Assembly (NCBI GenBank): GCA_012520405.1 | Contig: JAAYOJ010000107.1 | Coordinates: forward strand, 1 to 64,000 | Length of the DNA: 64,000 bases | Direction: 5' to 3' | Source: Peptococcaceae bacterium | GTDB lineage: Bacteria; Bacillota; Desulfitobacteriia; Desulfitobacteriales; Syntrophobotulaceae | Shown: positions 1 to 64,000 of the stretch, piece by piece | Position numbering within the stretch: the stretch's first letter is position 1 | Layout: every line of letters starts with the position of its first letter | Notes under the pieces: generated by a model | Databases searched by the model: none | What the model saw: the letters and a program-made list of their open reading frames with translations, nothing else | What the model was told of the DNA's origin: nothing | Position numbers and translations under genes: made by a program

Positions 1-227
1 AGCAGCGAAGCTGCGGAGCAAGTCCCTTCTTCCGCACCAAATACATAACATTCATCAAAAGAAGGACTTGAACGGCCGTTAAGAAAATGCGACCTATGGG
101 AGCATTTTTAGGCCCGGCGTGATAGCAGCGAAGCTGCGGAGCAAGTCCCTTCTTCCGCACCAAATACATAACATTCATCAAAAGAAGGACTTGAACGGCC
201 GTTAAGAAAATGCGACTTATGGGAGCA
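1..227. repeat. Two copies of a 123-bp-period structured tandem repeat
   Basis: Bases 1-104 recur at 124-227 with one visible substitution (c94 versus t217). The first copy runs at the window edge, so more copies may lie upstream. Each unit holds several self-complementary parts: GCAGC-GAA-GCTGC (2-14), a 12-bp arm pair with one bulged base (19-31 with 59-70), the palindrome AACGGCCGTT (71-80) and, in copy 1, AAAATGC paired with GCATTTT (84-90 with 102-108). No reading frame is open across it. I do not recognise the family. It could be a repeated small RNA, a BIME-like element or a mobile element end. Confidence 0.8.
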
Positions 228-313
228 CCAACGTTTACAGCGATATTAAAAGGGCATCTGCTAAGGTAGAGAGAATGTTCAATGCCCAACAAATGCCTAA
301 CATAAAAATTTTT

Positions 314-340
314 GAGCCATGTTCTTGCATGGCTCTTTTT
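314..340 (+). terminator. Rho-independent terminator
   Basis: GAGCCATG (314-321) pairs with CATGGCTC (328-335) and is followed by five T. The orientation fits a plus-strand transcript coming from the repeat region. On the minus strand the stem is followed by A5T5, so it may also stop the regulator operon that converges from the right. Confidence 0.75.
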
Positions 341-398
341 AATTTATGTCTGTTTTTGTCTTCTTTCTTCATCCATTTCATAAATAATCACCACCTGA

Positions 399-806
399 CT
401 AGGGCGATTCCATTAGGTCGGCAATTGTGATGCTGTCAAGGTAATTATTCACAAGCCCATCAAGTTTTCTCCACATGGGCAGTGTCCGGCAATTGGCAGT
501 TCGCGGACAATTGTCGGCCCCTTGGTCCAGGCAGGCTACCGGCGCAAGATCTCCTTCCGTCAAACGTAGAATACTTCCGACGGTATATTGTTCCGGGGGT
601 TTGGTTAAGCGATACCCGCCACCCTTTCCCCGCCGGCCGGTCAAAACCTTATTTCGTACCAAGACCTTCAGGATACTCTCCAAATATTTTTCCGAAATTT
701 TCTGCCGCGTTGCGATTACTTTGAGCGGAATAAAGTCATCCGCCTGATGTTCAGCCAGGTCAACTAAGACACGCAGCGCATAACGCCCCTTCGTTGAAAT
801 TCTCAT
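399..806 (-). CDS. Rrf2-family transcriptional regulator (IscR/CymR-like)
   Basis: 135 aa, the usual Rrf2 length. The N-terminus MRISTKGRYALRVL and the winged-helix segment with GRRGKGGGYRL (about 57-67) are typical of the family. Cys92, Cys100 and Cys106 lie where IscR ligates a [2Fe-2S] cluster (Cys92/98/104 in E. coli), so cluster sensing is possible. It is the last gene of a three-gene operon with two sulfur amino acid enzymes, 35 bp after the C-S lyase, with a GGAGG site before the ATG. CymR-like control of cysteine metabolism, with autoregulation, is inferred from this context. Whether it senses Fe-S clusters or cysteine/O-acetylserine cannot be decided from sequence alone. Confidence 0.9.
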   Translation of the reverse strand: MRISTKGRYALRVLVDLAEHQADDFIPLKVIATRQKISEKYLESILKVLVRNKVLTGRRGKGGGYRLTKPPEQYTVGSILRLTEGDLAPVACLDQGADNCPRTANCRTLPMWRKLDGLVNNYLDSITIADLMESP

Positions 807-841
807 ATATTTTCCTCCGTAAATCTATGTGCAGTCAAGCA

Positions 842-1999
842 TCAGGAAAAGGCCTTGGCCAGCCTTTCCAGAGCTTTTTGCAGCGTTAATTTTGGGCAGG
901 CAATGTTGATTCGCTGAAAGCCTTCACCTTCGCTACCAAACGTCGTGCCGCTGCTTAGCCATAGTTTGGCATCCTCGATTATTCGTTTGTCGAGTTCCTT
1001 TTGACTCAGCCCATATTTTGAGAAGTCCAGCCACAGGAGGTAGGTGCCCTGGGGGTCCACCAGGCGGACCTTCGGCAGCCTCTCTGCCAAAAATATTCGG
1101 GTGAGGCGTATATTTTCGGCAAGATATTCCTTGAGCTGCTCCAGCCATATCCCGCCGTGGCTATAAGCGCTTTGACAGGCCACAAGTCCCAAAGTGTTCA
1201 GCTGATTGTAGCCGCCTTTGGCGATTTCTTCTTTTAGGGCGTGGCGTAAAGTCTTGTTGGGGACGATAATGTTGGACACTTGGAGACCCGCCAGATTAAA
1301 GGTTTTGCTGGGTGCGGTAGCGATGACAGCATTTTCGTCAATGAGCCCGAAAGTGGTATGTTTGTGTCCCGGATAGACAAAGTCACAATGAATTTCATCG
1401 GACAGTACCAGCACCTTATATTTCTTGCAGATGGCGTGCAGCGTGTCCAATTCCCGGCGTGTCCAGACCCGCCCCACAGGATTGTGGGGACTGCACAGAA
1501 TAAAGAGCTTTACGTTTTCACTCTTGATTTTATGTTCAAAATCCTCAAAATCCATGCTGTAAGCACCACTCTCATAGCGCAGTGGATTGGTTACCAGCTT
1601 GCGGCCGTTGTCGCAAATCACCGTGTAAAACGGATAATAGACCGGCGTCTGAATCAGCACGCTGTCTCCCGGCTTTGTGAAGGCGCGAACCGCAGCGGCC
1701 AGGGCAAACACAATGCCGGGCGTCTTGACCACATCCCTGGCCGTAAAGGTGTATCCAAAGCGCGCTGCAAACCAGCTCGTCAGGGCCTCGTAATAGGCAT
1801 CCTTTACTTCGGAATATCCGAAAATGCCGTGGGACACAGCCTTTTGCATAGCGGCCAGCACCTCGGGCGGGGCGGGAAAGTCCATGTCCGCCACCCAAAG
1901 GGGAAGAACATCCTCCGGCAGGCCCCGTTCCCGGGTAAAATCGTATTTGAGGGAATTGGTGTTCCGGCGGTCAATGACCGTATCAAAATCGTACTTCAT
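842..1999 (-). CDS. patB: MalY/PatB-type aminotransferase, cystathionine beta-lyase
   Basis: 385 aa, fold-type I PLP enzyme of the MalY/PatB family, which removes H2S, ammonia and pyruvate from cysteine or cleaves cystathionine to homocysteine. Visible landmarks are the N-terminal DRRNTNSLKYD, WVADMDF (about 35-41), PHNPVGR (171-177), DEIH (201-204) and the PLP lysine in APSKTFNLAG (Lys232). Its ATG overlaps the stop of the upstream cystathionine enzyme (ATGA), so the two are translationally coupled. Together they could run transsulfuration toward homocysteine or recycle cysteine sulfur. Confidence 0.9.
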   Translation of the reverse strand: MKYDFDTVIDRRNTNSLKYDFTRERGLPEDVLPLWVADMDFPAPPEVLAAMQKAVSHGIFGYSEVKDAYYEALTSWFAARFGYTFTARDVVKTPGIVFALAAAVRAFTKPGDSVLIQTPVYYPFYTVICDNGRKLVTNPLRYESGAYSMDFEDFEHKIKSENVKLFILCSPHNPVGRVWTRRELDTLHAICKKYKVLVLSDEIHCDFVYPGHKHTTFGLIDENAVIATAPSKTFNLAGLQVSNIIVPNKTLRHALKEEIAKGGYNQLNTLGLVACQSAYSHGGIWLEQLKEYLAENIRLTRIFLAERLPKVRLVDPQGTYLLWLDFSKYGLSQKELDKRIIEDAKLWLSSGTTFGSEGEGFQRINIACPKLTLQKALERLAKAFS

Positions 2000-3132
2000 C
2001 TAATTGCCTCCTCCAGATCGGCTATTAAATCTTCCGCCGCTTCAATACCCACCGACAGACGCAGCAGTCGATCGGTGATGCCTAGGGCCGTGCGGGTCTC
2101 CTCCGGCACATCGGCGTGGGTTTGCAGGATCGGATAAGTGATCAGCGACTCCACGCCCCCCAAGCTTTCAGCATAAAAAATCGTGCGCATACCACTGAGA
2201 ATGCGCCGGGCGGTTTCGGCGCTGTCCACCGTGAAGGAAATCATGCCGCCAAAGCCGCTGGCCTGCCTGCAGGATATTTCATAGTCCGGGTGTGAGGGCA
2301 GGCCTACGTAATGCACAGTGGACACCCACTCTCGCCTGCTCAGCCATTCAGCGATTTTCAAGGCGCTTTCCTGGATGCGTTGCATTCGTAGAGCCAGTGT
2401 TTTGATGCCGCGCTCGATCAGAAAGCAATCAAAGGGAGCAAGGCACGCCCCGATGGTTTTATAGAGAAAGCGCAGCTTTTCACTAAGCTCTTGGCTGTTT
2501 ATTACCAGAAAACCTGCCAGTGTGTCGTTGTGGCCGCCCAGGTATTTCGTGCCGCTGTGCAAAACCACATCGGCCCCCAGCTCCAGCGGCCGCTGGAAGC
2601 AGGGCGTCAGAAAGGTGTTGTCCACAATTAGCAGGATGCCTCGGTCTTTTGTGATTTTGGATACCGCTGCGATATCTGTAACCTGCATCATCGGATTGCT
2701 GGGCGTTTCCACGAAAATGGCTTTGGTTGACGAGCAGATACTGTGCTTCAGGCTATGTATATCGCCTGTGTGCAAATAGTCCACCGTAATGCCGTTTTTC
2801 TTCGCCACGTAATTTAGCAGCCGGACTGAACCGCCGTACAAGTCACCTGAGGCAATCAGGTGATCTCCGGGGGAAAAGAGCTCGATGAGGGTACTCATAG
2901 CCGCCATTCCGGATGAAAAGGCCATGGCGTCCAGACCGCTTTCCAGCGTGGCGACAGTCTTTTCCAGAACCTGACGGGTGGGGTTTTGCAAGCGTGAATA
3001 GTCGAAACCCGTGCTTTGCTCCAGGCCCGGATGGAAAAAGGTCGCCGACTGATAAATTGGGGTGGCGATGGCCCCTGTGGTGTTGTGGACATCTCTTGCG
3101 CCGTGGACGCAAAGGGTGTCAATATTTTTCAT
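1996..3132 (-). CDS. Cys/Met metabolism PLP enzyme (cystathionine gamma-synthase/lyase family)
   Basis: 378 aa member of the trans-sulfuration PLP family. It shows YSRLQNPT (45-52), SSGMAA (73-78), VDNTFLTP (about 170-177) and the PLP lysine in HSGTKYLGGHND (Lys196). Motifs do not separate cystathionine gamma-synthase (metB) from gamma-lyase or O-acetylhomoserine sulfhydrylase, so no symbol is given. It is the first gene of the operon with patB and the Rrf2 regulator and divergent from cysK, which places it in methionine/cysteine interconversion. An AAGGAG ribosome site precedes the ATG at 3132. Confidence 0.9.
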   Translation of the reverse strand: MKNIDTLCVHGARDVHNTTGAIATPIYQSATFFHPGLEQSTGFDYSRLQNPTRQVLEKTVATLESGLDAMAFSSGMAAMSTLIELFSPGDHLIASGDLYGGSVRLLNYVAKKNGITVDYLHTGDIHSLKHSICSSTKAIFVETPSNPMMQVTDIAAVSKITKDRGILLIVDNTFLTPCFQRPLELGADVVLHSGTKYLGGHNDTLAGFLVINSQELSEKLRFLYKTIGACLAPFDCFLIERGIKTLALRMQRIQESALKIAEWLSRREWVSTVHYVGLPSHPDYEISCRQASGFGGMISFTVDSAETARRILSGMRTIFYAESLGGVESLITYPILQTHADVPEETRTALGITDRLLRLSVGIEAAEDLIADLEEAIR

Positions 3133-3164
3133 AGCAGCGCTCCTTAAAGGGTTTTACATTTAAA

Positions 3165-3183
3165 TAATTATTGGTTATAATTA
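3165..3183. promoter_or_regulatory. Perfect inverted repeat, candidate Rrf2 operator
   Basis: TAATTAT (3165-3171) and ATAATTA (3177-3183) form a perfect 7-bp palindrome around TGGTT. It sits 33 bp upstream of the operon's first start codon, where a promoter would lie. Rrf2 regulators bind AT-rich dyads of about this size, and the operon encodes one. Assignment to that regulator is inference. Confidence 0.45.
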
Positions 3184-3322
3184 ACCTACTATCCCTATAT
3201 GTTTATGTGCATTATATGGCCGGTGGGGCCGAATGTCAATAAGGGGCCGGCAGCATAACTAAGTCAATTTTCGTTCAAAAAAGGCACACTTCTCAAAGCG
3301 TGGAATGAAAGGTTATTATATT

Positions 3323-3344
3323 TACATACTAAGCTACATACTAA
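3323..3344. promoter_or_regulatory. 12-bp-spaced direct repeat upstream of cysK
   Basis: TACATACTAA occurs at 3323-3332 and again at 3335-3344, just upstream of a weak promoter-like TTGAAT/TAATAT pair (3351-3377). Such phased direct repeats often bind regulators. No protein can be assigned. Confidence 0.3.
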
Positions 3345-3419
3345 AAATATTTGAATTGGTGACATTGTAGATAATATCCTTGCATCCGGAATATAATGCA
3401 TGTATTAAGGAGGTACAAC

Positions 3420-4352
3420 ATGGCAAAGGTTTATAAAAGTCTCACCGATCTGATTGGAAAAACCCCGCTGTTAGAGCTTGGAAACTATGCAAAAAAGCAG
3501 GGCCTTGGTGCCACCATAATTGGCAAGCTGGAATATTTCAACCCTGCAGGAAGCGTGAAGGACAGAGTCGCGCTGGCCATGATTGAGGATGCTGAAGCAA
3601 AGGGTCTGCTTTCCCCTGAGTCTGTCATTATTGAGCCGACCAGTGGCAATACCGGCATTGGCCTGGCGTCGGTTGCTACCGCACGGGGATATCGGGTCAT
3701 ACTTACCATGCCGGAGACAATGAGTATTGAACGCAGAAATTTACTGAAAGCCTACGGTGCGGAGCTTGTGCTGACAGAAGGTGCCAAGGGCATGACCGGA
3801 GCGATAGCTAAGGCGGAAGAGCTGGCCAAAGAAATTCCTAAGGCCTTTATCCCCGGTCAGTTCGATAACCCGGCAAATCCCGAGATTCACCGGAAAACAA
3901 CAGGTCCTGAGATTTGGGGGGACACTGACGGAAAGATTGATTTTCTTGTTTCCGCTATCGGTACCGGCGGCACGATTACGGGTACCGGCGAATACTTGAA
4001 ATCTAAAAACCCCAACATAAAAGTGGTCGGTGTGGAGCCGGAAGCTTCCCCTGTGCTCTCCGGCGGTGTCGCAGGTCCCCATATGATTCAGGGAATCGGG
4101 GCCGGTTTTGTCCCCAAGGTTTTGAACACGACGGTCTATGATGAAATCATACCTGTGAAAAACGAGGATGCCTTTGCCGCCGGCAGGGAGCTTTCCAAAA
4201 CAGAAGGGTTACTGGTGGGTATTTCCTCCGGAGCGGCTGTTTGGGCAGCCACTGAGTTAGCCAAGCGACCCGAGAATGCCGGAAAGCTGATAATCGTAAT
4301 TCTGCCCGACACCGGTGAACGCTATCTCTCCACCCCGCTATTTTCCGAATAA
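3420..4352 (+). CDS. cysK: Cysteine synthase A (O-acetylserine sulfhydrylase)
   Basis: 310 aa from the ATG at 3420, which has AAGGAGG at 3407-3413. An upstream in-frame ATG at 3396 would put that Shine-Dalgarno inside the gene, so it is rejected. CysK joins sulfide to O-acetylserine to make cysteine. It shows the PLP lysine in NPAGSVKDR (Lys47), the TSGNTG substrate loop (74-79), the [10 protein letters not shown] phosphate-binding loop and the GISSGAA segment. Length is normal for CysK. It is transcribed divergently from the transsulfuration/Rrf2 operon, which suggests shared sulfur control. Confidence 0.93.
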
Positions 4353-4376
4353 CAATCATAATTCGACAAAATAGCG
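4336..4376 (+). terminator. Hairpin overlapping the cysK stop
   Basis: CGCTATTTT (4336-4344) pairs with AAAATAGCG (4368-4376), and CGAAT pairs with ATTCG inside. No T-run follows directly, so it may be a 3'-end stabilising hairpin rather than an intrinsic terminator. Confidence 0.35.
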
Positions 4377-4418
4377 CAACAAACGCAGAGTCAGGTGCTT
4401 TTTGTTTCTTCAAAGTAC

Positions 4419-4448
4419 TTGACAAAAGCTTTATGTAAATTTTACAAT
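4419..4448 (+). promoter_or_regulatory. Sigma-A type promoter of the aldehyde oxidoreductase operon
   Basis: TTGACA (4419-4424), an 18-bp spacer, then TACAAT (4443-4448). Transcription would begin near 4455, leaving a leader of about 320 nt before the first gene. Confidence 0.7.
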
Positions 4449-4499
4449 ACAGTTAAGGCATAATTATGAAATAATAAAAGAAATATATCACAAACGAGT

Positions 4500-4610
4500 G
4501 GTGGACGAGCCTCTCTTCAAATCCAAAAATATTTGGCCTTTTTATGTCATGACGGTGATTTTAGATTAGGCCATTTAGTTTCTGGGTTAGAGGAGAGTTT
4601 TTCCTTTTTT
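4500..4610 (+). ncRNA. Structured 5' leader with intrinsic terminator (riboswitch/attenuator candidate)
   Basis: CTCTCTTC (4511-4518) pairs with GAGGAGAG (4590-4597) and, after one A-A mismatch, AATCC (4520-4524) pairs with GGGTT (4584-4588). TTTTTCCTTTTTT follows immediately. Nested inside, TGGCCT (4534-4539) pairs with AGGCCA (4568-4573), and the palindrome GTCATGAC lies in the apical part. A terminator this elaborate inside a leader suggests conditional readthrough into the molybdoenzyme operon. It does not match the Moco, purine, fluoride or THF riboswitch signatures as I recall them. Confidence 0.5.
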
Positions 4611-4650
4611 ACCAACTTTTAGAGGATTTTTTACTTTTATTTTTATTTAA

Positions 4651-4731
4651 GCCAAATATTGGCTTTGCAGAAGTGGTATCTTTTAATACTAATTATTTAA
4701 TATTAATTATTTAGTATTAATTATTTTATTT
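4651..4731. repeat. Short hairpin followed by a 14-bp AT-rich tandem repeat
   Basis: AAGCCAA-ATA-TTGGCTT forms a 7-bp hairpin near 4650. It is followed by TAATTATTTAATAT (4690-4703), TAATTATTTAGTAT (4704-4717) and a decayed third copy to 4731. This lies in the leader between the terminator-like structure and the first start codon. Function unknown. Confidence 0.55.
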
Positions 4732-4775
4732 TAATTAACTGGTATCCTTATAATTTATGGAAAGGGTGAAACACA

Positions 4776-7613
4776 TTGAAAAAACTATCCAGAATTATTC
4801 TAACGATCAATGGTGTTCAGCGGCCTGTGGTCTGCGAACCGGACAAGGACAACCTTGCGGTCGTGATTCGCAGGATGGGCCTGACGGGCACCAAGATCGG
4901 CTGCGGTACGGGCGTTTGCGGCGCTTGCTCCGTAATTCTAAACGGTGAGGTGGTCCGTGCCTGTACGAAGAAGATTAGGAATGTTCCTGAATTCAGTGAG
5001 ATTACGACGATTGACGGTATTGGTACTCCTCAACATCTCCATCCTCTGCAGCAAGCTTTTATTACTTATGGCGGGGTCCAGTGTGGCTTTTGTTCACCAG
5101 GCTTTATAGTATCGGCCTACGCTTTGCTGAATCAAAACACTAATCCTACCCGGGAAGAGGTTAGAGAATGGTTCAGAAAACATAGAAATATCTGTCGCTG
5201 CACCGGATATAAACCGATTGTTGATGCCGTAATGGCTGCAGCTAAGGTAATGCGCGGCGAAGCGACCGTAGAAGATATTACTTACGATTTTGCAGGCGAG
5301 AAAGATATTTACGGCTCCAAACATCCAAGACCTTCTGCTTTGGCTAAAGTTTGCGGCTTGGCCGATTATGGTGATGATATCAAACTCAAGATGCCCGAAG
5401 GAACAGCTCATCTGGTTCCTGTTTTATCGGAAGTTCACCATGCTAATATTATTAGCATTGATATTTCTGAAGCGGAAAAAATGCCTGGTGTATATAAGGT
5501 AATGACCGCTAAAGACGTTAAAGGTACGAATAACTTGTTTGTTCCGCCTTTTGTTCCACGCCATAAAGGAAAAGGGGTAACGGACTGGCCGGTTATTGTG
5601 GATAAAAAGATCAATAGGCGCGGGGAAGTAGTCGCTCTGGTTGCTGCTGATACAGAAGAGCATGCTCGCGAAGCTGCTAAAAAAGTTAAGCAGAACTTAG
5701 AAGTGCTCCCGGCTTATATGACTCTGCCTGAAGCGGCTATGCCTAACGCTATCCAGCTTCACGAGGGCACACCTAACCTGTATATGGAACAGCCTGTCTT
5801 TAAAGGAGAAGATCCTGCGGAACTTATTGACAATGCTCCTATTAAAGTAGAAGGAAGTTTCCATTCCCAGCATGAACCACATCTTCCCATTGAACCTGAA
5901 GTCATTCAAGGGTATATTGGTGCTGATGGTATGTATACCCTGCAGAGTAAATCCCAGGCTATTGGAGAGAACAGAGACGACATTGCCGGAGCCTGTGGTA
6001 TTCCCAAAGAAAAAATCCGCATTATTTTGAATGCTGTCGGCGGTTCTTTCGGTTACTCTGTCAGCCCCAATACCAGTGCCTTGGTTATGACTGCTGTACA
6101 GAATCTGGAAATGCCTTGCACCATGACCTTAAAATACGATGAATTTAACCATACTACCGGTAAACGTTCCGCAACCTTTACCAATGGCCGGATTGCCTGT
6201 GACAAGGACGGCAAGATTATTGCAGCGGAATACGATCTTGGTCTCGACCACGGCGCTTACGCTGTGATGGGCGGCAAGATTTTCAATAACTTAGTTTCTG
6301 TCGGTTTCCACGGATACAATATCCCTAATTTCAAAGCTCTGGCTCGCGGCGGCTCCTCTAACCAGGCCTTCAATGCTGCTTATCGTGGTTTCGGTGCTCC
6401 GCAAGTTTATACTGCTACAGAGGCTTTAATTGATATGTTGGCGGAAAAAGCGGGAATGGATCCTTGGGAATTCCGTTATAAGAACGCGGCTCGACCTGGA
6501 GACCTTACCATTAATAGCCGTCCTTACCATGATTATGTCTATCCCAAATTGTTAGAAACAATTAAACCCTACTATGATGATTATAAAGCGAAAGCCGAAG
6601 CCGGTAAGAAAGAAGGACGTAATCTCGGTGTCGGTATTAGCATGGGTGGATTCATTATTACCCTCGGCTTTGTGGATTGTGCCGAAGTTGCCCTTGAACT
6701 CAATCCAGACGGAACTTTTACTCATTACTGCACCTGGCAGGATGTAGGCCAAGGCGGCGATATCGGTGCCCTCACTCATGCCGTGAAAGCACTGGAACCT
6801 CTTGGTGTCAAAGCGGATCAGGTTCGTCTTGTCATGAACGACAGTAAAACCTGTCCGGATACCGGTGTAGCTGCTGCCAGCCGTTCCCACTACAGCGGTG
6901 GTAATGCTACCATCGATGCTGCTAATAAGCTTATGGATGCTATGCGCAAACCTGACGGCACCTACCGCACCTATGATGAAATGGTCAAGGAAGGCATCCC
7001 GACTAAATATGTTGGCCACTTCGACCAGTTTAACATCGGATTGTCCAAGGGCCTTGATCCCAATACCGGAGAAGGTGAAAAGAACCCGACTTATATGTAT
7101 TGCGTTAATACTTGCCTGGTTGAAGTTGATGTCAACACCGGCAAGACCCAGGTCTTAAGCTATACTTGTGTGGCTGACGTCGGTATTATCGGCAACAGAC
7201 TGGCTGTTGAAGGCCAAGCCTATGGCGGCTTGTCTCACAGCATCGGTTTTGCTTTAAGTGAAGATTACCAGGCCTTAGATAAACATGGCAATATGGTGGG
7301 TTGTGGTATCCCGACCATTGACATGATCCCGGATGAAATGAATGTTATTCTCTTAGAGGATAATCCGCGTGAAACCGGACCTCATGGTTCCTGCGGCTGC
7401 TCCGAGTGCTTCCAGTCTTCCGGTCACATGGCCGTGATCAATGCTATCAATGACGCTTGCGGTGTTCGCATTTACGCTTTGCCGGCAACCCCGGACAAAG
7501 TTAAAGCGGCCTTAGAAGCCAAACAACGCGGTGAAGACCTTACTCCTCCGAAGTATTATCTTGGAACAGACTTCGAGGAAGAAATGGAAATGATTAAGAA
7601 CAATCCTATCTAA
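4776..7613 (+). CDS. Molybdenum-dependent aldehyde oxidoreductase (Mop/xanthine oxidase family)
   Basis: 945 aa, single-chain molybdenum hydroxylase without a FAD domain, like Desulfovibrio gigas Mop (907 aa), which oxidises aldehydes to carboxylic acids. Domain order: plant-type [2Fe-2S] (Cys43, 48, 51, 63), helical [2Fe-2S] (Cys103, 106, 140, 142), then two molybdopterin-binding domains with GGSFGY (422-427), YRGFGAPQ (536-543), QDVGQGGD (655-662) and the catalytic glutamate in GCSECFQSS (Glu877, aligned with Mop Glu869). The segment GSCGCSEC before the glutamate is unusually cysteine-rich compared with GASGVGEL of Mop. No in-frame TGA is present, so it is not a selenoprotein. It is the first gene of the operon. 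Substrate unknown; aldehyde oxidation is inferred from Mop similarity. Confidence 0.92.
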   Translation: MKKLSRIILTINGVQRPVVCEPDKDNLAVVIRRMGLTGTKIGCGTGVCGACSVILNGEVVRACTKKIRNVPEFSEITTIDGIGTPQHLHPLQQAFITYGGVQCGFCSPGFIVSAYALLNQNTNPTREEVREWFRKHRNICRCTGYKPIVDAVMAAAKVMRGEATVEDITYDFAGEKDIYGSKHPRPSALAKVCGLADYGDDIKLKMPEGTAHLVPVLSEVHHANIISIDISEAEKMPGVYKVMTAKDVKGTNNLFVPPFVPRHKGKGVTDWPVIVDKKINRRGEVVALVAADTEEHAREAAKKVKQNLEVLPAYMTLPEAAMPNAIQLHEGTPNLYMEQPVFKGEDPAELIDNAPIKVEGSFHSQHEPHLPIEPEVIQGYIGADGMYTLQSKSQAIGENRDDIAGACGIPKEKIRIILNAVGGSFGYSVSPNTSALVMTAVQNLEMPCTMTLKYDEFNHTTGKRSATFTNGRIACDKDGKIIAAEYDLGLDHGAYAVMGGKIFNNLVSVGFHGYNIPNFKALARGGSSNQAFNAAYRGFGAPQVYTATEALIDMLAEKAGMDPWEFRYKNAARPGDLTINSRPYHDYVYPKLLETIKPYYDDYKAKAEAGKKEGRNLGVGISMGGFIITLGFVDCAEVALELNPDGTFTHYCTWQDVGQGGDIGALTHAVKALEPLGVKADQVRLVMNDSKTCPDTGVAAASRSHYSGGNATIDAANKLMDAMRKPDGTYRTYDEMVKEGIPTKYVGHFDQFNIGLSKGLDPNTGEGEKNPTYMYCVNTCLVEVDVNTGKTQVLSYTCVADVGIIGNRLAVEGQAYGGLSHSIGFALSEDYQALDKHGNMVGCGIPTIDMIPDEMNVILLEDNPRETGPHGSCGCSECFQSSGHMAVINAINDACGVRIYALPATPDKVKAALEAKQRGEDLTPPKYYLGTDFEEEMEMIKNNPI

Positions 7614-7703
7614 ACCGGTACGGACCGGCTATAAGTCAGGATAAAACTAGTAGGAAGAATCTTTAGGAAAAAGCTTTTAGAGTAAGATTGTCAAGGAGAC
7701 AGA

Positions 7704-7782
7704 CCAGGAGTTAGGATCTCAATGAGCCTGACTCCTGGCTCCTGACTCCTGGCTCGGCTCCCGATTCCCGACTCCTGGCTTC
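7704..7782. repeat. Intercistronic hairpin and GACTCCTGGCT repeats
   Basis: CCAGGAGT (7704-7711) pairs with ACTCCTGG (7731-7738), with further internal AGG/CCT and CTC/GAG pairing. GACTCCTGGCT-type units recur at 7729-7740, 7743-7754 and 7769-7780 with degenerate copies between. The element lies in the only long gap of the operon (7614-7842). It may modulate mRNA stability or be a dispersed low-complexity repeat. Confidence 0.65.
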
Positions 7783-7842
7783 TTTGCTTATTATAAGGAA
7801 TAGTTGATATTCTGAATTTTTCCAGGAAAGGAATGATGCTAT

Positions 7843-10125
7843 ATGAAGCTTGAGGATGCCACTCGGTATACGGAAAAGTGTTTCAATGGAGAGCCTGCAT
7901 CTTGTTCTTATGCCTGTCCGTTTCACCTGGATATCCGTTCCTTTCTGGAAAAGGTGAGTAGAGGAAGGTGGGTTCCGGCCTATAAAGTGCTGCGCAATGC
8001 CGTAATTTTTCCTGGGATAGTCAGTGTTTTGTGTGACGAACCCTGTCGAGAGCATTGCCAACGCACCTTGCTCGGTGACGAGGCTTTAGCAATGCTTGAT
8101 TTGGAAGCAGCCTGTATCAAGTATGCTAAAAATACCAAACCTGAATTCTTTGCCATACCGCCAAAGTCTGAGCGTGTTGCTGTAATTGGAGCGGGGGTGT
8201 CAGGCTTAGCCTGTGCGCTTAATCTGGCACAGAAAAAGTATTCGGTCACGGTGTTTGAAAAAGAAAGCGGTTGGGGCGGAAAGCTTCCCAATGGAGAACG
8301 GCTTAGTTCTCATCCGCGTTTTGCTGATTTTGACCAAGATATTGCTTTGCAATTTTCTGCTGTGGATGTTGAGTTTCGCTATGGCACGGAAATCAAATCG
8401 CTAACAGAACTCGCCGACTTTGATGCTATTTATATTGCTACAGGTAAGGGTGGAGATTCCTTTGGACTCCTTGCCAGCTGGGATGCAGAGATGTTTACAA
8501 CTTCCGAGCCCAAGGTATTTATGGGTGGTACGCTGTGCGGAGTCTCCAAAATGGAAGGCATTGCCCATAGTGTCCAAGCATCGAAGATAATGGAGGCTTT
8601 CTTGCAGACGGGGAAGGCTTCCTTAGTGAACGCTCAAGTCTATGATAAGAAAAATTGTGAACGTTATTTAAAACATGATGGGGCGGTATCTGTACCGCGG
8701 GTGATTGCTTCTTCTCCCGATGGTTATACTGAAGAGGAGGCCAAAAAAGAGGCAGCACGTTGTTTGTTATGTGATTGTGATTATTGTATAGCTTCCTGTG
8801 AAATGCTGCAGAAATTCCGGAAGAAACCCCATAAAATTGCGGTGGAAGTTGCTACGGATATGCAGGTGACGGGTAATTTAGCCAGCCGTGCTCTTACCAG
8901 ACAGACTTATTCCTGTAATCTCTGCGGTCATTGCAAATCCGTTTGCCCGGAGGATGTTGATATCGGGGCCTTGCTTCAATCTTCGCGTACGGCAAGAAAA
9001 AACGCAGGCGGCGAATCCTATCCGGCTGCCTTTCATGATTTCTGGCTACGAGAAATGGATTTTGCCGTTTCCGAAGGGTTTTTAGCTGCGACCCCCAACG
9101 GAAAAAATGAATGCGAATACGCTTTTTTCCCGGGTTGTCAGCTTGGGGCCTTCAATCCGGATTATGTGCTGAAATCTTACGAATTCCTGAGTAGTAAATA
9201 CGATTGCGGGATTTTGCTTAATTGCTGCGGTGCTCCGGCTTACTGGGCCGGAGATGAGAGTTTGCTGAATGAAAATATGGAAAAAATCAAGCAGGCTTGG
9301 AATGAGATGGGACAACCCACCTTGGTGTTTGCCTGCGCGACCTGTGAGAGTATTTTTAATATGTTTTTGCCCGAAATAAAACGGGTTTCACTTTATGCTT
9401 TATTAGCCGAAGAAGAGGGGATTTCATCCATTCGCCCCTATGATGAAGCCGTGGTTTTTGATCCCTGTAATGCCAGGAACAATCATGGTTTGGAGACCGG
9501 CGTAAGGAAACTTGCCACTGAAGCCGGTATTAGCTTGCATGAATTGAAGGAACCAAATCGTTGTTGTGGTTATGGTGGGCATATTCGCCTGGCAAATTCA
9601 AGTTTGTACGAAGAGATAGCCCAGCACCGGGCTGAGGCCAGTGATAAACCCTATATTGTTTATTGTGTGAATTGTCAGGACGTTTTTGCTCGGCGGGGTA
9701 AGGAATGCAGCCACATTCTGGATCTGGTTTTCGATCTGAAGAAGGGGCTTAAGGTACCCACTTTAGACCAAAAAAGGGCCAACAGTGTGGAGGTCAAAAA
9801 GATTCTGATGAAAAAAGAATGCGGTATTGATTTTGAGCCTGAGACCCATGAATGGGATGGACTTAAACTCCTTATCAGTGATGAAATGCAAAAGGATATG
9901 GAAAACAAGCTAATTTCTGCTGCCGATCTTAAAGAAGCGATCTGGCAGGCTGAAAGTTCCGGATATAAGTTTTATAATGAAAGTGAAGGCTTGTTTATGT
10001 GCAGTATGATCAAGCCGGTAATCACTTATTGGGTTCAGTATAAAGAAATTGCACCCCAAACCTATGAGATTGTCAGTGTCTATTGCCACCGCATCCATTT
10101 CAAGGAGGAGGTCAAACAGCCGTGA
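7843..10125 (+). CDS. FAD-dependent Fe-S oxidoreductase fused to HdrD-like CCG domains
   Basis: 760 aa composite electron-transfer protein. Domains in order: a glutamate synthase small-subunit-type N-terminal Cys region (Cys21, 25, 64, 68, 72), an FAD Rossmann motif VIGAGVSG (114-121), two Cys clusters (CLLCDCDYC from 307; CNLCGHCKSVCP, Cys358/361/364/368), then two heterodisulfide reductase-type CCG segments (NCCGAP at 460-465, RCCGYGGH at 573-580), and a roughly 100-aa C-terminal domain I do not recognise. Mop-type enzymes lack FAD, so this is the likely electron partner of the aldehyde oxidoreductase. Its acceptor (NAD(P)H, ferredoxin, thiol/disulfide) is unknown. The stop overlaps the next start (GTGA). 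Confidence 0.85.
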   Translation: MKLEDATRYTEKCFNGEPASCSYACPFHLDIRSFLEKVSRGRWVPAYKVLRNAVIFPGIVSVLCDEPCREHCQRTLLGDEALAMLDLEAACIKYAKNTKPEFFAIPPKSERVAVIGAGVSGLACALNLAQKKYSVTVFEKESGWGGKLPNGERLSSHPRFADFDQDIALQFSAVDVEFRYGTEIKSLTELADFDAIYIATGKGGDSFGLLASWDAEMFTTSEPKVFMGGTLCGVSKMEGIAHSVQASKIMEAFLQTGKASLVNAQVYDKKNCERYLKHDGAVSVPRVIASSPDGYTEEEAKKEAARCLLCDCDYCIASCEMLQKFRKKPHKIAVEVATDMQVTGNLASRALTRQTYSCNLCGHCKSVCPEDVDIGALLQSSRTARKNAGGESYPAAFHDFWLREMDFAVSEGFLAATPNGKNECEYAFFPGCQLGAFNPDYVLKSYEFLSSKYDCGILLNCCGAPAYWAGDESLLNENMEKIKQAWNEMGQPTLVFACATCESIFNMFLPEIKRVSLYALLAEEEGISSIRPYDEAVVFDPCNARNNHGLETGVRKLATEAGISLHELKEPNRCCGYGGHIRLANSSLYEEIAQHRAEASDKPYIVYCVNCQDVFARRGKECSHILDLVFDLKKGLKVPTLDQKRANSVEVKKILMKKECGIDFEPETHEWDGLKLLISDEMQKDMENKLISAADLKEAIWQAESSGYKFYNESEGLFMCSMIKPVITYWVQYKEIAPQTYEIVSVYCHRIHFKEEVKQP

Positions 10126-10319
10126 GTACTGGGGAAAAAAACTGGAAGTGTGCCAAATGCGATAAGCAATTGGTTCTGAAAAATACGGACTTTTTCTACC
10201 TCGGGCATAAGTTTACCTACGATGTCTTAAATTGTCCTCAGTGCGGCAAAGTATTGATCCCCAAGGAACTAGCCGAGGGTAGAATGGCGGAATTGGAAGA
10301 AGCCTTGGAAGATAAATAA
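10122..10319 (+). CDS. Small zinc-ribbon redox protein
   Basis: 65 aa from GTG 10122, preceded by AAGGAGGAGG (10102-10111) and overlapping the previous stop by GTGA. An upstream in-frame ATG at 10083 would lie deep in the preceding gene and is rejected. Two CxxC pairs (WKCAKCDK and NCPQCGK) about 30 residues apart indicate a zinc ribbon or rubredoxin-like metal site. The C-terminus is a short acidic helix. Small CxxC-CxxC proteins of this kind accompany Mop-type aldehyde oxidoreductases (the DVU_1557-type redox protein, from memory). A role in electron transfer or metal handling is inferred. Confidence 0.75.
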   Translation: MSTGEKNWKCAKCDKQLVLKNTDFFYLGHKFTYDVLNCPQCGKVLIPKELAEGRMAELEEALEDK

Positions 10320-10352
10320 GATTTTCGAATCAGAGAATTAGGAGGGTGACCG

Positions 10353-11480
10353 GTGGGGAAAATCGCAGCGCTGATTCCGGCTGCCGGGTATTCATCAAGA
10401 ATGGGTCTTTTTAAGCCGCTTTTGCCGATAGCATCTTCCCTGGTGCTGGAAAAGCCCATTAAGGCTTTTAGGACAGCCGGGGTAGAGGACATTCTGGTGA
10501 TTACGGGTCATAAAAATTTTTTACTGGCGCCTGTCCTAGAAGGTTTAGGGGTTAAAGCTGTCTATAATTCAAGATTTGACCAGGGGATGTACTCCTCAAT
10601 CCAAGCCGGAGTTGCGGCTTTGCCGGAGGATACAGAAGCTTTTTTTCTTTTGCCGGCAGATTATGCCGTGGTCTCTTCCGCTGTTATTAGCCAAATATTA
10701 GAGAAATACCGGCGGGAGCCACACCAGGTTTTTTATCCCACTTATAATGGGGAAAGAGGGCACCCGCCTTTGATTTCGGCTGAATTGCGGCCTTATATTC
10801 TGGAAGGGGAAGCCGATGGAGGATTGAGAGGGTTACTGGAGAGCATAGTGACGGATTATGCGGAAATTCCAGTGGATGATGAAGGAATTTTACAGGACCT
10901 TGATACCGAGGACGATTACCGCAGTCTGGTCCAAAACCAAACTGGGTTAGCTCCTTATCCCACTCGCAGAGAGTGCGAGGGGGTTTGGCAAAAGTATGAA
11001 ACTCCCCGGCCGGTGATTCTTCATGCGCAGCAAGTAAACAGGGTGGCTTGTACACTCTGTGAATACTTGAACAGTCGGGGTTTTTTGCTTCATACGGCTT
11101 TAGTCCAAGCCTGTGCCTTGTTGCATGATGTGGCTAAAGGTGAAAAACAGCATGCGGCCAAGGGTCGGCAGATAGTGAAAGAGATGGGATATGAGGAGGC
11201 CGGGGAGATTATTGGCTCCCATATGGATCTCCCGAGCAAACACCTTGCCGCTGTCGATGAATATTCTATTCTTTATCTGGCAGATAAATTGGTCCAGGGA
11301 AGTGAGCTTGTTTCTCTGGAAAAGAGACTGGCGGAACAAAGCAAACGTTATGCCCATGATACTTTAGCCTTGACCAGTATGCATGAACGTATGGGAAAAG
11401 CAAGGCAGGTACAGCAAAATATTGAGAACATTCTAAGCATACCTTTAAGCGAGTTGTTTCCCGAACTTGCAAGAGACTAA
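10353..11480 (+). CDS. MobA/MocA-like nucleotidyltransferase fused to an HD domain
   Basis: 375 aa, GTG start with TTAGGAGGG 7 nt upstream. Residues 1 to about 190 form a molybdenum cofactor nucleotidyltransferase-type domain: AALIPAAGYSSRMG (about 5-18), the KPLL lysine, and the metal-binding LLPADYA. Such enzymes attach CMP (MocA) or GMP (MobA) to molybdopterin, and Mop uses the cytosine dinucleotide, so a MocA-like role fits. Residues about 220-375 are an HD phosphohydrolase domain with HDVAK (His258-Asp259) and HxxxGxxI-like helices. The HD partner is not part of standard MocA and could hydrolyse a nucleotide or pyrophosphate product. The activity split is inferred. Confidence 0.8.
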   Translation: MGKIAALIPAAGYSSRMGLFKPLLPIASSLVLEKPIKAFRTAGVEDILVITGHKNFLLAPVLEGLGVKAVYNSRFDQGMYSSIQAGVAALPEDTEAFFLLPADYAVVSSAVISQILEKYRREPHQVFYPTYNGERGHPPLISAELRPYILEGEADGGLRGLLESIVTDYAEIPVDDEGILQDLDTEDDYRSLVQNQTGLAPYPTRRECEGVWQKYETPRPVILHAQQVNRVACTLCEYLNSRGFLLHTALVQACALLHDVAKGEKQHAAKGRQIVKEMGYEEAGEIIGSHMDLPSKHLAAVDEYSILYLADKLVQGSELVSLEKRLAEQSKRYAHDTLALTSMHERMGKARQVQQNIENILSIPLSELFPELARD

Positions 11481-11483
11481 GTT

Positions 11484-12167
11484 ATGAAAAAAACGGTTTA
11501 TTTATTAAGGCACGCCGAGCCGATACACCTTTTCCAAGAAAAATATTATTTAGGGCAGTCTGATCCGCCCTTAAGTGCAAAGGGGAAAGAGCAGGCCCAG
11601 CTGCTTTCTGATTTTTTAAGTACTATTAAGCTTTGTGCAATTTTTAGCAGCGATTTACAGCGGTCGGTGCAAACCGCTCTGCCTATCGCTGAAAAACATA
11701 GCTGTCCCCTCCGGATAATCAAGGAATTAAGAGAGATTAATCTGGGCCGGTGGGAAGGACTCCGGAAAGCAGAGGTTAAGGCTTTATATCCCGGCGAATA
11801 TGAACTGAGAGGGCTGGATTTAGTCTCTTACCGCCCGCCGGAGGGTGAAAGTTTTGCTGATCTGCAGAAAAGAGTGGTCCCTGTTTACCGGGAGATTATT
11901 GATAGTTGTGACGGGGATATCATTATTGTTTCCCACGCCGGGGTAAACCGGGTAATTCTATGTGACTTGCTTGGTGTTCCTTTAGATAATCTTTTCAATA
12001 TTAAACAAGAATATGCTTGTGTGAATGTTATTAACTATTTAGATAAAAAGGGGAGTAATTTTCAGTATGAATATTTACAGCAGCCTTTTAAAGGATCTGA
12101 CCGGCGGCAGGAAAGTTGTCATGGTGACTTCTATGACCAGGGACACCTGTCAAAAGCCAAGAACTAA
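11484..12167 (+). CDS. Histidine phosphatase family protein
   Basis: 227 aa phosphoglycerate mutase-like phosphatase of the CobC/GpmB type. The phosphohistidine motif is LLRHAEP (about 7-13), followed by DLQRSVQTA, the GRWEG segment and the second catalytic histidine in IVSHAGVNR. It starts 3 nt after the nucleotidyltransferase stop. The last 101 nt overlap the next gene in another frame, giving a charged tail (about residues 195-227) not needed by the fold. CobC-like members dephosphorylate nucleotide-loop intermediates. A phosphatase step on a cofactor intermediate or CoA-related compound is possible here. Substrate unknown. Confidence 0.8.
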   Translation: MKKTVYLLRHAEPIHLFQEKYYLGQSDPPLSAKGKEQAQLLSDFLSTIKLCAIFSSDLQRSVQTALPIAEKHSCPLRIIKELREINLGRWEGLRKAEVKALYPGEYELRGLDLVSYRPPEGESFADLQKRVVPVYREIIDSCDGDIIIVSHAGVNRVILCDLLGVPLDNLFNIKQEYACVNVINYLDKKGSNFQYEYLQQPFKGSDRRQESCHGDFYDQGHLSKAKN

Positions 12168-13143
12168 AAAAGATTATTATACTGAAGATCAAATCGAAGA
12201 CCCGAGCTTTGGTTTACAATTGCCGGATGATGTTAGGGAAGGTATTAAACAGTCCTTGCATTCAGGAGAACTCTTGGTGACGGAAAGCAAGGAGCAAACA
12301 AAGGAACTGAATATTATTGAGCCCTTTTTTCCTCAACCCAGGCTTATTGTTTTGGGAGGAGGGCATATCGCTAAACCCGTAACGGAATTTGCGGCCAGAC
12401 TGGGCTTTGCTGTTACCGTAGTGGATGACCGTCTGTCCTTTGCTAATAAGGAACGTTTTCCGCAAGCAGATCAGGTTATTTGCGAAAGTTTCGAGCGCAG
12501 TTTTGATGTACTGAATTTTGATGCCTATACCTATGTGGTGATTGTAACCAGGGGACACAGGTACGATTTGGATTGCTTAAGGCAAGTAATCCAGCGCAAA
12601 TGGGCCTATGCCGGTATGATAGGTTCTCGCAAACGAGTGAAAGGGATTAAGGACCAATTAATAGCTGAGGGTTTTGACCCGGCAATATTGGCCAAGGTCA
12701 ATGCTCCTATAGGTTTGGAGATTGGTGCGGTAACCCCGGAAGAAATCGCTGTTTCTATTCTGGGTCAGGTAATTAGCTATCGCCGACTTCGGGAACCGGC
12801 TTTGGGCCGAGCATCCGCTAAAATCAGCTGGACAGAGTTCGACCGCGAGGTGATCGAAGAATTAAGTAAAGGCAAGGATGATCCCAAAGCTTTGGCTACA
12901 GTTATAATGACCAAAGGTTCTGTACCCAGAAGAGCGGGAGCCAAAATGCTTATTTGGCCGGATGGCAGGATTTTGGGCAGTATCGGTGGAGGATGCAGCG
13001 AAGGTATGATTATTCGCCAAGCGCTGGATATTATTAACGAAGCTAGTTGCACCATCCACAGGATAGATTTAACCGCTGAGATCGCCGAAGAAGAAGGTAT
13101 GGTCTGCGGAGGGGTTATGAAGGTACTGATCGAAGCTCTATAA
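12067..13143 (+). CDS. XdhC-like molybdoenzyme maturation factor with swapped domain order
   Basis: 358 aa. XdhC/CoxI proteins insert and sulfurate the molybdenum cofactor of xanthine oxidase-type enzymes. Here the Rossmann XdhC_C domain comes first (GGGHIAKP, 97-104; VVDDR; GSRKR), while the XdhC_CoxI motif set (GSVPRRAGAKML from 284; GSIGGGCSE about 304-312) is at the C-terminus. The usual order is the reverse. The N-terminus (MNIYSSLLKDLTGGRKVVMV) still looks like the start of a normal XdhC_CoxI domain, which suggests a circular permutation or insertion. The start overlaps the phosphatase gene by 101 nt and has AAGGGGAG upstream. It most likely matures the aldehyde oxidoreductase. Confidence 0.85.
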   Translation: MNIYSSLLKDLTGGRKVVMVTSMTRDTCQKPRTKKDYYTEDQIEDPSFGLQLPDDVREGIKQSLHSGELLVTESKEQTKELNIIEPFFPQPRLIVLGGGHIAKPVTEFAARLGFAVTVVDDRLSFANKERFPQADQVICESFERSFDVLNFDAYTYVVIVTRGHRYDLDCLRQVIQRKWAYAGMIGSRKRVKGIKDQLIAEGFDPAILAKVNAPIGLEIGAVTPEEIAVSILGQVISYRRLREPALGRASAKISWTEFDREVIEELSKGKDDPKALATVIMTKGSVPRRAGAKMLIWPDGRILGSIGGGCSEGMIIRQALDIINEASCTIHRIDLTAEIAEEEGMVCGGVMKVLIEAL

Positions 13144-13174
13144 TCAGCCACGATCAGTCTGACGGAGGATAAAA

Positions 13175-13858
13175 ATGAGCGGCTTGAAGGAAGCTAAGAA
13201 TATTTACGAGCAAGGACTCATGGAACAAGTTATGGGCCGGACCTTAAGGCCGGGAGGGTATAAAATTACGGAAGAAGCCCTGGGCTTATGTGCTTTTCCT
13301 AAAGACGCCGCTATATTGGATATAGGCTGCGGGAGCGGAGCCACCGTACAGCTTTTAAGAAAAAAATATTCTCTGGATGCCCGGGGGCTTGACATCTCTA
13401 AGGAAATGATCAGACGAGGAAAAAATATTTGTTCCGAGCTGCCGCTGGTGCATGGCGATGCTCATAGGCTACCCTTTGCCAATAATGAATTGCAAGGGGT
13501 ATTTTTGGAGTGTAGTTTTTCCCTTTTTTCAGAGCAACAGAGGGTTTTGGCGGAAATAAACAGAGTACTTAAAAAAGACGGCAAAATTGTAATCAGTGAT
13601 TTTTATTATCGGCAAAGGCCTGGTAAAACCAAGCCTGATATTATTGAACTAATAGAAAAATCCGGGTTCAAGGTGGATATATGGCTGGAAAAGTCTGAAC
13701 ATCTTCATCAATTAGTGGCAGATTGTATTCTTAATGATTTTTCCCTGGATCTGTTATGGTGCTGTATGCTGAACAAAGAAGAAAACAAGGGTTGTACTAA
13801 AGAAGAAATAAAAAAATGGAAACCGGGATATTTTTTGCTTATCGCGAGCAAATGTTGA
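13175..13858 (+). CDS. Class I SAM-dependent methyltransferase
   Basis: 227 aa. Motif I is ILDIGCGSG (about 47-55), followed by the acidic DARGLDIS end of strand 2 and VHGDAHRLPF (motif II). This is a UbiE/Methyltransf_11-like fold. It starts with ATG 13175 after a GGAGG site. Position between XdhC and the C_GCAxxG_C_C protein matches the DVU_1556-type methyltransferase of Desulfovibrio aldehyde oxidoreductase loci (from memory). The methyl acceptor is unknown; it could be a cofactor intermediate, a protein or the substrate. Confidence 0.8.
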   Translation: MSGLKEAKNIYEQGLMEQVMGRTLRPGGYKITEEALGLCAFPKDAAILDIGCGSGATVQLLRKKYSLDARGLDISKEMIRRGKNICSELPLVHGDAHRLPFANNELQGVFLECSFSLFSEQQRVLAEINRVLKKDGKIVISDFYYRQRPGKTKPDIIELIEKSGFKVDIWLEKSEHLHQLVADCILNDFSLDLLWCCMLNKEENKGCTKEEIKKWKPGYFLLIASKC

Positions 13859-13895
13859 TTTAGTTTTGGAGTATGGAATAAGGAGGTTTTGGGCA

Positions 13896-14318
13896 ATGGC
13901 AAGCAAAGTCCGACTATATGAGCTGAAGCAGAAAGGGTATTGCTGCAGCCAGATTATTATGAAGGCAGGGCTGGAGGATGCCGGTAAAGAGGACAATCCG
14001 GATTTGGTCCAAGCTATGTCCGGCTTATGCGACGGCTTGCGTACGGGCATGGTGTGCGGAGTTCTTAGTGGCGCGGCTTGTCTTCTCGCTTTGCTGGAAC
14101 CTGAAGATTCTCCGGTGTTAATTAAAGACTTGACGGAATGGTTCCGGGGCGAGTTTGAAGAAAAAAACGGCGGAATTACCTGTGAGGATATTTTGGCCGG
14201 AGACCAGTTAAACCGTACTATTAAATGTCCGAAAATATTAACGGAAACCTACAATATGGCTATGGAAATACTGGAAGCCAACGGGTATGAATTCCCGGAT
14301 TCTTATGTTCCCGGATGA
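13896..14318 (+). CDS. C_GCAxxG_C_C family redox/metal protein
   Basis: 140 aa from ATG 13896, with AAGGAGG at 13880-13886. An upstream TTG (13866) would place that site inside the gene. The protein carries the spaced cysteines of the C_GCAxxG_C_C family: GYCCSQ near the start, LCDGL, VCGVLSGAACLL, ITCEDI and KCPKI. Members of this family are small helical proteins suspected of metal or redox cofactor binding. Location matches the DVU_1555-type protein of aldehyde oxidoreductase clusters (from memory). No biochemical role is established. Confidence 0.78.
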   Translation: MASKVRLYELKQKGYCCSQIIMKAGLEDAGKEDNPDLVQAMSGLCDGLRTGMVCGVLSGAACLLALLEPEDSPVLIKDLTEWFRGEFEEKNGGITCEDILAGDQLNRTIKCPKILTETYNMAMEILEANGYEFPDSYVPG

Positions 14319-14350
14319 ACAAAAAGTAAAAACGGAAAGGAAGAACAAAA

Positions 14351-14743
14351 ATGTTAATTGCGGTTGCTGCCAATGGAGAAACTCTGGAAGATCGGGTTGC
14401 CAAAAGATTTGAGGACAGTACATGTTTACTTATTGTAAATATGGAAGATATGAGTTTTGAGGTTTTTAAAAACCATAGTGCGGGAAGCGGGTCGGGAATT
14501 GATATGGCTAAGATTATCACCGAGAAAGATTGTGAAGCGGTAATAACGGGCAGTATAAAGAGAGAGGCCTTTGAAGAACTGATAGAAACACAGGTTACCC
14601 GTTATAACGGGGCTGATTATACCGCCAGAGAGGCCCTCGACCTCATGGAAAAATATCGGTTGGATCTTGTCCGTTATTATGAAGGTGAGGACCCGGATTT
14701 TCATATGTTACATCGAGGTAGTTGCGATTGTTCCGATCATTGA
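14351..14743 (+). CDS. NifX/NafY-like molybdenum cofactor-binding domain protein
   Basis: 130 aa. The N-terminus MLIAVAANGETLEDRVAKRFEDS and the later CEAVITGSIKREAFEELIE follow the dinitrogenase iron-molybdenum cofactor (NifX/NifB C-terminal) fold, an RNase H-like domain that carries metal clusters. The C-terminus HMLHRGSCDCSDH adds Cys and His residues that could bind metal. No nitrogenase genes are near, so it more likely handles molybdenum for the aldehyde oxidoreductase. The last 22 nt overlap the CoA ligase start region. Confidence 0.72.
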   Translation: MLIAVAANGETLEDRVAKRFEDSTCLLIVNMEDMSFEVFKNHSAGSGSGIDMAKIITEKDCEAVITGSIKREAFEELIETQVTRYNGADYTAREALDLMEKYRLDLVRYYEGEDPDFHMLHRGSCDCSDH

Positions 14744-16089
14744 ATAAAGAAATTGACAAGACTCCTTTAGAAGACTGGATAGCCCGCAAAATCGGTCTCA
14801 AAGCGGGAGAGTTAACCCAGGAAGCCCTTGATACATACCAACTAGCCCAGATTCGCAAAACTATTGCTTGGGCGAAAGAAAAAAGCAGCTTTTACAGGGA
14901 GAGATTCTGTGCTGTGGAGCCGGAGTCTATAACTGATTTTTCCCTTTTTTCAAAGCTGCCTTTTACTTTTCCCCGGGATATCAGGCATAATCCCCAGCGG
15001 CTGGTTTGTACCGGACAGAAAGATATTGCACGCATTGTAACCCTTAAGTCTTCGGGTACCACCGGTCAACCGAAACGGATTTTTTTTACGCCGGAAGACC
15101 AGCAACTCACTATTGATTTTTTTGATACTGGCATGAGAAATTTAGTGGGGCCGGGGGACAGGGTTCTCATCTTGCTGCCCTGGAGGCAGCCGGGTAGTGT
15201 TGGGGACCTATTAAAGACGGGCTTGGAAGGTTTGGGGGCCAAGGCCATTTTGTTTGGGCCGGTGTCCGATGCCGAAGAGGCCGTTAAGATTGCCCTTCAA
15301 TCTAAGGCTAATTCCATGGTAGGCATTCCTACCCATGTCTTGGCCATGGCCCGCAGTAAGAACGGCAAGTTATTAAGCGGGCGCTTAAAAAGTGTTTTAT
15401 TGAGTACGGATTATGTACCTCGCTCCATATGTATAGCACTGGAGAATATTTGGGGATGTAAAGTATTTAACCATTACGGGATGACGGAAATGGGGCTCGG
15501 TGGTGGGGTGCAGTGCCCTGCCCTTGCAGGATATCATTTGAGGGAAGCGGATCTTTATTTTGAAATTATTGATCCGGAAAGTGGCCAGGTCTTAGATGAA
15601 GGGGAAACGGGGGAGATTGTTTTTACTACTCTCACCCGGGTCGGAATGCCTCTTATTCGTTATCGGACCGGAGATTTAAGTCGTTTTATCCCTGGCAAAT
15701 GTCCCTGTGGTACTGTTTTGCGCAGTATGGAAGTTGTTAGAAGCAGAATTGCAGGGCAAATAAAACTTCAGAATCACTCTTTATCTATTGCCGAATTAGA
15801 TGAAGTTTTGTTTTTGTTTGATGAAGTTGTGAATTACCAGGTGAGAATAGACAGGGATTCCGGAATGGACTGCCTATATATAGATATTAAGATGAGCGAA
15901 AACACCCTTGTGAGCAAAGATAAAGATTTTAAGGACCGGATTTGCCGAGCTTTGCGATGCATACCTGCTATCCAGAATGAATTTCCGCTAAGTAAGCAAA
16001 TTGTAATTATAAATTCCGGTAACAGTGTACCCTTCTCCACGGGGACCGGAAAAAGAAGTATTATTGATAACAGATTTAATAATGATTAG
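14722..16089 (+). CDS. AMP-forming CoA ligase, phenylacetate-CoA ligase-like
   Basis: 455 aa adenylate-forming enzyme. ATP motif LKSSGTTGQPKR (108-119), YGMTE (252-256), and the RYRTGD hinge near residue 315 followed by a C-terminal lid domain with a CPCG pair. It resembles phenylacetate-CoA ligases and the DVU_1553-type ligase of aldehyde oxidoreductase loci (from memory). The start is uncertain: TTG codons at 14722, 14728 and 14740 are in frame, with GAGGT at 14715-14719 favouring 14728. It could activate the carboxylic acid made by the aldehyde oxidoreductase, or act in cofactor maturation; the sequence cannot distinguish these. Last gene of the tightly packed operon. Confidence 0.8.
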   Translation: MRLFRSLNKEIDKTPLEDWIARKIGLKAGELTQEALDTYQLAQIRKTIAWAKEKSSFYRERFCAVEPESITDFSLFSKLPFTFPRDIRHNPQRLVCTGQKDIARIVTLKSSGTTGQPKRIFFTPEDQQLTIDFFDTGMRNLVGPGDRVLILLPWRQPGSVGDLLKTGLEGLGAKAILFGPVSDAEEAVKIALQSKANSMVGIPTHVLAMARSKNGKLLSGRLKSVLLSTDYVPRSICIALENIWGCKVFNHYGMTEMGLGGGVQCPALAGYHLREADLYFEIIDPESGQVLDEGETGEIVFTTLTRVGMPLIRYRTGDLSRFIPGKCPCGTVLRSMEVVRSRIAGQIKLQNHSLSIAELDEVLFLFDEVVNYQVRIDRDSGMDCLYIDIKMSENTLVSKDKDFKDRICRALRCIPAIQNEFPLSKQIVIINSGNSVPFSTGTGKRSIIDNRFNND

Positions 16090-16177
16090 CCGGGTTAAAA
16101 TATTTAAGCACTTGCAGGAAAATAGCAAAATATGTGGAAGTTATAAAACAAGTGGAAATTATTAACATGAAATGGAG

Positions 16178-16232
16178 GTTATTAGCACTGAAATAGGGAT
16201 TGTTGGCAATGTAAGGTGAGTTATTAGCACTG
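16178..16232. repeat. Degenerate intergenic repeat
   Basis: GTTATTAGCACTG occurs at 16178-16190 and 16220-16232, with a weaker relative (ATTATTAACATGA) just upstream at 16158-16170. The element lies between the CoA ligase and the PAS protein. No function is visible. Confidence 0.45.
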
Positions 16233-16310
16233 GAAGAAAATTTAGGCAATCGGGGTCGAAAAATCTGGTTTTAAAGTTGGTCAGTGTAAATCCGAAGGAG
16301 GGGTGTTTTC

Positions 16311-16913
16311 ATGAGAGAATTATTTAAGCAAAAATATTTTTTGCAAAGTCTTTTTGATTCTATCCCTGTCTTAACTTTGGTCCTGGACAATGATTCCAGA
16401 GTATGTGCCGCAAACAAAACAGCCAAAGATTTTTTGGGCTGTAAGGAAGACGAGATTTTATTTAACCGCTGTGGTAAGAGTATTAGTTGTCGGCATGCAA
16501 CTGACCACCCCTTAGGGTGCGGTTTTGGCCCGTCACGTAATGAATGTATTATCAAGAAGGCGGTCTTGGCCTCGAGAAAAGAAAAGCTACCCCAACGTTT
16601 AAAAGGAAAGTTAGAATTGTTGCCGGATAAAGACCTAAACGTTATAGTCAGCGTATCCAGTTTTGAATATAAAAAAGATGTTTTTTCTTTGGTAATGATT
16701 GAGGGCATTACATTAATGATTGGACTTGAAGGTTTAATACCCATTTGTGCTGCTTGTAAACGCATTCGGGACGAAAAGGGTTGGAACATGATTGAAAAAT
16801 TCATTGAAGAACATTCGGAGGCTGAGTTTACCCATGATATCTGCCCGGAATGCATTAAGAAAATGTATCCGGAGATTGACCTCGAAGATGATATCCAATC
16901 AATTTGCGGATAA
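16311..16913 (+). CDS. Cys-rich PAS domain protein
   Basis: 200 aa. Residues about 8-130 form a PAS domain (LFDSIPVLTLVLDNDSRV, then ANKTAKDFLG). A cysteine-rich insert (NRCGKSISCRH, PLGCGFGPSRNECI) sits where some PAS domains hold a redox or metal site. The C-terminal GLIPICAACKRIRDEKGW and ICPECIKKMYPE form a four-Cys motif often seen at the C-terminus of PAS-containing sensor proteins. No kinase or output domain is attached. A GGAGGGG site precedes the ATG. It follows the aldehyde oxidoreductase operon after 221 bp and could sense redox state for it. Partner unknown. Confidence 0.78.
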   Translation: MRELFKQKYFLQSLFDSIPVLTLVLDNDSRVCAANKTAKDFLGCKEDEILFNRCGKSISCRHATDHPLGCGFGPSRNECIIKKAVLASRKEKLPQRLKGKLELLPDKDLNVIVSVSSFEYKKDVFSLVMIEGITLMIGLEGLIPICAACKRIRDEKGWNMIEKFIEEHSEAEFTHDICPECIKKMYPEIDLEDDIQSICG

Positions 16914-17233
16914 AATTTGGCGTAATTTATGTTGGTATAATATAAGATAAATAAGTAAAAAATGAGCAAACAGCAGAAAATAAACAAAAAGGGGTATTTT
17001 ATTTAGTTTAACCGTAGTTGTCTTGATTCTTTGTTAAAGTTCTGTTAATATTAATTGGTCTAATATTGGGAATGCTTTATAGAGAGGAAGCGAATGTTTC
17101 CTCTTTATTAAAATTAACATAATATGGAAAATAAAGGTTTGTGTTTTAATTATTAGGGGAAGAATATCCTGGAAAGTAATTGTTCTTAAGCGATATATTA
17201 ATAGTAAGCTAATAAGGCCAAGGAGGAGCAGTA
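16914..17233. other. 320-bp intergenic region before tig
   Basis: AT-rich, without a coding frame I can support. It contains the hairpin listed at 17083-17107 and, just before tig, an AAGGAGGA ribosome site. A TATAAT at about 16936 lacks a well-spaced -35 box. Confidence 0.5.
17083..17107 (+). terminator. Weak terminator-like hairpin
   Basis: AGAGGAA (17083-17089) pairs with TTCCTCT (17098-17104), followed by an interrupted T-rich stretch (TTATT). Confidence 0.4.
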
Positions 17234-18556
17234 ATGGCAGTAAAAATGGAGAAGATGGATAAAAGCAGGGTGCTGTTGGAGATAAGGGTGGAGGCTGAAA
17301 AAGTCTCTGCTGCCTATAGCAGAGCTGCTAAACAAGCCGGTAAAGAAATAAATATTCCTGGTTTTCGCAAAGGAAAAGCACCGAAGCATATAATAGAAAG
17401 ATACGTGGGTAAAGATTATTTAAAGGATAGAGCAATGGAGGAATTAATTAAACCGGCCCTGCTTAATGCCTATCAGGAAACAGAAATTCTCCCTGTTTCC
17501 GCTCCCACAGTAGATGTCGTACAAATGGAGGAAGATTTAGATTTAATTTTTAAAGCCACTGTGGAAGTTAAACCGGAAGTGGAATTAGGGCAGTACACCG
17601 GATTCGAACTGGAAAAGAAAACTGCAGAGGTTACAGATGAACAGGTAGAGGAAGAACTGAAACGTCGGCAGGATAGACATGCTAAACTGATTACTGTTGA
17701 AGATGGTGAAGTCCTGGATCAGGATATTGCGACCATTGATTATGAAGGTTTCATAGATAATGTTCCGTTTGAAGGCGGAAAAGGTGAGGATTTTGACCTG
17801 ACAATTGGTTCCGGGATGTTCATTCCCGGATTTGAGGACCAATTAAAAGGTGCCCGCCCCGGCCAGGAGCTGGAAGTTAATGTCCGTTTTCCTGACGATT
17901 ATCAAAGTGAAGACCTTGCCGGGAAAGACGCTATGTTCAAGGTTAAAGTTAAAGCTATTAAACGCAAGGAACTGGTTCCATTGGATGACGAATTCGCCAA
18001 GGATATTAGTGAGTTCGATACTTTAGCAGAACTTAGAGAAGATATTAAGCAAAAAATGCTCCAAAGCGCTGAACTGAGCATTGAAAACGAGTATCGTTCG
18101 GAAGTGGTTCAGAAAGCTGTTGATAAGGCAAGTGTAGAAATACCTGAGGGAATGATTCAAGGCAGAATAGATTCTATGATGCAGGAAATGGAGATGAGAT
18201 TAGCCTCTCAGGGTATACCTAAGGAATATTATGAGCAATATTTGAATGAAAATGAAGAACAAATTAGGGAAAGTTATAGAGTACAGGCGGTTGAAGGCAT
18301 TAAAACCGAATTAGTGCTGGAAGCGATCGCCAAACAAGAAAATATTACAGCCTCGAATGAAGATGTAGATAAAGAAATTCAAAAATTGGCTGCCCAGTAC
18401 GGGCGCAGTGCTGAAGAACTCAAAACTGCTTTAGAATCCCGGGGAGAACTGGATTGGTTTAAACTAGGGATTGTTACGGATAAAACCATTGATTTTCTGG
18501 TAAATTCCTCAGAAAAAAAGGACTCCTCAGATCAGACGGCGAATAAAGAAGAGTAA
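17234..18556 (+). CDS. tig: Trigger factor
   Basis: 440 aa ribosome-associated chaperone and prolyl isomerase. The ribosome-binding signature GFRKGKAPKHIIE is near residues 42-54, the FKBP-like domain includes VTIDYEG-type sequence and FEGGKGEDFDLTIGSGMFIPGFEDQL (about 177-202), and a long helical C-terminal domain follows. Length is normal. An AAGGAGGA site precedes ATG 17234. It is 36 bp upstream of clpX. The clpP gene that normally lies between tig and clpX in Firmicutes is absent. Confidence 0.95.
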   Translation: MAVKMEKMDKSRVLLEIRVEAEKVSAAYSRAAKQAGKEINIPGFRKGKAPKHIIERYVGKDYLKDRAMEELIKPALLNAYQETEILPVSAPTVDVVQMEEDLDLIFKATVEVKPEVELGQYTGFELEKKTAEVTDEQVEEELKRRQDRHAKLITVEDGEVLDQDIATIDYEGFIDNVPFEGGKGEDFDLTIGSGMFIPGFEDQLKGARPGQELEVNVRFPDDYQSEDLAGKDAMFKVKVKAIKRKELVPLDDEFAKDISEFDTLAELREDIKQKMLQSAELSIENEYRSEVVQKAVDKASVEIPEGMIQGRIDSMMQEMEMRLASQGIPKEYYEQYLNENEEQIRESYRVQAVEGIKTELVLEAIAKQENITASNEDVDKEIQKLAAQYGRSAEELKTALESRGELDWFKLGIVTDKTIDFLVNSSEKKDSSDQTANKEE

Positions 18557-18592
18557 TATGGCATAGGGAATGTTCAGTAAAGGGGTGAGCAT

Positions 18593-19852
18593 ATGGCAAA
18601 ATTAAATGATGACAAGAATCAGCTAAAATGTTCATTTTGTGGGAAGACACAAGAACAGGTAAAAAAGCTGGTTGCCGGTCCCGGGGTTTATATTTGTGAT
18701 GAATGCATAGAATTATGCAATGAAATTATTGATGAAGAACTCCAGGATGATGTCGGATCCGATATAGGTGAGATCCCCAAGCCCAAAGAAATCAAGAGTG
18801 TTCTGGATATGTATGTGGTTGGCCAAGAAGAAGCCAAGAAAGCTCTATCTGTGGCGGTTTACAACCATTACAAACGGATTAGCATTGGCATGAAAATAGA
18901 TGATGTTGAATTACAAAAATCTAATATTGTTATGCTTGGGCCGACGGGTTCAGGAAAGACACTGTTGGCATCCACCCTGGCCAAAGTTCTTAATGTGCCG
19001 TTTGCCATAGCTGATGCAACATCCCTGACCGAAGCCGGATATGTCGGTGAGGATGTTGAGAATATTCTTTTGAAGTTAATTCAGGCCGCTGATTATGATA
19101 TCGAAAAAGCGGAAAGAGGCATTATTTATATTGATGAGATAGATAAAATTGCCCGTAAATCCGAAAATCCTTCCATAACCAGAGATGTTTCTGGAGAAGG
19201 AGTGCAACAAGCTTTGCTAAAAATCCTGGAAGGAACCGTAGCCAGTGTTCCTCCGCAGGGAGGCAGAAAACATCCTCATCAGGAGTTTATCCAGCTGGAT
19301 ACCACCAATATTCTTTTTATTGTTGGCGGTGCTTTTGATGGAGTCGACAAGATAATTCAAAACCGTATCGGCAAAAAAGTAATGGGTTTTGGTGCGGAAA
19401 TTCAAAAGAGAACAGAAAAAAATATTGGCGAGATTCTAAGCCAAATTCTGCCGGTCGACTTACTTAAATACGGTTTGATCCCGGAATTTGTTGGAAGACT
19501 ACCGATTATTGTTACTTTGGATGCTCTGGATCAAGAAGCTTTAGTCAACATTCTTACCCAGCCTAAGAACGCTTTGGTTAAACAATATGAAAAGTTGCTG
19601 GAAATGGATGGCGTAACCTTGGAGTTTAAAGATGATGCTCTCAAAGCTATCGCTGAAGAGGCCATACGTCGCAATACCGGCGCACGGGGCTTGAGGGCAA
19701 TCATGGAAGAGATAATGCTGAATGTTATGTATGATCTGCCTACGAGAACGGATGTTACGAAATGCATCGTGACCAAAGATACCATTCTCAAACGAATTGA
19801 ACCTGAACTTGTTATAGAGGGTGAAAAGCTCAAAAAAGAAGAATCGGCTTAA
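18593..19852 (+). CDS. clpX: ATP-dependent Clp protease ATP-binding subunit ClpX
   Basis: 419 aa AAA+ unfoldase. N-terminal zinc-binding domain CSFCGKTQ...CDECIELC (about 14-43), Walker A GPTGSGKT (116-123), Walker [11 protein letters not shown], sensor and arginine-finger region [11 protein letters not shown], and the C-terminal small domain with [11 protein letters not shown]. The IGF-type ClpP-docking loop should lie near residues 265-270, where VMGFGAE is seen, so ClpP partnership is expected, but clpP is not in the window. A terminator follows directly. Confidence 0.96.
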
Positions 19853-19868
19853 AACAGCCGATTTTTTT
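19843..19868 (+). terminator. Rho-independent terminator after clpX
   Basis: ATCGGCT (19843-19849) pairs with AGCCGAT (19856-19862) across TAAAAC, followed by a run of T. The stem includes the clpX stop codon. Confidence 0.85.
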
Positions 19869-19910
19869 TAACCATTAAACTTGCCATTCACCCGGTCACG
19901 TAGCTCCGTT

Positions 19911-20087
19911 TCATTTTGGGGGATCGTTTTTTTTCTGCGGGAGGCGGCCTGCTTTGCGCAGACTTTCTCTTAAGAGGTACTCAATATGACCGTTTATACT
20001 GCGGAACTCGTCAGCTGCCCAGCTTTCCAGCATTTCAAAAAGTTTGGGATCTATTCTCAACGGGAAATTTTTTTTAGGAGCTGCCAT
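19911..20087 (-). CDS. Arc-like ribbon-helix-helix protein
   Basis: 58 aa from ATG 20087 ([20 protein letters not shown]). A longer frame starts inside the SPFH gene and is rejected. [17 protein letters not shown] followed by [18 protein letters not shown] is the beta strand-helix-helix pattern of Arc/MetJ regulators. The ATG lies 1 nt after the SPFH stop, so the two genes are co-transcribed and probably translationally coupled. This SPFH plus Arc-like pair recurs in Firmicutes (family knowledge). Whether it binds DNA or regulates the SPFH protein is unknown. Confidence 0.75.
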
Positions 20088-20088
20088 T

Positions 20089-20952
20089 TTAATATAAGCT
20101 TCCGGTATTAATAACCGGTTGGGCCGATCTGTCAGAGACAATGGCTACCAGCAGGTTATTAATCACAGCCATTTTTCTTTCCTCGTCGAGTTGGATAGTC
20201 CCGTCTTTTTCTAGCCGAGCGATAGCCATTTGGGCCATGCTCACGGCACCTTCTACGATTTTTTGACGAGCGGCCAAGATGGCGTTAGCCTGTTGACGCT
20301 GCAGCATGGCGCTGGCAATCTCGGTAGCATAAGCGAGGTGGGTAAGTCTGGTTTCAAGAACCTCCACTCCTGCTACGGCCAGGCGGGTTTGAAGTTCCGT
20401 AGCAAGCTCAGCTGCGACTTCCTCTGTATTGCCTCGAAGAGAACAATCATCGGCTTCAAAGTTGTCATAAGGATATTTGGTGGCAACATGTCGGAGAGCG
20501 GTTTCACTTTGGATCATAACAAATTGTTCATAGTTATCAACATCAAAGACTGCTTTAGCGGAATCAATTACTTTAAAGACTATAACGGCGGCTATTTCGA
20601 TGGGGTTACCATCTACATCATTGACTTTAAGTTTTTCGCTGTTAAAGTTACGGACCTTCAAGGAGACTTTTCTGGAGCTAATAAAGGGAACTGTCATCCA
20701 GATTCCCGGAGTACGAATGCTTCCCAGATAGCTGCCAAAGAAGATTACCACTCTGGCCTGATTGGGCTGAACAATTACAAGTCCGCTGGAAATAATTAAC
20801 CCTATCAGAAAAAGAATTATACCTACAATAATTCTGAAACTTTCACTGTCACCTACTCCCGTAATAAAGTTGACCACACCCGCGGCCAGTAAAGCCAGCA
20901 CAATAATTAGACCTATAAAACCATTAATTTTCCAGGCATTTCTTTCAACCAT
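20089..20952 (-). CDS. SPFH (band 7/prohibitin-like) membrane protein
   Basis: 287 aa. Two N-terminal membrane segments (about 8-30 and 36-60) are followed by the SPFH domain from about 65, including [38 protein letters not shown], and the conserved [26 protein letters not shown] helix. Such proteins form membrane-associated oligomeric rings, often tied to proteases or membrane stress. Here it sits inside the clpX-lon proteolysis region on the opposite strand, which is suggestive of, but does not prove, a link with membrane protein quality control. Confidence 0.85.
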
Positions 20953-21018
20953 ACAGACACATCCTTTCTTATGTCAATTCTATATTAATATTATATTAAT
21001 ATGATATCACTTTGATAT

Positions 21019-21070
21019 AAAATAACCAACACTTTTTATAAAAAATTTATAAGAAATGTTGGTTATTTTT
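21019..21070 (-). terminator. Long hairpin terminator (13-bp perfect stem)
   Basis: AAAATAACCAACA (21019-21031) is the exact reverse complement of TGTTGGTTATTTT (21057-21069). The loop is itself partly self-complementary. T-rich ends flank both sides, so it can act in either direction. It most likely ends the TraB-like gene. Confidence 0.7.
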
Positions 21071-21114
21071 GCGCTTCTGTCCCGACGCGGTCGGCGATCT
21101 GAGCGGGACAGGGA

Positions 21115-22293
21115 TTACATAAAGGTGTTAAGAAAATGTCTTACGATATCAAGGCCGCCGATAATGGCTCCCAGGGAGCTGCCGATATTAGCCATAACAA
21201 CAACCAGTAGGATGTGGGTGACTTTGTTTCGCCAAAAGCCTTTAAGGGTATGAATATCCTCGGCTATGTTTTCAAAGTCCTGAACGTTGGGTTTCCTAAT
21301 GTAAGCTTCCGTGAGCCCGGCAAACCAGCCGGCGGCAAGAAGGGGGCTTAAGGAACTGATAGGAGAAACGCAAAAAGCGACCAGGATGGAAAGTGGATGA
21401 CCAAAGGCCAGTAAAGTTCCCAGGCCGGCTAAGGATCCATTCCAAATAATCCAGCTTAGAATCTGGTTTGTACCCGCGGTCTTGTCCACTGAGAAAGTAG
21501 CGATAATCAGGATTAAAATTATGGCCGGGATAGACCATCCTAGTATTTTCAATCTAAGAGAAAGCGGTTTAAGGCGCTTAAGGTTGTCCAAGTTATGCTC
21601 TTTAAACAATTCAGTCTTGATACCCGGTATATGACCGGCCCCTAGGACAGCAACGATTTTTTTCCCGGGGGCTTCTTTGATTCTTTGGGCTAGGTACTGA
21701 TCCCGCTCGTCAATTAAGATCGCTTTAAATTGGGGAAAGGAATCGGCTAATTCATTCAGCGTGGAAGTCAGGATATCCTGGGATTTCATTCTTTCCAGCT
21801 CTTCTTCGGTTATTTCTTCGTCGATTAACATTCCTAGGATTAGTTGAAAAAAGAGCTTGATTTTTCCCCATAGGCCCACCCCTTGCCATAAACGCACCAG
21901 GGTAGTCTGGATATCCCGATCCGCCAACCAAATTTCGGCTCCAATTTCCTTAGCGGAAGTAATGCCCTGAATCATTTCTTGCCCGGGATTAATTCCGAAC
22001 TGTTTTGCCAGCCTTTTTTGGTAAGAGGATAAAACCAGATTGATAAGCAGAATCAATGCTTTTTTCTGTTTAATAATTTTAAAGATGTCTGTATTTTTCC
22101 ATTTATCGCTTTCCGTAATGGTTTTGTAACGGGAATCGCACAATTCAAGACAAACGGTGTCCGGTTTTTCTTCCTCGATAACTCTTTTTACTTCTTCCGC
22201 ACTTTGCCTGGATACATGGGCGGTGCCGATCAGGATTATTTCTTTATCGTTTAAAGTTAAACGATGGGTGTTACTTTCGGGCAAATAAACCAC
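21115..22293 (-). CDS. TraB/PrgY family protein
   Basis: 392 aa. The N-terminal TraB domain carries LIGTAHVSRQSAEEVKRVI (about 21-40), DTVCLELCDSRY, ADRD and GAGHIPGI (about 218-225), the GxxH and E residues of the TraB/GumN/ChaN-like fold. The C-terminal third holds three or four hydrophobic segments (about 248-385), matching membrane-anchored bacterial and archaeal TraB homologues. Enterococcal PrgY blocks pheromone activity. In non-conjugative genomes the function is unknown, and protease or peptide-handling roles have been proposed. Divergent from lonB. Confidence 0.82.
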   Translation of the reverse strand: MVYLPESNTHRLTLNDKEIILIGTAHVSRQSAEEVKRVIEEEKPDTVCLELCDSRYKTITESDKWKNTDIFKIIKQKKALILLINLVLSSYQKRLAKQFGINPGQEMIQGITSAKEIGAEIWLADRDIQTTLVRLWQGVGLWGKIKLFFQLILGMLIDEEITEEELERMKSQDILTSTLNELADSFPQFKAILIDERDQYLAQRIKEAPGKKIVAVLGAGHIPGIKTELFKEHNLDNLKRLKPLSLRLKILGWSIPAIILILIIATFSVDKTAGTNQILSWIIWNGSLAGLGTLLAFGHPLSILVAFCVSPISSLSPLLAAGWFAGLTEAYIRKPNVQDFENIAEDIHTLKGFWRNKVTHILLVVVMANIGSSLGAIIGGLDIVRHFLNTFM

Positions 22294-22408
22294 TCCTAAG
22301 TGTAGTATTCTGTTTTTTCTCTACTATCATAGCATATTTTGAAAAAATGTTTTGAATTTCCTTGGACTGTAAATACTAGGAAAAGAATTTTTTTGCAGGA
22401 GGGACCTT

Positions 22409-24145
22409 ATGGAAAGTCTAGGCGGGATGTTAATCGTTGTTCAGCTCCTCTTTGTGTTGATTATAGGGATGTATTTTTGGAATTTGCTGAGACAGCAGTA
22501 TTCTACCAAATATTCTGTAGAGAGGGAGTCTTTAAAACAAAAAGAAAAACTAGATAATATGAGACAAATCTCTCTTTCTATACCTCTGGCTGAAAAAACC
22601 AGACCGTCTGTTTTACAGGAAATTATTGGACAGGCTGAAGGACTTAAGGCTTTAAAAGCGGCCTTATGCGGGCCCAACCCTCAGCATGTTCTTATCTACG
22701 GGCCGCCTGGGGTAGGAAAAACCGCTGCGGCCAGATTGGTATTGGATGAAGCTAAAAAAAATCCGGCTTCTCCTTTTAGGTCTGATGCTAAATTTATCGA
22801 GATCGACGGAGCCACTGCCAGATTCGATGAAAGAGGAATTGCCGACCCCTTGATAGGATCCGTGCATGATCCAATTTACCAGGGTGCAGGGGCTATGGGC
22901 CTGGCCGGAATCCCTCAGCCTAAAATGGGAGCGGTAACCAAAGCTCACGGTGGAGTGTTGTTTATTGATGAGATAGGAGAACTGCATCCCATCCAAATCA
23001 ATAAGCTTTTAAAAGTGCTGGAAGACAGGAAAGTTATTTTAGAAAGTTCTTATTACAGCTCTGAGGATACGAATATCCCCGAGCATATTCATGATATCTT
23101 CCAAAACGGTTTGCCGGCTGACTTTAGATTGATTGGGGCCACAACCCGCAGTCCGGAAAAAATACCTCCGGCCGTGCGTTCACGCTGTATGGAGATTTTC
23201 TTCCGTTCCCTTCTTCCTGATGAGATTAGGGTTATAGCACTTAATGCCGCGGAAAAAGTTAACATGAAAATCACGGAGAGTGCCTTGGAAGTAATAAAAA
23301 AATACGCCACCAACGGTCGGGAGGCTGTTAATATTATTCAATTAGCAGCCGGAGTAGCCCAAAATGAGGGGCACTCTGAAATAATAGAGGAGATTATAGA
23401 GTGGGTAGTGACTACCGGGCAATATGCGCCGCGGCCGGAAAAGAAAATCCCGTCTGCGCCGCAAATAGGGTTAGTGAATGGCCTTGCGGTTTACGGGGCC
23501 AATCTGGGAATGTTGTTAGAAATCGAGGTAACAGCTTATCCTGCCGAAGCGATGAAAGGGGAATTGTATGTCACCGGGATTGTGGAGGAAGAAGAGTCCG
23601 GCTATGGGGGACGAAAAATTCGCCGCAAGAGCATGGCTCGTTCCTCACTGGAAAATGTGTTAACGGTTTTGCGCCGGGAGCTAAATATTGAACCGCGCAA
23701 CTATGATATTCACGTTAATTTCCCCGGAGGAATTCCTATGGATGGCCCTTCAGCCGGAACGGCTATGGCCACAGCAGTTTTTTCTGCAATAAAAAAGTTA
23801 AAAGTGGATAATACTGTTGCTATGACCGGTGAATTATCCATCCGGGGCAAAGTAAAACCCGTGGGCGGAGTTTCGGCTAAAATTGAAGCAGCAGTCCAGG
23901 CTGGGTGTAAAAAAGTTTTTATACCCAGGGAAAACTGGCAGGTGCGCTACAGCTATCTGGATAACGACACGCAAATTATCCCTGTGGATACTCTTTCAGA
24001 GGTTATAACCAATGCTTTGTTACCAGAAAAAGAAAGGGAAACAGTAAAAGTTTCCCTAACAGAAAGCGATGCAGCTTTGCATAAAGTTTTAAAGAAGATC
24101 AAATTACCGGTTACAAATTTGCCTGAGCAAGGTAAAACATGTTAA
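22409..24145 (+). CDS. lonB: ATP-dependent protease LonB (sporulation-type Lon-like)
   Basis: 578 aa. One N-terminal membrane segment (about 8-27), Walker A GPPGVGKT (98-105), Walker B VLFIDEIGEL, and the C-terminal Lon protease domain with Ser448 in DGPSAGTAM and Lys491 in VSAKIEAA. It lacks the large N-terminal domain of LonA, as expected for LonB. A GCAGGAGGG site precedes ATG 22409. It is followed 37 bp later by lonA. Confidence 0.92.
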   Translation: MESLGGMLIVVQLLFVLIIGMYFWNLLRQQYSTKYSVERESLKQKEKLDNMRQISLSIPLAEKTRPSVLQEIIGQAEGLKALKAALCGPNPQHVLIYGPPGVGKTAAARLVLDEAKKNPASPFRSDAKFIEIDGATARFDERGIADPLIGSVHDPIYQGAGAMGLAGIPQPKMGAVTKAHGGVLFIDEIGELHPIQINKLLKVLEDRKVILESSYYSSEDTNIPEHIHDIFQNGLPADFRLIGATTRSPEKIPPAVRSRCMEIFFRSLLPDEIRVIALNAAEKVNMKITESALEVIKKYATNGREAVNIIQLAAGVAQNEGHSEIIEEIIEWVVTTGQYAPRPEKKIPSAPQIGLVNGLAVYGANLGMLLEIEVTAYPAEAMKGELYVTGIVEEEESGYGGRKIRRKSMARSSLENVLTVLRRELNIEPRNYDIHVNFPGGIPMDGPSAGTAMATAVFSAIKKLKVDNTVAMTGELSIRGKVKPVGGVSAKIEAAVQAGCKKVFIPRENWQVRYSYLDNDTQIIPVDTLSEVITNALLPEKERETVKVSLTESDAALHKVLKKIKLPVTNLPEQGKTC

Positions 24146-24182
24146 AATAAAGCACCGACAAGTCTTAAGGGGGGATCTTAAT

Positions 24183-26564
24183 ATGAACGTAAGAGAAATT
24201 CCAATCCTTCCGCTTAGGGGAATCCTTGTTTTTCCTTATATGGTAATCCACCTTGATGTCGGCAGAGAACGGTCTATGGCTGCCATTGAAGAAGCCATGC
24301 TAAATGACCGCAATATTCTTCTCTTATCCCAAAAGGATGCTGAGATTGATACTCCCGTTGCCGACGATCTGTATACGGTGGGTACCATAGCTGAAATCAA
24401 ACAATTGCTTCGTTTGCCCGGAGGAACATTAAGAGTACTGGTTGAAGGGATTTGCCGGGGTCAGATTGAAGAATTCTTGGCCGAGGAACCATATTTTAAA
24501 GGCAGAGTCCTTGAAATTTCTGAACAAAAACGGGCCACTCCCGAAATGGAGAATATGATTCGGAGCCTTACTCATCAGTTTGAGGAATATGCCCGGCTTA
24601 GCAAAAAGATTTCACCGGAGGCTGTGGGCACGGTTCTGGGCGTCAAAGAGCCTGGAAGGGCCGCCGATCTTATGGCTTCGCATTTAAATCTTAAGGTTGA
24701 AGATAAACAAGCAGTTCTGGGTACTATTGATTTAAATGAACGACTGGAAAAACTGACTGAGCTCATTATGCGTGAAATTGAAATCCTGGAACTGGAGAGA
24801 CGTATTGGGCTTAGAGTTCGCAAACAAATGGAAAAGGCCCAAAAAGAGTATTATTTGCGGGAGCAGATGAAAGCTATTCAAAAAGAGCTTGGGGAAAAAG
24901 ATGAGAAACAGGCTGAAATAGAAGAATATAAAGAAAAAATAGAAAAAGCAAAACTAACCAAAGAAGCCAAGGAAAGGGCGCTTAAAGAGCTGGATCGCCT
25001 GGATAAAATGCCGCCGGCCTCCGCTGAGGGGACTGTGGTCCGGACCTATTTGGATTGGATTCTGGCTTTGCCCTGGAAGAAAGAAAGTAAAGATTCCCTC
25101 GATATTCTAAAAGCGGAGTCTATTTTAGAAGAAGATCATTATGGCTTGGAGAAAGTAAAAGAGAGAATTTTGGAGTTTCTTTCTATTCGCAAACTTACTA
25201 CTGAAATGCGCAGTCCGATTCTCTGTTTTATTGGACCCCCGGGTGTAGGTAAAACTTCCCTTGCTAAATCCGTAGCCAGAGCCTTAGACCGGCAGTTTGT
25301 CAGAATGTCTTTAGGCGGTGTGCGAGATGAAGCCGAAATTCGAGGACATCGCAGAACATATATTGGAGCTTTACCGGGTAGGGTTATTCAAGGAATCCGC
25401 AAAGCAGGGACCAAAAACCCAGTCTTTCTCTTCGATGAGATAGCCAAATTAGCTTCTGATTTTAGGGGAGATCCCGCCTCAGCTTTGCTGGAAGTATTAG
25501 ACCCGGAACAGAACCATAATTTTTCCGATCATTATTTGGAACTTCCTTTTGATTTATCCAAAGTATTGTTTATTATGACAGCCAATTATGCAGAGAATAT
25601 TCCGCGGCCCCTTTATGACAGGATGGAGATTATCCATCTCAGCGGCTATACTGAGGATGAAAAAGTAAATATTGGCTTGAGGCATCTATTACCTAAACAA
25701 ATGAAATTCCACGGCCTGACCGAGGATAATGTTCAATTGGATAAAGAAGGAATTTTACAGATAGTTCGTGGGTATACCAGAGAATCCGGCGTCCGTAACC
25801 TGGAAAGAGAAATTGCCAATGTGCTGCGCAAAGTAGCGGTGCGTATTGTTAAAGAGGAATGGCAGCCTCGAACACTCACTCCCGAAGATATAGAGGATCT
25901 CCTGGGGGCTCCGCGTTTTCATTATGAAAAAGTTGGAGCTGAGCCGGAGATTGGAGCGGCTGTGGGCTTAGCTTATACTGAGGTCGGTGGGGACGTTTTA
26001 ACTATTGAGGTTACCCCTTTGGCTGGAAAAGGAAAACTAACCCTTACCGGAAAACTGGGAGACGTAATGAAGGAATCTGCTCAGGCCGGGCTTACCTTTG
26101 TTCGTTCTCATGCTGTAGAGTTAGGAATAGATGAGAATTTCTATGAGCATGTTGACCTGCACATTCATGTTCCTGAAGGTGCGGTACCTAAGGACGGACC
26201 CTCGGCGGGAATTACCATGGCTACCGCTATGGCCTCTGCTTTGGCCAAAAGAGGGGTAAGACAGGATGTGGCCATGACCGGTGAGATCACCCTGCGGGGG
26301 GATGTCCTGCCCATTGGAGGGGTCAAAGAAAAGGTTTTAGCGGCTCATAGAGCGGGAATTAAAACCGTAATCCTGCCTGATATGAACCGTAAGGATCTGG
26401 AAGAGATTCCGGAGGAAATACGTCAAGAACTGGAGTTTAAGTTTGTTAAGAGAATGGAAGAAGTTGTGGACATTGCCTTGCTTCCGATCTCTCAATCTGA
26501 TGCATTTTTGCCCGGAGTAGCGGTTTATAATGAATTCAAACCGACGGATACCAGGCCGTTGTAA
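24183..26564 (+). CDS. lon: ATP-dependent protease La (LonA)
   Basis: 793 aa, normal Lon length. N-terminal LAN domain from [15 protein letters not shown], coiled-coil region about 190-290, Walker A GPPGVGKT (351-358), and a Ser674-Lys717 catalytic dyad ([19 protein letters not shown]) with the same 43-residue spacing as in E. coli. Oddity: Walker B reads [12 protein letters not shown], so the usual Asp of DEIDK is Ala421 (codon gcc at 25443-25445). The Walker B Asp418 and Glu419 are intact, so ATP hydrolysis should be retained, perhaps altered. Confidence 0.95.
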
Positions 26565-26569
26565 ATTGG

Positions 26570-26597
26570 AAAAAGACTGCCGAAGGGCAGTCTTTTT
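26570..26597 (+). terminator. Rho-independent terminator after lon
   Basis: GACTGCC (26575-26581), loop GAAG, GGCAGTC (26586-26592), then five T. The flanking A5 upstream makes it potentially bidirectional. Confidence 0.88.
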
Positions 26598-26613
26598 CAT
26601 CAGGAGTTAGGGG

Positions 26614-27216
26614 GTGACAAGTTTGCTTTGGCATAAAGCGGAATATATTATCTCGGCGGTCGGGCCTGAGCAGTATCCTGAGGAGGATAAGCCGGAACTG
26701 GCTGTTTCCGGCCGGTCCAATGTGGGAAAATCTTCATTAATTAACAAGTTGACTAATCGTAAAAATTTAGCCAGGGTCGGAAAAACCCCGGGCAGGACCC
26801 AGAGTATAAACTTTTTTGACATTAACAATGAATGGTATCTGGTGGATCTGCCGGGTTATGGTTATGCAAAAGTATCTCAAGAGACCAGAATAAAATGGGG
26901 AAAAATGATGAATACTTATTTCCGGGTTCGTAAGAATCTGAAAGGAGTAATTCAGTTGGTGGATATCCGCCACAAACCGACAGAGGATGACCGCATGATG
27001 ATTAACATGCTTTGGGAATGTCAAATTCCCTTTTTATTGGTGGCCACCAAGGCGGATAAAATAGCCCGGGGGCAGCGTCCCAAATATCTTAAAATTATTG
27101 CGGAGACTTTAGGTTTGCAGAATTGGCAGGATATTATTCCCTTTTCTTCTGAAGATGGGACTGGAACCAAGGAATTAGTTGAAGCTGTCAATCATATCAT
27201 TTATGAGGATGAATGA
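26614..27216 (+). CDS. engB: Ribosome biogenesis GTP-binding protein EngB/YsxC
   Basis: 200 aa GTPase needed for 50S assembly. G1 GRSNVGKS (33-40), G2 region TPGRTQSINFF, G3 DLPGYGYAKV, G4 TKAD and G5 FSSEDG are all present. GTG start at 26614 with AGGAG 7 nt upstream. The clpX-lonB-lon-engB order is the standard Firmicute arrangement. The terminator between lon and engB suggests partly separate expression. Confidence 0.94.
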   Translation: MTSLLWHKAEYIISAVGPEQYPEEDKPELAVSGRSNVGKSSLINKLTNRKNLARVGKTPGRTQSINFFDINNEWYLVDLPGYGYAKVSQETRIKWGKMMNTYFRVRKNLKGVIQLVDIRHKPTEDDRMMINMLWECQIPFLLVATKADKIARGQRPKYLKIIAETLGLQNWQDIIPFSSEDGTGTKELVEAVNHIIYEDE

Positions 27217-27244
27217 TATGAAATGAAATGGTAGGAGAGAGTAT

Positions 27245-28234
27245 TTGGGAGATATCGTTTTACTCATTTTTAGTTTGGCTGTTATTCTGGCGGGTGCCGG
27301 AGTCTTCACTAACGCAGTGGAGTGGCTCGGAAAAAGATTGAACTTAGGGGAAGGGGCTGTAGGCAGTATTCTGGCCGCAGTAGGTACAGCCCTTCCTGAA
27401 ACTATGGTTCCGGTTATGGCAGTGCTGGGCCTTAGGGGAACAGGCGGAGAAGAAGTGGGAATAGGGGCCATTCTCGGAGCACCCTTTATGCTTGCAAGCT
27501 TGGCCCTATTTATTTTGGGCTTGGCAATTATGATCTTTCGCCGTGGTAATAAGCCGCTGCAGATTAATAGCACTATTGTAATGAGGGACTTAAAATATTT
27601 TATTGTTGTTTATGCTCTGGCCATTATGGCTTCTTTTTTGCCCGGGACGCTTAAATCCCTGGTAATAATTATGCTGCTTGGGGGTTATGGGGTATACGTT
27701 TATCAAACTATCAAAGCTGGTAGGGGGAAAACAGCTTGGGTTACGGATGTTCCTCCCTTTTATTTTTCCAGAAAAACAACAAACCCGAGTTTATTAATTA
27801 TTCTAGGCCAGCTATTGGCTGCCTTATTAATTATTTTGGTCGGAGCCAGATTTTTTGTTACTTCCTTGCAGCAAGTCGCTATAGCTGCGGGAATTCCCGT
27901 TTTGATTTTGTCTCTGATTATTACGCCGGTGGCCACGGAATTACCGGAGAAATTCAACAGTATTATCTGGGCTGCCAGGGGTAAAGATAATTTGGCTTTA
28001 GGAAACATAACGGGAGCCATGGTATTTCAAGGCTCGCTAATTCCGGCCCTGGGTATTGCCTTTACTCCCTGGATTCTGGAACCGCTGGCTTTAACCAGTG
28101 CCCTGCTGGCTCTGGTCTCTGCTTGCTTGCAATACTTCTTTCTCCTCCGGCATAAAACTCTATACCCCGCCGGCTTACTGTGGGGCGGGGTATTTTACGC
28201 TGTATTTATGTTCTTGGCCTTTAAGGGTCTATAG
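27245..28234 (+). CDS. CaCA-family sodium/calcium exchanger-like membrane protein
   Basis: 329 aa with about ten hydrophobic segments. Two inverted alpha repeats carry the ion-binding motifs: GSILAAVGTALPETMVPV (about 40-57) and SLIITPVATELPEKFNSI (about 225-242), each with the conserved acidic residue. TTG start at 27245 with AGGAGAG upstream. It exchanges Ca2+ or another cation for Na+ or H+ by family. Cation specificity cannot be read. It lies 28 bp after engB. Confidence 0.85.
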   Translation: MGDIVLLIFSLAVILAGAGVFTNAVEWLGKRLNLGEGAVGSILAAVGTALPETMVPVMAVLGLRGTGGEEVGIGAILGAPFMLASLALFILGLAIMIFRRGNKPLQINSTIVMRDLKYFIVVYALAIMASFLPGTLKSLVIIMLLGGYGVYVYQTIKAGRGKTAWVTDVPPFYFSRKTTNPSLLIILGQLLAALLIILVGARFFVTSLQQVAIAAGIPVLILSLIITPVATELPEKFNSIIWAARGKDNLALGNITGAMVFQGSLIPALGIAFTPWILEPLALTSALLALVSACLQYFFLLRHKTLYPAGLLWGGVFYAVFMFLAFKGL

Positions 28235-28237
28235 CCT

Positions 28238-29167
28238 TTAAGAGCCTATAACCTTAGTTTTGCTTTTGAGTTTGGACTTGGATATACTGCTTAATTCCAC
28301 GCTCAGAATACCCACCAGGACCAGGGCTGCTCCGCTATATCCTCTTAATGATAGCATTTCCCCGGCCAGGAGAAAGGCAAAGATAGCGGAAAAGACGGGT
28401 TCGGTGGCAAAAATAATAGCAGTATGAGTCGCGGAAGTGAACTGCTGCATTTTGCTTTGCACTAAATAGGCAAAGGATGTACAGATCAGGGCTGTGAGAA
28501 TCAGGCCGAACCAAACATATCCGGAAAATATATAGTGTGGCTGGGGAATTATAATTGTGCATAAACCACTTAGAATTGCTACGGTGAGTATTTGAAAAGA
28601 TGCCAGTACTGTGGCGTTAACTTCGGGAGCAAAACGGCCCACCAAAATAATTTGTAAAGCGTAACAAAAGGCACAGATCAGGACGATGGGGTCCCCCGCA
28701 TTTACTGTAAAACCTTCCTGGATTGACATTAAACCTAAGCCTAGGACCGAGAATAATATGCCGCAACAAACAGCCCAGGGCGGAAGTTTCTTATGATAAA
28801 TTGCCAATAAGACAGGAACAACTACTACATTTAGACCTGTGATAAATCCGGCATTAGAGGCCGTTGTATATTGAAGGCCAATAGTCTGGGTAGCATAACC
28901 TAAAAACAAAAGGGTACCGGCCAAAGCCGCTTTTCCGATAGTGGGAAGATTTATGTGTCGCCGCTGCAGCCAAAGAAGAGGCAGCAGGGCCAGAAAAGCT
29001 AAGGTAAAACGACCGGCTAGAAAGGGAAATGGGGGGAGATCCTCTACCGCTGTTTTAACCACGATGAACGTGGATCCCCAACCTAAGGCTACAAGAAGTA
29101 AAGACACATCGGCTATCAGGGGAGAAATTTTTCGGGCCGGTTTCTGTTGACGCATTATTTCCTCCAA
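28238..29167 (-). CDS. EamA/DMT-family transporter
   Basis: 309 aa with ten predicted membrane segments in two EamA repeats (about 15-145 and 160-295), e.g. LLVALGWGSTFIVVKTAV and the second-repeat FATEPVFSAIFAFLLAGE. The family exports metabolites or amino acids. Substrate unknown. It is convergent with the CaCA exchanger, with only 3 bp between the stops. Confidence 0.87.
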   Translation of the reverse strand: MEEIMRQQKPARKISPLIADVSLLLVALGWGSTFIVVKTAVEDLPPFPFLAGRFTLAFLALLPLLWLQRRHINLPTIGKAALAGTLLFLGYATQTIGLQYTTASNAGFITGLNVVVVPVLLAIYHKKLPPWAVCCGILFSVLGLGLMSIQEGFTVNAGDPIVLICAFCYALQIILVGRFAPEVNATVLASFQILTVAILSGLCTIIIPQPHYIFSGYVWFGLILTALICTSFAYLVQSKMQQFTSATHTAIIFATEPVFSAIFAFLLAGEMLSLRGYSGAALVLVGILSVELSSISKSKLKSKTKVIGS

Positions 29168-29397
29168 AAATTTCGGGTGCTAAGTTTATTAATCCGGTTG
29201 CTAAGCATATTAACATACTTATTGAAAATACCGTCCGAAGTCTGTTTTGTCAAGAAGCAGCATGGACGGCACTTTTATATATGGTAAATTAATCCAAATA
29301 TATTTTCCTAATTGGAAAAAAACAGGAATAATTTCCACTGCTTGTTCAATATATTAGAAGTAATAAGAAGAAATATGAAGAGTAGGGTGATTGAAAG

Positions 29398-30000
29398 ATG
29401 GGAACTGGCATTCTAAAAGGAATAACGACCGGTCTGCTGGTAACAGTCCTAACTCTTTTAGCAGTTCTAGCTTCTTCGATGGCCGGGATTGATAAAACTA
29501 TTATTGCTTACCTAGTTGATTTCGGCTTGCTTTTAAGTTGTTTGGCAGCCGGCTACCGGGCAAGCAGCTATTCGGGGAGAATACTGCCGGGAGGATTGGC
29601 TGCCGGCGGGTATGCAGTCGTGGGAATATTGCTTCTAGCTCTTTATTTCTCCATAGATATTTTTGGCGCCCTAAAAATTGTTTCCGAAGGGATTGGTTTA
29701 GGCTTACTGGCCGGAGTTTTAGGTGCGGGAGTATTGAGTTCCGAGCGGAGGTCCTATTACTCTTATGAGCGCGTGGAGCCTAGAGCAACTATGCCCTATA
29801 GGCGGAGAGAACCTGCCGTGTATTCCCGTGAGGATTATGAGGGGGATGTCGAATCCGAGATATTACGCTATAAAAATAATTCGGAACGAGAGAGAGCCAA
29901 AATACTTGAATTATGTTACAACAATCCGGAAATAGCCGAGGAAGAAGAAGCGTTTGATTGGTGGAAAATTAACGCCCGAAGGCAGTTAAAAGGAAGATAA
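29398..30000 (+). CDS. TIGR04086-like membrane protein with a charged C-terminal tail
   Basis: 200 aa. Four hydrophobic segments in the first 120 residues (GILKGITTGLLVTVLTLLAV onward, Gly-rich) resemble the small TIGR04086 membrane family of Firmicutes. Residues about 120-200 form a charged cytoplasmic tail ending in an acidic helix (NPEIAEEEEAFDWWKINARRQLKGR). The tail is longer than I expect for that family. Function unknown. Confidence 0.6.
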   Translation: MGTGILKGITTGLLVTVLTLLAVLASSMAGIDKTIIAYLVDFGLLLSCLAAGYRASSYSGRILPGGLAAGGYAVVGILLLALYFSIDIFGALKIVSEGIGLGLLAGVLGAGVLSSERRSYYSYERVEPRATMPYRRREPAVYSREDYEGDVESEILRYKNNSERERAKILELCYNNPEIAEEEEAFDWWKINARRQLKGR

Positions 30001-30083
30001 TAGAATATAATAGAAGATGACAAAATTGTAGAAGTTGTAAAAATGTGAAACCTATCCTTTTTTCAATAGTATCTGTGGCATGA

Positions 30084-30107
30084 AAAAGACCCCTGCAAAA
30101 GGGGCCT
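30084..30107 (-). terminator. Terminator of the toxin gene
   Basis: CCCCT and AGGGG form a stem across GCAAA, and on the minus strand it is followed by five T. It abuts the toxin stop codon. Confidence 0.7.
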
Positions 30108-30505
30108 CATAAGTTATCAATTATTTGTTCAAATTCTTCTAATTCTTCTTCAATGAATTGCAGAAGTAAATTAAAAATTTCTTCTTTTAAGCTTCCAATA
30201 ACTATAAATGTAATTTTTGCTTTATTAAAATAATATAACTGCTCCGCTTTTATGTACCCACTCTTATTATTACCTTCAATAGTTTCTAGATCTTCCGGTA
30301 CAATTGGAAAATTACCAGGGAAACTTAATTTTTTCTTTTTTTGTTTTTCATCTTTGAATGATGACATAATATTACATATTAAATCGTAATCTAAACCTTG
30401 TATTTGTCCTCCATCATCACTCAATACTACAAAAGAATGTCTACCAAGCTTTTTACCATTATGTTGAAAATTTTCAATAACAATAATGTCACCAACATTA
30501 CACAT
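30107..30505 (-). CDS. PemK/MazF-family toxin
   Basis: 132 aa. The N-terminus VGDIIVIENFQHNGKKLGRHSFVVLSD (after MCN) and CNIMSSFK, KLSFPGNFPI, GYIKAEQLYYF match a Firmicute subfamily of PemK/MazF-like proteins, usually mRNA interferases. The acidic C-terminal helix (EEELEEFEQIIDNL) is extra. Gene and surroundings are markedly more AT-rich than the neighbours, which suggests acquisition. The upstream small gene on the same strand, 19 bp away, is the candidate antitoxin. Confidence 0.75.
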   Translation of the reverse strand: MCNVGDIIVIENFQHNGKKLGRHSFVVLSDDGGQIQGLDYDLICNIMSSFKDEKQKKKKLSFPGNFPIVPEDLETIEGNNKSGYIKAEQLYYFNKAKITFIVIGSLKEEIFNLLLQFIEEELEEFEQIIDNL

Positions 30506-30524
30506 AATGAAACCCCTAAATTAA

Positions 30525-30728
30525 CTATTTTCCATATTGAATAAAAACTTTCTTTTTCCCCGACAATACATCCTTAGACCAATTAATGGGGGAAATGTCT
30601 TCTAAAGCTTTCTCAGATGAAACGATTGTAGATTTTTTATTGCTTAGTTTACTTATATCTAATGGTTTAAATTTTTTGTTCATCTTTTCATTACCCCCTT
30701 TTCTTAATCTAATATTTTTTTTACCCAT
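30525..30728 (-). CDS. Small basic protein, candidate antitoxin
   Basis: 67 aa from ATG 30728, chosen because AAGGGG lies 5 nt upstream. A longer frame to 30776 lacks such a site, and an internal ATG (MNKKFKPLDIS) is a possible alternative. Lys-rich N-terminus followed by SPINWSKDVLSGKKKVFIQ. No known antitoxin fold is recognisable. Position directly upstream of a PemK-like gene is the only evidence for the role. Confidence 0.5.
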   Translation of the reverse strand: MGKKNIRLRKGGNEKMNKKFKPLDISKLSNKKSTIVSSEKALEDISPINWSKDVLSGKKKVFIQYGK

Positions 30729-30813
30729 TATATCCCCTTCTAAAGGTTTATTAGTATATATGGGTAGTCTTGCCAAATTAGAAGGGTTTATTATATGTTA
30801 TGTTTTTATTGAC

Positions 30814-30866
30814 ATCCTGTACTTCGAATTAGTAAATTTTTAATTTACTAATTCGAAGTACAGGAT
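30814..30866. repeat. Perfect 25-bp inverted repeat with TTT loop
   Basis: Arm 30814-30838 is the exact reverse complement of arm 30842-30866, with only TTT between. The arms contain TTCGAA and TTTACT. It lies about 85 bp upstream of the toxin-antitoxin pair, beside a TATAAT on the minus strand, so it overlaps or abuts that promoter. No classical T-run follows on the plus strand. It could be an operator, an insulator hairpin or a MITE-like remnant. Confidence 0.9.
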
Positions 30867-31283
30867 CAAAAATCCTCTTTTTTCCGAAATTTTTTTATCA
30901 ATTTATAAGTTTATAAATGCTCCCATCATGGTAAAATAACATTCAATTTTGACTAAATGAAGTAGAATAAAGGAAGGATACAAAAAATCATTATAATGAA
31001 GATGAAAATATATTGTACTACGAATAAGAAAACATAGGAAGGGAAAAGTCAGGAATTTATTCGGTAATTTTTAATAGATTGTCATTTTGGTGGTACACTG
31101 CAATGGAGAAGTTGCAGGTAACACGGCTCTCCCGCAACTAAGCGTATTTGATGTAATATGACGCTGCGGGAGTGTTTAAAACGTTATTTGAATTAAGAAG
31201 CGGATTTTAACCAATAATAACTATTGGTTATTTTTTTGCCTTTTTACCATTAGAAGGTTAATACTTAATAACTTGAGGTCTTT
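30867..31283 (+). other. 417-bp intergenic region with structured RNA candidate
   Basis: No coding frame is supported. GGTGGTAC at 31089-31096 resembles the core of a T-box (GGTGGTACCGC) but diverges after it. Next come CTGCAA/TTGCAG (about 31098-31116) and a long bulged hairpin CTCCCGCA (31129-31136)/TGCGGGAG (31165-31172) with AGCGT/ACGCT inside. The region ends in the terminator listed at 31209-31237. Together these suggest a transcribed non-coding RNA or a decayed T-box leader. Confidence 0.4.
31209..31237 (+). terminator. Rho-independent terminator
   Basis: AACCAATA (31209-31216), loop ATAAC, TATTGGTT (31222-31229), then A and seven T. It lies between an intergenic structured region and the glycosyltransferase gene. 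Confidence 0.85.
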
Positions 31284-32759
31284 ATGAAAAACAAGGAGAA
31301 ATATATCCTTATTTTCTTGCTTCTTATTATATTGGTCAGCAGGCTTTACCATATCAATGTTCCTCCTTTGGAGATTGAGGAAAGCTGGCGCCAGGCGGAT
31401 ACCGAGTCCATGGCCCGGAACTTTGTAGAGTATGATTTTAACCCTTTACGCCCCAATTTGAATTATGACGGTCCGCTACCCAATATACCTGCTCTGGAAA
31501 TTCAAGTCACGACCTTTGTGATAGCTATTCTTTACAAGTTTTTTGGCTATCATTATTTTCTGGCCAGAATGGTTCCTATAATCTTTTTTCTTATTTCCTG
31601 CGTATATTTCTACTTGTTAGCTCGCAAGTATTTAAGTATACGGGGGGCGATGCTTAGCCTTTTTATTTATGGCTTTTTGCCGCTCAATCTTTATTATTCC
31701 AGGGCCATAATGCCGGAAGCCGGGGCTTTGATGTTCTGGATCGGGGGAATATATTATTTTGAGCTTTGGGCGGAAGCAAAGCATCTAGCTATTAAGCCTG
31801 CATTTAAACTTGCAATTAAACCTGCTATTAAGCCCTTAGTTTTAAGCATGGTTTTATTTTCCTTGGCCTTAATGACCAAACCGCCTGTTGTTTTTGGCGC
31901 TATTTTTCTGCTGTATATTTGTTTTCGCTATTTCGGCCGGCAATGGCCGGCAAGGCCTGAAGTTTGGATTTACGCCGCAATAACTTTGGGCCTGGCGCTG
32001 GCTTACTATGTTTACAGTGCAAGTATTGCCGAGTATAAGTTTTCGTTGGGAATAACGCGGGATATTATTTTGCAAAAGGCTTTAACCGCTTTTTACACCC
32101 CGGAAAGCCAAATGTTTTTTCTTAAGAACGGGCCTCGGGCCTGGGGTATAATTGGCCTTCTGCTAACCTTGGCCGGAGTTTTTACGGTGCGCAAGAATCA
32201 AATCGGCCTATTGATCTGGTTGGGGGCCATGCTCTTAGAACTGCTTTTGATCGTTGCTCCTATTAGGGCGACTTATTACCTTATTTTTGCCTTGGTGCCC
32301 TGTGCTTTGCTGATCGGTAATTTTTTGGACAGGCTGCTTGCTTTACCTGGAGGGAAAGTGGTTTCTTTAGCTTTAGCTGTCTTATTTATGATGGAAAGTA
32401 TCGCTTATGTTAAGCCTATGTATACCATAAATGAAACCATGGCGGTTCAGAAAAAGCTAGTGGAGGAGTTAACCGTTCCAAGTGATTTGCTGGTTGTGGG
32501 TTCCTTGGATCCTTGTCTGTTGAGTCTAAGCGGCAGAAGGGGGTGGCGCTACAATCTGGGCATGTACTCCTACCTACCCCAAGACCCCTATCAAGAGTTG
32601 GGCTTTTATATCGAGCATGGGGCCAAATATTTTGTGCCTATTCAGGGTAAGGTATATGGGGATGATAACCAAGAACTTATCCGCTATATAGAGCAAAACT
32701 ATCCTAAGATTGAAAGCGTGCAAGGATACCCGATATATGTTTTGCAAGGCATAGAATAA
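31284..32759 (+). CDS. GT-C family membrane glycosyltransferase (PMT/ArnT-like)
   Basis: 491 aa with about ten to twelve membrane segments. The first periplasmic loop after segment 1 has the acidic EIEESWRQADTESMARN (about 30-46), typical of PMT_2/ArnT-type enzymes that use polyprenyl-phosphate sugars. A short internal Ala/Ile-Lys-Pro repeat (LAIKPAFKLAIKPAIKP, about 172-188) is unusual. It heads a three-gene set with a GT2 synthase and a small EamA/SMR protein, the logic of Arn-like lipid-linked sugar transfer. Acceptor unknown. Confidence 0.78.
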   Translation: MKNKEKYILIFLLLIILVSRLYHINVPPLEIEESWRQADTESMARNFVEYDFNPLRPNLNYDGPLPNIPALEIQVTTFVIAILYKFFGYHYFLARMVPIIFFLISCVYFYLLARKYLSIRGAMLSLFIYGFLPLNLYYSRAIMPEAGALMFWIGGIYYFELWAEAKHLAIKPAFKLAIKPAIKPLVLSMVLFSLALMTKPPVVFGAIFLLYICFRYFGRQWPARPEVWIYAAITLGLALAYYVYSASIAEYKFSLGITRDIILQKALTAFYTPESQMFFLKNGPRAWGIIGLLLTLAGVFTVRKNQIGLLIWLGAMLLELLLIVAPIRATYYLIFALVPCALLIGNFLDRLLALPGGKVVSLALAVLFMMESIAYVKPMYTINETMAVQKKLVEELTVPSDLLVVGSLDPCLLSLSGRRGWRYNLGMYSYLPQDPYQELGFYIEHGAKYFVPIQGKVYGDDNQELIRYIEQNYPKIESVQGYPIYVLQGIE

Positions 32760-32781
32760 TAAGCAGAAAGAGGTTGTGGGC

Positions 32782-33513
32782 ATGAAAGTCTTAATAGCTT
32801 TACCGGCCTATAATGAAGAGGCCGGGATCGCGGATGTTTTGACTAATATTTTTCGTTTTCGTTATAGGAGTCGCTACGAGATTGAAGTTTTAGTGGTAGA
32901 CGACGGCAGTACGGATCAAACAGCTTGTATCGTGGAGCAGTTCGCTGGCCAACATGATTTTGTAAGTTTGATCAGGCATGAAATAAATAAAGGTTTAGGA
33001 GAAGGGATTAAGACAATTTTCCAATATGCGGCTTTACACCTGGACACTCATGACGTTTTAGTTACCATGGACGCCGATAACACTCATAACCCCTTTTTAA
33101 TTGAGAGTATGGTAAGCAACTTAATAAGCCGTAACCTAGATATGGTGGTGGCCTCTCGCTTCGCTGCCGGGGGATGTGAATTGGGGCTTAAGAGCTTACG
33201 CAAACTTTACAGTCGGGGGGCTATGTTATTCTTTAAATTGTTTTTCCCCATTAAAAATATAAATGATTATTCTTCGGGCTTTAGAGCTTACAAGTCCGGT
33301 ATTATCCAGCAAGCACTTAAGGAATGGGAAGAATTAATTACCACCAACGGATTTGACTGCATGGCGGAGATTGCGGCCAAGTTCAGCAGGATGGGAATCC
33401 GGGCCGGGGAGGTTCCGCTTATCCTTCGCTATGAATTAAAAAAGGGAGAAAGCAAAATGAAAGTGGCTCAAACTGTTAAGGGATATTTTTCTCTGTTGGC
33501 TAAAGTGAGGTAA
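32782..33513 (+). CDS. GT2 glycosyltransferase (polyprenyl-phosphate sugar synthase-like)
   Basis: 243 aa from ATG 32782, with AAAGAGG 8 nt upstream (a GTG at 32776 is less likely). GT-A fold: ALPAYNEEAGI near the start, VVDDGSTDQT (about 37-46), and TMDADNTHNP (about 94-103) with the DxD metal site. It resembles dolichyl-phosphate mannose synthase and ArnC. No C-terminal membrane segments are present. It would load sugar on a lipid carrier for the adjacent GT-C enzyme. Confidence 0.83.
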   Translation: MKVLIALPAYNEEAGIADVLTNIFRFRYRSRYEIEVLVVDDGSTDQTACIVEQFAGQHDFVSLIRHEINKGLGEGIKTIFQYAALHLDTHDVLVTMDADNTHNPFLIESMVSNLISRNLDMVVASRFAAGGCELGLKSLRKLYSRGAMLFFKLFFPIKNINDYSSGFRAYKSGIIQQALKEWEELITTNGFDCMAEIAAKFSRMGIRAGEVPLILRYELKKGESKMKVAQTVKGYFSLLAKVR

Positions 33514-33515
33514 AA

Positions 33516-33866
33516 ATGGTATATATCCTGGCACTAATATCAATAATGCTCGGGGCAGCAGGCCAGTTTTTGTTAAAACTTGTAGCTACAGGTTTAAAAA
33601 CCGGGGGCAGTGCCTTGGAAATTCTGTTTTCATTAATCAATGTTAAGATGATCTTGGCCGTGGCCTGCTTTGGGAGCAGCATGCTTTTATGGATTTTTGT
33701 GCTAAGAAAAATGGAACTCAGTATTGCTTATCCCATGGTCAGTCTAGGTTATGTGTTTGTTATGATTTTATCGATCTACTTTTTGCAGGAAAGTATTTAT
33801 GTGAGCAAGCTCTTAGGAACAGCTTTAATAGTAGCCGGTGTTATTGTGCTAAATCTAAAATACTAG
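33516..33866 (+). CDS. Small EamA/SMR-type membrane protein
   Basis: 116 aa with four hydrophobic segments: ILALISIMLGAAGQFLLKL, MILAVACFGSSMLLWIFVL, SIAYPMVSLGYVFVMILSI, and LLGTALIVAGVIVL. It matches the half-size DMT/ArnE-ArnF class that flips lipid-linked sugars. It starts 2 nt after the GT2 stop. In context it is the likely flippase for the lipid-linked sugar. No second flippase subunit is seen, so it would act as a homodimer. Confidence 0.78.
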   Translation: MVYILALISIMLGAAGQFLLKLVATGLKTGGSALEILFSLINVKMILAVACFGSSMLLWIFVLRKMELSIAYPMVSLGYVFVMILSIYFLQESIYVSKLLGTALIVAGVIVLNLKY

Positions 33867-33877
33867 CACAAATATTT

Positions 33878-33906
33878 TTGACTTTTTTTGTAACCAAAAG
33901 TATAAT
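33878..33906 (+). promoter_or_regulatory. Sigma-A type promoter of valS
   Basis: TTGACT (33878-33883), a 17-bp spacer, TATAAT (33901-33906). The start site would be near 33913, only about 18 nt before the T-box sequence. Confidence 0.75.
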
Positions 33907-33930
33907 AAATTATCAGCCACACATAAAAAT

Positions 33931-33977
33931 AAAGGTGGTACCGCAAGTCTTTCTTCCTGGTGGCAGAAGGACTTTTT
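33931..33977 (+). promoter_or_regulatory. T-box antiterminator/terminator module lacking Stem I
   Basis: AAAGGTGGTACCGC (33931-33944) is a T-box core with the TGG that pairs with the tRNA acceptor end. The terminator is AGTCTTTCT (33946-33954) with AGAAGGACT (33965-33973), then T5. AAAG (33931-33934) can alternatively pair with CTTT (33949-33952), giving the antiterminator. Only 64 nt separate the module from the preceding gene and a good promoter lies inside that space, so the specifier-bearing Stem I is missing. Confidence 0.8.
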
Positions 33978-34075
33978 ATATTGCTGGTTTCTATTTCTTG
34001 TTTTATTATTTTATTATCTATGTAAATAATGATTAATTAGGTATCTTCGGGAAAATGGAAGGGAGTTATAAATTT

Positions 34076-36742
34076 ATGAGCGAAGAGCTAAAAATGGCCA
34101 AAGTATACGATCCCGCACAGGTTGAAGAAAAATGGTATAAGTTTTGGGAAGAAAACGGTTTTTTTACTCCTGAAATCAAACCGGATAAGAAACCTTTTAG
34201 TATAGTAATGCCCCCGCCGAATGTTACTGGTATGCTTCATCTGGGACATGCCATGGATAATACCTTGCAGGATATTCTGACTCGCTTTAAACGCATGCAG
34301 GGTTATAATGTCTTGTGGCTTCCAGGCACAGACCATGCCGGTATTGCTACCCAGGCCAGGGTGGAAGAACAATTAGCCACGGAAGGAACGGACCGGCATG
34401 AGCTGGGACGGGAAAAGTTTTTGGAACGGGTCTGGGAGTGGAAAGAGGAATACGGCGGAACCATAACCAGGCAGTTACGCAAGCTAGGTTCATCCTGCGA
34501 CTGGTCGCGGGAGCGGTTTACCATGGATGAAGGTTGTTCCCGCGCCGTTAGAGAAGTTTTTGTTGAATTGTATAACAAAGGCTTAATTTATAGAGGGAAT
34601 TATATTGTGAACTGGTGTTCCAAATGCCATACCACGATTTCCGATATTGAAGTGGAACATAACGAAAGGGAAGGAAATCTATGGTATATTCGTTATCCTG
34701 CAGCGGGCAGTGATAACGATCAAGACGGAGTAGTGGTAGCCACTACCCGTCCGGAAACCATGCTCGGTGATGTGGCGGTAGCTGTTCACCCTGAAGATGA
34801 AAGATACAATCACTTAATTGGTAAGACTGTAGTTCTGCCTTTGATGAACAGGGAAATCCCTGTGATTGCCGATGAGTATGTAGATAAAGAGTTTGGCACC
34901 GGGGCGGTAAAAATCACGCCGGCCCATGACCCAAACGACTTTGAGATGGGTTTAAGGCATAACTTGGAGCAAATTAATGTTTTAAATCCTGATGGCAGTA
35001 TTAATGAAAACGGTGGTGTCTACCAAGGGCTGGACCGCTATGAGGCCCGTCGAAAGATCGTGGAAGATCTTAAGGCTTTAGGCCTGTTGGTAAAAATCGA
35101 GCCCCACAGCCATGCAGTGGGGGAATGTTACCGTTGTTCAACCGTCGTTGAACCGAGGGTTAGTAAACAATGGTTTGTAAAAATGAAGCCTTTGGCCGAG
35201 CCGGCTATTCGGGCGGCTGAAATCGGCGATGTGCAATTCGTGCCGGATAGGTTTACCAAGATATATATCGGTTGGTTGGAAAACATTCGTGATTGGTGTA
35301 TATCCCGTCAGTTATGGTGGGGGCACCGTATTCCAGTCTGGTATTGTCAGGATTGCGGTGCGGAAATCTGCGTTAAAGAAGATCCGACAGAATGCCCGCA
35401 ATGTGGCAGCAAAAATATTGTGCAGGACCCCGATGTTTTGGATACTTGGTTTTCTTCTGCTCTGTGGCCCTTTTCCACCTTGGGTTGGCCGGAAAAGACG
35501 CCGGATCTTAAAACCTTTTATCCGACCAGTGTGCTGGTTACAGGCCGGGATATTATCTTTTTCTGGGTGGCCAGAATGATCTTTATGGGCTTGGAGTTCC
35601 AGGAACAGGTTCCTTTCCATAAAGTTATGATTCATGGCTTGGTTTTGGATTCTCAGGGTAGAAAGATGAGCAAGTCCCTAGGCAACGGAGTGGATCCTAT
35701 TGAGGTTATTGATCGCTACGGGGCGGATACTTTGAGGTTTATGCTTATTACCGGCAATACCCCGGGCAACGATTTAAGGTTTCATTTTGAAAAGCTGGAA
35801 GCAACTCGTAACTTCCTGAATAAAATCTGGAATGCTTCTCGCTTTGTAATTATGAATTTGGAGGATTACGAGGGCGGGCCCCGCGGTGAATTAACCTTAG
35901 CTGATCAATGGATTTTATCCCGTTATGAAGATACGGTTCAAAATGTTACCGCCGCTCTGGAACGGTTTGATCTGGGCGAGGCGGGGAGGTTGCTCTATGA
36001 GTTTATTTGGAACGAGTATTGTGACTGGTATATAGAATTAAGCAAGAAGAGACTTTACAATAAGGAAAATCCTGAGGAAAAGAACACAGCTCAAAGCGTC
36101 TTGCTTGAGGTTTTGGAAGGGACCATGAGGCTTCTTCATCCCTTTATGCCGTTTTTGACCGAGGAGATTTGGCAGCATTTGCCGACTAAGGGTAAGACAA
36201 TTATGCTTAGTTCCTGGCCTGGTATTTCAGGCTACCGTCAAGAGCAAGTAGAAAAAGAAATGTCTCTCTTAATGGATGTTATTCATGCGGTGCGCAATAT
36301 CCGCTCCGAGATGAATGTGGCTCCCGGCCGAAGGGCTGATATAATTTTGCTTGCACCTGAAGAAGAAACAGTTGAGGTTTTGCAAAAAGGTCTGGAAGAT
36401 ATCCGTCAGCTGGCTTTAGGAGAACAGATAACCTTACTCCGGCATGTTGAAGGGAATCCGACTCAGGCTGCCAGTGCGGTTTTGAGCGGGGTGACTGTTT
36501 TTATTCCGCTTAAAGGACTGCTGGATTTTGATAAGGAAATCGCCAAAACCCGTAAAGAAATTGAAAATGCCCTAAAAGAACAGAAGAGATTGGAAGGTAA
36601 ACTTAATAATCCAGGTTTTACCGGTAAGGCACCGGCGGAGGTAGTGGCGAAAGAAAGAGAAAAGTTGGATGCTGTGTTTAGCAGGCTGCATTCTTTAAAA
36701 CTTAGGCTTTCCGATCTTAGTGAGGCTAAGGAGAATGATTAA
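34076..36742 (+). CDS. valS: Valyl-tRNA synthetase
   Basis: 888 aa from ATG 34076, which has GGAAGGGAG upstream. An in-frame ATG at 34055 would include that site. Class I synthetase: HIGH-type [16 protein letters not shown] (about 41-56), CP1 editing domain with [22 protein letters not shown] at [11 protein letters not shown] (about 528-538), the anticodon-binding domain, and a C-terminal coiled coil ([20 protein letters not shown]). It charges tRNA-Val. It sits behind a truncated T-box and overlaps folC by a few nucleotides. Confidence 0.96.
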
Positions 36743-38204
36743 AGAATTAAGGGAGACTACCAAGAAAGGTCAGGATCAAGAATATACTGAGACTTTGGAT
36801 TTTATCAGGAACTTAACCAAGTTTGGTATTAATCTTGGGCTGGCCAGGATACAAGAATTATTGCATCGTTTGAACAACCCTGAAAGAAAAATCAGGGTTA
36901 TTCATATTGGAGGTACAAACGGCAAAGGTTCCACCACTGCTATTCTGCTGGAAGTGCTGGCTCAGGCCGGCTATAGGGTGGGAATGTTTAGTTCGCCCCA
37001 TCTCCATGACTACAGGGAACGAATCCGCATAAATCATGAACTGATTTCCCCCGCCGAGCTGGTGGCTTGTATGGGTGTAATTCGTCCCGTGTTGGAGGAA
37101 ATGCTGGCTGAGGGACTGGAACCTCCTACGGAATTTGAAGTCAGCACCGCTTTAGCTTTGTATTACTTTGCCCAAAAGCAACCTGATTTTGTGCTTCTGG
37201 AAGTTGGGTTAGGGGGAGAAATTGATTCCACTAATGTGGTTCAGCCTTATGTCACTGTATTGACCAGTATAGGAATGGATCATATGAATTATCTGGGGAA
37301 TACTTTGGCTGAAATTACCAGGGTAAAGACAGGAATTATCAAGCAGGGTGTTCCGGTTGTGACTTCGGCGGAAAGGCCGGAAGTTCTGAAGATTATCAAA
37401 GAAGTAGCAAAGGAAAAAGCTTCGAGGCTGGTTATTGTTAGGAAACAGGATTCAGGAGAAAGGAAACTGGGGTCCGGGGTCGCAAGTCAAGAGACAGAAG
37501 ACAGAATGGCTCGAGAGGTTTGGGCTTTGGAGGCGGAAGTAAGTAAAAATACTTTTGATTACTTCGGATTAAAGTGGGAGTTTAAGGGTTTGGAGCTGGG
37601 ACTTTTAGGTCGGCATCAATTTAGCAATGCGGCCGCAGCTTTGGCTGTGTGTGAAGTTCTGGAGGATGTTGCCGGTACTTTACCTACTTTACCGGGGACG
37701 CTAACAAAGGGTGTGAAAATCACGGAGAAAGCTGTGCGGCAAGGGTTGAAAAAGGTGAAGTGGCCGGCCAGATTGGAACTCACGGCTACCAGCCCCAAGA
37801 TACTTCTCGACGGAGCCCATAATGTGGACGGCATAAATAGTTTGGTTCAAGCCTTAACAGACTATGGAGCAGGTCTTTTAAAATATAAACGCTTGGTTCT
37901 TTGTCTGGGGATGTTGAGTGATAAAGAAGTGGAAAAGGCGATGGACATACTGGGGCCCATGGCTGATGAAATATTTGTAACCAAACCTGATTCCCCCAGG
38001 GCAGGGCAATGGGAGCAAATAGCCGGTATTGCTCTGAAATATCTAGCCCCGGAAAAGATTCATACTGTGGAAGACCCTATTCTTGCAGTTCAGGAGGGTC
38101 TCAAGCTAGTGGGGCCCGAAGATATGCTTCTGGTCACGGGTTCCCTTTATATGATCGCGGAAGCAAGAAAGTATTTACTTGGCTGTACTAATTTTTTCCA
38201 GTAA
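36735..38204 (+). CDS. folC: Folylpolyglutamate/dihydrofolate synthase
   Basis: About 489 aa. It adds glutamate to folates. ATP loop [12 protein letters not shown] (about 59-70), [28 protein letters not shown] and the C-terminal LDGAHNVDG are standard Mur-ligase-type signatures. Start uncertain: ATG 36735 overlaps the valS stop and has GAGG 9 nt upstream, while GTG 36720 is in frame but lacks a site. Linked to valS as in many Firmicutes. The middle segment (about residues 233-260, [17 protein letters not shown]) looks like a low-complexity insertion. Confidence 0.93.
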
Positions 38205-38246
38205 AACATATGCTTGATTAGAAGAGACGAGCAGAAGGTGTTTACT

Positions 38247-38954
38247 GTGAAAAAAAATAGATATTTTAAAGGTTTGATTACAGTTTTTTTGGTAATAATA
38301 GGAGTATGCGGAATAGCTTGGTTTACTTGGCACTTAGGTAGAATGTTTGTTAGCTTGGTTTCTACAAGCACGATTGATTCCCTGGCCGAAGTTCAAGCTT
38401 CCGACAGCCGGATTCTTAATTTGCCTGATATTATTTTTTGGACCTGTCAGGTGGGGGTATTCAAAGACCAAAAGAATGTCGAAGCTCAATTAGAGTTTTT
38501 AAGCAGTAAGGGATGGAAAGCGGCGGTACTGACAGAAGAACCTTATACCATTGCCATTGGTTCTTTTGCAGCCAAAGAAGATGCCCTTGCTTTAAGCAGT
38601 TTGTTAGCAGGAGACGGAATTGACACCTGGGTAAAAGAAGAAAGCTTTCCTGCCCTGCACTATAAGGTTAATGGTAAGAATACAGAAGAGGTTATTAGAA
38701 TTTTAACTTTAAGCAACTCTTTGTTAAAGGAACTGGGGAATAATTCCGTTCCTGATAAAGTAACGCTTGTTGCCGAGTCGGTATTTACAAGCGAGTGTCC
38801 CAGTGATTTTGCTAAACTTAAACAGGCGCTTGTGCAGCTACTAACAACACCGGATGCTAATCACGACCAGGATTATACTTATAGCCAAAATATTCTCAAT
38901 TTGTATGCTGAGTATAAACAGGTAACAACCAAATTTTTTACAGAAAAAAACTAA
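38247..38954 (+). CDS. SPOR-domain membrane protein
   Basis: 235 aa from GTG 38247, with AGAAGGTG 6 nt upstream. An in-frame TTG at 38214 is possible but lacks a site. One N-terminal membrane helix (about 9-32), then a SPOR-like region (CQVGVFKDQKNVEAQLEFLSSKGWKAAVL and YTIAIGSFAAKEDALAL) that binds denuded peptidoglycan in division and sporulation proteins. The C-terminal part is unrecognised. It follows folC and precedes rex. Confidence 0.75.
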   Translation: MKKNRYFKGLITVFLVIIGVCGIAWFTWHLGRMFVSLVSTSTIDSLAEVQASDSRILNLPDIIFWTCQVGVFKDQKNVEAQLEFLSSKGWKAAVLTEEPYTIAIGSFAAKEDALALSSLLAGDGIDTWVKEESFPALHYKVNGKNTEEVIRILTLSNSLLKELGNNSVPDKVTLVAESVFTSECPSDFAKLKQALVQLLTTPDANHDQDYTYSQNILNLYAEYKQVTTKFFTEKN

Positions 38955-39016
38955 ATTACTTTTTTATCGAAGTGGTATAATTACCATATAGCGATCATGA
39001 GAAATGGGGGATTATT

Positions 39017-39649
39017 TTGAAAACACTAAAGATTCCGGAAGCAACAATTATGCGCTTGTCAGTGTATTCACGCTATTTATCGGAAATTGATCGCAAGGGT
39101 ATTATTACAATTTCCTCTGGAGATATTGCCGAAGGGGTTGGGGTAAGCCCTGCTCAGGTACGCAAGGATCTTGCTTATTTTGGGGAATTTGGCATCAGAG
39201 GGGTAGGGTATAATGTCAAAGACCTTCATAGACATATTTTAAAAATTTTAGGTTTAAGCGAGGGTTGGAATCTTGCTTTAATAGGGATAGGTAACCTGGG
39301 GTTGGCCCTGAGCACTTATCGTGGTTTTAAGGATCGAGGCTTTAATATTACGTGTATTTTCGATAATAATCCCGAAAAAGTTGGCATGGTAATTAACGGA
39401 ATCGAAGTGCTTCATACAGACAAAATAGAGGAGATTATCCCACAGCGTAAAACTCAGATAGCTGCAATTACTGTTCCGGCGGATGCGGCCCAGGACGTGG
39501 CTGATAAGCTGGTCAAAGCGGGTATTAAAGCCATACTGAATTTTGCTCCTGTAGTGTTGAATGTTCCCCCGGAGATAGAATTGCGCAATGTTGACCTTGC
39601 TGTTAATTTAGAAGTCTTGACCTTTAATCTGGGGGGAAGAATGGCTTAA
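39017..39649 (+). CDS. rex: Redox-sensing transcriptional repressor Rex
   Basis: 210 aa. N-terminal winged helix ([34 protein letters not shown]) and a Rossmann NAD(H)-binding domain with [16 protein letters not shown] (about 94-109). Rex senses NADH/NAD+ and represses fermentative and respiratory genes. TTG start at 39017 with a GGGGGA site. Length is normal. A hairpin with T-rich tail (39709-39753) follows. Confidence 0.95.
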
Positions 39650-39708
39650 TTTTTGACTGCCGGTCAAATGTTGGAGTATGGAGAATAACTAAACTGCAGT
39701 TGGGGAGA

Positions 39709-39755
39709 AGATGTCCTATTTGACAAGGATCAGTTCAATTAGGCATCTTTCTTTT
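39709..39755 (+). terminator. Terminator-like hairpin after rex
   Basis: AGATG-T-CCTA (39709-39718) pairs with TAGG-CATCT (39740-39748), followed by TTCTTTT. Confidence 0.55.
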
Positions 39756-39895
39756 ATAAATTAAAATTTAGCTTTATTTATCGAACAATTCTAGGTAAAA
39801 TAGATAAAATAGATTCTAGACGGTAAATGCATTCAGTAAATGAATTCTAAATAGTAAGTTTATTTTGTTAATAATGTTTCCGGGAGGAGAAAATA

Positions 39896-41509
39896 ATGAA
39901 AGGTACTAGGATAAGCATCTACGATACTACCTTGAGAGACGGGGCGCAGGGGGAAGGGGTTCATTTTACAGTCAAGGATAAGCTTCTTTACCTGCAGATG
40001 ATGTATAATTCCGGCATAGATTATTTTGAAGCCGGTTGGCCTGGCTCCAATCCCAAGGATGATGAACTTTTTGCAATGATTGCGGCCCAAAAAATTGCTC
40101 TGCCGCCCAAAGAGGAGGGCAAACGTTCCGCCCGGATTGCAGCTTTTGGCAGTACCTGCAAAGTGAACGAATCGCCGGAGAACAGTGATATTTTAAGAAG
40201 GCTTTTGGCCGCCGGAACAGATACCGTAACTATATTCGGCAAAACATGGGGATTGCATGTTACCGAGGTGTTGCGTACCTCTTTAGAGGAAAACCTGCGA
40301 ATTATTCAGGAGTCGGTTAGGTTTTTGGTGCAAGCGGGCAAAGAAGTAATATTTGATGCGGAACACTTTTTTGACGGCTGGAAGGAAGACCCGGCTTACG
40401 CTATGCAATGTTTGGAAGCCGCCCTGGCCGGCGGGGCAAAAGGGCTTGTGCTTTGTGATACCAATGGCGGTACTTTTTGTCAAGATATAAGCAGAGGGGT
40501 GCAGGCTGTGAAAAAGGCATTAGCACCTGAAGTTTTGGGAATACATGCTCATAATGACGGTGGATTGGCCGTGGCTAATAGTTTGGCGGCTGTGGAAGCA
40601 GGAGCAAATCAGATTCAAGGGTGTTTAAACGGTATGGGAGAACGCTGTGGCAATGCAAATTTGTCCACTCTGATTCCCTGGCTGCAGCTTAAGCTGGGCT
40701 ATGATGTGCTTGAGCCCGAAGCCTTGCAGAAATTGACTCATTATAGCCGCTATGTAGCCGACCTAATAAATTATCCCTTTGATACCAAACAACCCTTTGT
40801 CGGCCGCAGTGCTTTTGCTCACAAAGCGGGAATGCATGTGGATGCCGTCATTAAAGATAAAAGGACTTTTGAACATATTGATCCTTCCCTGGTGGGCAAT
40901 GAACGGCGTATTCTTGTTTCCGAACAGTCCGGCAAAGCCAATATTTGCGAGCGCTTGCGGCGTTTCCGGCCGGACATTGAAAAAGATGATCCTCTGGTTG
41001 AAGAAACCATGCAAAGAATAAAAGAAGCGGAAAACCAGGGCTACCAGTATGAAACTGCTGAAGGCAGCCTGGATTTGCTCTGTTTGGATGCCCTGGGGGA
41101 TTTTGAACCACCTTTTGTTCTGGTGGACTGTCACGTTTGGAGTGATCCCTTGAGGGGTGAACTTGATTCTGTGGCTGTAATTAAGGTTAAGGTTAAAGAT
41201 CAGTCTGTACACGTTGCGGCTGAGGGTGACGGACCGGTTAATGCTTTGGATAAGGCTTTAAGAAATACTTTGAGTACGTTTTTCCCGGTTATTGAGGAAA
41301 GTCAGCTCGTTGACTATAAAGTTAGGGTATTAGACGGGTCTCAAGGGACAGACGCCGTGGTCCGGGTTGTGGTTGAAACCAGGCATGGTTTGGATAGCTG
41401 GGGAACTATTGGTATCTCAAACAATATTTTGCGTGCTAGTTCCAGGGCTTTGTTAGATGCCTTGTATGTTGTAATTCTCAAAGATCAGGGCAAAATCCCC
41501 AAGAAGTAA
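39896..41509 (+). CDS. cimA: (R)-citramalate synthase
   Basis: 537 aa LeuA-family enzyme that condenses pyruvate with acetyl-CoA for isoleucine synthesis. N-terminal TIM barrel: YDTTLRDGAQGEGVHFTVKDKL (about 9-30), FEAGWPGSNPKD, HAHNDGGLAVANSL (about 216-229) and QGCLNGMGERCGNANL. The C-terminal regulatory domain from about 420 resembles that of LeuA. The GAGWPGSNPKD version separates CimA from isopropylmalate and homocitrate synthases. Stand-alone gene with a GGGAGGA site before the ATG. Confidence 0.92.
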   Translation: MKGTRISIYDTTLRDGAQGEGVHFTVKDKLLYLQMMYNSGIDYFEAGWPGSNPKDDELFAMIAAQKIALPPKEEGKRSARIAAFGSTCKVNESPENSDILRRLLAAGTDTVTIFGKTWGLHVTEVLRTSLEENLRIIQESVRFLVQAGKEVIFDAEHFFDGWKEDPAYAMQCLEAALAGGAKGLVLCDTNGGTFCQDISRGVQAVKKALAPEVLGIHAHNDGGLAVANSLAAVEAGANQIQGCLNGMGERCGNANLSTLIPWLQLKLGYDVLEPEALQKLTHYSRYVADLINYPFDTKQPFVGRSAFAHKAGMHVDAVIKDKRTFEHIDPSLVGNERRILVSEQSGKANICERLRRFRPDIEKDDPLVEETMQRIKEAENQGYQYETAEGSLDLLCLDALGDFEPPFVLVDCHVWSDPLRGELDSVAVIKVKVKDQSVHVAAEGDGPVNALDKALRNTLSTFFPVIEESQLVDYKVRVLDGSQGTDAVVRVVVETRHGLDSWGTIGISNNILRASSRALLDALYVVILKDQGKIPKK

Positions 41510-41683
41510 TAAATAATAACTAAGTATTTAATAAGCCTTAAGTAAGTGTTAATAATTCCGGCCTATAATAATATTTGTTAACTATTTTTTACAAACTACT
41601 AAAAGGAATAAGCAGGGGAATGTCGAAACTAATAAGATGTTGCCTTGACCTGTCGTAATTCAGCCAAAGGACGTGAAACTATA

Positions 41684-42283
41684 GTGCTGGTTTTGGCATC
41701 GTCTTCTCCCAGGAGAAGTGAACTTTTAACAGAATGGGGATATGAGTTTAAGCGTGTTGATGCCCCAATTTGCGAAGAATTAGAGTCAGGTAAGGAACCA
41801 GAAGCGATAGTCCGGGACTTAGCCCGTAAGAAAGCACTTGCCGGACTGAACGCCTGGCAGAATATAAAAGGGATGAACCAGGATCTGGTCTTGGGTGCCG
41901 ATACCATAGTTGTCTTACACGGCCGGATTTTAGGCAAACCAAAAGATGAACGGGAAGCCGAAGAAATGTTATGGGCCCTAAGTGGTAATACCCATCGGGT
42001 CTTAACGGCGATTGCCTTAGCAGATTACAATCCGGACAAAGACATTAGGGTTTGGACAGGCCTGGAAATAACCGCCGTATCTTTCAGAAAACTGGATAAA
42101 GAAGAAATCTTGACTTATATTGCTACGGGTGAACCTATGGACAAAGCTGCGGCTTATGGCATTCAAGGTGAAGCCGGAAAATTTGCTCTGGAGATCAAAG
42201 GTTCATTGACCAATGTTATTGGCTTGCCTATGGAGCTGTTAACCGCTAAGCTTGAGGAAAGAGGGATCTATCCAAAAGCATGA
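41684..42283 (+). CDS. maf: Maf-family nucleotide pyrophosphatase
   Basis: 199 aa from GTG 41684, the length expected for Maf (a TTG at 41645 would add 13 residues). LASSSPRRSELL (about 4-15), ADTIVVLHGRILGKPKDEREA, and GEPMDKAAAYGIQG are the family signatures. Maf hydrolyses dTTP/UTP or modified NTPs and is often placed beside mreB. The stop overlaps the radC start (ATGA). Confidence 0.9.
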   Translation: MLVLASSSPRRSELLTEWGYEFKRVDAPICEELESGKEPEAIVRDLARKKALAGLNAWQNIKGMNQDLVLGADTIVVLHGRILGKPKDEREAEEMLWALSGNTHRVLTAIALADYNPDKDIRVWTGLEITAVSFRKLDKEEILTYIATGEPMDKAAAYGIQGEAGKFALEIKGSLTNVIGLPMELLTAKLEERGIYPKA

Positions 42284-42963
42284 AATACCGTCGGCTTAAG
42301 GATTTACCGGAGGACCTTAAACCAAGAGAACGTCTTCATCAATACGGACCTGAGGTTCTCTCTAATAAGGAGATCCTAGCTATTATTTTAAGGACAGGAT
42401 CAAAAGGAGAAAATGTTCTGGAACTAGCGGAGAGAATTCTTGCTGAAACCGGAGGGCTTCACGGTTTGGCGGGCTTGACTTTGCCGGAGCTCCAGATGGT
42501 TAATGGTATAGGACCTGCCAAGGCCGCTCAAGTTAAAGCTGCTTTGGAATTAGGCCGCCGAAGTGTCAGTTTAGATCCGATGTCCCGGCCAACAATCAAC
42601 TCACCTGCCGATGTGGCTGGACTTGTTATGGAAGAGATGAGGCATCTTGATCGTGAACACTTCCGGATTATGTACCTGAGCACTCGGAACAATGTGTTGG
42701 GAATTAGCCCTGTATCCATAGGGTCTTTGAATTCTTCCATTGTCCATCCTCGGGAGTGTTTTAAAGAAGCTATCCGTCGTAATGCCAACACCATTATTCT
42801 CTTGCATAATCATCCCAGCGGCGATCCAACTCCGAGCAGGGAAGATATTGATATTACAAAAAGACTGATAGAAGGTGGGAAAATCCTGGGTATTGAAGTT
42901 TTGGATCATGTTATTATTGGCGATAAAAGATATGTTAGTCTTAAGGAACAAGGAATTTTTTAG
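42280..42963 (+). CDS. radC: RadC-like JAB domain protein
   Basis: 227 aa. N-terminal helix-hairpin-helix region (LPELQMVNGIGPAKAAQVKAALELGRR) and a C-terminal MPN/JAMM metalloprotease-like fold with HNHPSGDPTPSREDID (His176, His178, Ser180, Asp182). Function is still unsettled despite the name. The maf-radC-mreB order is the common Firmicute arrangement. Confidence 0.93.
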   Translation: MKYRRLKDLPEDLKPRERLHQYGPEVLSNKEILAIILRTGSKGENVLELAERILAETGGLHGLAGLTLPELQMVNGIGPAKAAQVKAALELGRRSVSLDPMSRPTINSPADVAGLVMEEMRHLDREHFRIMYLSTRNNVLGISPVSIGSLNSSIVHPRECFKEAIRRNANTIILLHNHPSGDPTPSREDIDITKRLIEGGKILGIEVLDHVIIGDKRYVSLKEQGIF

Positions 42964-43074
42964 AAAAGAGAATACACTTTAGACCAAGTGTACACTAATC
43001 AAGAATACACTAATGCAAATGTGGTAAACTAAGTAAAGTTTGGATATTTGTAGGACGAAAGGGGACTTCAATAA

Positions 43075-44091
43075 ATGTTTTTTTCCAAAAATTTAGGTAT
43101 AGACTTGGGAACGGCCAATACCTTGGTACATATGAAAAGCAAAGGAATTATTTTGCGGGAGCCTTCTGTTGTGGCCATGGATATAGAGAGTAATGAACCC
43201 TTGGCTGTTGGTGACAGGGCTAAGGAAATGATCGGCAGAACGCCGGGTAACATTGTCGCTATCAGACCACTTAAAGACGGGGTAATTTCCGATTTCAACG
43301 TAACTCAGAAGATGCTTAAGTATTTTATTAACCGAGCTATGGGCAGCAAATTATTATTTGCTCGTCCGCGGGTCGTGATTTGTGTTCCTTCGGGTGTAAC
43401 AGCTGTGGAAAAGAGGGCTGTCAGAGAGGCAGCCATGGCCGCAGGGGCTAAAGATCCGGTAATAATGGAAGAACCCATGGCTTCAGCCATAGGGGCGGGA
43501 CTGCCGGTAAGCGAACCCACGGGGAATATGATTGTAGATATTGGCGGTGGGACCACAGAAGTGGCGGTAATCTCTATGGGAGGGATTGTAACTGCCGGTT
43601 CCATCAGAGTAGCGGGCGATGAAATGGATGAAGCCATAATTGCTTATATCAAGCGCAATTATAACCTGTCCATTGGCTACCAGAGTGCGGAGAATATTAA
43701 AAAAGAAATCGGAGCCGCTTATATGCCCGATAAAGATAAGACCTATCAGGTTAAAGGAAGGGACCTCTTAACAGGATTGCCCAAGAATGTTGATATAACA
43801 TCTGAAGAAATTGTGGAGGCCTTAAGTGAGCCCGTAACCTCTATTATTGAGGCAGTGAAGACTTGTCTGGAAAAAACTCCCCCCGAACTGGCTGCGGATA
43901 TTATGGATCGTGGAATTGTCATGGCCGGTGGAGGATCCTTATTGAAAAATCTTGACAGGCTGTTGGCAGAACGGACCGGAATCCCTGTTCACCTAGCTGA
44001 AGATCCGCTTTCTTGCGTTGCTATGGGCACGGGCAAAGTTTTAGAAAGTGAAGAAACACTGAAGAAGCTGGCCGCTTTGCAGAGGGATTAA
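43075..44091 (+). CDS. mreB: Rod shape-determining protein MreB
   Basis: 338 aa bacterial actin that guides lateral wall synthesis. [14 protein letters not shown] (about 8-21) is phosphate loop 1, [13 protein letters not shown] (about 160-172) loop 2, and [10 protein letters not shown] the adenosine motif. It heads the mreBCD-mrdA block. Confidence 0.95.
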
Positions 44092-44111
44092 CAGCGCGGA
44101 GGAGAAATTAG

Positions 44112-44975
44112 GTGGGCAAAAAGTTTAATTTGTTGAGCATAGTTGTTATTGTTTTTGCTGTGCTTTTAATTACCATGACAGCTATTCACCTTACCGAAAT
44201 GGGAAGTGAATTTCCTAATCCTGTAGGAAATGCTCTCAACAGGATTTTGTCCCCAGTAGAAGAAGTTGTTTGGAAGATAGGAGACGGTATTAAAAAAAAT
44301 GCGCGAGCTATTTTTAGTTTTCGCGAGGTTGTAGCTGAGAACGAAGAATACCGAAAAGAAATTGATAAGCTAAAAAACGACAATCTTAAGCTTAAGGAGC
44401 AAGTTTTAGCTGCTCTGAGATATGAGGAGCTAAGCAAACCTTTTAATAACCCAACTTTGGATAAGTACAACAAAACCGGGGCAACCATCATCAACCGCAA
44501 CCCTTCAGCTTGGTATCAGACTATTAAAGTCAATAAAGGGAGCAATGATGGGGTGAAAATTAATTATCCCGTAGTTGCCTATCTGGGACTGGTCGGTAAA
44601 GTTGTGGCCGTAACTCCCACTACTGCGGATATTCTCATGATCACCGACACCGAAGGAAAAGTCGGGGCCATGGTCAGAGACAGCCAGGGAAAACCAATTT
44701 ACGGGGTATTAAGCGGTACCTTTGAACGGGACAACAGGTTAAAAAGCTGGGGAACGCTGGAAATTACATTTCGCCAGGAAGATGAAGTTAATGTCGGGGA
44801 TTTAGTGTTTACTTCAGGGCTGGGAGGGGTATATCCTAAAGGAATTCCTATCGGGGTTGTAGCGTCCATAAAAATTGATTCTTCCGGTATCCAAAAGATT
44901 GCAGCAGTTGATCCTATTGTGAATTTTGACACCTTGGAAGAAGTGTATATAATCAATATTCCGGAGGAAGGCTGA
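44112..44975 (+). CDS. mreC: Rod shape-determining protein MreC
   Basis: 287 aa, GTG start after GGAGGAG. One N-terminal membrane helix (LLSIVVIVFAVLLITMTAI, about 6-24), a coiled coil (about 68-105, ENEEYRKEIDKLKNDNLKLKEQV) and the periplasmic beta domain with GLVGKVVAVTPTTADILMITD. Links MreB to the synthesis machinery. Its stop overlaps the mreD start by one base. Confidence 0.93.
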   Translation: MGKKFNLLSIVVIVFAVLLITMTAIHLTEMGSEFPNPVGNALNRILSPVEEVVWKIGDGIKKNARAIFSFREVVAENEEYRKEIDKLKNDNLKLKEQVLAALRYEELSKPFNNPTLDKYNKTGATIINRNPSAWYQTIKVNKGSNDGVKINYPVVAYLGLVGKVVAVTPTTADILMITDTEGKVGAMVRDSQGKPIYGVLSGTFERDNRLKSWGTLEITFRQEDEVNVGDLVFTSGLGGVYPKGIPIGVVASIKIDSSGIQKIAAVDPIVNFDTLEEVYIINIPEEG

Positions 44976-45490
44976 TGAAGAGGAATATAGTTCTATTCGT
45001 TTTGTTGTGTTTATGTTTGGTGCTTCAGGGAACTCTATTCCAGTATTTATCTATTGGCGGGATAAAACCGGATTTAGTTATGCTTTTGGTTATTTATATA
45101 GCCTTGCATCAAAAACCGCTGGTCGGTTTAGCTTATGGTTTTGGGTGCGGGCTGATCGCTGATATGTATCTTGGCCGCTATATCGGTTTATACGCTTTTA
45201 TTCTGGCTGTCGTTGCTTTGCTTGTCAGTTTTATCCAGAAGAAATGGTATCGCGAGAATGTTATACTTACCATGATACTGGTTTTTTTCCTTACTTTTCT
45301 TGGCCAGTTGTTGATGGTTTTGGTAGCTGTTACTTCCGGGCTGCAATGGTCCGCACGTAATCCCTTTGATACTATAATGGGAATCTCTTTTTATAATTGT
45401 CTGCTCGTCCCTTTAACCTATCCTCTTATGCATAGATCTTTTACGAAGGGAATACTTAAGTCTAAATATAGATATGAACAACAACGGTGA
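44975..45490 (+). CDS. mreD: Rod shape-determining protein MreD
   Basis: 171 aa with five hydrophobic segments, including GIKPDLVMLLVIYIALHQKP and YGFGCGLIADMYLGRYIGLYAFI, the typical MreD pattern. It forms the membrane part of the elongasome with MreC. Translationally coupled to mreC (TGATG). Confidence 0.9.
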   Translation: MKRNIVLFVLLCLCLVLQGTLFQYLSIGGIKPDLVMLLVIYIALHQKPLVGLAYGFGCGLIADMYLGRYIGLYAFILAVVALLVSFIQKKWYRENVILTMILVFFLTFLGQLLMVLVAVTSGLQWSARNPFDTIMGISFYNCLLVPLTYPLMHRSFTKGILKSKYRYEQQR

Positions 45491-45509
45491 TAACCAGGAG
45501 TGAGAAGCA

Positions 45510-47573
45510 ATGGAAAAAAGAGATAAAAAATCTATTCAAAATAAATTGATTGCTCTCGGTGTTGCTGTTGTTATTCTTTTTGCAATTCTGGGAGTTAACC
45601 TTTGGCGCCTGCAAATAGCCAATGCCGCGGTCTATGAAGAACTAGCGGCCGGAAATGTGATGAAGAATATTACCACTCCCGCCATGAGAGGTAAAATTGT
45701 AGATAGTAAAGGGGTAGTGCTGGCCCGAAGTGTTCCCCAATATACTTTGTCTTTGGATTGGACCGACCTGCAGCGAGTAAATAAGGATGACTGGAAGGAC
45801 GTAGTAGCTAAACTAGCGGGCTATATAAAGCCCTATTGGCCTTATAAAAACCAGTCCGTGGAATTAATTACCGAAGATATTTTCGTGATGATTCGTAACC
45901 AGCAGTGGCAAAGCTATCGGCCGGTTACTATCTTGGAAAAGGCGCCGGTCGAACTACAGGCTATTATTGCCGAACATAGCAACGAATTGCCCGGTGTGAG
46001 TATAGAGCCTGTTCCGGTTAGGGAATACCCTCAGAAAACTCTGCTTGGACAGGTACTGGGATATGTGCGGGAAATAAGTGAGGCCGAAATTGAACAATTC
46101 AATAAACAAGCTGCAGAATCCAACGATCCGTATAGATACTCCCAGGGTGACCTGGTGGGCAAAATGGGTGTGGAAAAGAGTTATGATAGTTGGCTGAGGG
46201 GAAATCACGGTAAGGACAGGATTGGTGTGGATCGCAATGGGAGACCAATAGCCAGAGAGACTTTGAGTGAACCCCAGCCGGGATATACTATTCAGTTAAC
46301 TACAGACACTAGTCTGCAGAAGGTTGTGGAAGATGAGCTGACTCGAGTAATTAACGAGGTGGCGAGAAAGCACCCTTATGCCAAAGGGGGTGCAGCCGTG
46401 GTGCTGGAAGTGAAAACCGGCAAAGTTCTGGCCATGGCTTCCAAACCCTATATGGATCCCAATGAGCTTATTGGAATAATTTCTGATGAGACTGCAAATA
46501 GGTATTTTACCGGTGAAGATAAGGCTTCGTTTAACCGCGCCATAAGCGGGGCCTATCCTCCGGGTTCAACCTTTAAAATGATTACTGCTATGGCAGCTTT
46601 AGAAGCAAATTTAGTTACTCCCGAAGAAACCTTTTACGATTCTTTATCAACCCTAGGGGGAATTGGTATTGGTGAATGGGGCGGCAATAATTTTGGCCAC
46701 GTTAATCTTTATCGGGGCATGGCGAAATCATCCAATATTTATTTCCAAGCTATTGGCCGGAGAGTGTTCGATAAACAGCCAGAACTGATTAGAAAGATTT
46801 GCCATGAATTTAGTCTGGGGGTTCCTACCGGAATTGACATCCCCGGAGAAGCTACCGGTATGGCTCCTTCGCCCCAATGGAAAAAAGATTATTTCGGCCC
46901 AATTTATGAGAAACAATTGCAGGAACAACTGGAGGCCATTGAAGAAAAATATGCTACTTTATTGGCGGAAGCAACGGATAATAGCCAAAAAGACAAGCTT
47001 CTGATGCGAAAAAAACAGGAGATTGCTACTGCCCAAGCTTCTTACCAGGACAAAGTAAATTATTATGTGGACTGGATATTGTTTGACAGTTTTAATAACT
47101 CCATTGGCCAGGGTTACAACTCCTATACTTTGATTCAATTGGCGAACTATGTGGCTACCATTGTAAATGGGGGCTATAATTACAAGCCTTATGTTGTGGA
47201 TAAAATTCTCGACCCAATTACAGGTGAGGTCGTGCTTCAAAAAGAACCCCAGCTTAATCATAAAGTTACTGTATCCCCGGAAACATTGGCCATTATTAAA
47301 AAGTCCATGTCTCAGGTGACCAGCGGGGACGGCACTGCTGCTTGGCTTTTTACTGATATGCCCCAGTACAGTGGAGGAGGCAAGACCGGAACCGCCCAGT
47401 TGGGTTCCAGGAATACGGAAAAAGGAAACCAATATAACGGTATGTATGTCGCTTTTGCTCCCTACGATGATCCCGAGATTGCTTTTGCCGGACTTGTGGA
47501 ATATGGCGGACATGGGAGTGAAACTGCAGGATATGTCGCTAAAGCAGTGTTTAAAAAGTATTTTGGTTGGTAA
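45510..47573 (+). CDS. mrdA: Penicillin-binding protein 2 (elongation transpeptidase)
   Basis: 687 aa class B PBP. N-terminal membrane helix (about 12-32), dimerisation domain, then transpeptidase domain with the active serine in PPGSTFK (Ser353-Lys356), SSN (407-409) and KTG (625-627). A coiled insertion rich in Glu/Lys (about 470-515, EKQLQEQLEAIEEKYATLL) lies between SSN and KTG and is longer than in most PBP2 proteins. Works with RodA and MreBCD. A terminator follows. Confidence 0.94.
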   Translation: MEKRDKKSIQNKLIALGVAVVILFAILGVNLWRLQIANAAVYEELAAGNVMKNITTPAMRGKIVDSKGVVLARSVPQYTLSLDWTDLQRVNKDDWKDVVAKLAGYIKPYWPYKNQSVELITEDIFVMIRNQQWQSYRPVTILEKAPVELQAIIAEHSNELPGVSIEPVPVREYPQKTLLGQVLGYVREISEAEIEQFNKQAAESNDPYRYSQGDLVGKMGVEKSYDSWLRGNHGKDRIGVDRNGRPIARETLSEPQPGYTIQLTTDTSLQKVVEDELTRVINEVARKHPYAKGGAAVVLEVKTGKVLAMASKPYMDPNELIGIISDETANRYFTGEDKASFNRAISGAYPPGSTFKMITAMAALEANLVTPEETFYDSLSTLGGIGIGEWGGNNFGHVNLYRGMAKSSNIYFQAIGRRVFDKQPELIRKICHEFSLGVPTGIDIPGEATGMAPSPQWKKDYFGPIYEKQLQEQLEAIEEKYATLLAEATDNSQKDKLLMRKKQEIATAQASYQDKVNYYVDWILFDSFNNSIGQGYNSYTLIQLANYVATIVNGGYNYKPYVVDKILDPITGEVVLQKEPQLNHKVTVSPETLAIIKKSMSQVTSGDGTAAWLFTDMPQYSGGGKTGTAQLGSRNTEKGNQYNGMYVAFAPYDDPEIAFAGLVEYGGHGSETAGYVAKAVFKKYFGW

Positions 47574-47593
47574 ACAGTTTATATGCTTGAAAA

Positions 47594-47620
47594 ACCGAGG
47601 AATTTAGACCTCGGTTTTTT
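47594..47620 (+). terminator. Rho-independent terminator after mrdA
   Basis: ACCGAGG (47594-47600), 8-nt loop, CCTCGGT (47609-47615), then T-run. A-tract upstream. Confidence 0.9.
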
Positions 47621-47749
47621 CCTTTTCCTAAAGGAAATATAAGGCGTTTGTAGAATATTTTTCCAGAATAATTTTTTATTATTTATTATCTGGTCATGGT
47701 TTTGTAACGAGAACTGCTGCTTAAAGTTTAGTGAAAGGTAGGCTTGGGT

Positions 47750-48544
47750 ATGGGCGAAATAATTGTAGTTACTTCAGGAAAGGGCGGCGTAGGTAAAACA
47801 ACCACTACTGCAAATATAGGCACGGCATTGGCCTCGGAAGGTTTAAGCATAATTTTGATAGATACTGATATCGGGCTGCGTAACCTTGATGTAGTAATGG
47901 GTTTGGAAAACAGGATAGTATATGACATTGTTGATGTCACCAATGGGAATTGCCGTCTTAAACAGGCCCTTATAAAGGATAAGAGATTTGAGAACTTATA
48001 TTTGTTGCCGGCAGCTCAGACCAAGGATAAGACAGCTGTATCACCGGATGAGATGGAGGACCTCTGCAGGGAATTGAAGGATGATTATGATTACATAATT
48101 ATTGATTGCCCAGCTGGAATCGAGCAAGGTTTCTATAATGCTATTGCTGGTGCGGATCAAGCTATTGTGATAACAACGCCGGAGGTGAGTGCCGTTCGGG
48201 ATGCTGATAGGATTATCGGTCTTTTGGAGAGCTCGGATCTGCGCAATCCCAAACTCATAATCAACCGGTTCCGTCCGCGTATGGTTAGACAAGGCGATAT
48301 GATGGATATTGAAGACATAGTGGATATACTTGCGGTAGATCTCCTGGGAGTGGTTCAAGAAGATGATAGAATTATTGTGTCTACGAACAGGGGAGAGCCT
48401 GCAGTAATGAATTTGATTTCCCCAGCCGGGGAAGCATACCGTAGAATTGCCAGGAGGATCAGAGGAGAAGAGGTTCCCCTGATGAATCTAGAAGAATCTT
48501 ACGGTATTATGAATAAATTAAGAAGGTTAATGGGCCTTTGCTAA
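47750..48544 (+). CDS. minD: Septum site-determining ATPase MinD
   Basis: 264 aa from ATG 47750, with AAAGGTAGG 7 nt upstream (an in-frame TTG at 47744 is rejected). Deviant Walker A KGGVGKTT (11-18), switch regions DTDIGLRNLD and DCPAGIEQGF, and a C-terminal amphipathic membrane-targeting helix (IMNKLRRLMGLC). It positions the division site with MinE. No minC lies upstream, where it is normally found. Confidence 0.95.
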   Translation: MGEIIVVTSGKGGVGKTTTTANIGTALASEGLSIILIDTDIGLRNLDVVMGLENRIVYDIVDVTNGNCRLKQALIKDKRFENLYLLPAAQTKDKTAVSPDEMEDLCRELKDDYDYIIIDCPAGIEQGFYNAIAGADQAIVITTPEVSAVRDADRIIGLLESSDLRNPKLIINRFRPRMVRQGDMMDIEDIVDILAVDLLGVVQEDDRIIVSTNRGEPAVMNLISPAGEAYRRIARRIRGEEVPLMNLEESYGIMNKLRRLMGLC

Positions 48545-48569
48545 ACAGATGCGGGGGGAGGAGTAAATA

Positions 48570-48863
48570 ATGTTGTTGGAGTATATTAATCGTGTGCTGG
48601 GCAAGGCAGCATCCAGCAGTCGAATTCATGCCAGAGAAAGGCTGCGTTTAGTTCTTGTTCACGACCGGGCCAATATGTCCCCCTATTTTATGAATCAACT
48701 AAAGGAAGATCTTAATAACGTAATCGCCAGGTACATGGTGATCGATTTTGATAAATTTGAAATAGTACTGGACCAGTCTGATAAGGTAGTTGAATTGAAA
48801 ACCAGTGTTCCTATCAAGAAAATTAGAAGGGATTATATGGACAGGGTCAAGAAAAGTTCTTAA
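48570..48863 (+). CDS. minE: Cell division topological specificity factor MinE
   Basis: 97 aa. The N-terminal anti-MinCD segment ends in ERLRLVLVHDRANMSP, followed by the topological domain LKEDLNNVIARYMVIDFDKFEIVL. Normal length and position after minD. Confidence 0.93.
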   Translation: MLLEYINRVLGKAASSSRIHARERLRLVLVHDRANMSPYFMNQLKEDLNNVIARYMVIDFDKFEIVLDQSDKVVELKTSVPIKKIRRDYMDRVKKSS

Positions 48864-48925
48864 TGAACCATCGCCCGGTTAGGTAGCTAAGAACCAAAAA
48901 GAGCAGAAGTTCAACGTCTACTTTG

Positions 48926-48955
48926 TTGCAGCTGAAAGAGGGGCTATGCTATAAT
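48926..48955 (+). promoter_or_regulatory. Promoter upstream of rodA
   Basis: TTGCAG (48926-48931), an 18-bp spacer, TATAAT (48950-48955), 54 bp before the rodA ATG. Confidence 0.65.
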
Positions 48956-49008
48956 TTAGAACGAGAAAGAAGAGAGTCTCACAATAAATACAGAACCGGG
49001 GAAAGAAG

Positions 49009-50181
49009 ATGGCTAAAAAAAATCGCAGAAAGTCTATAGTTGGGCTTGATTTGCCGATGTTAATAACGCTGGCTTTTCTTTTGGGAGCCAGTTTGCTTAT
49101 ATTAAGTACAGCTTCTTATAACGTAAGTCCTTCCGATCCTTATCATTATGTAAAAAACCAAGTGGTGTGGATTATTACCGGTATAATAATTGCGACCTTT
49201 GCTGCTGCTATTGATTATGAATATTGGCAAAAATTGCACTGGTGGATTTATGGGTTTACAATTTTGCTACTGCTGCTCGTGTTTTTTGTTGGCTCTACGG
49301 CTAAAGGTGCCCAGCGCTGGATTCCGATTACTTCTAGTATTGGAATTCAGCCTTCCGAGTTTGCCAAAGTATTTATGATAGTTACTTTTGCCAAATTTTT
49401 ATCCGATCGTAAAGGGAAACTAAATAGTGTTAAAAGCTTTATTCTCCCCCTTCTTTACATTTTGCCGGCAACTTTCCTTATATTTTTGCAGCCGGATTTA
49501 GGGTCAGCTTTAGTTTTTGTGGCTATTTTTATCGGTATGATGTTTGTAGCAGGCGCTCATCCTATTAAGTTTGGGGCAATAATTATCGGCGCTTTGGCTT
49601 TGGTGGCAGCAGCCATATTTTTTCATATATCCACAAATCTGCCCTGGCCTTTAAGTTACTTAGAGGGTTTGCCACTGCCTATCAAGGATTATCAGTTGGA
49701 CCGGCTGCTGGTTTTTATCAATCCTCATCAAAACGCCTCTGATGATGCTTATCATGTTGTTCAATCCATATGGGCTATCGGTTCCGGTGGGCTTTGGGGC
49801 AAGGGTTATATGCAGGGTACGCAAGGGCAATACAATTTCTTACCGGAACACCATACTGATTTTATTTTTTCGGTGGTAGGCGAAGAATTTGGTTTTATCG
49901 GGACCTCGATTCTTTTATTTGTTTTTTGTATATTTATTTTGCGCATTATTGCTATTGGCATGAGGGCCAGGGATCATTTTGGAATGTTGATTACTGCCGG
50001 TGTAGCTTCTATGCTGGTTTTTCATATATTTGTTAACGTAGGAATGGCTTCGGGAATTATGCCCGTTACAGGTATTCCCTTACCCTTTATTACCTCCGGC
50101 GGAAGTTCGATGTTGGCCAATATGATGGCTGTAGGTTTAGTAATTAATGTCGGACTAAAAGGAGAGCGGCCCATGTTTTAA
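49009..50181 (+). CDS. rodA: Peptidoglycan glycosyltransferase RodA
   Basis: 390 aa SEDS protein with about ten membrane segments. Landmarks: KGAQRWIPI (about 101-109), QPSEFAK (about 117-123), QPDLGSALV (about 162-170), and the C-terminal MPVTGIPLPFITSGGSSM (about 352-369). It polymerises glycan strands with PBP2. Located between minE and spoIVFA with its own promoter and terminator. Confidence 0.94.
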   Translation: MAKKNRRKSIVGLDLPMLITLAFLLGASLLILSTASYNVSPSDPYHYVKNQVVWIITGIIIATFAAAIDYEYWQKLHWWIYGFTILLLLLVFFVGSTAKGAQRWIPITSSIGIQPSEFAKVFMIVTFAKFLSDRKGKLNSVKSFILPLLYILPATFLIFLQPDLGSALVFVAIFIGMMFVAGAHPIKFGAIIIGALALVAAAIFFHISTNLPWPLSYLEGLPLPIKDYQLDRLLVFINPHQNASDDAYHVVQSIWAIGSGGLWGKGYMQGTQGQYNFLPEHHTDFIFSVVGEEFGFIGTSILLFVFCIFILRIIAIGMRARDHFGMLITAGVASMLVFHIFVNVGMASGIMPVTGIPLPFITSGGSSMLANMMAVGLVINVGLKGERPMF

Positions 50182-50201
50182 CCAGATCCGGTGCCCCGAA
50201 A

Positions 50202-50233
50202 GGAATACCTAATAAAGGTGTTCTTTTTTTTTT
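50202..50233 (+). terminator. Rho-independent terminator after rodA
   Basis: GAATACCT (50203-50210), loop AATAA, AGGTGTTC (50216-50223), then ten T. Confidence 0.9.
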
Positions 50234-50278
50234 GTCCGGCTCATATGTTCTTTTAGAGGGTTGTCTTAGAGGAAAGTA

Positions 50279-51064
50279 ATGCCAGTTCAAGGTGGTGGGC
50301 CAATGGATCCGCTTCAAAGATGGGATGATTGGGAATGGGAGAGGGCTGCCCAGGAATTAGGACGTTCCAAAAAGCATAATGCCTATGAAAGGGATAGCCG
50401 CGGCAAGAAATATTATTTTACTGAGGAACCGGTTAGAAGTTTTGCCGATAAATGGACCGGGAGCCAAAAAAGAGTTATGCTTTCTGCACTTCTTTTGCTT
50501 TGCATAGTATTCAGCTCCAGGGGAGATGATTTTTTTTCCCAAAATATATATGCGTTTTATAAGATGGGTATGGATAGCGGCAATATATACGCATCTCTTA
50601 ATACCATGGCCAAAGAGGTAATCGGCATAACGGGTAATGAGAGTCTGGCTGTTAATGCCCCGGTCCAGGAAATCTTTTATCCCCCGGTGGCTGGGACTGT
50701 CAGGGTGGGCTTTCATGGCAAAAGTTTTACCGGGTTCTTAAGTGACGGCATTGAAATCGAAAGTGCGTTAGGTACGCCGGTTCTTTGCCCCAGGGAGGGG
50801 GTAGTCATGGAAGTAGCGGAGCACGCGCTTTGGGGAAACATGGTCCGGCTTAATCTAGGAGACGGCTGGGAAGGGATTATTGCCAATCTTGGTGAGGTAA
50901 ATGTTAGAAGGGGTGATCCCCTTTCCCAAAAAGCCCAAGTAGGCACTGTAGGCCTAAGTTCGGGGCGTCAGAAACCATGGCTTTATTTTGAACTAAGGCA
51001 TAACGGAAAGGCTGTCAATCCGCTGAATTATTTAATTCAAGCTGAAAATAAAAATCCAAATTAA
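50279..51064 (+). CDS. spoIVFA: M23-domain protein SpoIVFA-like
   Basis: 261 aa. A charged cytoplasmic N-terminus, one membrane helix (about 65-81, VMLSALLLLCIVFSSRG) and a C-terminal LytM/M23 fold (YPPVAGTVRVGFHGKSFTGFLSDGIEIE; GTVGLSSGRQKPWLYFELRHNGKAVNPLNYL) without the complete metal-binding set. SpoIVFA tethers and restrains the SpoIVFB protease during sporulation. Starts at ATG 50279 (AGAGGAAAG) or ATG 50303 (AAGGTGGTG). Adjacent spoIVFB supports the call. Confidence 0.85.
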   Translation: MPVQGGGPMDPLQRWDDWEWERAAQELGRSKKHNAYERDSRGKKYYFTEEPVRSFADKWTGSQKRVMLSALLLLCIVFSSRGDDFFSQNIYAFYKMGMDSGNIYASLNTMAKEVIGITGNESLAVNAPVQEIFYPPVAGTVRVGFHGKSFTGFLSDGIEIESALGTPVLCPREGVVMEVAEHALWGNMVRLNLGDGWEGIIANLGEVNVRRGDPLSQKAQVGTVGLSSGRQKPWLYFELRHNGKAVNPLNYLIQAENKNPN

Positions 51065-51074
51065 GGTGAGATGT

Positions 51075-51944
51075 ATGCTGCTAAAAGGCATAAAAGTAAG
51101 AATTCATCCGACCTTCATCGCTTTGTTGGTTTTATGCGCACTGGGCGGGCTCTTGACAAGAGCTCTTCTTGTTTTTGGCTTGGTTATACTGCATGAGATT
51201 GTCCATATCCTGGTGGCCAAAGGATTTGGAGTTAAGCTCAGAAGTGTGGAGCTTTATCCTTATGGAGGAACTGCCGTGCTAGAGGACAGTTTTGAAGGCA
51301 AGAAAGTAGATGAGAGTATTATTGCCTTTGCAGGGCCGGCTTTTAATTTTTTGTTATTTATTATTTTTCAGTATCTGCGATGGGAAGGTATACTTCAAGG
51401 GTCTTGGACTCTGGAATTTGTCAAGATTAACTTCTGGCTTGCTTGCTTTAATTTAATACCGGTTTTGCCTCTTGATGGCGGGAGGATGGTTAGAGCCTTT
51501 TTGGCCGGCACTTTCGGTTTTGTGAAGACTACCAAATTCTTGGCTGTAGCGGGCAAGGTGTTAGGCGGTATATTTATCGTGAGCGGCTTTTTTTTACAGG
51601 CCTTTCAGTTTGTACAGCTCGAACCTGTTTTGTTTATTGTGCTCGGGGTGTTTTTCTGGATCGGCTCCGATAAAGAGCTGAAGAATGCCAGGATTGTTTT
51701 TTTAAAACAACTTTGTCGCAAGAAGGAAAGGTTATTAAGTAGGGGGCTTATGCCTAGTCGTTGCTTGACAGTAAATAAAGACACACCTTTAAGCGAGGTT
51801 GTCAACGAATTTACAACTGATCGATATAGTATAGTCAGTGTTATTGGGGCTAAGGATAAATTGGAACATACCTTAAGTGAAACTGAGGTTGTCCAGGGCC
51901 TGCTTGATAAAGGCCTTAAAGTTAAAATTAGAGATTTAATTTAA
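51075..51944 (+). CDS. spoIVFB: Site-2 protease SpoIVFB
   Basis: 289 aa from ATG 51075 with AAGGTGAG upstream (a GTG at 51066 is also in frame). Membrane metalloprotease of the M50 family: HEIVH (His40, Glu41, His44) in the second membrane segment and the third ligand in LPLDGGR (Asp134). The C-terminal part (MPSRCLTVNKDTPLSEVVNEFTTDRYSIVSVI) is a CBS domain. It cleaves pro-sigma-K in the mother cell. Confidence 0.92.
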   Translation: MLLKGIKVRIHPTFIALLVLCALGGLLTRALLVFGLVILHEIVHILVAKGFGVKLRSVELYPYGGTAVLEDSFEGKKVDESIIAFAGPAFNFLLFIIFQYLRWEGILQGSWTLEFVKINFWLACFNLIPVLPLDGGRMVRAFLAGTFGFVKTTKFLAVAGKVLGGIFIVSGFFLQAFQFVQLEPVLFIVLGVFFWIGSDKELKNARIVFLKQLCRKKERLLSRGLMPSRCLTVNKDTPLSEVVNEFTTDRYSIVSVIGAKDKLEHTLSETEVVQGLLDKGLKVKIRDLI

Positions 51945-51973
51945 GTTTAATCTAGTCAGAGATTTAATATAGT

Positions 51974-52723
51974 CTACCACAAGTTTTTGAGGGGCACAGA
52001 CAGGCCTTCAAAATTAGGATGGCAGACCGTATCTTCGTCCATCCCGGCGGCAATCAAGGCGTAAACCCCATCGCGCAGGGCAAAGCACTCCAGTGTTTTT
52101 TCTTCAGGATTTAAGAGCCAGTAATGTTTAACTCCGGTTTTCTGGTAAATCATTAATTTTTGCAGGCGGTCCCTACGATGGCTGGAAGGAGACATAATTT
52201 CCACGATAAGCTCAGGCGGGCCGTCAATTCGTGTCTCTTTAACTATTTCTTTTTGTTTTCCGGATATATAAAAGATATCCGGCTGAACAACGGTACTCTC
52301 CTCTAAGGTGGTGTCCAGTGGGGCATTGAATATCTCGCCTTCCGGGTCATATTCCCAGAAAAAGTCTTCCAGCAGGCGCTGAAGTTTTCTGGAAACACGC
52401 TGGTGTCTGACATTAGGAGAAGGTTCTTTAATTAACATACCTTCCAGAACTTCATAATGATAGCCGGGTTCTTCAGGAAGATTCAAATAATCTTGGTAGG
52501 TGAATTGTTTGGCTGAAGCTGTTTGATAAGCTGCAGGACTGTCTTTTATTGTGGAAGAGCTTAATGCTCGGACTACATCTTTCAATATATAGCGGTATTG
52601 CTTATTGCCTAGTTCGATATAGGGGATTTTTTTTTCTCGGGTGTATTTCCAGATTGTTTCTACTGAGAGATCCAATTCTTTTGCTAATACCTGGGCTGTG
52701 ATCAACTCTTTTTCCGAGGACAT
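51974..52723 (-). CDS. HTH-Uma2 fusion, predicted endonuclease-fold protein
   Basis: 249 aa. Residues about 1-55 form an excisionase/MerR-type helix-turn-helix (ELITAQVLAKELDLSVETIWKYTREKKIPYIEL). Residues about 70-249 are a Uma2 (DUF820) PD-(D/E)XK domain, with EESTVVQPDIFYISG and PPELIVEIMSPSS holding the acidic residues and LMIYQKTGVKHYWLLNP the following helix. Uma2 proteins are abundant in cyanobacteria and some Firmicutes and their function is undefined. The DNA-binding fusion is less usual and points to a DNA-directed role. Confidence 0.82.
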   Translation of the reverse strand: MSSEKELITAQVLAKELDLSVETIWKYTREKKIPYIELGNKQYRYILKDVVRALSSSTIKDSPAAYQTASAKQFTYQDYLNLPEEPGYHYEVLEGMLIKEPSPNVRHQRVSRKLQRLLEDFFWEYDPEGEIFNAPLDTTLEESTVVQPDIFYISGKQKEIVKETRIDGPPELIVEIMSPSSHRRDRLQKLMIYQKTGVKHYWLLNPEEKTLECFALRDGVYALIAAGMDEDTVCHPNFEGLSVPLKNLW

Positions 52724-52932
52724 AACAATCGCCTCCTACAAAAATCAATTTAAATTACTTAGTATTGTATAACTAAAACTAATAATAATCAAGTATAGAC
52801 AATATAAATTAAGTACAATCAACTTAAACGTTATATAATAATGTGTCATTTTAAAATCGCTCTGTTTTGCCCTCGGCAGGCGGGTTATGATATAATTATT
52901 TCTCTAAGTTTTCCCGAAGGGAAGAAAAAAAC

Positions 52933-54819
52933 ATGAATTATAATCTTAAAATTAACAGCGCCGAAGAAGTACGCCGAACAATAGACCGCATTCTCCCCCA
53001 AGTAATTAAACCCGGCAGATATGTGGGCGGGGAGTGGAACATGATCCGCAAGGATTGGGCTAAAGCCGGGGTCCGAACAGCATTTGTTTTTCCTGATGTC
53101 TATGAGGTGGGGATGTCCAATCTGGCTTTACGTATACTCTACGGTTTAATTAACTCCTATGATGATTTTTTGTGTGAAAGGGCTTTTTCCCCTTGGCCGG
53201 ATATGGAAGAAAAAATGAAAGAAGCGGGTTTGCCGCTCTATTCACTGGAATCTTTTCATCCTCTAAGCGAGTTCGACGTGGTGGCCTTTACTCTTCAATA
53301 TGAATTGAGTTATACCAATATCTTAAATATCCTCAATCTAAGCGGAATTCCTTTAAGAGCGGAAAACAGGATATCCCCTGTCGGCGAAGGAAAAGAGTAT
53401 CCGCTTATCCTGGCAGGGGGCCCATGCGCCTATAATCCGGAACCTTTGGCGCCGTTTTTAGATTGTGTGTTGCTGGGCGAAGGGGAAGAACAATTTCCCG
53501 CTATCTTGGAAGTTATTAAAAACGGTAAAGCGGCCGGCAAAACAAAAAATGAAATCCTTTTGGAGCTCAGCAGTTTGCGGGGAGTGTATATACCGCAGTT
53601 CTACGACTTTGAATATTATCCCGACGGAAAAATTAAGCAAGTGATTACTAAGGAAGATGTTCCCGGAGTTATTAAAAAAGCGGTAGTTAAAGATTTCAGC
53701 TCTGCCTATTTCCCTGAAAAGGTAATTGTTCCTTATACGGAAGCGGTGCATGACAGGGTTATGTTAGAAGTAATGAGGGGCTGCACCAGGGGCTGTCGTT
53801 TTTGTCAAGCGGGCATGATTTACCGTCCTTTGCGGGAACGGTCGCCGGAGCTTTTGCTGGAGCAAGCGGAAAAGGCTATTGATGCTACGGGTTATGAAGA
53901 GATTTCTTTGGTCTCTCTTTCCACCAGCGATTATACTTGTATTAACGGGGTTTTGGAGAATCTGATGGCCAAGATGCAAGAGCGAGGAGTGAGTGTCTCC
54001 CTCCCTTCTTTACGCTTGGATTCTTTTGATGTCGAGATAGCGCAGCAGGTTCAAAAAGTTAGAAAATCCGGCTTAACCTTTGCTCCGGAGGCAGGAACTC
54101 AACGTTTAAGAGACGTTATTAATAAGGGAGTTACGGATGAAGATTTGTTTAGAACTGCATATGCGGCCTTTAAAGCCGGCTGGAGCAGTATCAAGCTTTA
54201 TTATATGATCGGCCTGCCAACCGAGACTTATGAGGATTTGGACGGGATTGTCGAGCAGGCGCGCCAGGTTTTGGCTCAAGCTCAAAAAGCAGGACGCCGG
54301 GGGGCCAGGGTAACCGTGTCCGCCAGTTCTTTTGTGCCCAAGGCTTTTACTCCTTTGCAGTGGGTTCCGCAGGATTCCATGGAAGTGCTTCAGGCCAAAC
54401 AGGAATACTTGAAGGAAAGACTTAAAAGTAAGCGTATTAAGTTTCTCTATCATGATGTTAGTGCCAGTTTCCTGGAAGCAGTTTTGGCCCGGGGTGACCG
54501 TAAAACAGCAGATCTCTTGGAATGGGCGGTTGAGGCGGGCTGTAAATTTGACAGCTGGAGTGAGCATTTTAATTTTGATCTCTGGCAGCAGGGTTTGGCT
54601 CAGACCGGTTTAGATGCTCATTTTTATGCCCACCGGCAATACCAACCGGAGGAAATACTCCCTTGGGATCATTTAAGCCCGGGAATAAGCAAGGAGTTTT
54701 TATTGCAAGAGTATAAGAATGCTTTACAGGGTACCGTAACACCTGATTGCCGCCGTAAATGCTCCAAATGCGGGGTGTGTCCTACTGTGACCAAACCTGT
54801 ACTTAATCGGCACAAATAG
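52933..54819 (+). CDS. TIGR03960-family B12-binding-like radical SAM protein
   Basis: 628 aa. An N-terminal cobalamin-binding-like domain (FVFPDVYEVGMSNLALRILYGLIN; LAGGPCAYNPEPLAPFLD) is followed by the radical SAM CTRGCRFC motif (Cys284, Cys288, Cys291) and a C-terminal Cys cluster (CRRKCSKCGVCP, about 611-622). It is normally paired with a DUF2344 protein, as here, next to RNase E/G and rplU. tRNA/RNA or ribosome-related modification is often suspected, but no reaction is established. Confidence 0.9.
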   Translation: MNYNLKINSAEEVRRTIDRILPQVIKPGRYVGGEWNMIRKDWAKAGVRTAFVFPDVYEVGMSNLALRILYGLINSYDDFLCERAFSPWPDMEEKMKEAGLPLYSLESFHPLSEFDVVAFTLQYELSYTNILNILNLSGIPLRAENRISPVGEGKEYPLILAGGPCAYNPEPLAPFLDCVLLGEGEEQFPAILEVIKNGKAAGKTKNEILLELSSLRGVYIPQFYDFEYYPDGKIKQVITKEDVPGVIKKAVVKDFSSAYFPEKVIVPYTEAVHDRVMLEVMRGCTRGCRFCQAGMIYRPLRERSPELLLEQAEKAIDATGYEEISLVSLSTSDYTCINGVLENLMAKMQERGVSVSLPSLRLDSFDVEIAQQVQKVRKSGLTFAPEAGTQRLRDVINKGVTDEDLFRTAYAAFKAGWSSIKLYYMIGLPTETYEDLDGIVEQARQVLAQAQKAGRRGARVTVSASSFVPKAFTPLQWVPQDSMEVLQAKQEYLKERLKSKRIKFLYHDVSASFLEAVLARGDRKTADLLEWAVEAGCKFDSWSEHFNFDLWQQGLAQTGLDAHFYAHRQYQPEEILPWDHLSPGISKEFLLQEYKNALQGTVTPDCRRKCSKCGVCPTVTKPVLNRHK

Positions 54820-55222
54820 TCTGGGCAATACCGCTAAAATATTCTGATTCGCGGATAATATGGCGAATTACGGTCTTGGCAACCGGTGCTTTTTTGACGG
54901 CCGGGCTTAAACTTAATATCTCAAATAAGAATTGAATCCAGCGGCTGCTTTGTTCCAGACTGTAACTGATCAGAGTTTGCACTTGATTAAGATAGGCCGG
55001 CGCATAATTGCCGGAGCGGATCATAGTTTCCGTGAGCTGAATAACTCTACTGTGAGTTTTGAGAAAAGCTGTTTCCCATTGTTTTAAATCTTCCACAAAT
55101 CTTTTTTCCAGGTCAGGAACTATTTCTCTGATAACAACCGTATGTTCCTGTTCCTGATGTTTCCAAAAATTTGCTTCATCCAATAGCCTGATCGCTTTTG
55201 TTTCTCCGTAAGCGAATTGCAT
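54803..55222 (-). CDS. DUF2935-like helical protein
   Basis: 139 aa, mostly alpha-helical, with conserved E-x-x-F-W-x-x-H-type pattern (LLDEANFWKHQEQEHTVVIREIVPDLE) and a later REHF-like IIRESEYF. DUF2935 proteins are four-helix bundle, possibly metal-binding, proteins of Firmicutes. It lies antisense between two genes that usually adjoin, and its 3' end overlaps the radical SAM gene by 17 nt. Confidence 0.7.
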   Translation of the reverse strand: MQFAYGETKAIRLLDEANFWKHQEQEHTVVIREIVPDLEKRFVEDLKQWETAFLKTHSRVIQLTETMIRSGNYAPAYLNQVQTLISYSLEQSSRWIQFLFEILSLSPAVKKAPVAKTVIRHIIRESEYFSGIAQTICAD

Positions 55223-55334
55223 TAGTCTCTCCCCTTCCTCTATCTAAAAAATTATATTCATTAGGTGAGAAATCATACCGGAGGGATGATAAATACCAAG
55301 ATAAGGCTATGAAGCAGGGATTAAAGTTGAAAGG

Positions 55335-56066
55335 ATGGCTGTCTTGAAAATAAGATTAGCTTATACCAAGAAAAACGAAGCCAAATATATAGCCCATCTG
55401 GATTTGACCCGGGTTTTCGACAGGGCTTTGCGCCGGGCTCACATCCATGTTCATTATTCCCAGGGCTTTAATCCTCACCCTAAAATCTCTTTCGGTCCTC
55501 CTTTAGCGGTCGGGGTAGAAGGAGAGAGGGAGTATGTAGATATTGATGTTCAAGAGGTTGAAGGCCTTAGCCGGAAGGATTTGCTGGCCAAGATAGTGGA
55601 AAAATTGCAAGCACAATTGCCGGAAGGCATTAGCATAACGGATTCAGCTATCCGGCCCGAGGGCAGTAAAGCTTTAATGGCGGTTATCAACTTGGCCCGT
55701 TATAAGCTAATTTTCCCGGAGACCCTCAAATTAGAAGGGGAAGAAGTTGCAAAAGCCTGTGAGAGATGGCTGGCCAGGGATGAGGTCAGAGTAGTAAGAT
55801 GGCATAAGGGCAAAGAAAGTGAGCGCAATATTCGATCTATGGTTAACAGCATCGAGATATTGAGTGCAGGTAATCAAGGTATTGTTTTACGCCTGGATAT
55901 TGTCACCGGCAATAAGGGTTCGGTAAGACCCGCTGAGGTTTTGGCCAGCATAGCTTCGCTTGAAGGCCTGGATATAGACCAAGATGAAATGAAAGTTATA
56001 CGGGAAGGGCTCTATGTGGCCGATGCAAACGGCCAGCTAAATGACCCGCTTAAGGAAAAATCATGA
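55335..56066 (+). CDS. TIGR03936/DUF2344 family protein
   Basis: 243 aa. RLAYTKKNEAKYIAHLDLTRVFDRALRRAHI and YSQGFNPHPKISFGPPLAVGVEG are the family signature. It is often fused to, or adjacent to, the TIGR03960 radical SAM protein and acts as its partner. Its stop overlaps the RNase gene (ATGA). Confidence 0.9.
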   Translation: MAVLKIRLAYTKKNEAKYIAHLDLTRVFDRALRRAHIHVHYSQGFNPHPKISFGPPLAVGVEGEREYVDIDVQEVEGLSRKDLLAKIVEKLQAQLPEGISITDSAIRPEGSKALMAVINLARYKLIFPETLKLEGEEVAKACERWLARDEVRVVRWHKGKESERNIRSMVNSIEILSAGNQGIVLRLDIVTGNKGSVRPAEVLASIASLEGLDIDQDEMKVIREGLYVADANGQLNDPLKEKS

Positions 56067-57328
56067 AACAAATTATTATTACCAGTGAGAACAACCAAAT
56101 AAGGGCGGCAGTCCTGGAGCAGGGTAAACTGATGGAGGTTTTGGACGATAGCGGAAGGGAATCAAGACTGGCCGGCAGTATCTTTAAGGGTAAGGTTATG
56201 AATGTGGTGCCGGGTATGCAGGCTGCCTTTGTAGATATTGGCCTGGGCAAAAATGCTTTTCTTTACGCCGGGGATGTTTCCCTACCGGAGGACCGCTTTC
56301 CGGACAAAAATGTTTTATCTAAAATAGTTCCTACAATTGAAAACCTTTTGAACGAGGGCCAGGAAATTGTTGTCCAAGTTACAAGGGACCCGGTGGGCAA
56401 TAAAGGGGCCAGGGTTACCACTAATCTCGCTTTGCCCGGGCGCTATACGGTCTTGCTCCCCGGTAAAAAAGATTATCTGGGAGTATCAAGAAAAATTGTG
56501 GATGAGGAAAAAAGACAGTATCTTTTAAAGCTGGCCCAAAAGCTCAAGCCTGAGGATGCAGGAATTGTTATCAGAACTTTAGCCGTTGAAGCAGAGGAAA
56601 AAGAAATAAGTAATGATATTCAAAAACTCTGTATGCTTCAGAAGCAAATAGAAGAAAAAAGGGCCGGGATGCAAAGAGGTTTGCTTTACAGCGGCAACGA
56701 TGTTGTTAGCCGTCTTTTGCGCGATATTATTGATGATTCTGTGGAGGAAATAATTGTTGATAGTGGGGATTTGGCTCAATCATTAAGAGAAAGCCTTCTA
56801 AAAGTAGACTCTGCGGCGGCAGGAAAAGTATGGACCAATTTTAAAGCATCGCTATTTGATTACTATCAGGTTAATCAGGAGATAAAAAGTGCTTTGCAAC
56901 CGAAAGTCGCTTTGGCCAGCGGCGCTTATTTGGTAATTGAGCCAACCGAAGCCCTGACCGTTATTGATGTCAATTCCGGGAAATTTACCGGCAAACGGAT
57001 TTTGCAGCATACTATTTTAACTATTAATTTAGAGGCGGCTCTGGAAATCGGGCGCCAAATAAGGCTTAGGAATTTAAGCGGCATAATAATCATTGATTTT
57101 ATTGATATGGAAAAAGAAGAGGATTGGCAAGCTGTAATTGACTGTCTAAATAAAGTTTTAGCTAAAGAAAAAACCAAATCCAGAGTATTAGGTCCGACCA
57201 AGCTAGGGCTGGTGGAAGTAACGCGCAAAAAGGAAGGCCAGACTTTAGCCGCCCGTTATACTATTCCCTGCCAGGAGTGTTCAGGCAAAGGGTGGGTTTG
57301 GAATTCCAAAGCCCTTGAAAATAATTGA
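56063..57328 (+). CDS. rng: Ribonuclease E/G
   Basis: 421 aa. S1-like domain (FKGKVMNVVPGMQAAFVDIGLGKNAFLYAGDV, about 36-67), the DNase I-like catalytic core with VIDVNSGKF (Asp302) and IIDFIDM (Asp345), matching E. coli RNase E Asp303 and Asp346, and the zinc-link CQECSGKG near the C-terminus. It processes rRNA and mRNA. It ends shortly after the zinc link, so it is a short RNase G-type protein. Confidence 0.92.
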   Translation: MKQIIITSENNQIRAAVLEQGKLMEVLDDSGRESRLAGSIFKGKVMNVVPGMQAAFVDIGLGKNAFLYAGDVSLPEDRFPDKNVLSKIVPTIENLLNEGQEIVVQVTRDPVGNKGARVTTNLALPGRYTVLLPGKKDYLGVSRKIVDEEKRQYLLKLAQKLKPEDAGIVIRTLAVEAEEKEISNDIQKLCMLQKQIEEKRAGMQRGLLYSGNDVVSRLLRDIIDDSVEEIIVDSGDLAQSLRESLLKVDSAAAGKVWTNFKASLFDYYQVNQEIKSALQPKVALASGAYLVIEPTEALTVIDVNSGKFTGKRILQHTILTINLEAALEIGRQIRLRNLSGIIIIDFIDMEKEEDWQAVIDCLNKVLAKEKTKSRVLGPTKLGLVEVTRKKEGQTLAARYTIPCQECSGKGWVWNSKALENN

Positions 57329-57353
57329 CTGCAGTTAATAATGATGTTAAAAT
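57325..57353 (+). promoter_or_regulatory. Promoter of the rplU-rpmA operon
   Basis: TTGACT (57325-57330), a 17-bp spacer, TAAAAT (57348-57353). It overlaps the rng stop codon. Confidence 0.7.
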
Positions 57354-57361
57354 GTCTTAAT

Positions 57362-57450
57362 GTGGTTGCTCTTTTACCACAACCGCTCGAATTAGGTATT
57401 TAACAGGTTGTCATAACCGACCTAACAAGGCGAGTCTGGGTCGAGGAGGT
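57362..57450 (+). ncRNA. Ribosomal protein L21 leader
   Basis: The segment between promoter and rplU contains TGGTTG...CAACC pairing, CCGCTCGAATTAGGT and CCTAACAAGGCGAGTC, which pair (AGGT/ACCT-type and CTCG/CGAG) and resemble the L21 leader, the autoregulatory 5' structure that binds L21 in Firmicutes. Recognition is from the characteristic sequence and position. Confidence 0.75.
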
Positions 57451-57460
57451 GCAAAAAGTT

Positions 57461-57772
57461 ATGTACGCTATTATTGAGACCGGAGGCAAACAGTATAAGG
57501 TTCAGCAAGGCGACTGTATAAAGGTTGAGAAACTTGATGTCGCTGAAGGACAGACTCTGGATATCGACAAAGTATTATTGCTGGCGAAAGACGGAGATAT
57601 TACAATCGGTACACCCTTTGTAAACGGAGCATCCGTAACGGTCAAGGTTTTAGGCCATGGTAAAGCTGATAAAGTAATCGCTTTTCGTTACAAGCCTAAA
57701 AAGAATATACGGGTTAAAAGAGGGCATCGCCAGCCTTACACTGAGTTATCTGTAGAAACAATCAATGCTTAA
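57461..57772 (+). CDS. rplU: 50S ribosomal protein L21
   Basis: 103 aa from ATG 57461 with GAGGAGGTG upstream (an in-frame GTG at 57449 lies in that site). MYAIIETGGKQYKVQQGD and RYKPKKNIRVKRGHRQPYTEL are the family signature. Followed directly by rpmA, without the prp (ysxB) gene usually in between. Confidence 0.97.
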   Translation: MYAIIETGGKQYKVQQGDCIKVEKLDVAEGQTLDIDKVLLLAKDGDITIGTPFVNGASVTVKVLGHGKADKVIAFRYKPKKNIRVKRGHRQPYTELSVETINA

Positions 57773-57832
57773 AGTATTTCTTAAGATTTTTTCTTAAGGC
57801 ACATTTTAATCAGGCCCAAGGAGGTGAACTTC

Positions 57833-58108
57833 ATGGCTCACAAGAAAGGAATGGGCAGCACCCGAAATGGTAGGGACAGTCAGGCGCAACGTTTAGGAGT
57901 AAAGCGTGCCGACGGCCAATATGTTCTAGCCGGCAATATCCTGGTTAGACAACGTGGAACGAAAATTCATCCTGGTAAGAACTGCGGTCTGGGCAAAGAT
58001 GATACTTTATTTGCTCTTATCGACGGCTATGTGAAGTTTGAACGTAAGGATAAGTATCGTAAACAAGTGAGTGTTTATGCTGATAATAAAATTTCTCAAG
58101 CCCAATAA
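57833..58108 (+). CDS. rpmA: 50S ribosomal protein L27
   Basis: 91 aa from ATG 57833, with AAGGAGGTG 6 nt upstream. It begins [16 protein letters not shown] directly, the mature form in E. coli. Most Firmicute L27 proteins carry an N-terminal extension cut by the Prp protease, and here both the extension and the prp gene are absent. A GTG at 57824 would add three residues. Confidence 0.97.
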
Positions 58109-58119
58109 GTTGCAGAATT

Positions 58120-58148
58120 TATCTACCCCTGGGGTTCCCGGGGGTTTA
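58120..58148 (+). terminator. Terminator-like hairpin after rpmA
   Basis: ACCCCTGGGG and CCCGGGGGT segments can pair (CCCC/GGGG), followed by TTTATT. Confidence 0.5.
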
Positions 58149-58167
58149 TTGTCTACTGGAGGGTATT

Positions 58168-58662
58168 ATGTTTACCTTTGAAAAAACATTGCTTTATAAG
58201 CAAATAGATAATTTTCAACTGCAGCGTCATGACTTTTTAAACTATTTTCAAGTGATTAAAGGCTATATCCAACTTAATATGCCGGAAAAAGCCTTGGATT
58301 ATTTAGATCAAACAATTGCCGAACTGGTTCCGCAGCAGTTGATTTATAAAGTTAATCAAAAAGTCATGATTGCCATTCTTCTCGGATTCTTTTTCGACTT
58401 GCGTCTGAAAGGGGTTGAAATGGCGATTGAAATTCCTCAAGAAATGAGGGAAGAGGAATACTGGCAGACTAGATGGCAGGAAGAATATGCAGAGCAGTTC
58501 TATGGTTACACTAAGGAATGCTTGGATTCCATACCCGAGGATATCGACCCCGGAGCACTTTTGGTCGAATTCCAATTGCTCACTGCTCCGCAGGGATTTG
58601 GGTGTGAGTTTCGGCTTTTCAAAGAAAGCGAGCTTTTAGCTAAAAAGAGTTTTATGATATAA
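58168..58662 (+). CDS. Spo0B-like histidine phosphotransfer protein
   Basis: 164 aa. The helical segment QRHDFLNYFQVIKGYIQLNMPEKALDYLDQTI (about 19-50) holds the candidate phosphorylated His20 in the HxxxN pattern of Spo0B/HisKA_7 domains. The C-terminal half is a reduced ATPase-like domain. Spo0B relays phosphate from Spo0F to Spo0A in Bacillus. Position before obg is the conserved site of spo0B. Phosphorelay function in a Clostridium-type genome is uncertain. Confidence 0.8.
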   Translation: MFTFEKTLLYKQIDNFQLQRHDFLNYFQVIKGYIQLNMPEKALDYLDQTIAELVPQQLIYKVNQKVMIAILLGFFFDLRLKGVEMAIEIPQEMREEEYWQTRWQEEYAEQFYGYTKECLDSIPEDIDPGALLVEFQLLTAPQGFGCEFRLFKESELLAKKSFMI

Positions 58663-58733
58663 ATTAGCTTTGTAAAAATTAGCTTTGTAAAATTAGCGTT
58701 GTAAGAAAATCTGCTGAATAGAGGGGCATAGTT

Positions 58734-60008
58734 ATGTTTTATGACCGCACAAAAATTTATGTTAAGGCCGGCGACGGAGGTTCGGGAGCGGTATCTTTCC
58801 GTCGGGAAAAATATGTTCCCTTTGGAGGACCTAATGGAGGGGATGGCGGCCGAGGCGGAAATATTATTTTGGAAGCGGATGAAGGCTTACGAACTTTAGT
58901 GGACTTCCGTTACCGTAGGCACTATAAAGCCGGCCGGGGGGAACATGGACAAGGAAAGGGCATGCATGGCAAAGGGGCCGAGGATCTGGTTTTAAGACTT
59001 CCGGCCGGGACTTTGGTTAAAGATGCGGACACCGAGGAAGTGTTAGCAGATCTGACTAAGCATGGCCAGAGGGTGGTTATTGCTCAAGGAGGTCGTGGGG
59101 GGCGCGGTAATGCTCGTTTTATAAGCAATCAGAATAAAGCTCCTACTGTGGCCGAAAAGGGGGAACCGGGGGAAGAGCGCTGGTTGCTCCTGGAACTTAA
59201 GCTATTGGCCGATGTAGGTCTGGTGGGATTTCCTAATGTAGGTAAGTCTACCTTAATTTCTAAAGTTTCCGCTGCTCGTCCCAAAATTGCTAATTATCAC
59301 TTTACAACGCTGTCACCTAATCTCGGAGTGGTTGAAGTGGAGGACGAAAGTTTTGTGATGGCGGACATTCCGGGGATTATCGAAGGTGCTCATACCGGTG
59401 CCGGATTAGGGCACGAATTTCTACGTCACATTGAACGTACTAGGTTATTGCTTCATATTATAGATATTTCCGGCTCGGAAGGACGAGATCCGCTGGAGGA
59501 TTTTCAAGTTATTAATCGCGAATTAAAACAATACAGCCAGGCTCTGGCCGAAAGACCGATGGTTGTAGTACCCAACAAGATTGACCTTGATAATGCAGAG
59601 CGGAATCTGGCGCGATTGCAAGACTTTATTCAAGACAAATATGAAATATTTCCGATCTCCGCCGTAACCGGGGAAGGTATCCGAGAGCTTTTGTTTAGGA
59701 TTATTCAGATTTTGCCTCAGGTGCCGGCGATTGAATTTTCGGCAAATCCTGACCAGCACAGATTAGTACAGGCCCAAAGTGATGAGCGTTTTTACATAAG
59801 TCAGGAAAACGGTATTTATATAATTAAAGGGCGAGAAGTGGAAAAACATGCGGCTATGGCCTATCTTGATACCCATGATGGATTGATGCGCTTTCAAAAT
59901 ATACTTAAAGTAATGGGAGTGGACGATGCCCTGAGAGAGGAAGGCATAAAAGACGGGGATAAGGTATTAATTGGTGATCTGGAAATGGAATGGATTGAAG
60001 GAGGCTAA
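58734..60008 (+). CDS. obg: GTPase Obg/CgtA
   Basis: 424 aa. Gly-rich Obg domain (about 1-158), G domain with GFPNVGKSTL (about 165-174), DIPGIIEGA and NKIDL, and the C-terminal OCT domain. It is involved in 50S assembly and stress signalling. Normal Gram-positive length. Followed by yhbY and nadD. Confidence 0.95.
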   Translation: MFYDRTKIYVKAGDGGSGAVSFRREKYVPFGGPNGGDGGRGGNIILEADEGLRTLVDFRYRRHYKAGRGEHGQGKGMHGKGAEDLVLRLPAGTLVKDADTEEVLADLTKHGQRVVIAQGGRGGRGNARFISNQNKAPTVAEKGEPGEERWLLLELKLLADVGLVGFPNVGKSTLISKVSAARPKIANYHFTTLSPNLGVVEVEDESFVMADIPGIIEGAHTGAGLGHEFLRHIERTRLLLHIIDISGSEGRDPLEDFQVINRELKQYSQALAERPMVVVPNKIDLDNAERNLARLQDFIQDKYEIFPISAVTGEGIRELLFRIIQILPQVPAIEFSANPDQHRLVQAQSDERFYISQENGIYIIKGREVEKHAAMAYLDTHDGLMRFQNILKVMGVDDALREEGIKDGDKVLIGDLEMEWIEGG

Positions 60009-60011
60009 GTA

Positions 60012-60302
60012 ATGCTGACAGGAAAACAAAAGAGATATTTGCGCTCTTTAGGAAATACATTAGAACCCATTCTGTTGATTGGTAAAGAAGAAGTGACGGA
60101 AAATGTAATCCGTCAAGCCCAGGATGCTTTAGAAGCCAGAGAATTGATCAAAGGCAGGGTGCTTCAAAACTGCGCTAATGAGCCGCAAAATATTGCTCAG
60201 GAAATTGCCCGCAGGGCCCAAGCAGAATTGGTGCAGGTGATAGGACGTAATTTTTTGCTTTATAGAACTTCGTCGGATCAGCCTAAAATAGAATTGCCTT
60301 AG
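60012..60302 (+). CDS. yhbY: YhbY/CRM-domain RNA-binding protein
   Basis: 96 aa. LTGKQKRYLRSLGNTLEPILLIGKEEVTENV and AQAELVQVIGRNFLLYR match the single CRM domain that binds pre-50S rRNA. It starts 3 nt after obg and precedes nadD, as in many Firmicutes. Confidence 0.92.
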   Translation: MLTGKQKRYLRSLGNTLEPILLIGKEEVTENVIRQAQDALEARELIKGRVLQNCANEPQNIAQEIARRAQAELVQVIGRNFLLYRTSSDQPKIELP

Positions 60303-60309
60303 GAAAGTT

Positions 60310-60990
60310 ATGTTAAAAAAGCTAGGGCGCCAATATCAACAGTGGGGGATAAAGATGGAAGCCAGTATTAGACGAGAGCTCAGCAGCGCTCAACGCCTGG
60401 GAATAATGGGCGGAACTTTCGATCCTATACATTATGGTCATCTCGTGGCCGCCGAAACGGCCAGAGTTGAACTAGGGTTGGATTATGTTCTTTTTATACC
60501 AACCGGAGAATCTCCTCATAAAAGTAATTTAAAAATTACTGATGCCGAAATGCGGTTTAAAATGGTGGAAATCTCCATCAAAAATAATAAATATTTTAAA
60601 GCTTCCAGGATAGAAATAAAAAGAAAAGGTCCTAGTTATACAGTAGATACTTTAAGAGAAATTCACAAACTTTTACCTAAGCAGGAAATATTTTTCATTA
60701 CAGGAACGGACGCCATGATTGATATTTTGGCTTGGCGCGAACCTCAAGAGATTTTTAAACTGGCCCGAGTGATCGGTGCTTCCCGGCCAGGGTATGAAAG
60801 CCAAAAACATTTGGCCAAGATATTTTCTCAATATCCCGAAAGCAAAGATAGGTTATACCAGTTGGAAATTCCTGCTTTGGCAATTTCTTCAACCTATATC
60901 AGATCAAGAGTAGGGAATAATAAATCTGTCCGATACCTTCTCCCGGATGAGGTCAGAATGTATATTGAAAATAATAGGCTCTATTGTTAA
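60310..60990 (+). CDS. nadD: Nicotinate-nucleotide adenylyltransferase
   Basis: 226 aa. GIMGGTFDPIHYGHL (about 32-46) is the nucleotidyltransferase motif, and AISSTYIRSR (about 197-206) the C-terminal ATP site. It makes NaAD in NAD synthesis. Starts at ATG 60310 (AGGAAAG upstream), giving an N-terminal extension of about 15 residues relative to the ATG at 60355, which is the alternative. Confidence 0.93.
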   Translation: MLKKLGRQYQQWGIKMEASIRRELSSAQRLGIMGGTFDPIHYGHLVAAETARVELGLDYVLFIPTGESPHKSNLKITDAEMRFKMVEISIKNNKYFKASRIEIKRKGPSYTVDTLREIHKLLPKQEIFFITGTDAMIDILAWREPQEIFKLARVIGASRPGYESQKHLAKIFSQYPESKDRLYQLEIPALAISSTYIRSRVGNNKSVRYLLPDEVRMYIENNRLYC

Positions 60991-61138
60991 AATTACAAAA
61001 ATTAAAGAATAATCCTGAGTCCTTGAGCTAACACATGTTATTTCTAAAATTTGGGCTGAGAATGTTGACTACCGACCCTTGGTATACTATAGTATAAGTT
61101 GCTAATACTATAAACAAAATATTTCAGAGGTGAATCTA

Positions 61139-61393
61139 ATGACAAAAACCCTGTATGTGGGCAATCTTCCCTGGAGTACTTCTTCAGAGGAACTGGCTGA
61201 GTTTTTCGGTCAGTACGGCAATGTTGTCGGTAGCAGAATAATTACCGACAGAGAAACTGGCCGCTCAAGAGGTTTCGGTTTTGTTGAAGTCGATACGGAA
61301 GATGCTGAGCGTTTGGCTGAAGAGCTTAACGGCAGCGATTTTAAAGGACGCGCACTGACGGTAAACGAAGCAAGACCCCGCCAGTCGATGTAA
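61139..61393 (+). CDS. RRM-domain RNA-binding protein
   Basis: 84 aa from ATG 61139 with AGAGGTGA upstream (a GTG at 61130 is inside that site). Single RNA recognition motif with RNP2 TLYVGNLPW and RNP1 RGFGFVEV. Such small RRM proteins occur in cyanobacteria and some anaerobes and bind mRNA. They are often cold-responsive in cyanobacteria. No partner in the neighbourhood. Confidence 0.92.
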   Translation: MTKTLYVGNLPWSTSSEELAEFFGQYGNVVGSRIITDRETGRSRGFGFVEVDTEDAERLAEELNGSDFKGRALTVNEARPRQSM

Positions 61394-61408
61394 TCCCGGT
61401 CGGGGCTT
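61374..61408 (+). terminator. Hairpin at the 3' end of the RRM gene
   Basis: CAAGACCCCG pairs with CGGGGCTTTG across the stop codon (one mismatch), then TTATT. Confidence 0.5.
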
Positions 61409-61435
61409 TGTTATTAAGATAAATTGTGATCTACT

Positions 61436-61489
61436 GATACCATTGATATTAAGTATACCATTGAGATAAAGGATACCATTGATATTAAG
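61436..61489. repeat. Three tandem 18-bp repeats
   Basis: GATACCATTGATATTAAG at 61436-61453 and 61472-61489 flanks the variant TATACCATTGAGATAAAG at 61454-61471. Short, in the region between the RRM gene and yqeK. Function unknown. Confidence 0.85.
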
Positions 61490-61536
61490 CTGGTGTTGTG
61501 AATTCTGGTTTATCTTATACTGCCGACATGGGCCCC

Positions 61537-61568
61537 AGGAATACGGTACTTTTAGGTACCGTATTCCT
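61537..61568 (+). terminator. Perfect 13-bp hairpin
   Basis: AGGAATACGGTAC (61537-61549) and GTACCGTATTCCT (61556-61568) around TTTTAG. A weak T-rich tail (AATTAATCTTTT) follows. It is either a terminator or a protein-binding palindrome upstream of yqeK. Confidence 0.6.
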
Positions 61569-61645
61569 AATTAATCTTTTCCTCATTGCTATATAATTTT
61601 TACTAGATTTTCCGGAGGAAAAGAAAACTTAGGGGTGGTTTTTAT

Positions 61646-62221
61646 ATGAGTTATACTCCAGATTATTTCAGAACCCTGGCTGCTGAAAAACTGACCGCGG
61701 AGAGATTTCAACATACTATTGGGGTTGAAGCCTGGGCCGGTAAATTAGCCCTAAAGTTCGGCCTAAATAAGCAGGCGGCTGCCTTAGCTGCTTTAACTCA
61801 TGATTTGGCTAAACAATTCTCTCTGACGGACCAACTGGCTAAAGCTAAGGAATATGACTTAATTTATTATCCCGAAGACCTAGACCACCCTCAGGTTCTC
61901 CATGGGCGTATAGCAGCTTATGTTCTGGAAAATGAATATCAAATAAGCGATAGGGATATTCTCAATGCCGTTGCTAACCATACTTTGGGTAGACCGAAAA
62001 TGTCACCTCTGGAAATGTTAATTTATAGTGCAGATTTGACAGAACCGGGTCGGAACTTCCCGGGAGTAGACAAGTTACGCCAGAAGTTGTATCATGACCT
62101 TAGCAGGGGAACCCTTGCTTGTTTGGAGCATACTATGCAGTACTTAATAAACAACAAGAAAGTAATTCATCCTTTGACTATTCTTACATATGAAGATCTT
62201 AAACATGAATTGAGTAAATAA
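61646..62221 (+). CDS. yqeK: YqeK-type HD phosphohydrolase (Ap4A hydrolase)
   Basis: 191 aa. RFQHTIGVEAWAGKLALKFG, LTHDLAKQF (HD motif, about 53-54), HPQVLHGRIAAYVL and NHTLGRPKMSPLEMLIYSADLTEPGR are characteristic of YqeK, a symmetric Ap4A hydrolase. Adjacent to rsfS as usual. A longer gap and hairpin separate it from the nadD side. Confidence 0.9.
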   Translation: MSYTPDYFRTLAAEKLTAERFQHTIGVEAWAGKLALKFGLNKQAAALAALTHDLAKQFSLTDQLAKAKEYDLIYYPEDLDHPQVLHGRIAAYVLENEYQISDRDILNAVANHTLGRPKMSPLEMLIYSADLTEPGRNFPGVDKLRQKLYHDLSRGTLACLEHTMQYLINNKKVIHPLTILTYEDLKHELSK

Positions 62222-62235
62222 AGGAGGCTTCAATA

Positions 62236-62577
62236 TTGGTTATTGCCCATAACCAGTTAAGTAAAGTTGTAAACTTAATTGAAGACAAGAAGGGCACACA
62301 AATTACAGTCCTTAATCTCCAGGGGATATCAATTATTACAGATTATTTTATTATTGTTACCGGGAATTCAACAACGCAGACTAAAGCGATAACGGATAAT
62401 CTGGTTGAGAAATTGCCTGAGCTGGGGATTAAAATTCTGAGAAAAGAGGGACTTCCCGAAGCAACATGGGTGCTACTTGATTGCGGAGACCTGGTTATTC
62501 ATATTATGACACCTGAGACTAGAGAGTTCTATAATTTGGAAAGACTATGGGGAGATGCCCAGGAAATAACGCTTTAA
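62236..62577 (+). CDS. rsfS: Ribosome silencing factor RsfS
   Basis: 113 aa, TTG start with AGGAGG upstream. DYFIIVTGNSTTQTKAITDNLVEKL and WVLLDCGDLVIHIMTPETREFYNLERLWGDA are the family signatures. It blocks 30S-50S joining under starvation. Standard partner of yqeK. Confidence 0.93.
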   Translation: MVIAHNQLSKVVNLIEDKKGTQITVLNLQGISIITDYFIIVTGNSTTQTKAITDNLVEKLPELGIKILRKEGLPEATWVLLDCGDLVIHIMTPETREFYNLERLWGDAQEITL

Positions 62578-62590
62578 TTCAAAAATAGGG

Positions 62591-62626
62591 GGACAAGGGA
62601 TGGGTTCTCTTGTCCTTACTTTTTAA
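62591..62626 (+). terminator. Attenuator-like terminator upstream of leuS
   Basis: GGACAAG (62591-62597) pairs with CTTGTCC (62609-62615), then TTACTTTTTAA. The 5' arm region TAGGGG can alternatively pair with CCCCTA (62641-62645 area), which would break the terminator. No T-box core is present. Confidence 0.6.
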
Positions 62627-62663
62627 ATGATAAACTTGGTCCCCTAAACAGGAGGTTACAAAA

Positions 62664-64000
62664 GTGCAAGAAAAATATCTATTTAGAGAGATCGAGCCCA
62701 AATGGCAAAAAAAATGGCAGGAAAGCAAAGCGGGAAAAACTGAAACTAACTCCGGGAAAAAGAAATACTATGCTTTAGCTATGTTTCCCTATCCTTCCGG
62801 TAATTTGCACATGGGACATGTTCGCAATTATTCCATCGTTGATGTTATAGCCAGGTTTAAAAGAATGCAGGGCTTTAATGTTCTTCATCCTATCGGCTGG
62901 GATGCTTTTGGTTTGCCGGCTGAAAACGCAGCGATTAAGAATCAGAAGCCTCCTGCTGAATGGACTTGGGAAAATATCGCTAAAATGAAAAAGCAACTTC
63001 AGGAAATGGGAATTTCCTATGATTGGGACAGGGAGGTAGCTACTTGCCACCCGGATTATTATCGTTGGACCCAGTGGATTTTTCTGGAGTTTTATAAACA
63101 TGGATTGGTGTATAAAAAGAAGGCTAATGTCAATTGGTGCCCTTCTTGTGCTACGGTATTGGCTAATGAACAGGTTGTGGACGGAGCTTGTGAACGCTGT
63201 GAAACGACAGTAACTCAAAAAGATCTGGAACAATGGTTCTTTAAGATAACGGACTATTCCGAGCAGCTTTTGAATGATTTGGAAAAACTAACCGGCTGGC
63301 CGGAAAAAGTTAAAATAATGCAGCGCAATTGGATTGGACGTTCAGAAGGGGTGGAAGCTGTATTTAAGGTTGAAGAAAGCGGGGAACCTATTACGGTTTT
63401 CACTACCAGGATAGATACCATTTTTGGTGTTAGCTATGTGGTTTTGGCCCCTGAACATCCTTTAGTTGCTAAATTAGTCACAGGCACAGAGTATGAAAAA
63501 AAAGTGCGCGCTTTTCAGGAAAAAATGCAGGGTTTAAACGAAATTGCCAGAACTTCGAACGAAGCGGAAAAAGAAGGCATGTTTATTGGCCGCTATTGTG
63601 TTAACCCCTTAAGCGGCGAACGGGTTCCTATCTGGATTGCTAATTACGTCCTGTATGAATATGGCACCGGGGCAGTTATGGGTGTGCCCGGCCACGATGA
63701 AAGAGACTTTGAGTTTGCTAATAAATATAGTTTGCCGATTATCCGGGTTATTCTTGATCCTCAAATGTCCCCGGCGGATAAAGATAAGCCTATGGAGCAA
63801 GCTTATATTGAAGAGGGTATTATGGTTAATTCCGACCGTTTCGACGGTTTAACCAATAGTGATGCCTGGAATCAAATGGCGGATGAGTTGGTAGAGAAAA
63901 AGCTAGGAGAAAGAAAAATAAATTACAGGCTCAGAGACTGGCTTATTTCCCGTCAGCGCTACTGGGGTGCTCCAATTCCCATGATCTACTGCGAAGAATG
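62664..64000 (+). CDS. leuS: Leucyl-tRNA synthetase (5' part; runs off the window)
   Basis: GTG start at 62664 with GGAGGT upstream; the frame stays open to the window end (about 445 codons). [22 protein letters not shown] (HIGH motif, about 39-60), [16 protein letters not shown] and the Cys pair region [22 protein letters not shown] identify bacterial LeuRS. The CP1 editing domain begins with [13 protein letters not shown] and [15 protein letters not shown]. In the latter, most LeuRS read GTGAVMAVPAHDERD, so two Ala positions are Gly here. Confidence 0.95.

Follow-up and report, generated by a model that had tools for sequence, protein, structure and literature searches.

A candidate transcription attenuator preceding aldehyde oxidoreductase and tungstate uptake operons in an uncultured Peptococcaceae genus

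Comparison of the leader with described elements

Small RNA structures that compete with a transcription terminator are known from several antitermination systems. In the LicT/BglG type, the RAT, a short conserved hairpin, shares sequence with the 5′ arm of an intrinsic terminator, and the bound factor favors readthrough. ANTAR targets possess two hexaloops with A1 and G4, and T-box leaders form a terminator/antiterminator pair with UGG in the antiterminator. The Moco/Tuco riboswitch (RF01055) is linked with genes for the molybdenum and tungsten cofactors, and its third helix has been associated with Moco rather than with the tungsten cofactor (Regulski et al., 2008; PMC2408646).

The window examined here is a 64,000-nucleotide stretch from a Peptococcaceae draft genome (GenBank assembly GCA_012520405.1, contig JAAYOJ010000107.1, positions 1–64,000). 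The leader at positions 4419–4775 contains a 23-nucleotide (nt) element that can form a hairpin, P1, and that recurs in two further genomes. The three genomes are drafts from one uncultured Peptococcaceae genus, 93–96% complete, and are designated G000 (the source of the window), G001, and G002. P1 resembles the RAT as a short, conserved hairpin that shares sequence with the 5′ arm of an intrinsic terminator and whose bound factor would favor readthrough, but the element is unlike the RAT consensus. The LicT-type CAT_RBD domain was detected in none of the three genomes and in all four control genomes, and a LicT/BglG-type protein was rejected as the P1 binder because of its absence from the carriers. 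P1 shares with ANTAR targets a small hexaloop hairpin that overlaps a terminator. However, its loop, GGACGA, lacks A1 and G4, and a second possible hexaloop was seen only in leaders of the aldehyde oxidoreductase (AOR) operons. An ANTAR protein was absent from two of the three drafts, which are 93–96% complete, and was present only in G002. ANTAR was also rejected as the binder because the protein is not common to all carriers and the loop does not fit. The leader shares the terminator/antiterminator pair and UGG in the antiterminator with T-boxes, but has no Rfam match and only ~19–65 nt before the element, which is too little for Stem I.

The likeness to the Moco/Tuco riboswitch consists of the molybdenum/tungsten cofactor gene theme and, by eye, the common 7-mer CGAGCCU, but the multi-helix junction was not seen in the leader. 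The RF01055 covariance model did not match the leader either at the gathering level or at E values up to 10. The leader matched no Rfam family at gathering level, and the three sub-threshold matches at E up to 10 were chance matches that included no riboswitch. Thus, the original prediction that the leader differs from Moco and other catalogued riboswitches was borne out. The sole gathering-level Rfam family in the entire window was a ribosomal protein L21 leader (RF00559) far off at 57371–57447. Genuine RF01055 Moco riboswitches are present in the same genus before moeA, a FecCD-type permease gene, and an SsuA-like ABC transporter gene, and the third helix was present in each of the four that were examined. 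As these riboswitches sit on other genes, the new element covers genes that the Moco riboswitches found here do not. Literature searches on tungstate together with riboswitches or antiterminators, and on tupA together with aldehyde oxidoreductase leaders, turned up nothing on the 23-nt element. As the hairpin also precedes the tungstate uptake operon in each of the three searchable genomes of the genus, the element has the look of a new genetic switch for enzymes of molybdenum and tungsten.

Promoter, terminator, and operons

The leader was proposed originally to combine a near-consensus promoter with a 14-position long-range stem, a nested helix, a palindrome, and a T5CCT6 tract, and each of these features was recovered. 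A sigma-A promoter (TTGACA-18-TACAAT; 11 of 12 consensus matches) is located at 4419–4448 on the forward strand, as are all other window features of the leader and operon described here, and transcription probably starts near 4455. The long stem pairs CTCTCTTCAAATCC at 4511–4524, which forms the terminator 5′ arm and overlaps P1, with GGGTTAGAGGAGAG at 4584–4597, the 3′ arm, at 13 of 14 positions. The pairing probability of the 3′ arm with the element was 0.94, a value reached by none of 200 shuffles. The nested apical helix (GGCC/GGCC) spans ~4535–4572 with the palindrome GTCATGAC at its tip (4546–4553), and this tip, GTCATGACGGTGA, is retained in AOR leaders only. The T5CCT6 tract follows the long stem at 4598–4610. 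Its CC is predicted to pair with GG at 4503–4504, and the working U-tract is therefore probably the last T6 (4605–4610). Folding energies compared to dinucleotide shuffles gave z = −4.0 for 4480–4625 and z = −4.9 for 4508–4601, and none of 200 shuffles was equally stable in either case. A simple terminator scan, which admits loops of 3–8 only, reported no terminator in the leader. The interval between the terminator and the start codon contains, within 4649–4748, the palindrome AAGCCAAATATTGGCTT (4649–4665), which is not conserved in the nearest relative, G001, and an A/T-rich stretch between two GGTATC repeats; G001 retains the two repeats.

The first gene (4776–7613) begins with TTG and encodes a molybdopterin-dependent aldehyde oxidoreductase that scored above the NCBIfam cut-off (NF045668). 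The remainder of a DVU_1551–1559-type gene row at 7843–16089, which is probably co-transcribed, encodes a dicluster oxidoreductase, MocA-HD, a CobC-like phosphatase, XdhC, a methyltransferase, a C_GCAxxG_C_C protein, a FeMo-co-like protein, and an AMP-dependent CoA ligase. The MocA-like and XdhC proteins are maturation factors. The second operon associated with the element, tupABC-AFOR-thiF, encodes a tungstate transporter with TupA-like, TupB-like, and ATPase components, an oxidoreductase of the AFOR family, and a protein resembling ThiF/MoeB. Among tungstate-specific NCBIfam families, the match to TupA was the only one and that to TupB the best, both below the curated cut-offs. A second AFOR gene lies on the DNA that carries the tup operon (1775–3655, reverse strand), divergent from the operon and beside apparent TRAP transporter genes.

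A 23-nucleotide element detected in one genus

The element, GAGYGGTGGACGAGCCTCTCTTC, occupies 4496–4518 in the window and begins just 5′ of the long stem noted earlier. It was found in six leaders in the three genomes, with exactly two copies in each genome: one before the AOR operon and one before the tup operon. Only one pyrimidine varies in the consensus GAGYGGUGGACGAGCCUCUCUUC. The 23-mers matched at 22–23 of 23 positions, and the remainder of the leaders was 36–78% identical. A TTGACA promoter lies before each of the six copies, in the form TTGACAAAAG-N14-TAMAAT. The TTGACAAAAG promoter string was rejected as a mark of the regulon as it is also located before tRNA genes and inside an apparent coding region. 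The −35/−10 spacer (4425–4442 in the window, and in the five sister promoters) is partly dyadic in some copies, including AAAGTT-N7-AACTTT in the tup leader of G001 and AGGAT-N7-ATCCT in the AOR leader of G002, and could be a repressor site.

Might the element itself be a DNA site? A transcription factor could bind the inverted repeat GAGNGG-N8-CCNCTC, which lies 3′ of the promoter, with the stem-loop acting as a plain terminator. The repeat is perfect and the promoter spacers are also partly dyadic. However, the center of the element is fully conserved and its 3′ half is more conserved than the 5′ half, its distance from the −35 box ranges from 55 to 101 nt across the six leaders, a spread of 46 nt, and it invariably forms the terminator 5′ arm. 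Together, the variable promoter distance and the more conserved 3′ half fit an RNA better than a DNA operator, and the operator reading is very unlikely.

Searches outside the genus employed the 23-mer with three mismatches in 74 genomes of the order and 399 of the phylum, the exact pattern in 84,980 species genomes, and a covariance model, R1, in 83 genomes of the class and the 399 phylum genomes. DNA searches of relatives confined leader matches to the three genomes, and the pattern search found no copy in the other 71 genomes of the order. The 84,980-genome scan returned four contigs from two Peptococcaceae MAGs, which evidently are two of the three carriers, together with 11 single matches in unrelated organisms, where a few are expected by chance. 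The two of these 11 that were inspected both look protein-coding. Model R1 scored the six real sites at 50–55 bits; the next best match in the class, at 25 bits, is apparently coding, and the sample of 399 phylum genomes added nothing. The outside matches that were inspected are apparently protein-coding or palindromes adjoining 5S rRNA, and the numbers of the other phylum-pattern and genome-contig matches resemble those of a reversed control pattern. Homologues of TupA and AOR from other genera had no copy of the element upstream. The original proposal was to fall if homologous leaders showed no conservation or covariation; it survived this check inside the genus, but the element was absent from every homologous operon of another genus that was examined. 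The searches point to no credible copy outside the genus.

In one family of the same order, the operons of AOR homologues have TTGGCAT-N5-TTGCA, a promoter of the sigma54 type, and their conserved leader is another one, AAAGAATGGGAGGAAC...TTTGYCAGTTGTTC...GGGGAAATTTGCTTTACTG, which had no Rfam match where tested. In several genomes of this family, hairpins such as GAAAGGCGGACGAGCCTTTCGCC whose loop is also GGACGA adjoin apparent 5S rRNA; these are probably an unrelated palindromic repeat.

Predicted mutually exclusive hairpins and the putative signal

Folding of the element alone predicted the P1 hairpin (4496–4515) in each of the six leaders. Its arms are GAG/CUC (4496–4498/4513–4515) and GGU/GCC (4500–4502/4509–4511), separated by a pyrimidine–U mismatch and closed by the hexaloop GGACGA (4503–4508). 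The 3′ half of the element doubles as the 5′ arm of the terminator, and P1 and the terminator stem are therefore predicted to be mutually exclusive. When only the element and 20 nt were folded, P1 probability was 0.97–1.00 in the six leaders, and it dropped to 0.00–0.21 once the folded stretch reached the T-run. Thus, P1 is predicted to be displaced in every leader when the terminator 3′ arm appears. The element paired with the 3′ arm at probabilities of 0.74–0.96, which were matched by only 0–3 of 200 shuffles per leader in which the element was fixed and the remainder shuffled, and folding energy z values were −3.1 to −6.8. With the entire 5′ leader included, early P1 was strong in four leaders, moderate in the AOR leader of G002, and weak (0.06–0.61) in that of the window. 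In two tup leaders, the energy advantage of the terminator state was only 2.4–2.5 kcal/mol.

Compensatory changes affect the two sides of the terminator stem at several positions, among them A-U/C-G at position 25, A-U/U-A/G-C at position 31, and A-U/G-C at position 34. The P1 stem offers none, as it is invariant in these three genomes of one genus. The 3′ arms differ between leaders. That of the AOR leader in G002 ends CCGUCCAC, which pairs with GGUGGACG and is followed by T6, and in the window and G001 the GGA is paired by UCC, which accounts for the odd T5CCT6 tract. The 5′ element therefore has remained constant while its terminator partner drifted. A plain terminator with constant readthrough, in which the element is kept merely as terminator sequence, is consistent with the strong stem followed by a T run in all six leaders, but is highly improbable: the 3′ arm has drifted and the 5′ arm has not, and the GGACGA loop is invariant even in the tup terminators in which its bases stay unpaired. 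Terminator pairing alone is thus insufficient to explain the conservation, which points to recognition of GGACGA or the element by something besides the terminator. One such factor might be CsrA, whose binding to the GGA of the P1 hexaloop would decide between the two structures. All three genomes encode this protein. The core of CsrA sites is ANGGA, which the GU that precedes GGA does not fit, and an invariant 23-nt site restricted to two molybdenum/tungsten operons would be unusual for this protein; its involvement is extremely improbable.

In each of the six leaders, folding and shuffling computations place a promoter ahead of an exclusive antiterminator and intrinsic terminator, both of which precede the first gene. 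These comparisons lend good support to an attenuator whose antiterminator and terminator structures exclude one another, and it is rather likely that the leader is a cis-acting transcription attenuator in which a factor that holds P1 permits readthrough. RNA polymerase would start near 4455 and P1 (4496–4515) would be made first. If P1 were unheld, the 3′ arm (4584–4604) would pair with the same bases to form the intrinsic terminator, and transcription would stop before the aldehyde oxidoreductase gene. A specific factor on P1 would block the terminator and the operon would be read. Binding to P1 would turn the genes on. The original view that the layout denotes a riboswitch or attenuator stands for the attenuator in the comparison of six leaders, but the shared part is a single 20-nt hairpin plus 3 nt, which is small for an aptamer. 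It is more like a protein-binding antiterminator than an aptamer, and the factor that binds P1 is most likely a trans-acting protein and not a small molecule.

The tup operon has the switch in the same arrangement as the AOR operon, such that a single signal would turn on the enzyme and the metal supply together. In a strict riboswitch, P1, perhaps with the apical helix, would bind a small ligand: tungstate, the tungsten/molybdenum cofactor, or a pathway metabolite. This alternative is unlikely. The layout of the leader fits it, both operons are concerned with molybdenum/tungsten-pterin enzymes or tungstate uptake, and the Moco riboswitches sit on other genes, the four examined having the Moco-type form that leaves the tungsten side over. 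In contrast, only ~20–23 nt are shared between AOR and tup leaders, which is small for a selective aptamer, and a metal-repletion signal should act oppositely on importer and enzyme, whereas both have the switch arranged alike. It is quite unlikely that the element is an RNA of a new kind that senses tungstate or the tungsten cofactor in cells with ordinary Moco riboswitches; such an RNA would be among the smallest natural aptamers. The common arrangement in front of importer and enzyme suggests a demand signal, either the substrate or a regulator that responds to it, and not simple metal repletion.

Overall, the best reading of the predicted folds is a new family of transcription attenuator. 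It would place a tungstate importer and two kinds of pterin aldehyde oxidoreductase in a single small regulon, joined by an RNA element absent from the catalogues searched. The hairpin offers a defined 20-nt bait with which to look for the ligand or RNA-binding regulator; the genomes concerned already rely on Moco riboswitches for other molybdenum genes. Should the signal prove to be tungsten, the element would close a gap among RNAs that sense metals.

Follow-up and report, generated by a model that had tools for sequence, protein, structure and literature searches.

A Mop-type aldehyde oxidoreductase gene in a Peptococcaceae bacterium is followed by nine further genes, and the locus raises the question of what these genes contribute to the enzyme. 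It lies in the 64,000-nucleotide stretch of DNA that we analyzed (contig JAAYOJ010000107.1, positions 1 to 64,000; hereafter the window). A preliminary description had proposed that maturation, electron transfer, cofactor tailoring, metal delivery and product activation are encoded together here, and ranked the locus as the best candidate in the window for an under-described system.

A ten-gene operon resembling D. vulgaris DVU_1551-1559

Positions 4776-16089 of the + strand hold ten ORFs, every frame intact, with intergenic gaps of -101 to +33 bp and a single exception of 229 bp between the Mop gene and the FAD/Fe-S gene. Searches with Pfam and NCBIfam profiles upheld the domain labels, and the earlier claim of ten same-strand genes around a Mop-type enzyme is correct. 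The features are as follows (paired numbers are profile score and cut-off):

4419..4448, +, possible promoter TTGACA-18-TACAAT (11/12) between cysK and mop, from a consensus scan only
4776..7613, +, Mop-type aldehyde oxidoreductase, subfamily "type B" (NF045668, 1153.2 bits, cut-off 1100)
7843..10125, +, FAD/Fe-S/CCG oxidoreductase (NF045663, 682 bits, cut-off 530)
10122..10319, +, DVU_1557-family zinc-ribbon/redox protein (DUF7479), 65 aa (NF045645, 84/60; PF24292)
10353..11480, +, MocA-like CTP:molybdopterin cytidylyltransferase-HD fusion, DVU_1551 family (NF045665, 410/315; PF12804, PF01966)
11484..12167, +, histidine phosphatase, CobC-like (PF00300; TIGR03162, 152.4/162.9)
12067..13143, +, XdhC-family Moco sulfuration/insertion chaperone with swapped domains (PF13478 at 93-235, PF02625 at 271-332)
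13175..13858, +, class I SAM methyltransferase, DVU_1556 family (NF045667, 199/155)
13866..14318, +, C-GCAxxG-C-C redox-type protein, DVU_1555 family (NF045669, 129/103)
14351..14743, +, NifX/NafY-like protein (PF02579, 54 bits), in the position usually held by trsS
14722..16089, +, PaaK-like adenylate-forming ligase, DVU_1553 family (NF045666, 477/300; PDB 4r1l)

Rfam gave zero matches at the gathering score between positions 3000 and 17300, and thus no Moco riboswitch at that score.

For nearly every gene of the operon, the NCBIfam name refers to the D. vulgaris neighbourhood DVU_1551-1559. Of the window proteins, seven score above the cut-offs of the families from that neighbourhood (NF045645, NF045646, NF045663-NF045669), namely those of the DVU_1551, 1553, 1555, 1556 and 1557 families, the FAD/Fe-S protein and Mop. 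Given these matches, the resemblance to DVU1551-1559 that had been noted is real; the gene set is also already catalogued by NCBI. Among the papers searched, none explains the set or mentions DVU1551-1557 by name, and DVU1559 appears only in proteomic tables.

Six loci (L065-L070) carry, with small changes, the order Mop, FAD/Fe-S protein, zinc ribbon, methyltransferase, C-GCAxxG-C-C protein, TrsS, ligase, XdhC and MocA-HD. This order agrees with the DVU numbers on the assumption, suggested by the family names, that DVU_1554 is TrsS and DVU_1552 is XdhC. The part of the gene order from Mop to the ligase is kept in a second class too. Compared with DVU_1551-1559, the window inserts MocA-HD, the phosphatase and XdhC after the zinc ribbon, has an XdhC that is swapped and below its family cut-off, carries a NifX-like gene and lacks trsS in the operon. 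The ten genes first described are real, but the conserved set also includes a radical SAM protein linked to Mop, TrsS, whose gene lies beyond the window and had been overlooked.

The Mop enzyme and its subfamilies

Alignment to PDB 1sij and Pfam matches show that the window Mop consists of two [2Fe-2S] domains and the Moco domains and has no FAD domain. It aligns with the D. gigas enzyme (1sij) at 845 bits and 45% identity and resembles the D. gigas and D. desulfuricans aldehyde oxidoreductases (1sij/1vlb, 1dgj) in domain layout, Fe-S cysteines, Gln99 and the catalytic Glu (E869 of D. gigas, E877 here). By contrast, pocket and Glu-loop residues differ: the loop around the catalytic Glu changes from the D. 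gigas-type GASGVGELPLTSPH to GSCGCSECFQSSGH, and the D. gigas-type (type A) pocket residues are replaced throughout the type B clade (Y535F, F532Y, altered Glu869 loop). These positions are among 49 alignment columns that consistently separate types A and B, and the window Mop subfamily is therefore predicted to have a different substrate pocket.

Mop is the sole MoCoBD_1 match in this genome. Mop-like matches with 25-31% identity (L047-L064) were taken as other Mo hydroxylases and excluded. A search of the class around genome G200 gave no Mop identical to that of D. gigas or D. vulgaris, the best reaching 72%. The D. gigas Mop nests among Mops from genomes bearing the accessory kit.

A likely electron acceptor

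In all 26 type A loci and in 30 of the 33 type B loci, the gene immediately 3' of Mop is the FAD/Fe-S gene; the three exceptions (L008, L015, L040) have no such gene within 600 bp. Across the 38 common genomes on which all distance correlations with Mop were computed, the FAD/Fe-S protein reached a rho of 0.94 overall, 0.86 among the type A genomes and 0.90 among those of type B. Its sequence matches in the PDB are limited to residues 3-207, the Nfn/GltD-type N-terminal part, and its fold matches NfnABC and EtfD. The zinc-ribbon and FAD/Fe-S genes have 4 bp in common, and in locus L018 the zinc ribbon is fused onto the C terminus of the FAD/Fe-S protein. Based on gene order, co-evolution and domains, the FAD/Fe-S protein, with a predicted bound flavin, is likely the direct electron acceptor of Mop, and the proposal of dedicated electron-transfer genes is supported. 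Counting against this role are the three type B loci without a nearby FAD/Fe-S gene and a study of the D. gigas enzyme, which reports that it hands electrons to flavodoxin in vitro; the study notes the missing flavin domain and takes flavodoxin as the assumed acceptor (PMC10223205). Flavodoxin is still given as the natural acceptor on the strength of in vitro and docking work.

Genes that fit cofactor making

MocA and XdhC are shared with XDH/PaoABC/PucA-type maturation, where their roles with a Mo hydroxylase have been described (PMC2997495), and the window kit adds an HD domain and a phosphatase. The phosphatase falls below the cut-off for alpha-ribazole phosphatase CobC, although CobC is its closest family, and in three loci (L022, L023, L029) the HD domain is joined to the phosphatase rather than to MocA. 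XdhC, whose start is uncertain (12067 or 12121-12133), scores 295 against a cut-off of 350 for XdhC_rel_AOR (NF045664), and its domain order, Rossmann then CoxI, is common only to L003, as opposed to 19 other kit XdhCs. MocA-HD, the phosphatase and XdhC fit cofactor making, the HD and phosphatase roles being putative, and this supports the earlier claim of dedicated maturation genes.

A module restricted to genomes with Mop

In a co-occurrence sample of 200 genomes of the phylum, the ligase (11/11), methyltransferase (14/14 above the family cut-off), C-GCAxxG-C-C protein (9/9), TrsS (13/13) and FAD/Fe-S protein (13/13, above 600 bits) were confined to genomes that encode Mop or a fragment of it, and the objection that the accessory families live mostly without Mop therefore fails. 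Fisher p values of 1e-12 to 1e-20 for the five core families show that the co-occurrence is not due to chance; as the NCBI families were built from this neighbourhood, the cut-offs may be partly circular. Distance correlations with Mop were 0.69 for TrsS, 0.42 for the ligase and 0.41 for the methyltransferase. In the shared set of genomes, TrsS divides into types A and B as Mop does (support 0.90), whereas the ligase and methyltransferase do not. A genome with both Mop types carries a separate set of FAD/Fe-S protein, zinc ribbon, C-GCAxxG-C-C protein, TrsS and ligase beside each Mop (L072, L073), with one XdhC match and one weak MocA match. These duplicate modules argue against a freely shared product.

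The methyltransferase and ligase have no known counterpart in the available parts of the XDH/PaoABC/PucA literature, and the same holds there for TrsS and the C-GCAxxG-C-C protein. The latter is predicted to be all-helical (model pLDDT 91) and has no PDB relative by sequence, nor by fold at E<=0.001; the available part of the description of an acetone-induced C-GCAxxG-C-C protein of Desulfococcus biacutus contains no link to Mop. The ligase retains the motifs SSGTTG, RTGD and a C-terminal Lys (GTGKRSI), lies far below the cut-off for phenylacetate-CoA ligase PaaK (TIGR02155, 148/646), and has relatives without the C-terminal domain. Because the ligases do not divide along the two Mop subfamilies, whose substrate pockets differ, the suggested product activation is unsupported. 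The NifX-like protein has no NCBIfam match, and its gene occurs in only 4 of the 40 Mop loci that extend 9 kb or more downstream; it thus stands outside the conserved set, and metal delivery by it finds no support.

TrsS, a relative of archaeal tetraether lipid synthase (Tes), is encoded on a separate contig of this genome (G000:C189, 632 bits), fused to DUF5714 and 3' of a DMSO-reductase-type molybdoenzyme gene. It was found in 32/35 further Mop genomes (E<=1e-60; above cut-off in 22), often off-locus, and a second Tes-like gene lies inside another molybdoenzyme operon in 5/5 genomes. In this genome both kinds adjoin molybdoenzymes and Moco genes, not lipid genes. TrsS matches the archaeal Tes enzyme GDGT-MAS (7tol) at 413 bits across its full length and keeps three of the metal-site ligand sets as invariant columns in an alignment against published sites (rubredoxin CX2C-X20-CX2H, [Fe4S4]N CX3CX2C plus His, radical SAM CX3CX2C; PMC9433317), but it is below the Tes cut-off (NF045702, 362/450; about 5e-108), Mop-restricted and, in this genome, DUF5714-fused. 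It also differs from Tes in that some copies, such as the one at L138, have TGA in frame where a conserved Cys is encoded. For TrsS, PMC13188914 cites Haft & Tolstoy 2025 mSystems.

Proposed explanation and alternatives

With about an even chance, in our judgment, the operon is a self-contained anaerobic molybdenum-hydroxylase system. Mop would hydroxylate an aldehyde at a sulfurated Mo on one pterin cytosine dinucleotide, and two electrons would exit via its two [2Fe-2S] clusters, as expected from the family and from the residues checked. The FAD/Fe-S/CCG protein and zinc ribbon would receive them, replacing the flavin domain that Mop lacks. MocA-HD, presumably helped by the phosphatase, would make the cytosine dinucleotide and clear by-products, and XdhC would hold, sulfurate and insert the cofactor, as family knowledge and the domain swap suggest. 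The methyltransferase, C-GCAxxG-C-C protein, ligase and unlinked TrsS would form a second, Mop-restricted module, which, as we infer, would most likely serve to activate or mature Mop, perhaps via a transient group or small molecule; this module most likely serves neither product activation nor a permanent pterin change. The window would carry a variant with TrsS out of the operon and DUF5714-fused, a NifX-like gene in its place, a swapped XdhC and the other Mop subfamily. More tentatively, and somewhat doubtfully, TrsS and the Tes-like form in DMSO-reductase operons may be dedicated molybdoenzyme partners of anaerobic bacteria instead of the makers of membrane-spanning lipids that such proteins have been suspected to be, and it is equally tentative that they act with the methyltransferase, ligase and C-GCAxxG-C-C protein in a maturation or activation step.

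A restriction of genes to Mop genomes would equally follow if Mop catalyzed a single step in a pathway. It would then share one biosynthetic or catabolic route with the ligase, methyltransferase, TrsS and C-GCAxxG-C-C protein, in which Mop turns an aldehyde intermediate into an acid for activation by the PaaK-like ligase. The strict mutual dependence of Mop and module, the conserved adenylation motifs and the full-length resemblance of TrsS to a C-C bond-forming enzyme all agree with such a route, which we nonetheless consider unlikely: the module is common to both Mop subfamilies despite their different pocket residues, the ligase and methyltransferase ignore the division between these subfamilies, some ligases lack the C-terminal domain, and the D. 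gigas enzyme is described as a general aldehyde oxidoreductase (PMC10223205). The Tes likeness itself, in length and ligand spacing, together with the brGDGT synthesis proposed for bacterial Tes homologues (PMC8941075), would suit a TrsS that acts as a bacterial Tes, joining acyl chains into tetraether or membrane-spanning lipids, while Mop and partners process lipid aldehydes or acids; its sub-threshold Tes score, its restriction to Mop genomes, its molybdoenzyme rather than lipid neighbours and the unconfirmed brGDGT role (PMC11868695) make this improbable.

Equally improbable is a tailoring of the pterin in which TrsS and the methyltransferase add alkyl or methyl groups to Mop's molybdopterin. 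The N-terminal domain of TrsS is PF23545 (HMPTM), which Pfam named after a pterin methyltransferase, and the molybdoenzyme and Moco neighbours of both Tes-like proteins would agree, but the pterin methylase assignment of MJ0619 is uncorroborated and the enzyme has been reassigned as a lipid synthase (PMC9433317), for which reason pterin methylation by TrsS was set aside. Moreover, the available part of PMC10223205 describes the D. gigas cofactor as an ordinary cytosine dinucleotide and mentions no modification; since this Mop nests among kit-bearing ones, covalent tailoring, as previously suggested, is disfavoured. If D. gigas has the kit, as this bracketing would imply, maturation by covalent change is likewise weakened.

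The Desulfovibrio aldehyde oxidoreductase was among the first molybdenum-hydroxylase structures. The Mop-restricted module means that a well-known enzyme may require some four proteins that have received no study, and the adjacent, co-evolving FAD/Fe-S protein offers a directly testable alternative to flavodoxin. Bacterial Tes homologues have tentatively marked brGDGT producers (PMC8941075, PMC11868695); as TrsS matches the Tes model yet, across the samples analyzed, is found solely alongside Mop, some of these inferences may be unsafe.

Catalogue status and surroundings of the operon

The operon comprises ten genes, all on the + strand (4776-16089), with spacings of -101 to +33 bp except for 229 bp behind the first gene; the gene labels of the preliminary description agree with domain scans. 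NCBIfam names most of these genes for D. vulgaris loci (DVU_1551, 1553, 1555, 1556 and 1557) or for the molybdenum aldehyde oxidoreductase (Mop), under accessions that run almost without a break (NF045663-NF045669, with NF045645 and NF045646 in addition); the neighbourhood had therefore been catalogued already. A literature search retrieved no paper accounting for the neighbourhood's function, and for DVU1559 two proteomic studies only. The system is real, conserved and catalogued, and the window carries a variant of it. As far as the literature found shows, what is new is a strict genome-level partnership with TrsS, a radical SAM protein related to the archaeal tetraether lipid synthase Tes (GDGT-MAS), even where unlinked, together with two Mop subfamilies, a co-evolving acceptor candidate and the repeated association of Tes-like proteins with molybdoenzymes.

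Directly upstream (399-4352), genes named by eye encode an Rrf2-type regulator, a PatB-like lyase, a Met/Cys gamma-lyase-type protein and cysteine synthase, possibly a sulfur supply beside a sulfurated enzyme. Downstream of the ligase lies a short PAS-domain protein (16311-16913). The compared locus L003 has both arrangements.

Mop subfamilies and the candidate electron acceptor

The best structure matches of Mop are the D. gigas (845 bits) and D. desulfuricans (834 bits) enzymes, all others scoring far lower. The window Mop, sole match of a MoCoBD_1 search in its genome, is 45% identical to the D. gigas aldehyde oxidoreductase (AOR) and keeps the catalytic Glu and Fe-S cysteines. Mops split into two types, A (like that of D. 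gigas) and B (like that of the window), with 49 columns consistently different; in type B, F replaces Y535 and the catalytic-Glu loop is altered, from GASGVGELPLTSPH to GSCGCSECFQSSGH in the window. Judged from sequence, the two types likely differ in substrate range. L075 and L006 (distal Mo enzyme) represent a third subfamily of Mop-like enzymes, with 38% identity to D. gigas Mop; at L075 it is grouped with phosphatase, methyltransferase and ligase.

Among loci with enough sequence, the start of the FAD/Fe-S gene lies no more than 840 bp downstream of Mop at all 26 type A loci and no more than 600 bp downstream at 30 of 33 type B loci. Over 38 common genomes, its tree distances track those of Mop with rho 0.94 (0.86 within A, 0.90 within B), against 0.69 for TrsS, 0.42 for the ligase and 0.41 for the methyltransferase; since pairs are not independent, these values are between-family comparisons rather than tests. 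By sequence, solved structures match residues 3-207 only (an Nfn/GltD-type N-terminal part), and the predicted model (mean pLDDT 80, pTM 0.63) also resembles EtfD. At L018 the protein is fused to the zinc ribbon. Because the Desulfovibrio AOR lacks a flavin domain and flavodoxin served as a stand-in acceptor (PMC10223205), we infer that the FAD/Fe-S protein is the better candidate electron acceptor of Mop. L077 carries a second FAD/Fe-S C-terminal half and a second zinc ribbon after the first pair, as if duplicated. Between the window's Mop and FAD/Fe-S genes, a 23-nt repeat (GACTCCTGGCT core) occurs in three imperfect copies at 7718-7780, which is above chance for the window.

Co-occurrence of the accessory genes with Mop

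In a single fixed set of 200 genomes from the window's phylum, searched with curated models, Mop passed its cut-off in 14 genomes, and two more had contig-edge fragments. That the accessory families might mostly occur without Mop was not borne out: these 16 genomes held all over-cut-off matches of the ligase (11/11), methyltransferase (14/14), C-GCAxxG-C-C protein (9/9) and TrsS (13/13), and all FAD/Fe-S matches above 600 bits (13/13). The FAD/Fe-S cut-off was passed in four other genomes only if neighbouring matches in frame are counted. Curators may have chosen the cut-offs with the Mop neighbourhood in view; scores beneath the cut-off group drop from 275 to 231 for the ligase and from 158 to 120 for the methyltransferase.

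MocA-HD (7/8) and XdhC (5/8) were less exclusive. In a genome without over-cut-off Mop, an X10 molybdopterin-binding gene, XdhC and MocA-HD lie beside another Mo hydroxylase (L083, 6961-10201), and these three are therefore not Mop-exclusive. Roles of MocA and XdhC are published (PMC2997495). The HD domain sits on MocA in most loci and on the phosphatase in L022, L023 and L029, which ties HD, MocA and phosphatase together. In the window XdhC the order of the two domains is swapped, a feature that only L003 shares among 21 kit XdhCs with readable order.

TrsS and the remaining module

ORF clustering around Mop loci brought out a radical SAM family present at 22 loci, TrsS, which a review (PMC13188914) lists as a radical SAM selenoprotein, with Haft & Tolstoy 2025 as source. 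An in-frame TGA at a conserved Cys in the L138 TrsS fits the name '(seleno)protein'. TrsS aligns with GDGT-MAS over its full length (413 bits) and retains the ligand spacing at its rubredoxin site, its N-terminal cluster and its radical SAM site (PMC9433317), while scoring under the cut-off of the Tes family model. Further Mop genomes had a TrsS match in 32/35 cases, some partial or below cut-off and frequently off the Mop locus. In the window's genome, TrsS (733 aa) is encoded on another contig, fused C-terminally to DUF5714, where it follows genes for a DMSO-reductase-type molybdoenzyme and for an Fe-S protein (G000:C189, L089, 6916-11912), an arrangement shared with L003's genome; DUF5714 genes adjoin TrsS in L012, L074 and L131. 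The DUF5714 part at L089 also matches selenoprotein family MbdU (127 bits). A small protein with a twin-arginine-like leader, resembling the FAD/Fe-S C-terminal domain, lies beside TrsS in L133, L138 and L140, a ligase also adjoining in two of the three.

After Mop, FAD/Fe-S protein and zinc ribbon, the order methyltransferase, C-GCAxxG-C-C protein, TrsS, ligase recurs in the window's phylum and the class of genome G200. The ligase and methyltransferase trees do not mirror the Mop subfamily split, which argues against the substrate-specific form of the product activation earlier proposed for the ligase. One genome with both subfamilies has its own set of FAD/Fe-S protein, zinc ribbon, C-GCAxxG-C-C protein, TrsS and ligase at each Mop (L072, L073), arguing for an enzyme-dedicated role. 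A permanent change of the Mop pterin is unlikely, because D. gigas Mop falls within the type A clade, whose members carry the kit, and its cofactor is described, in the available text of PMC10223205, as pyranopterin cytosine dinucleotide. From the tree mismatch, the separate sets and the D. gigas cofactor, Mop activation or maturation would rank first and a shared pathway second, with pterin tailoring and lipid synthesis last. Bacterial Tes homologues have been proposed to make brGDGT lipids (Zeng et al., PMC8941075), a role as yet unconfirmed (PMC11868695).

A second Tes-like gene

A second Tes-like radical SAM gene lies on another contig of the window's genome, in an operon where MoeA, MoaA and NrfD were named by eye:

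G000:C49 (L090), 3114-14249: two DMSO-reductase-family proteins, Fe-S, NrfD-like, MoeA, X10-like and MoaA proteins

The more distant Tes-like genes at L146-L154 had no molybdoenzyme or Moco neighbours like these. The L090 grouping, whole or partial, was present in 5/5 genomes examined for this second form (L090, L142-L145), and acetylene hydratase is closest to the first L090 molybdoenzyme.
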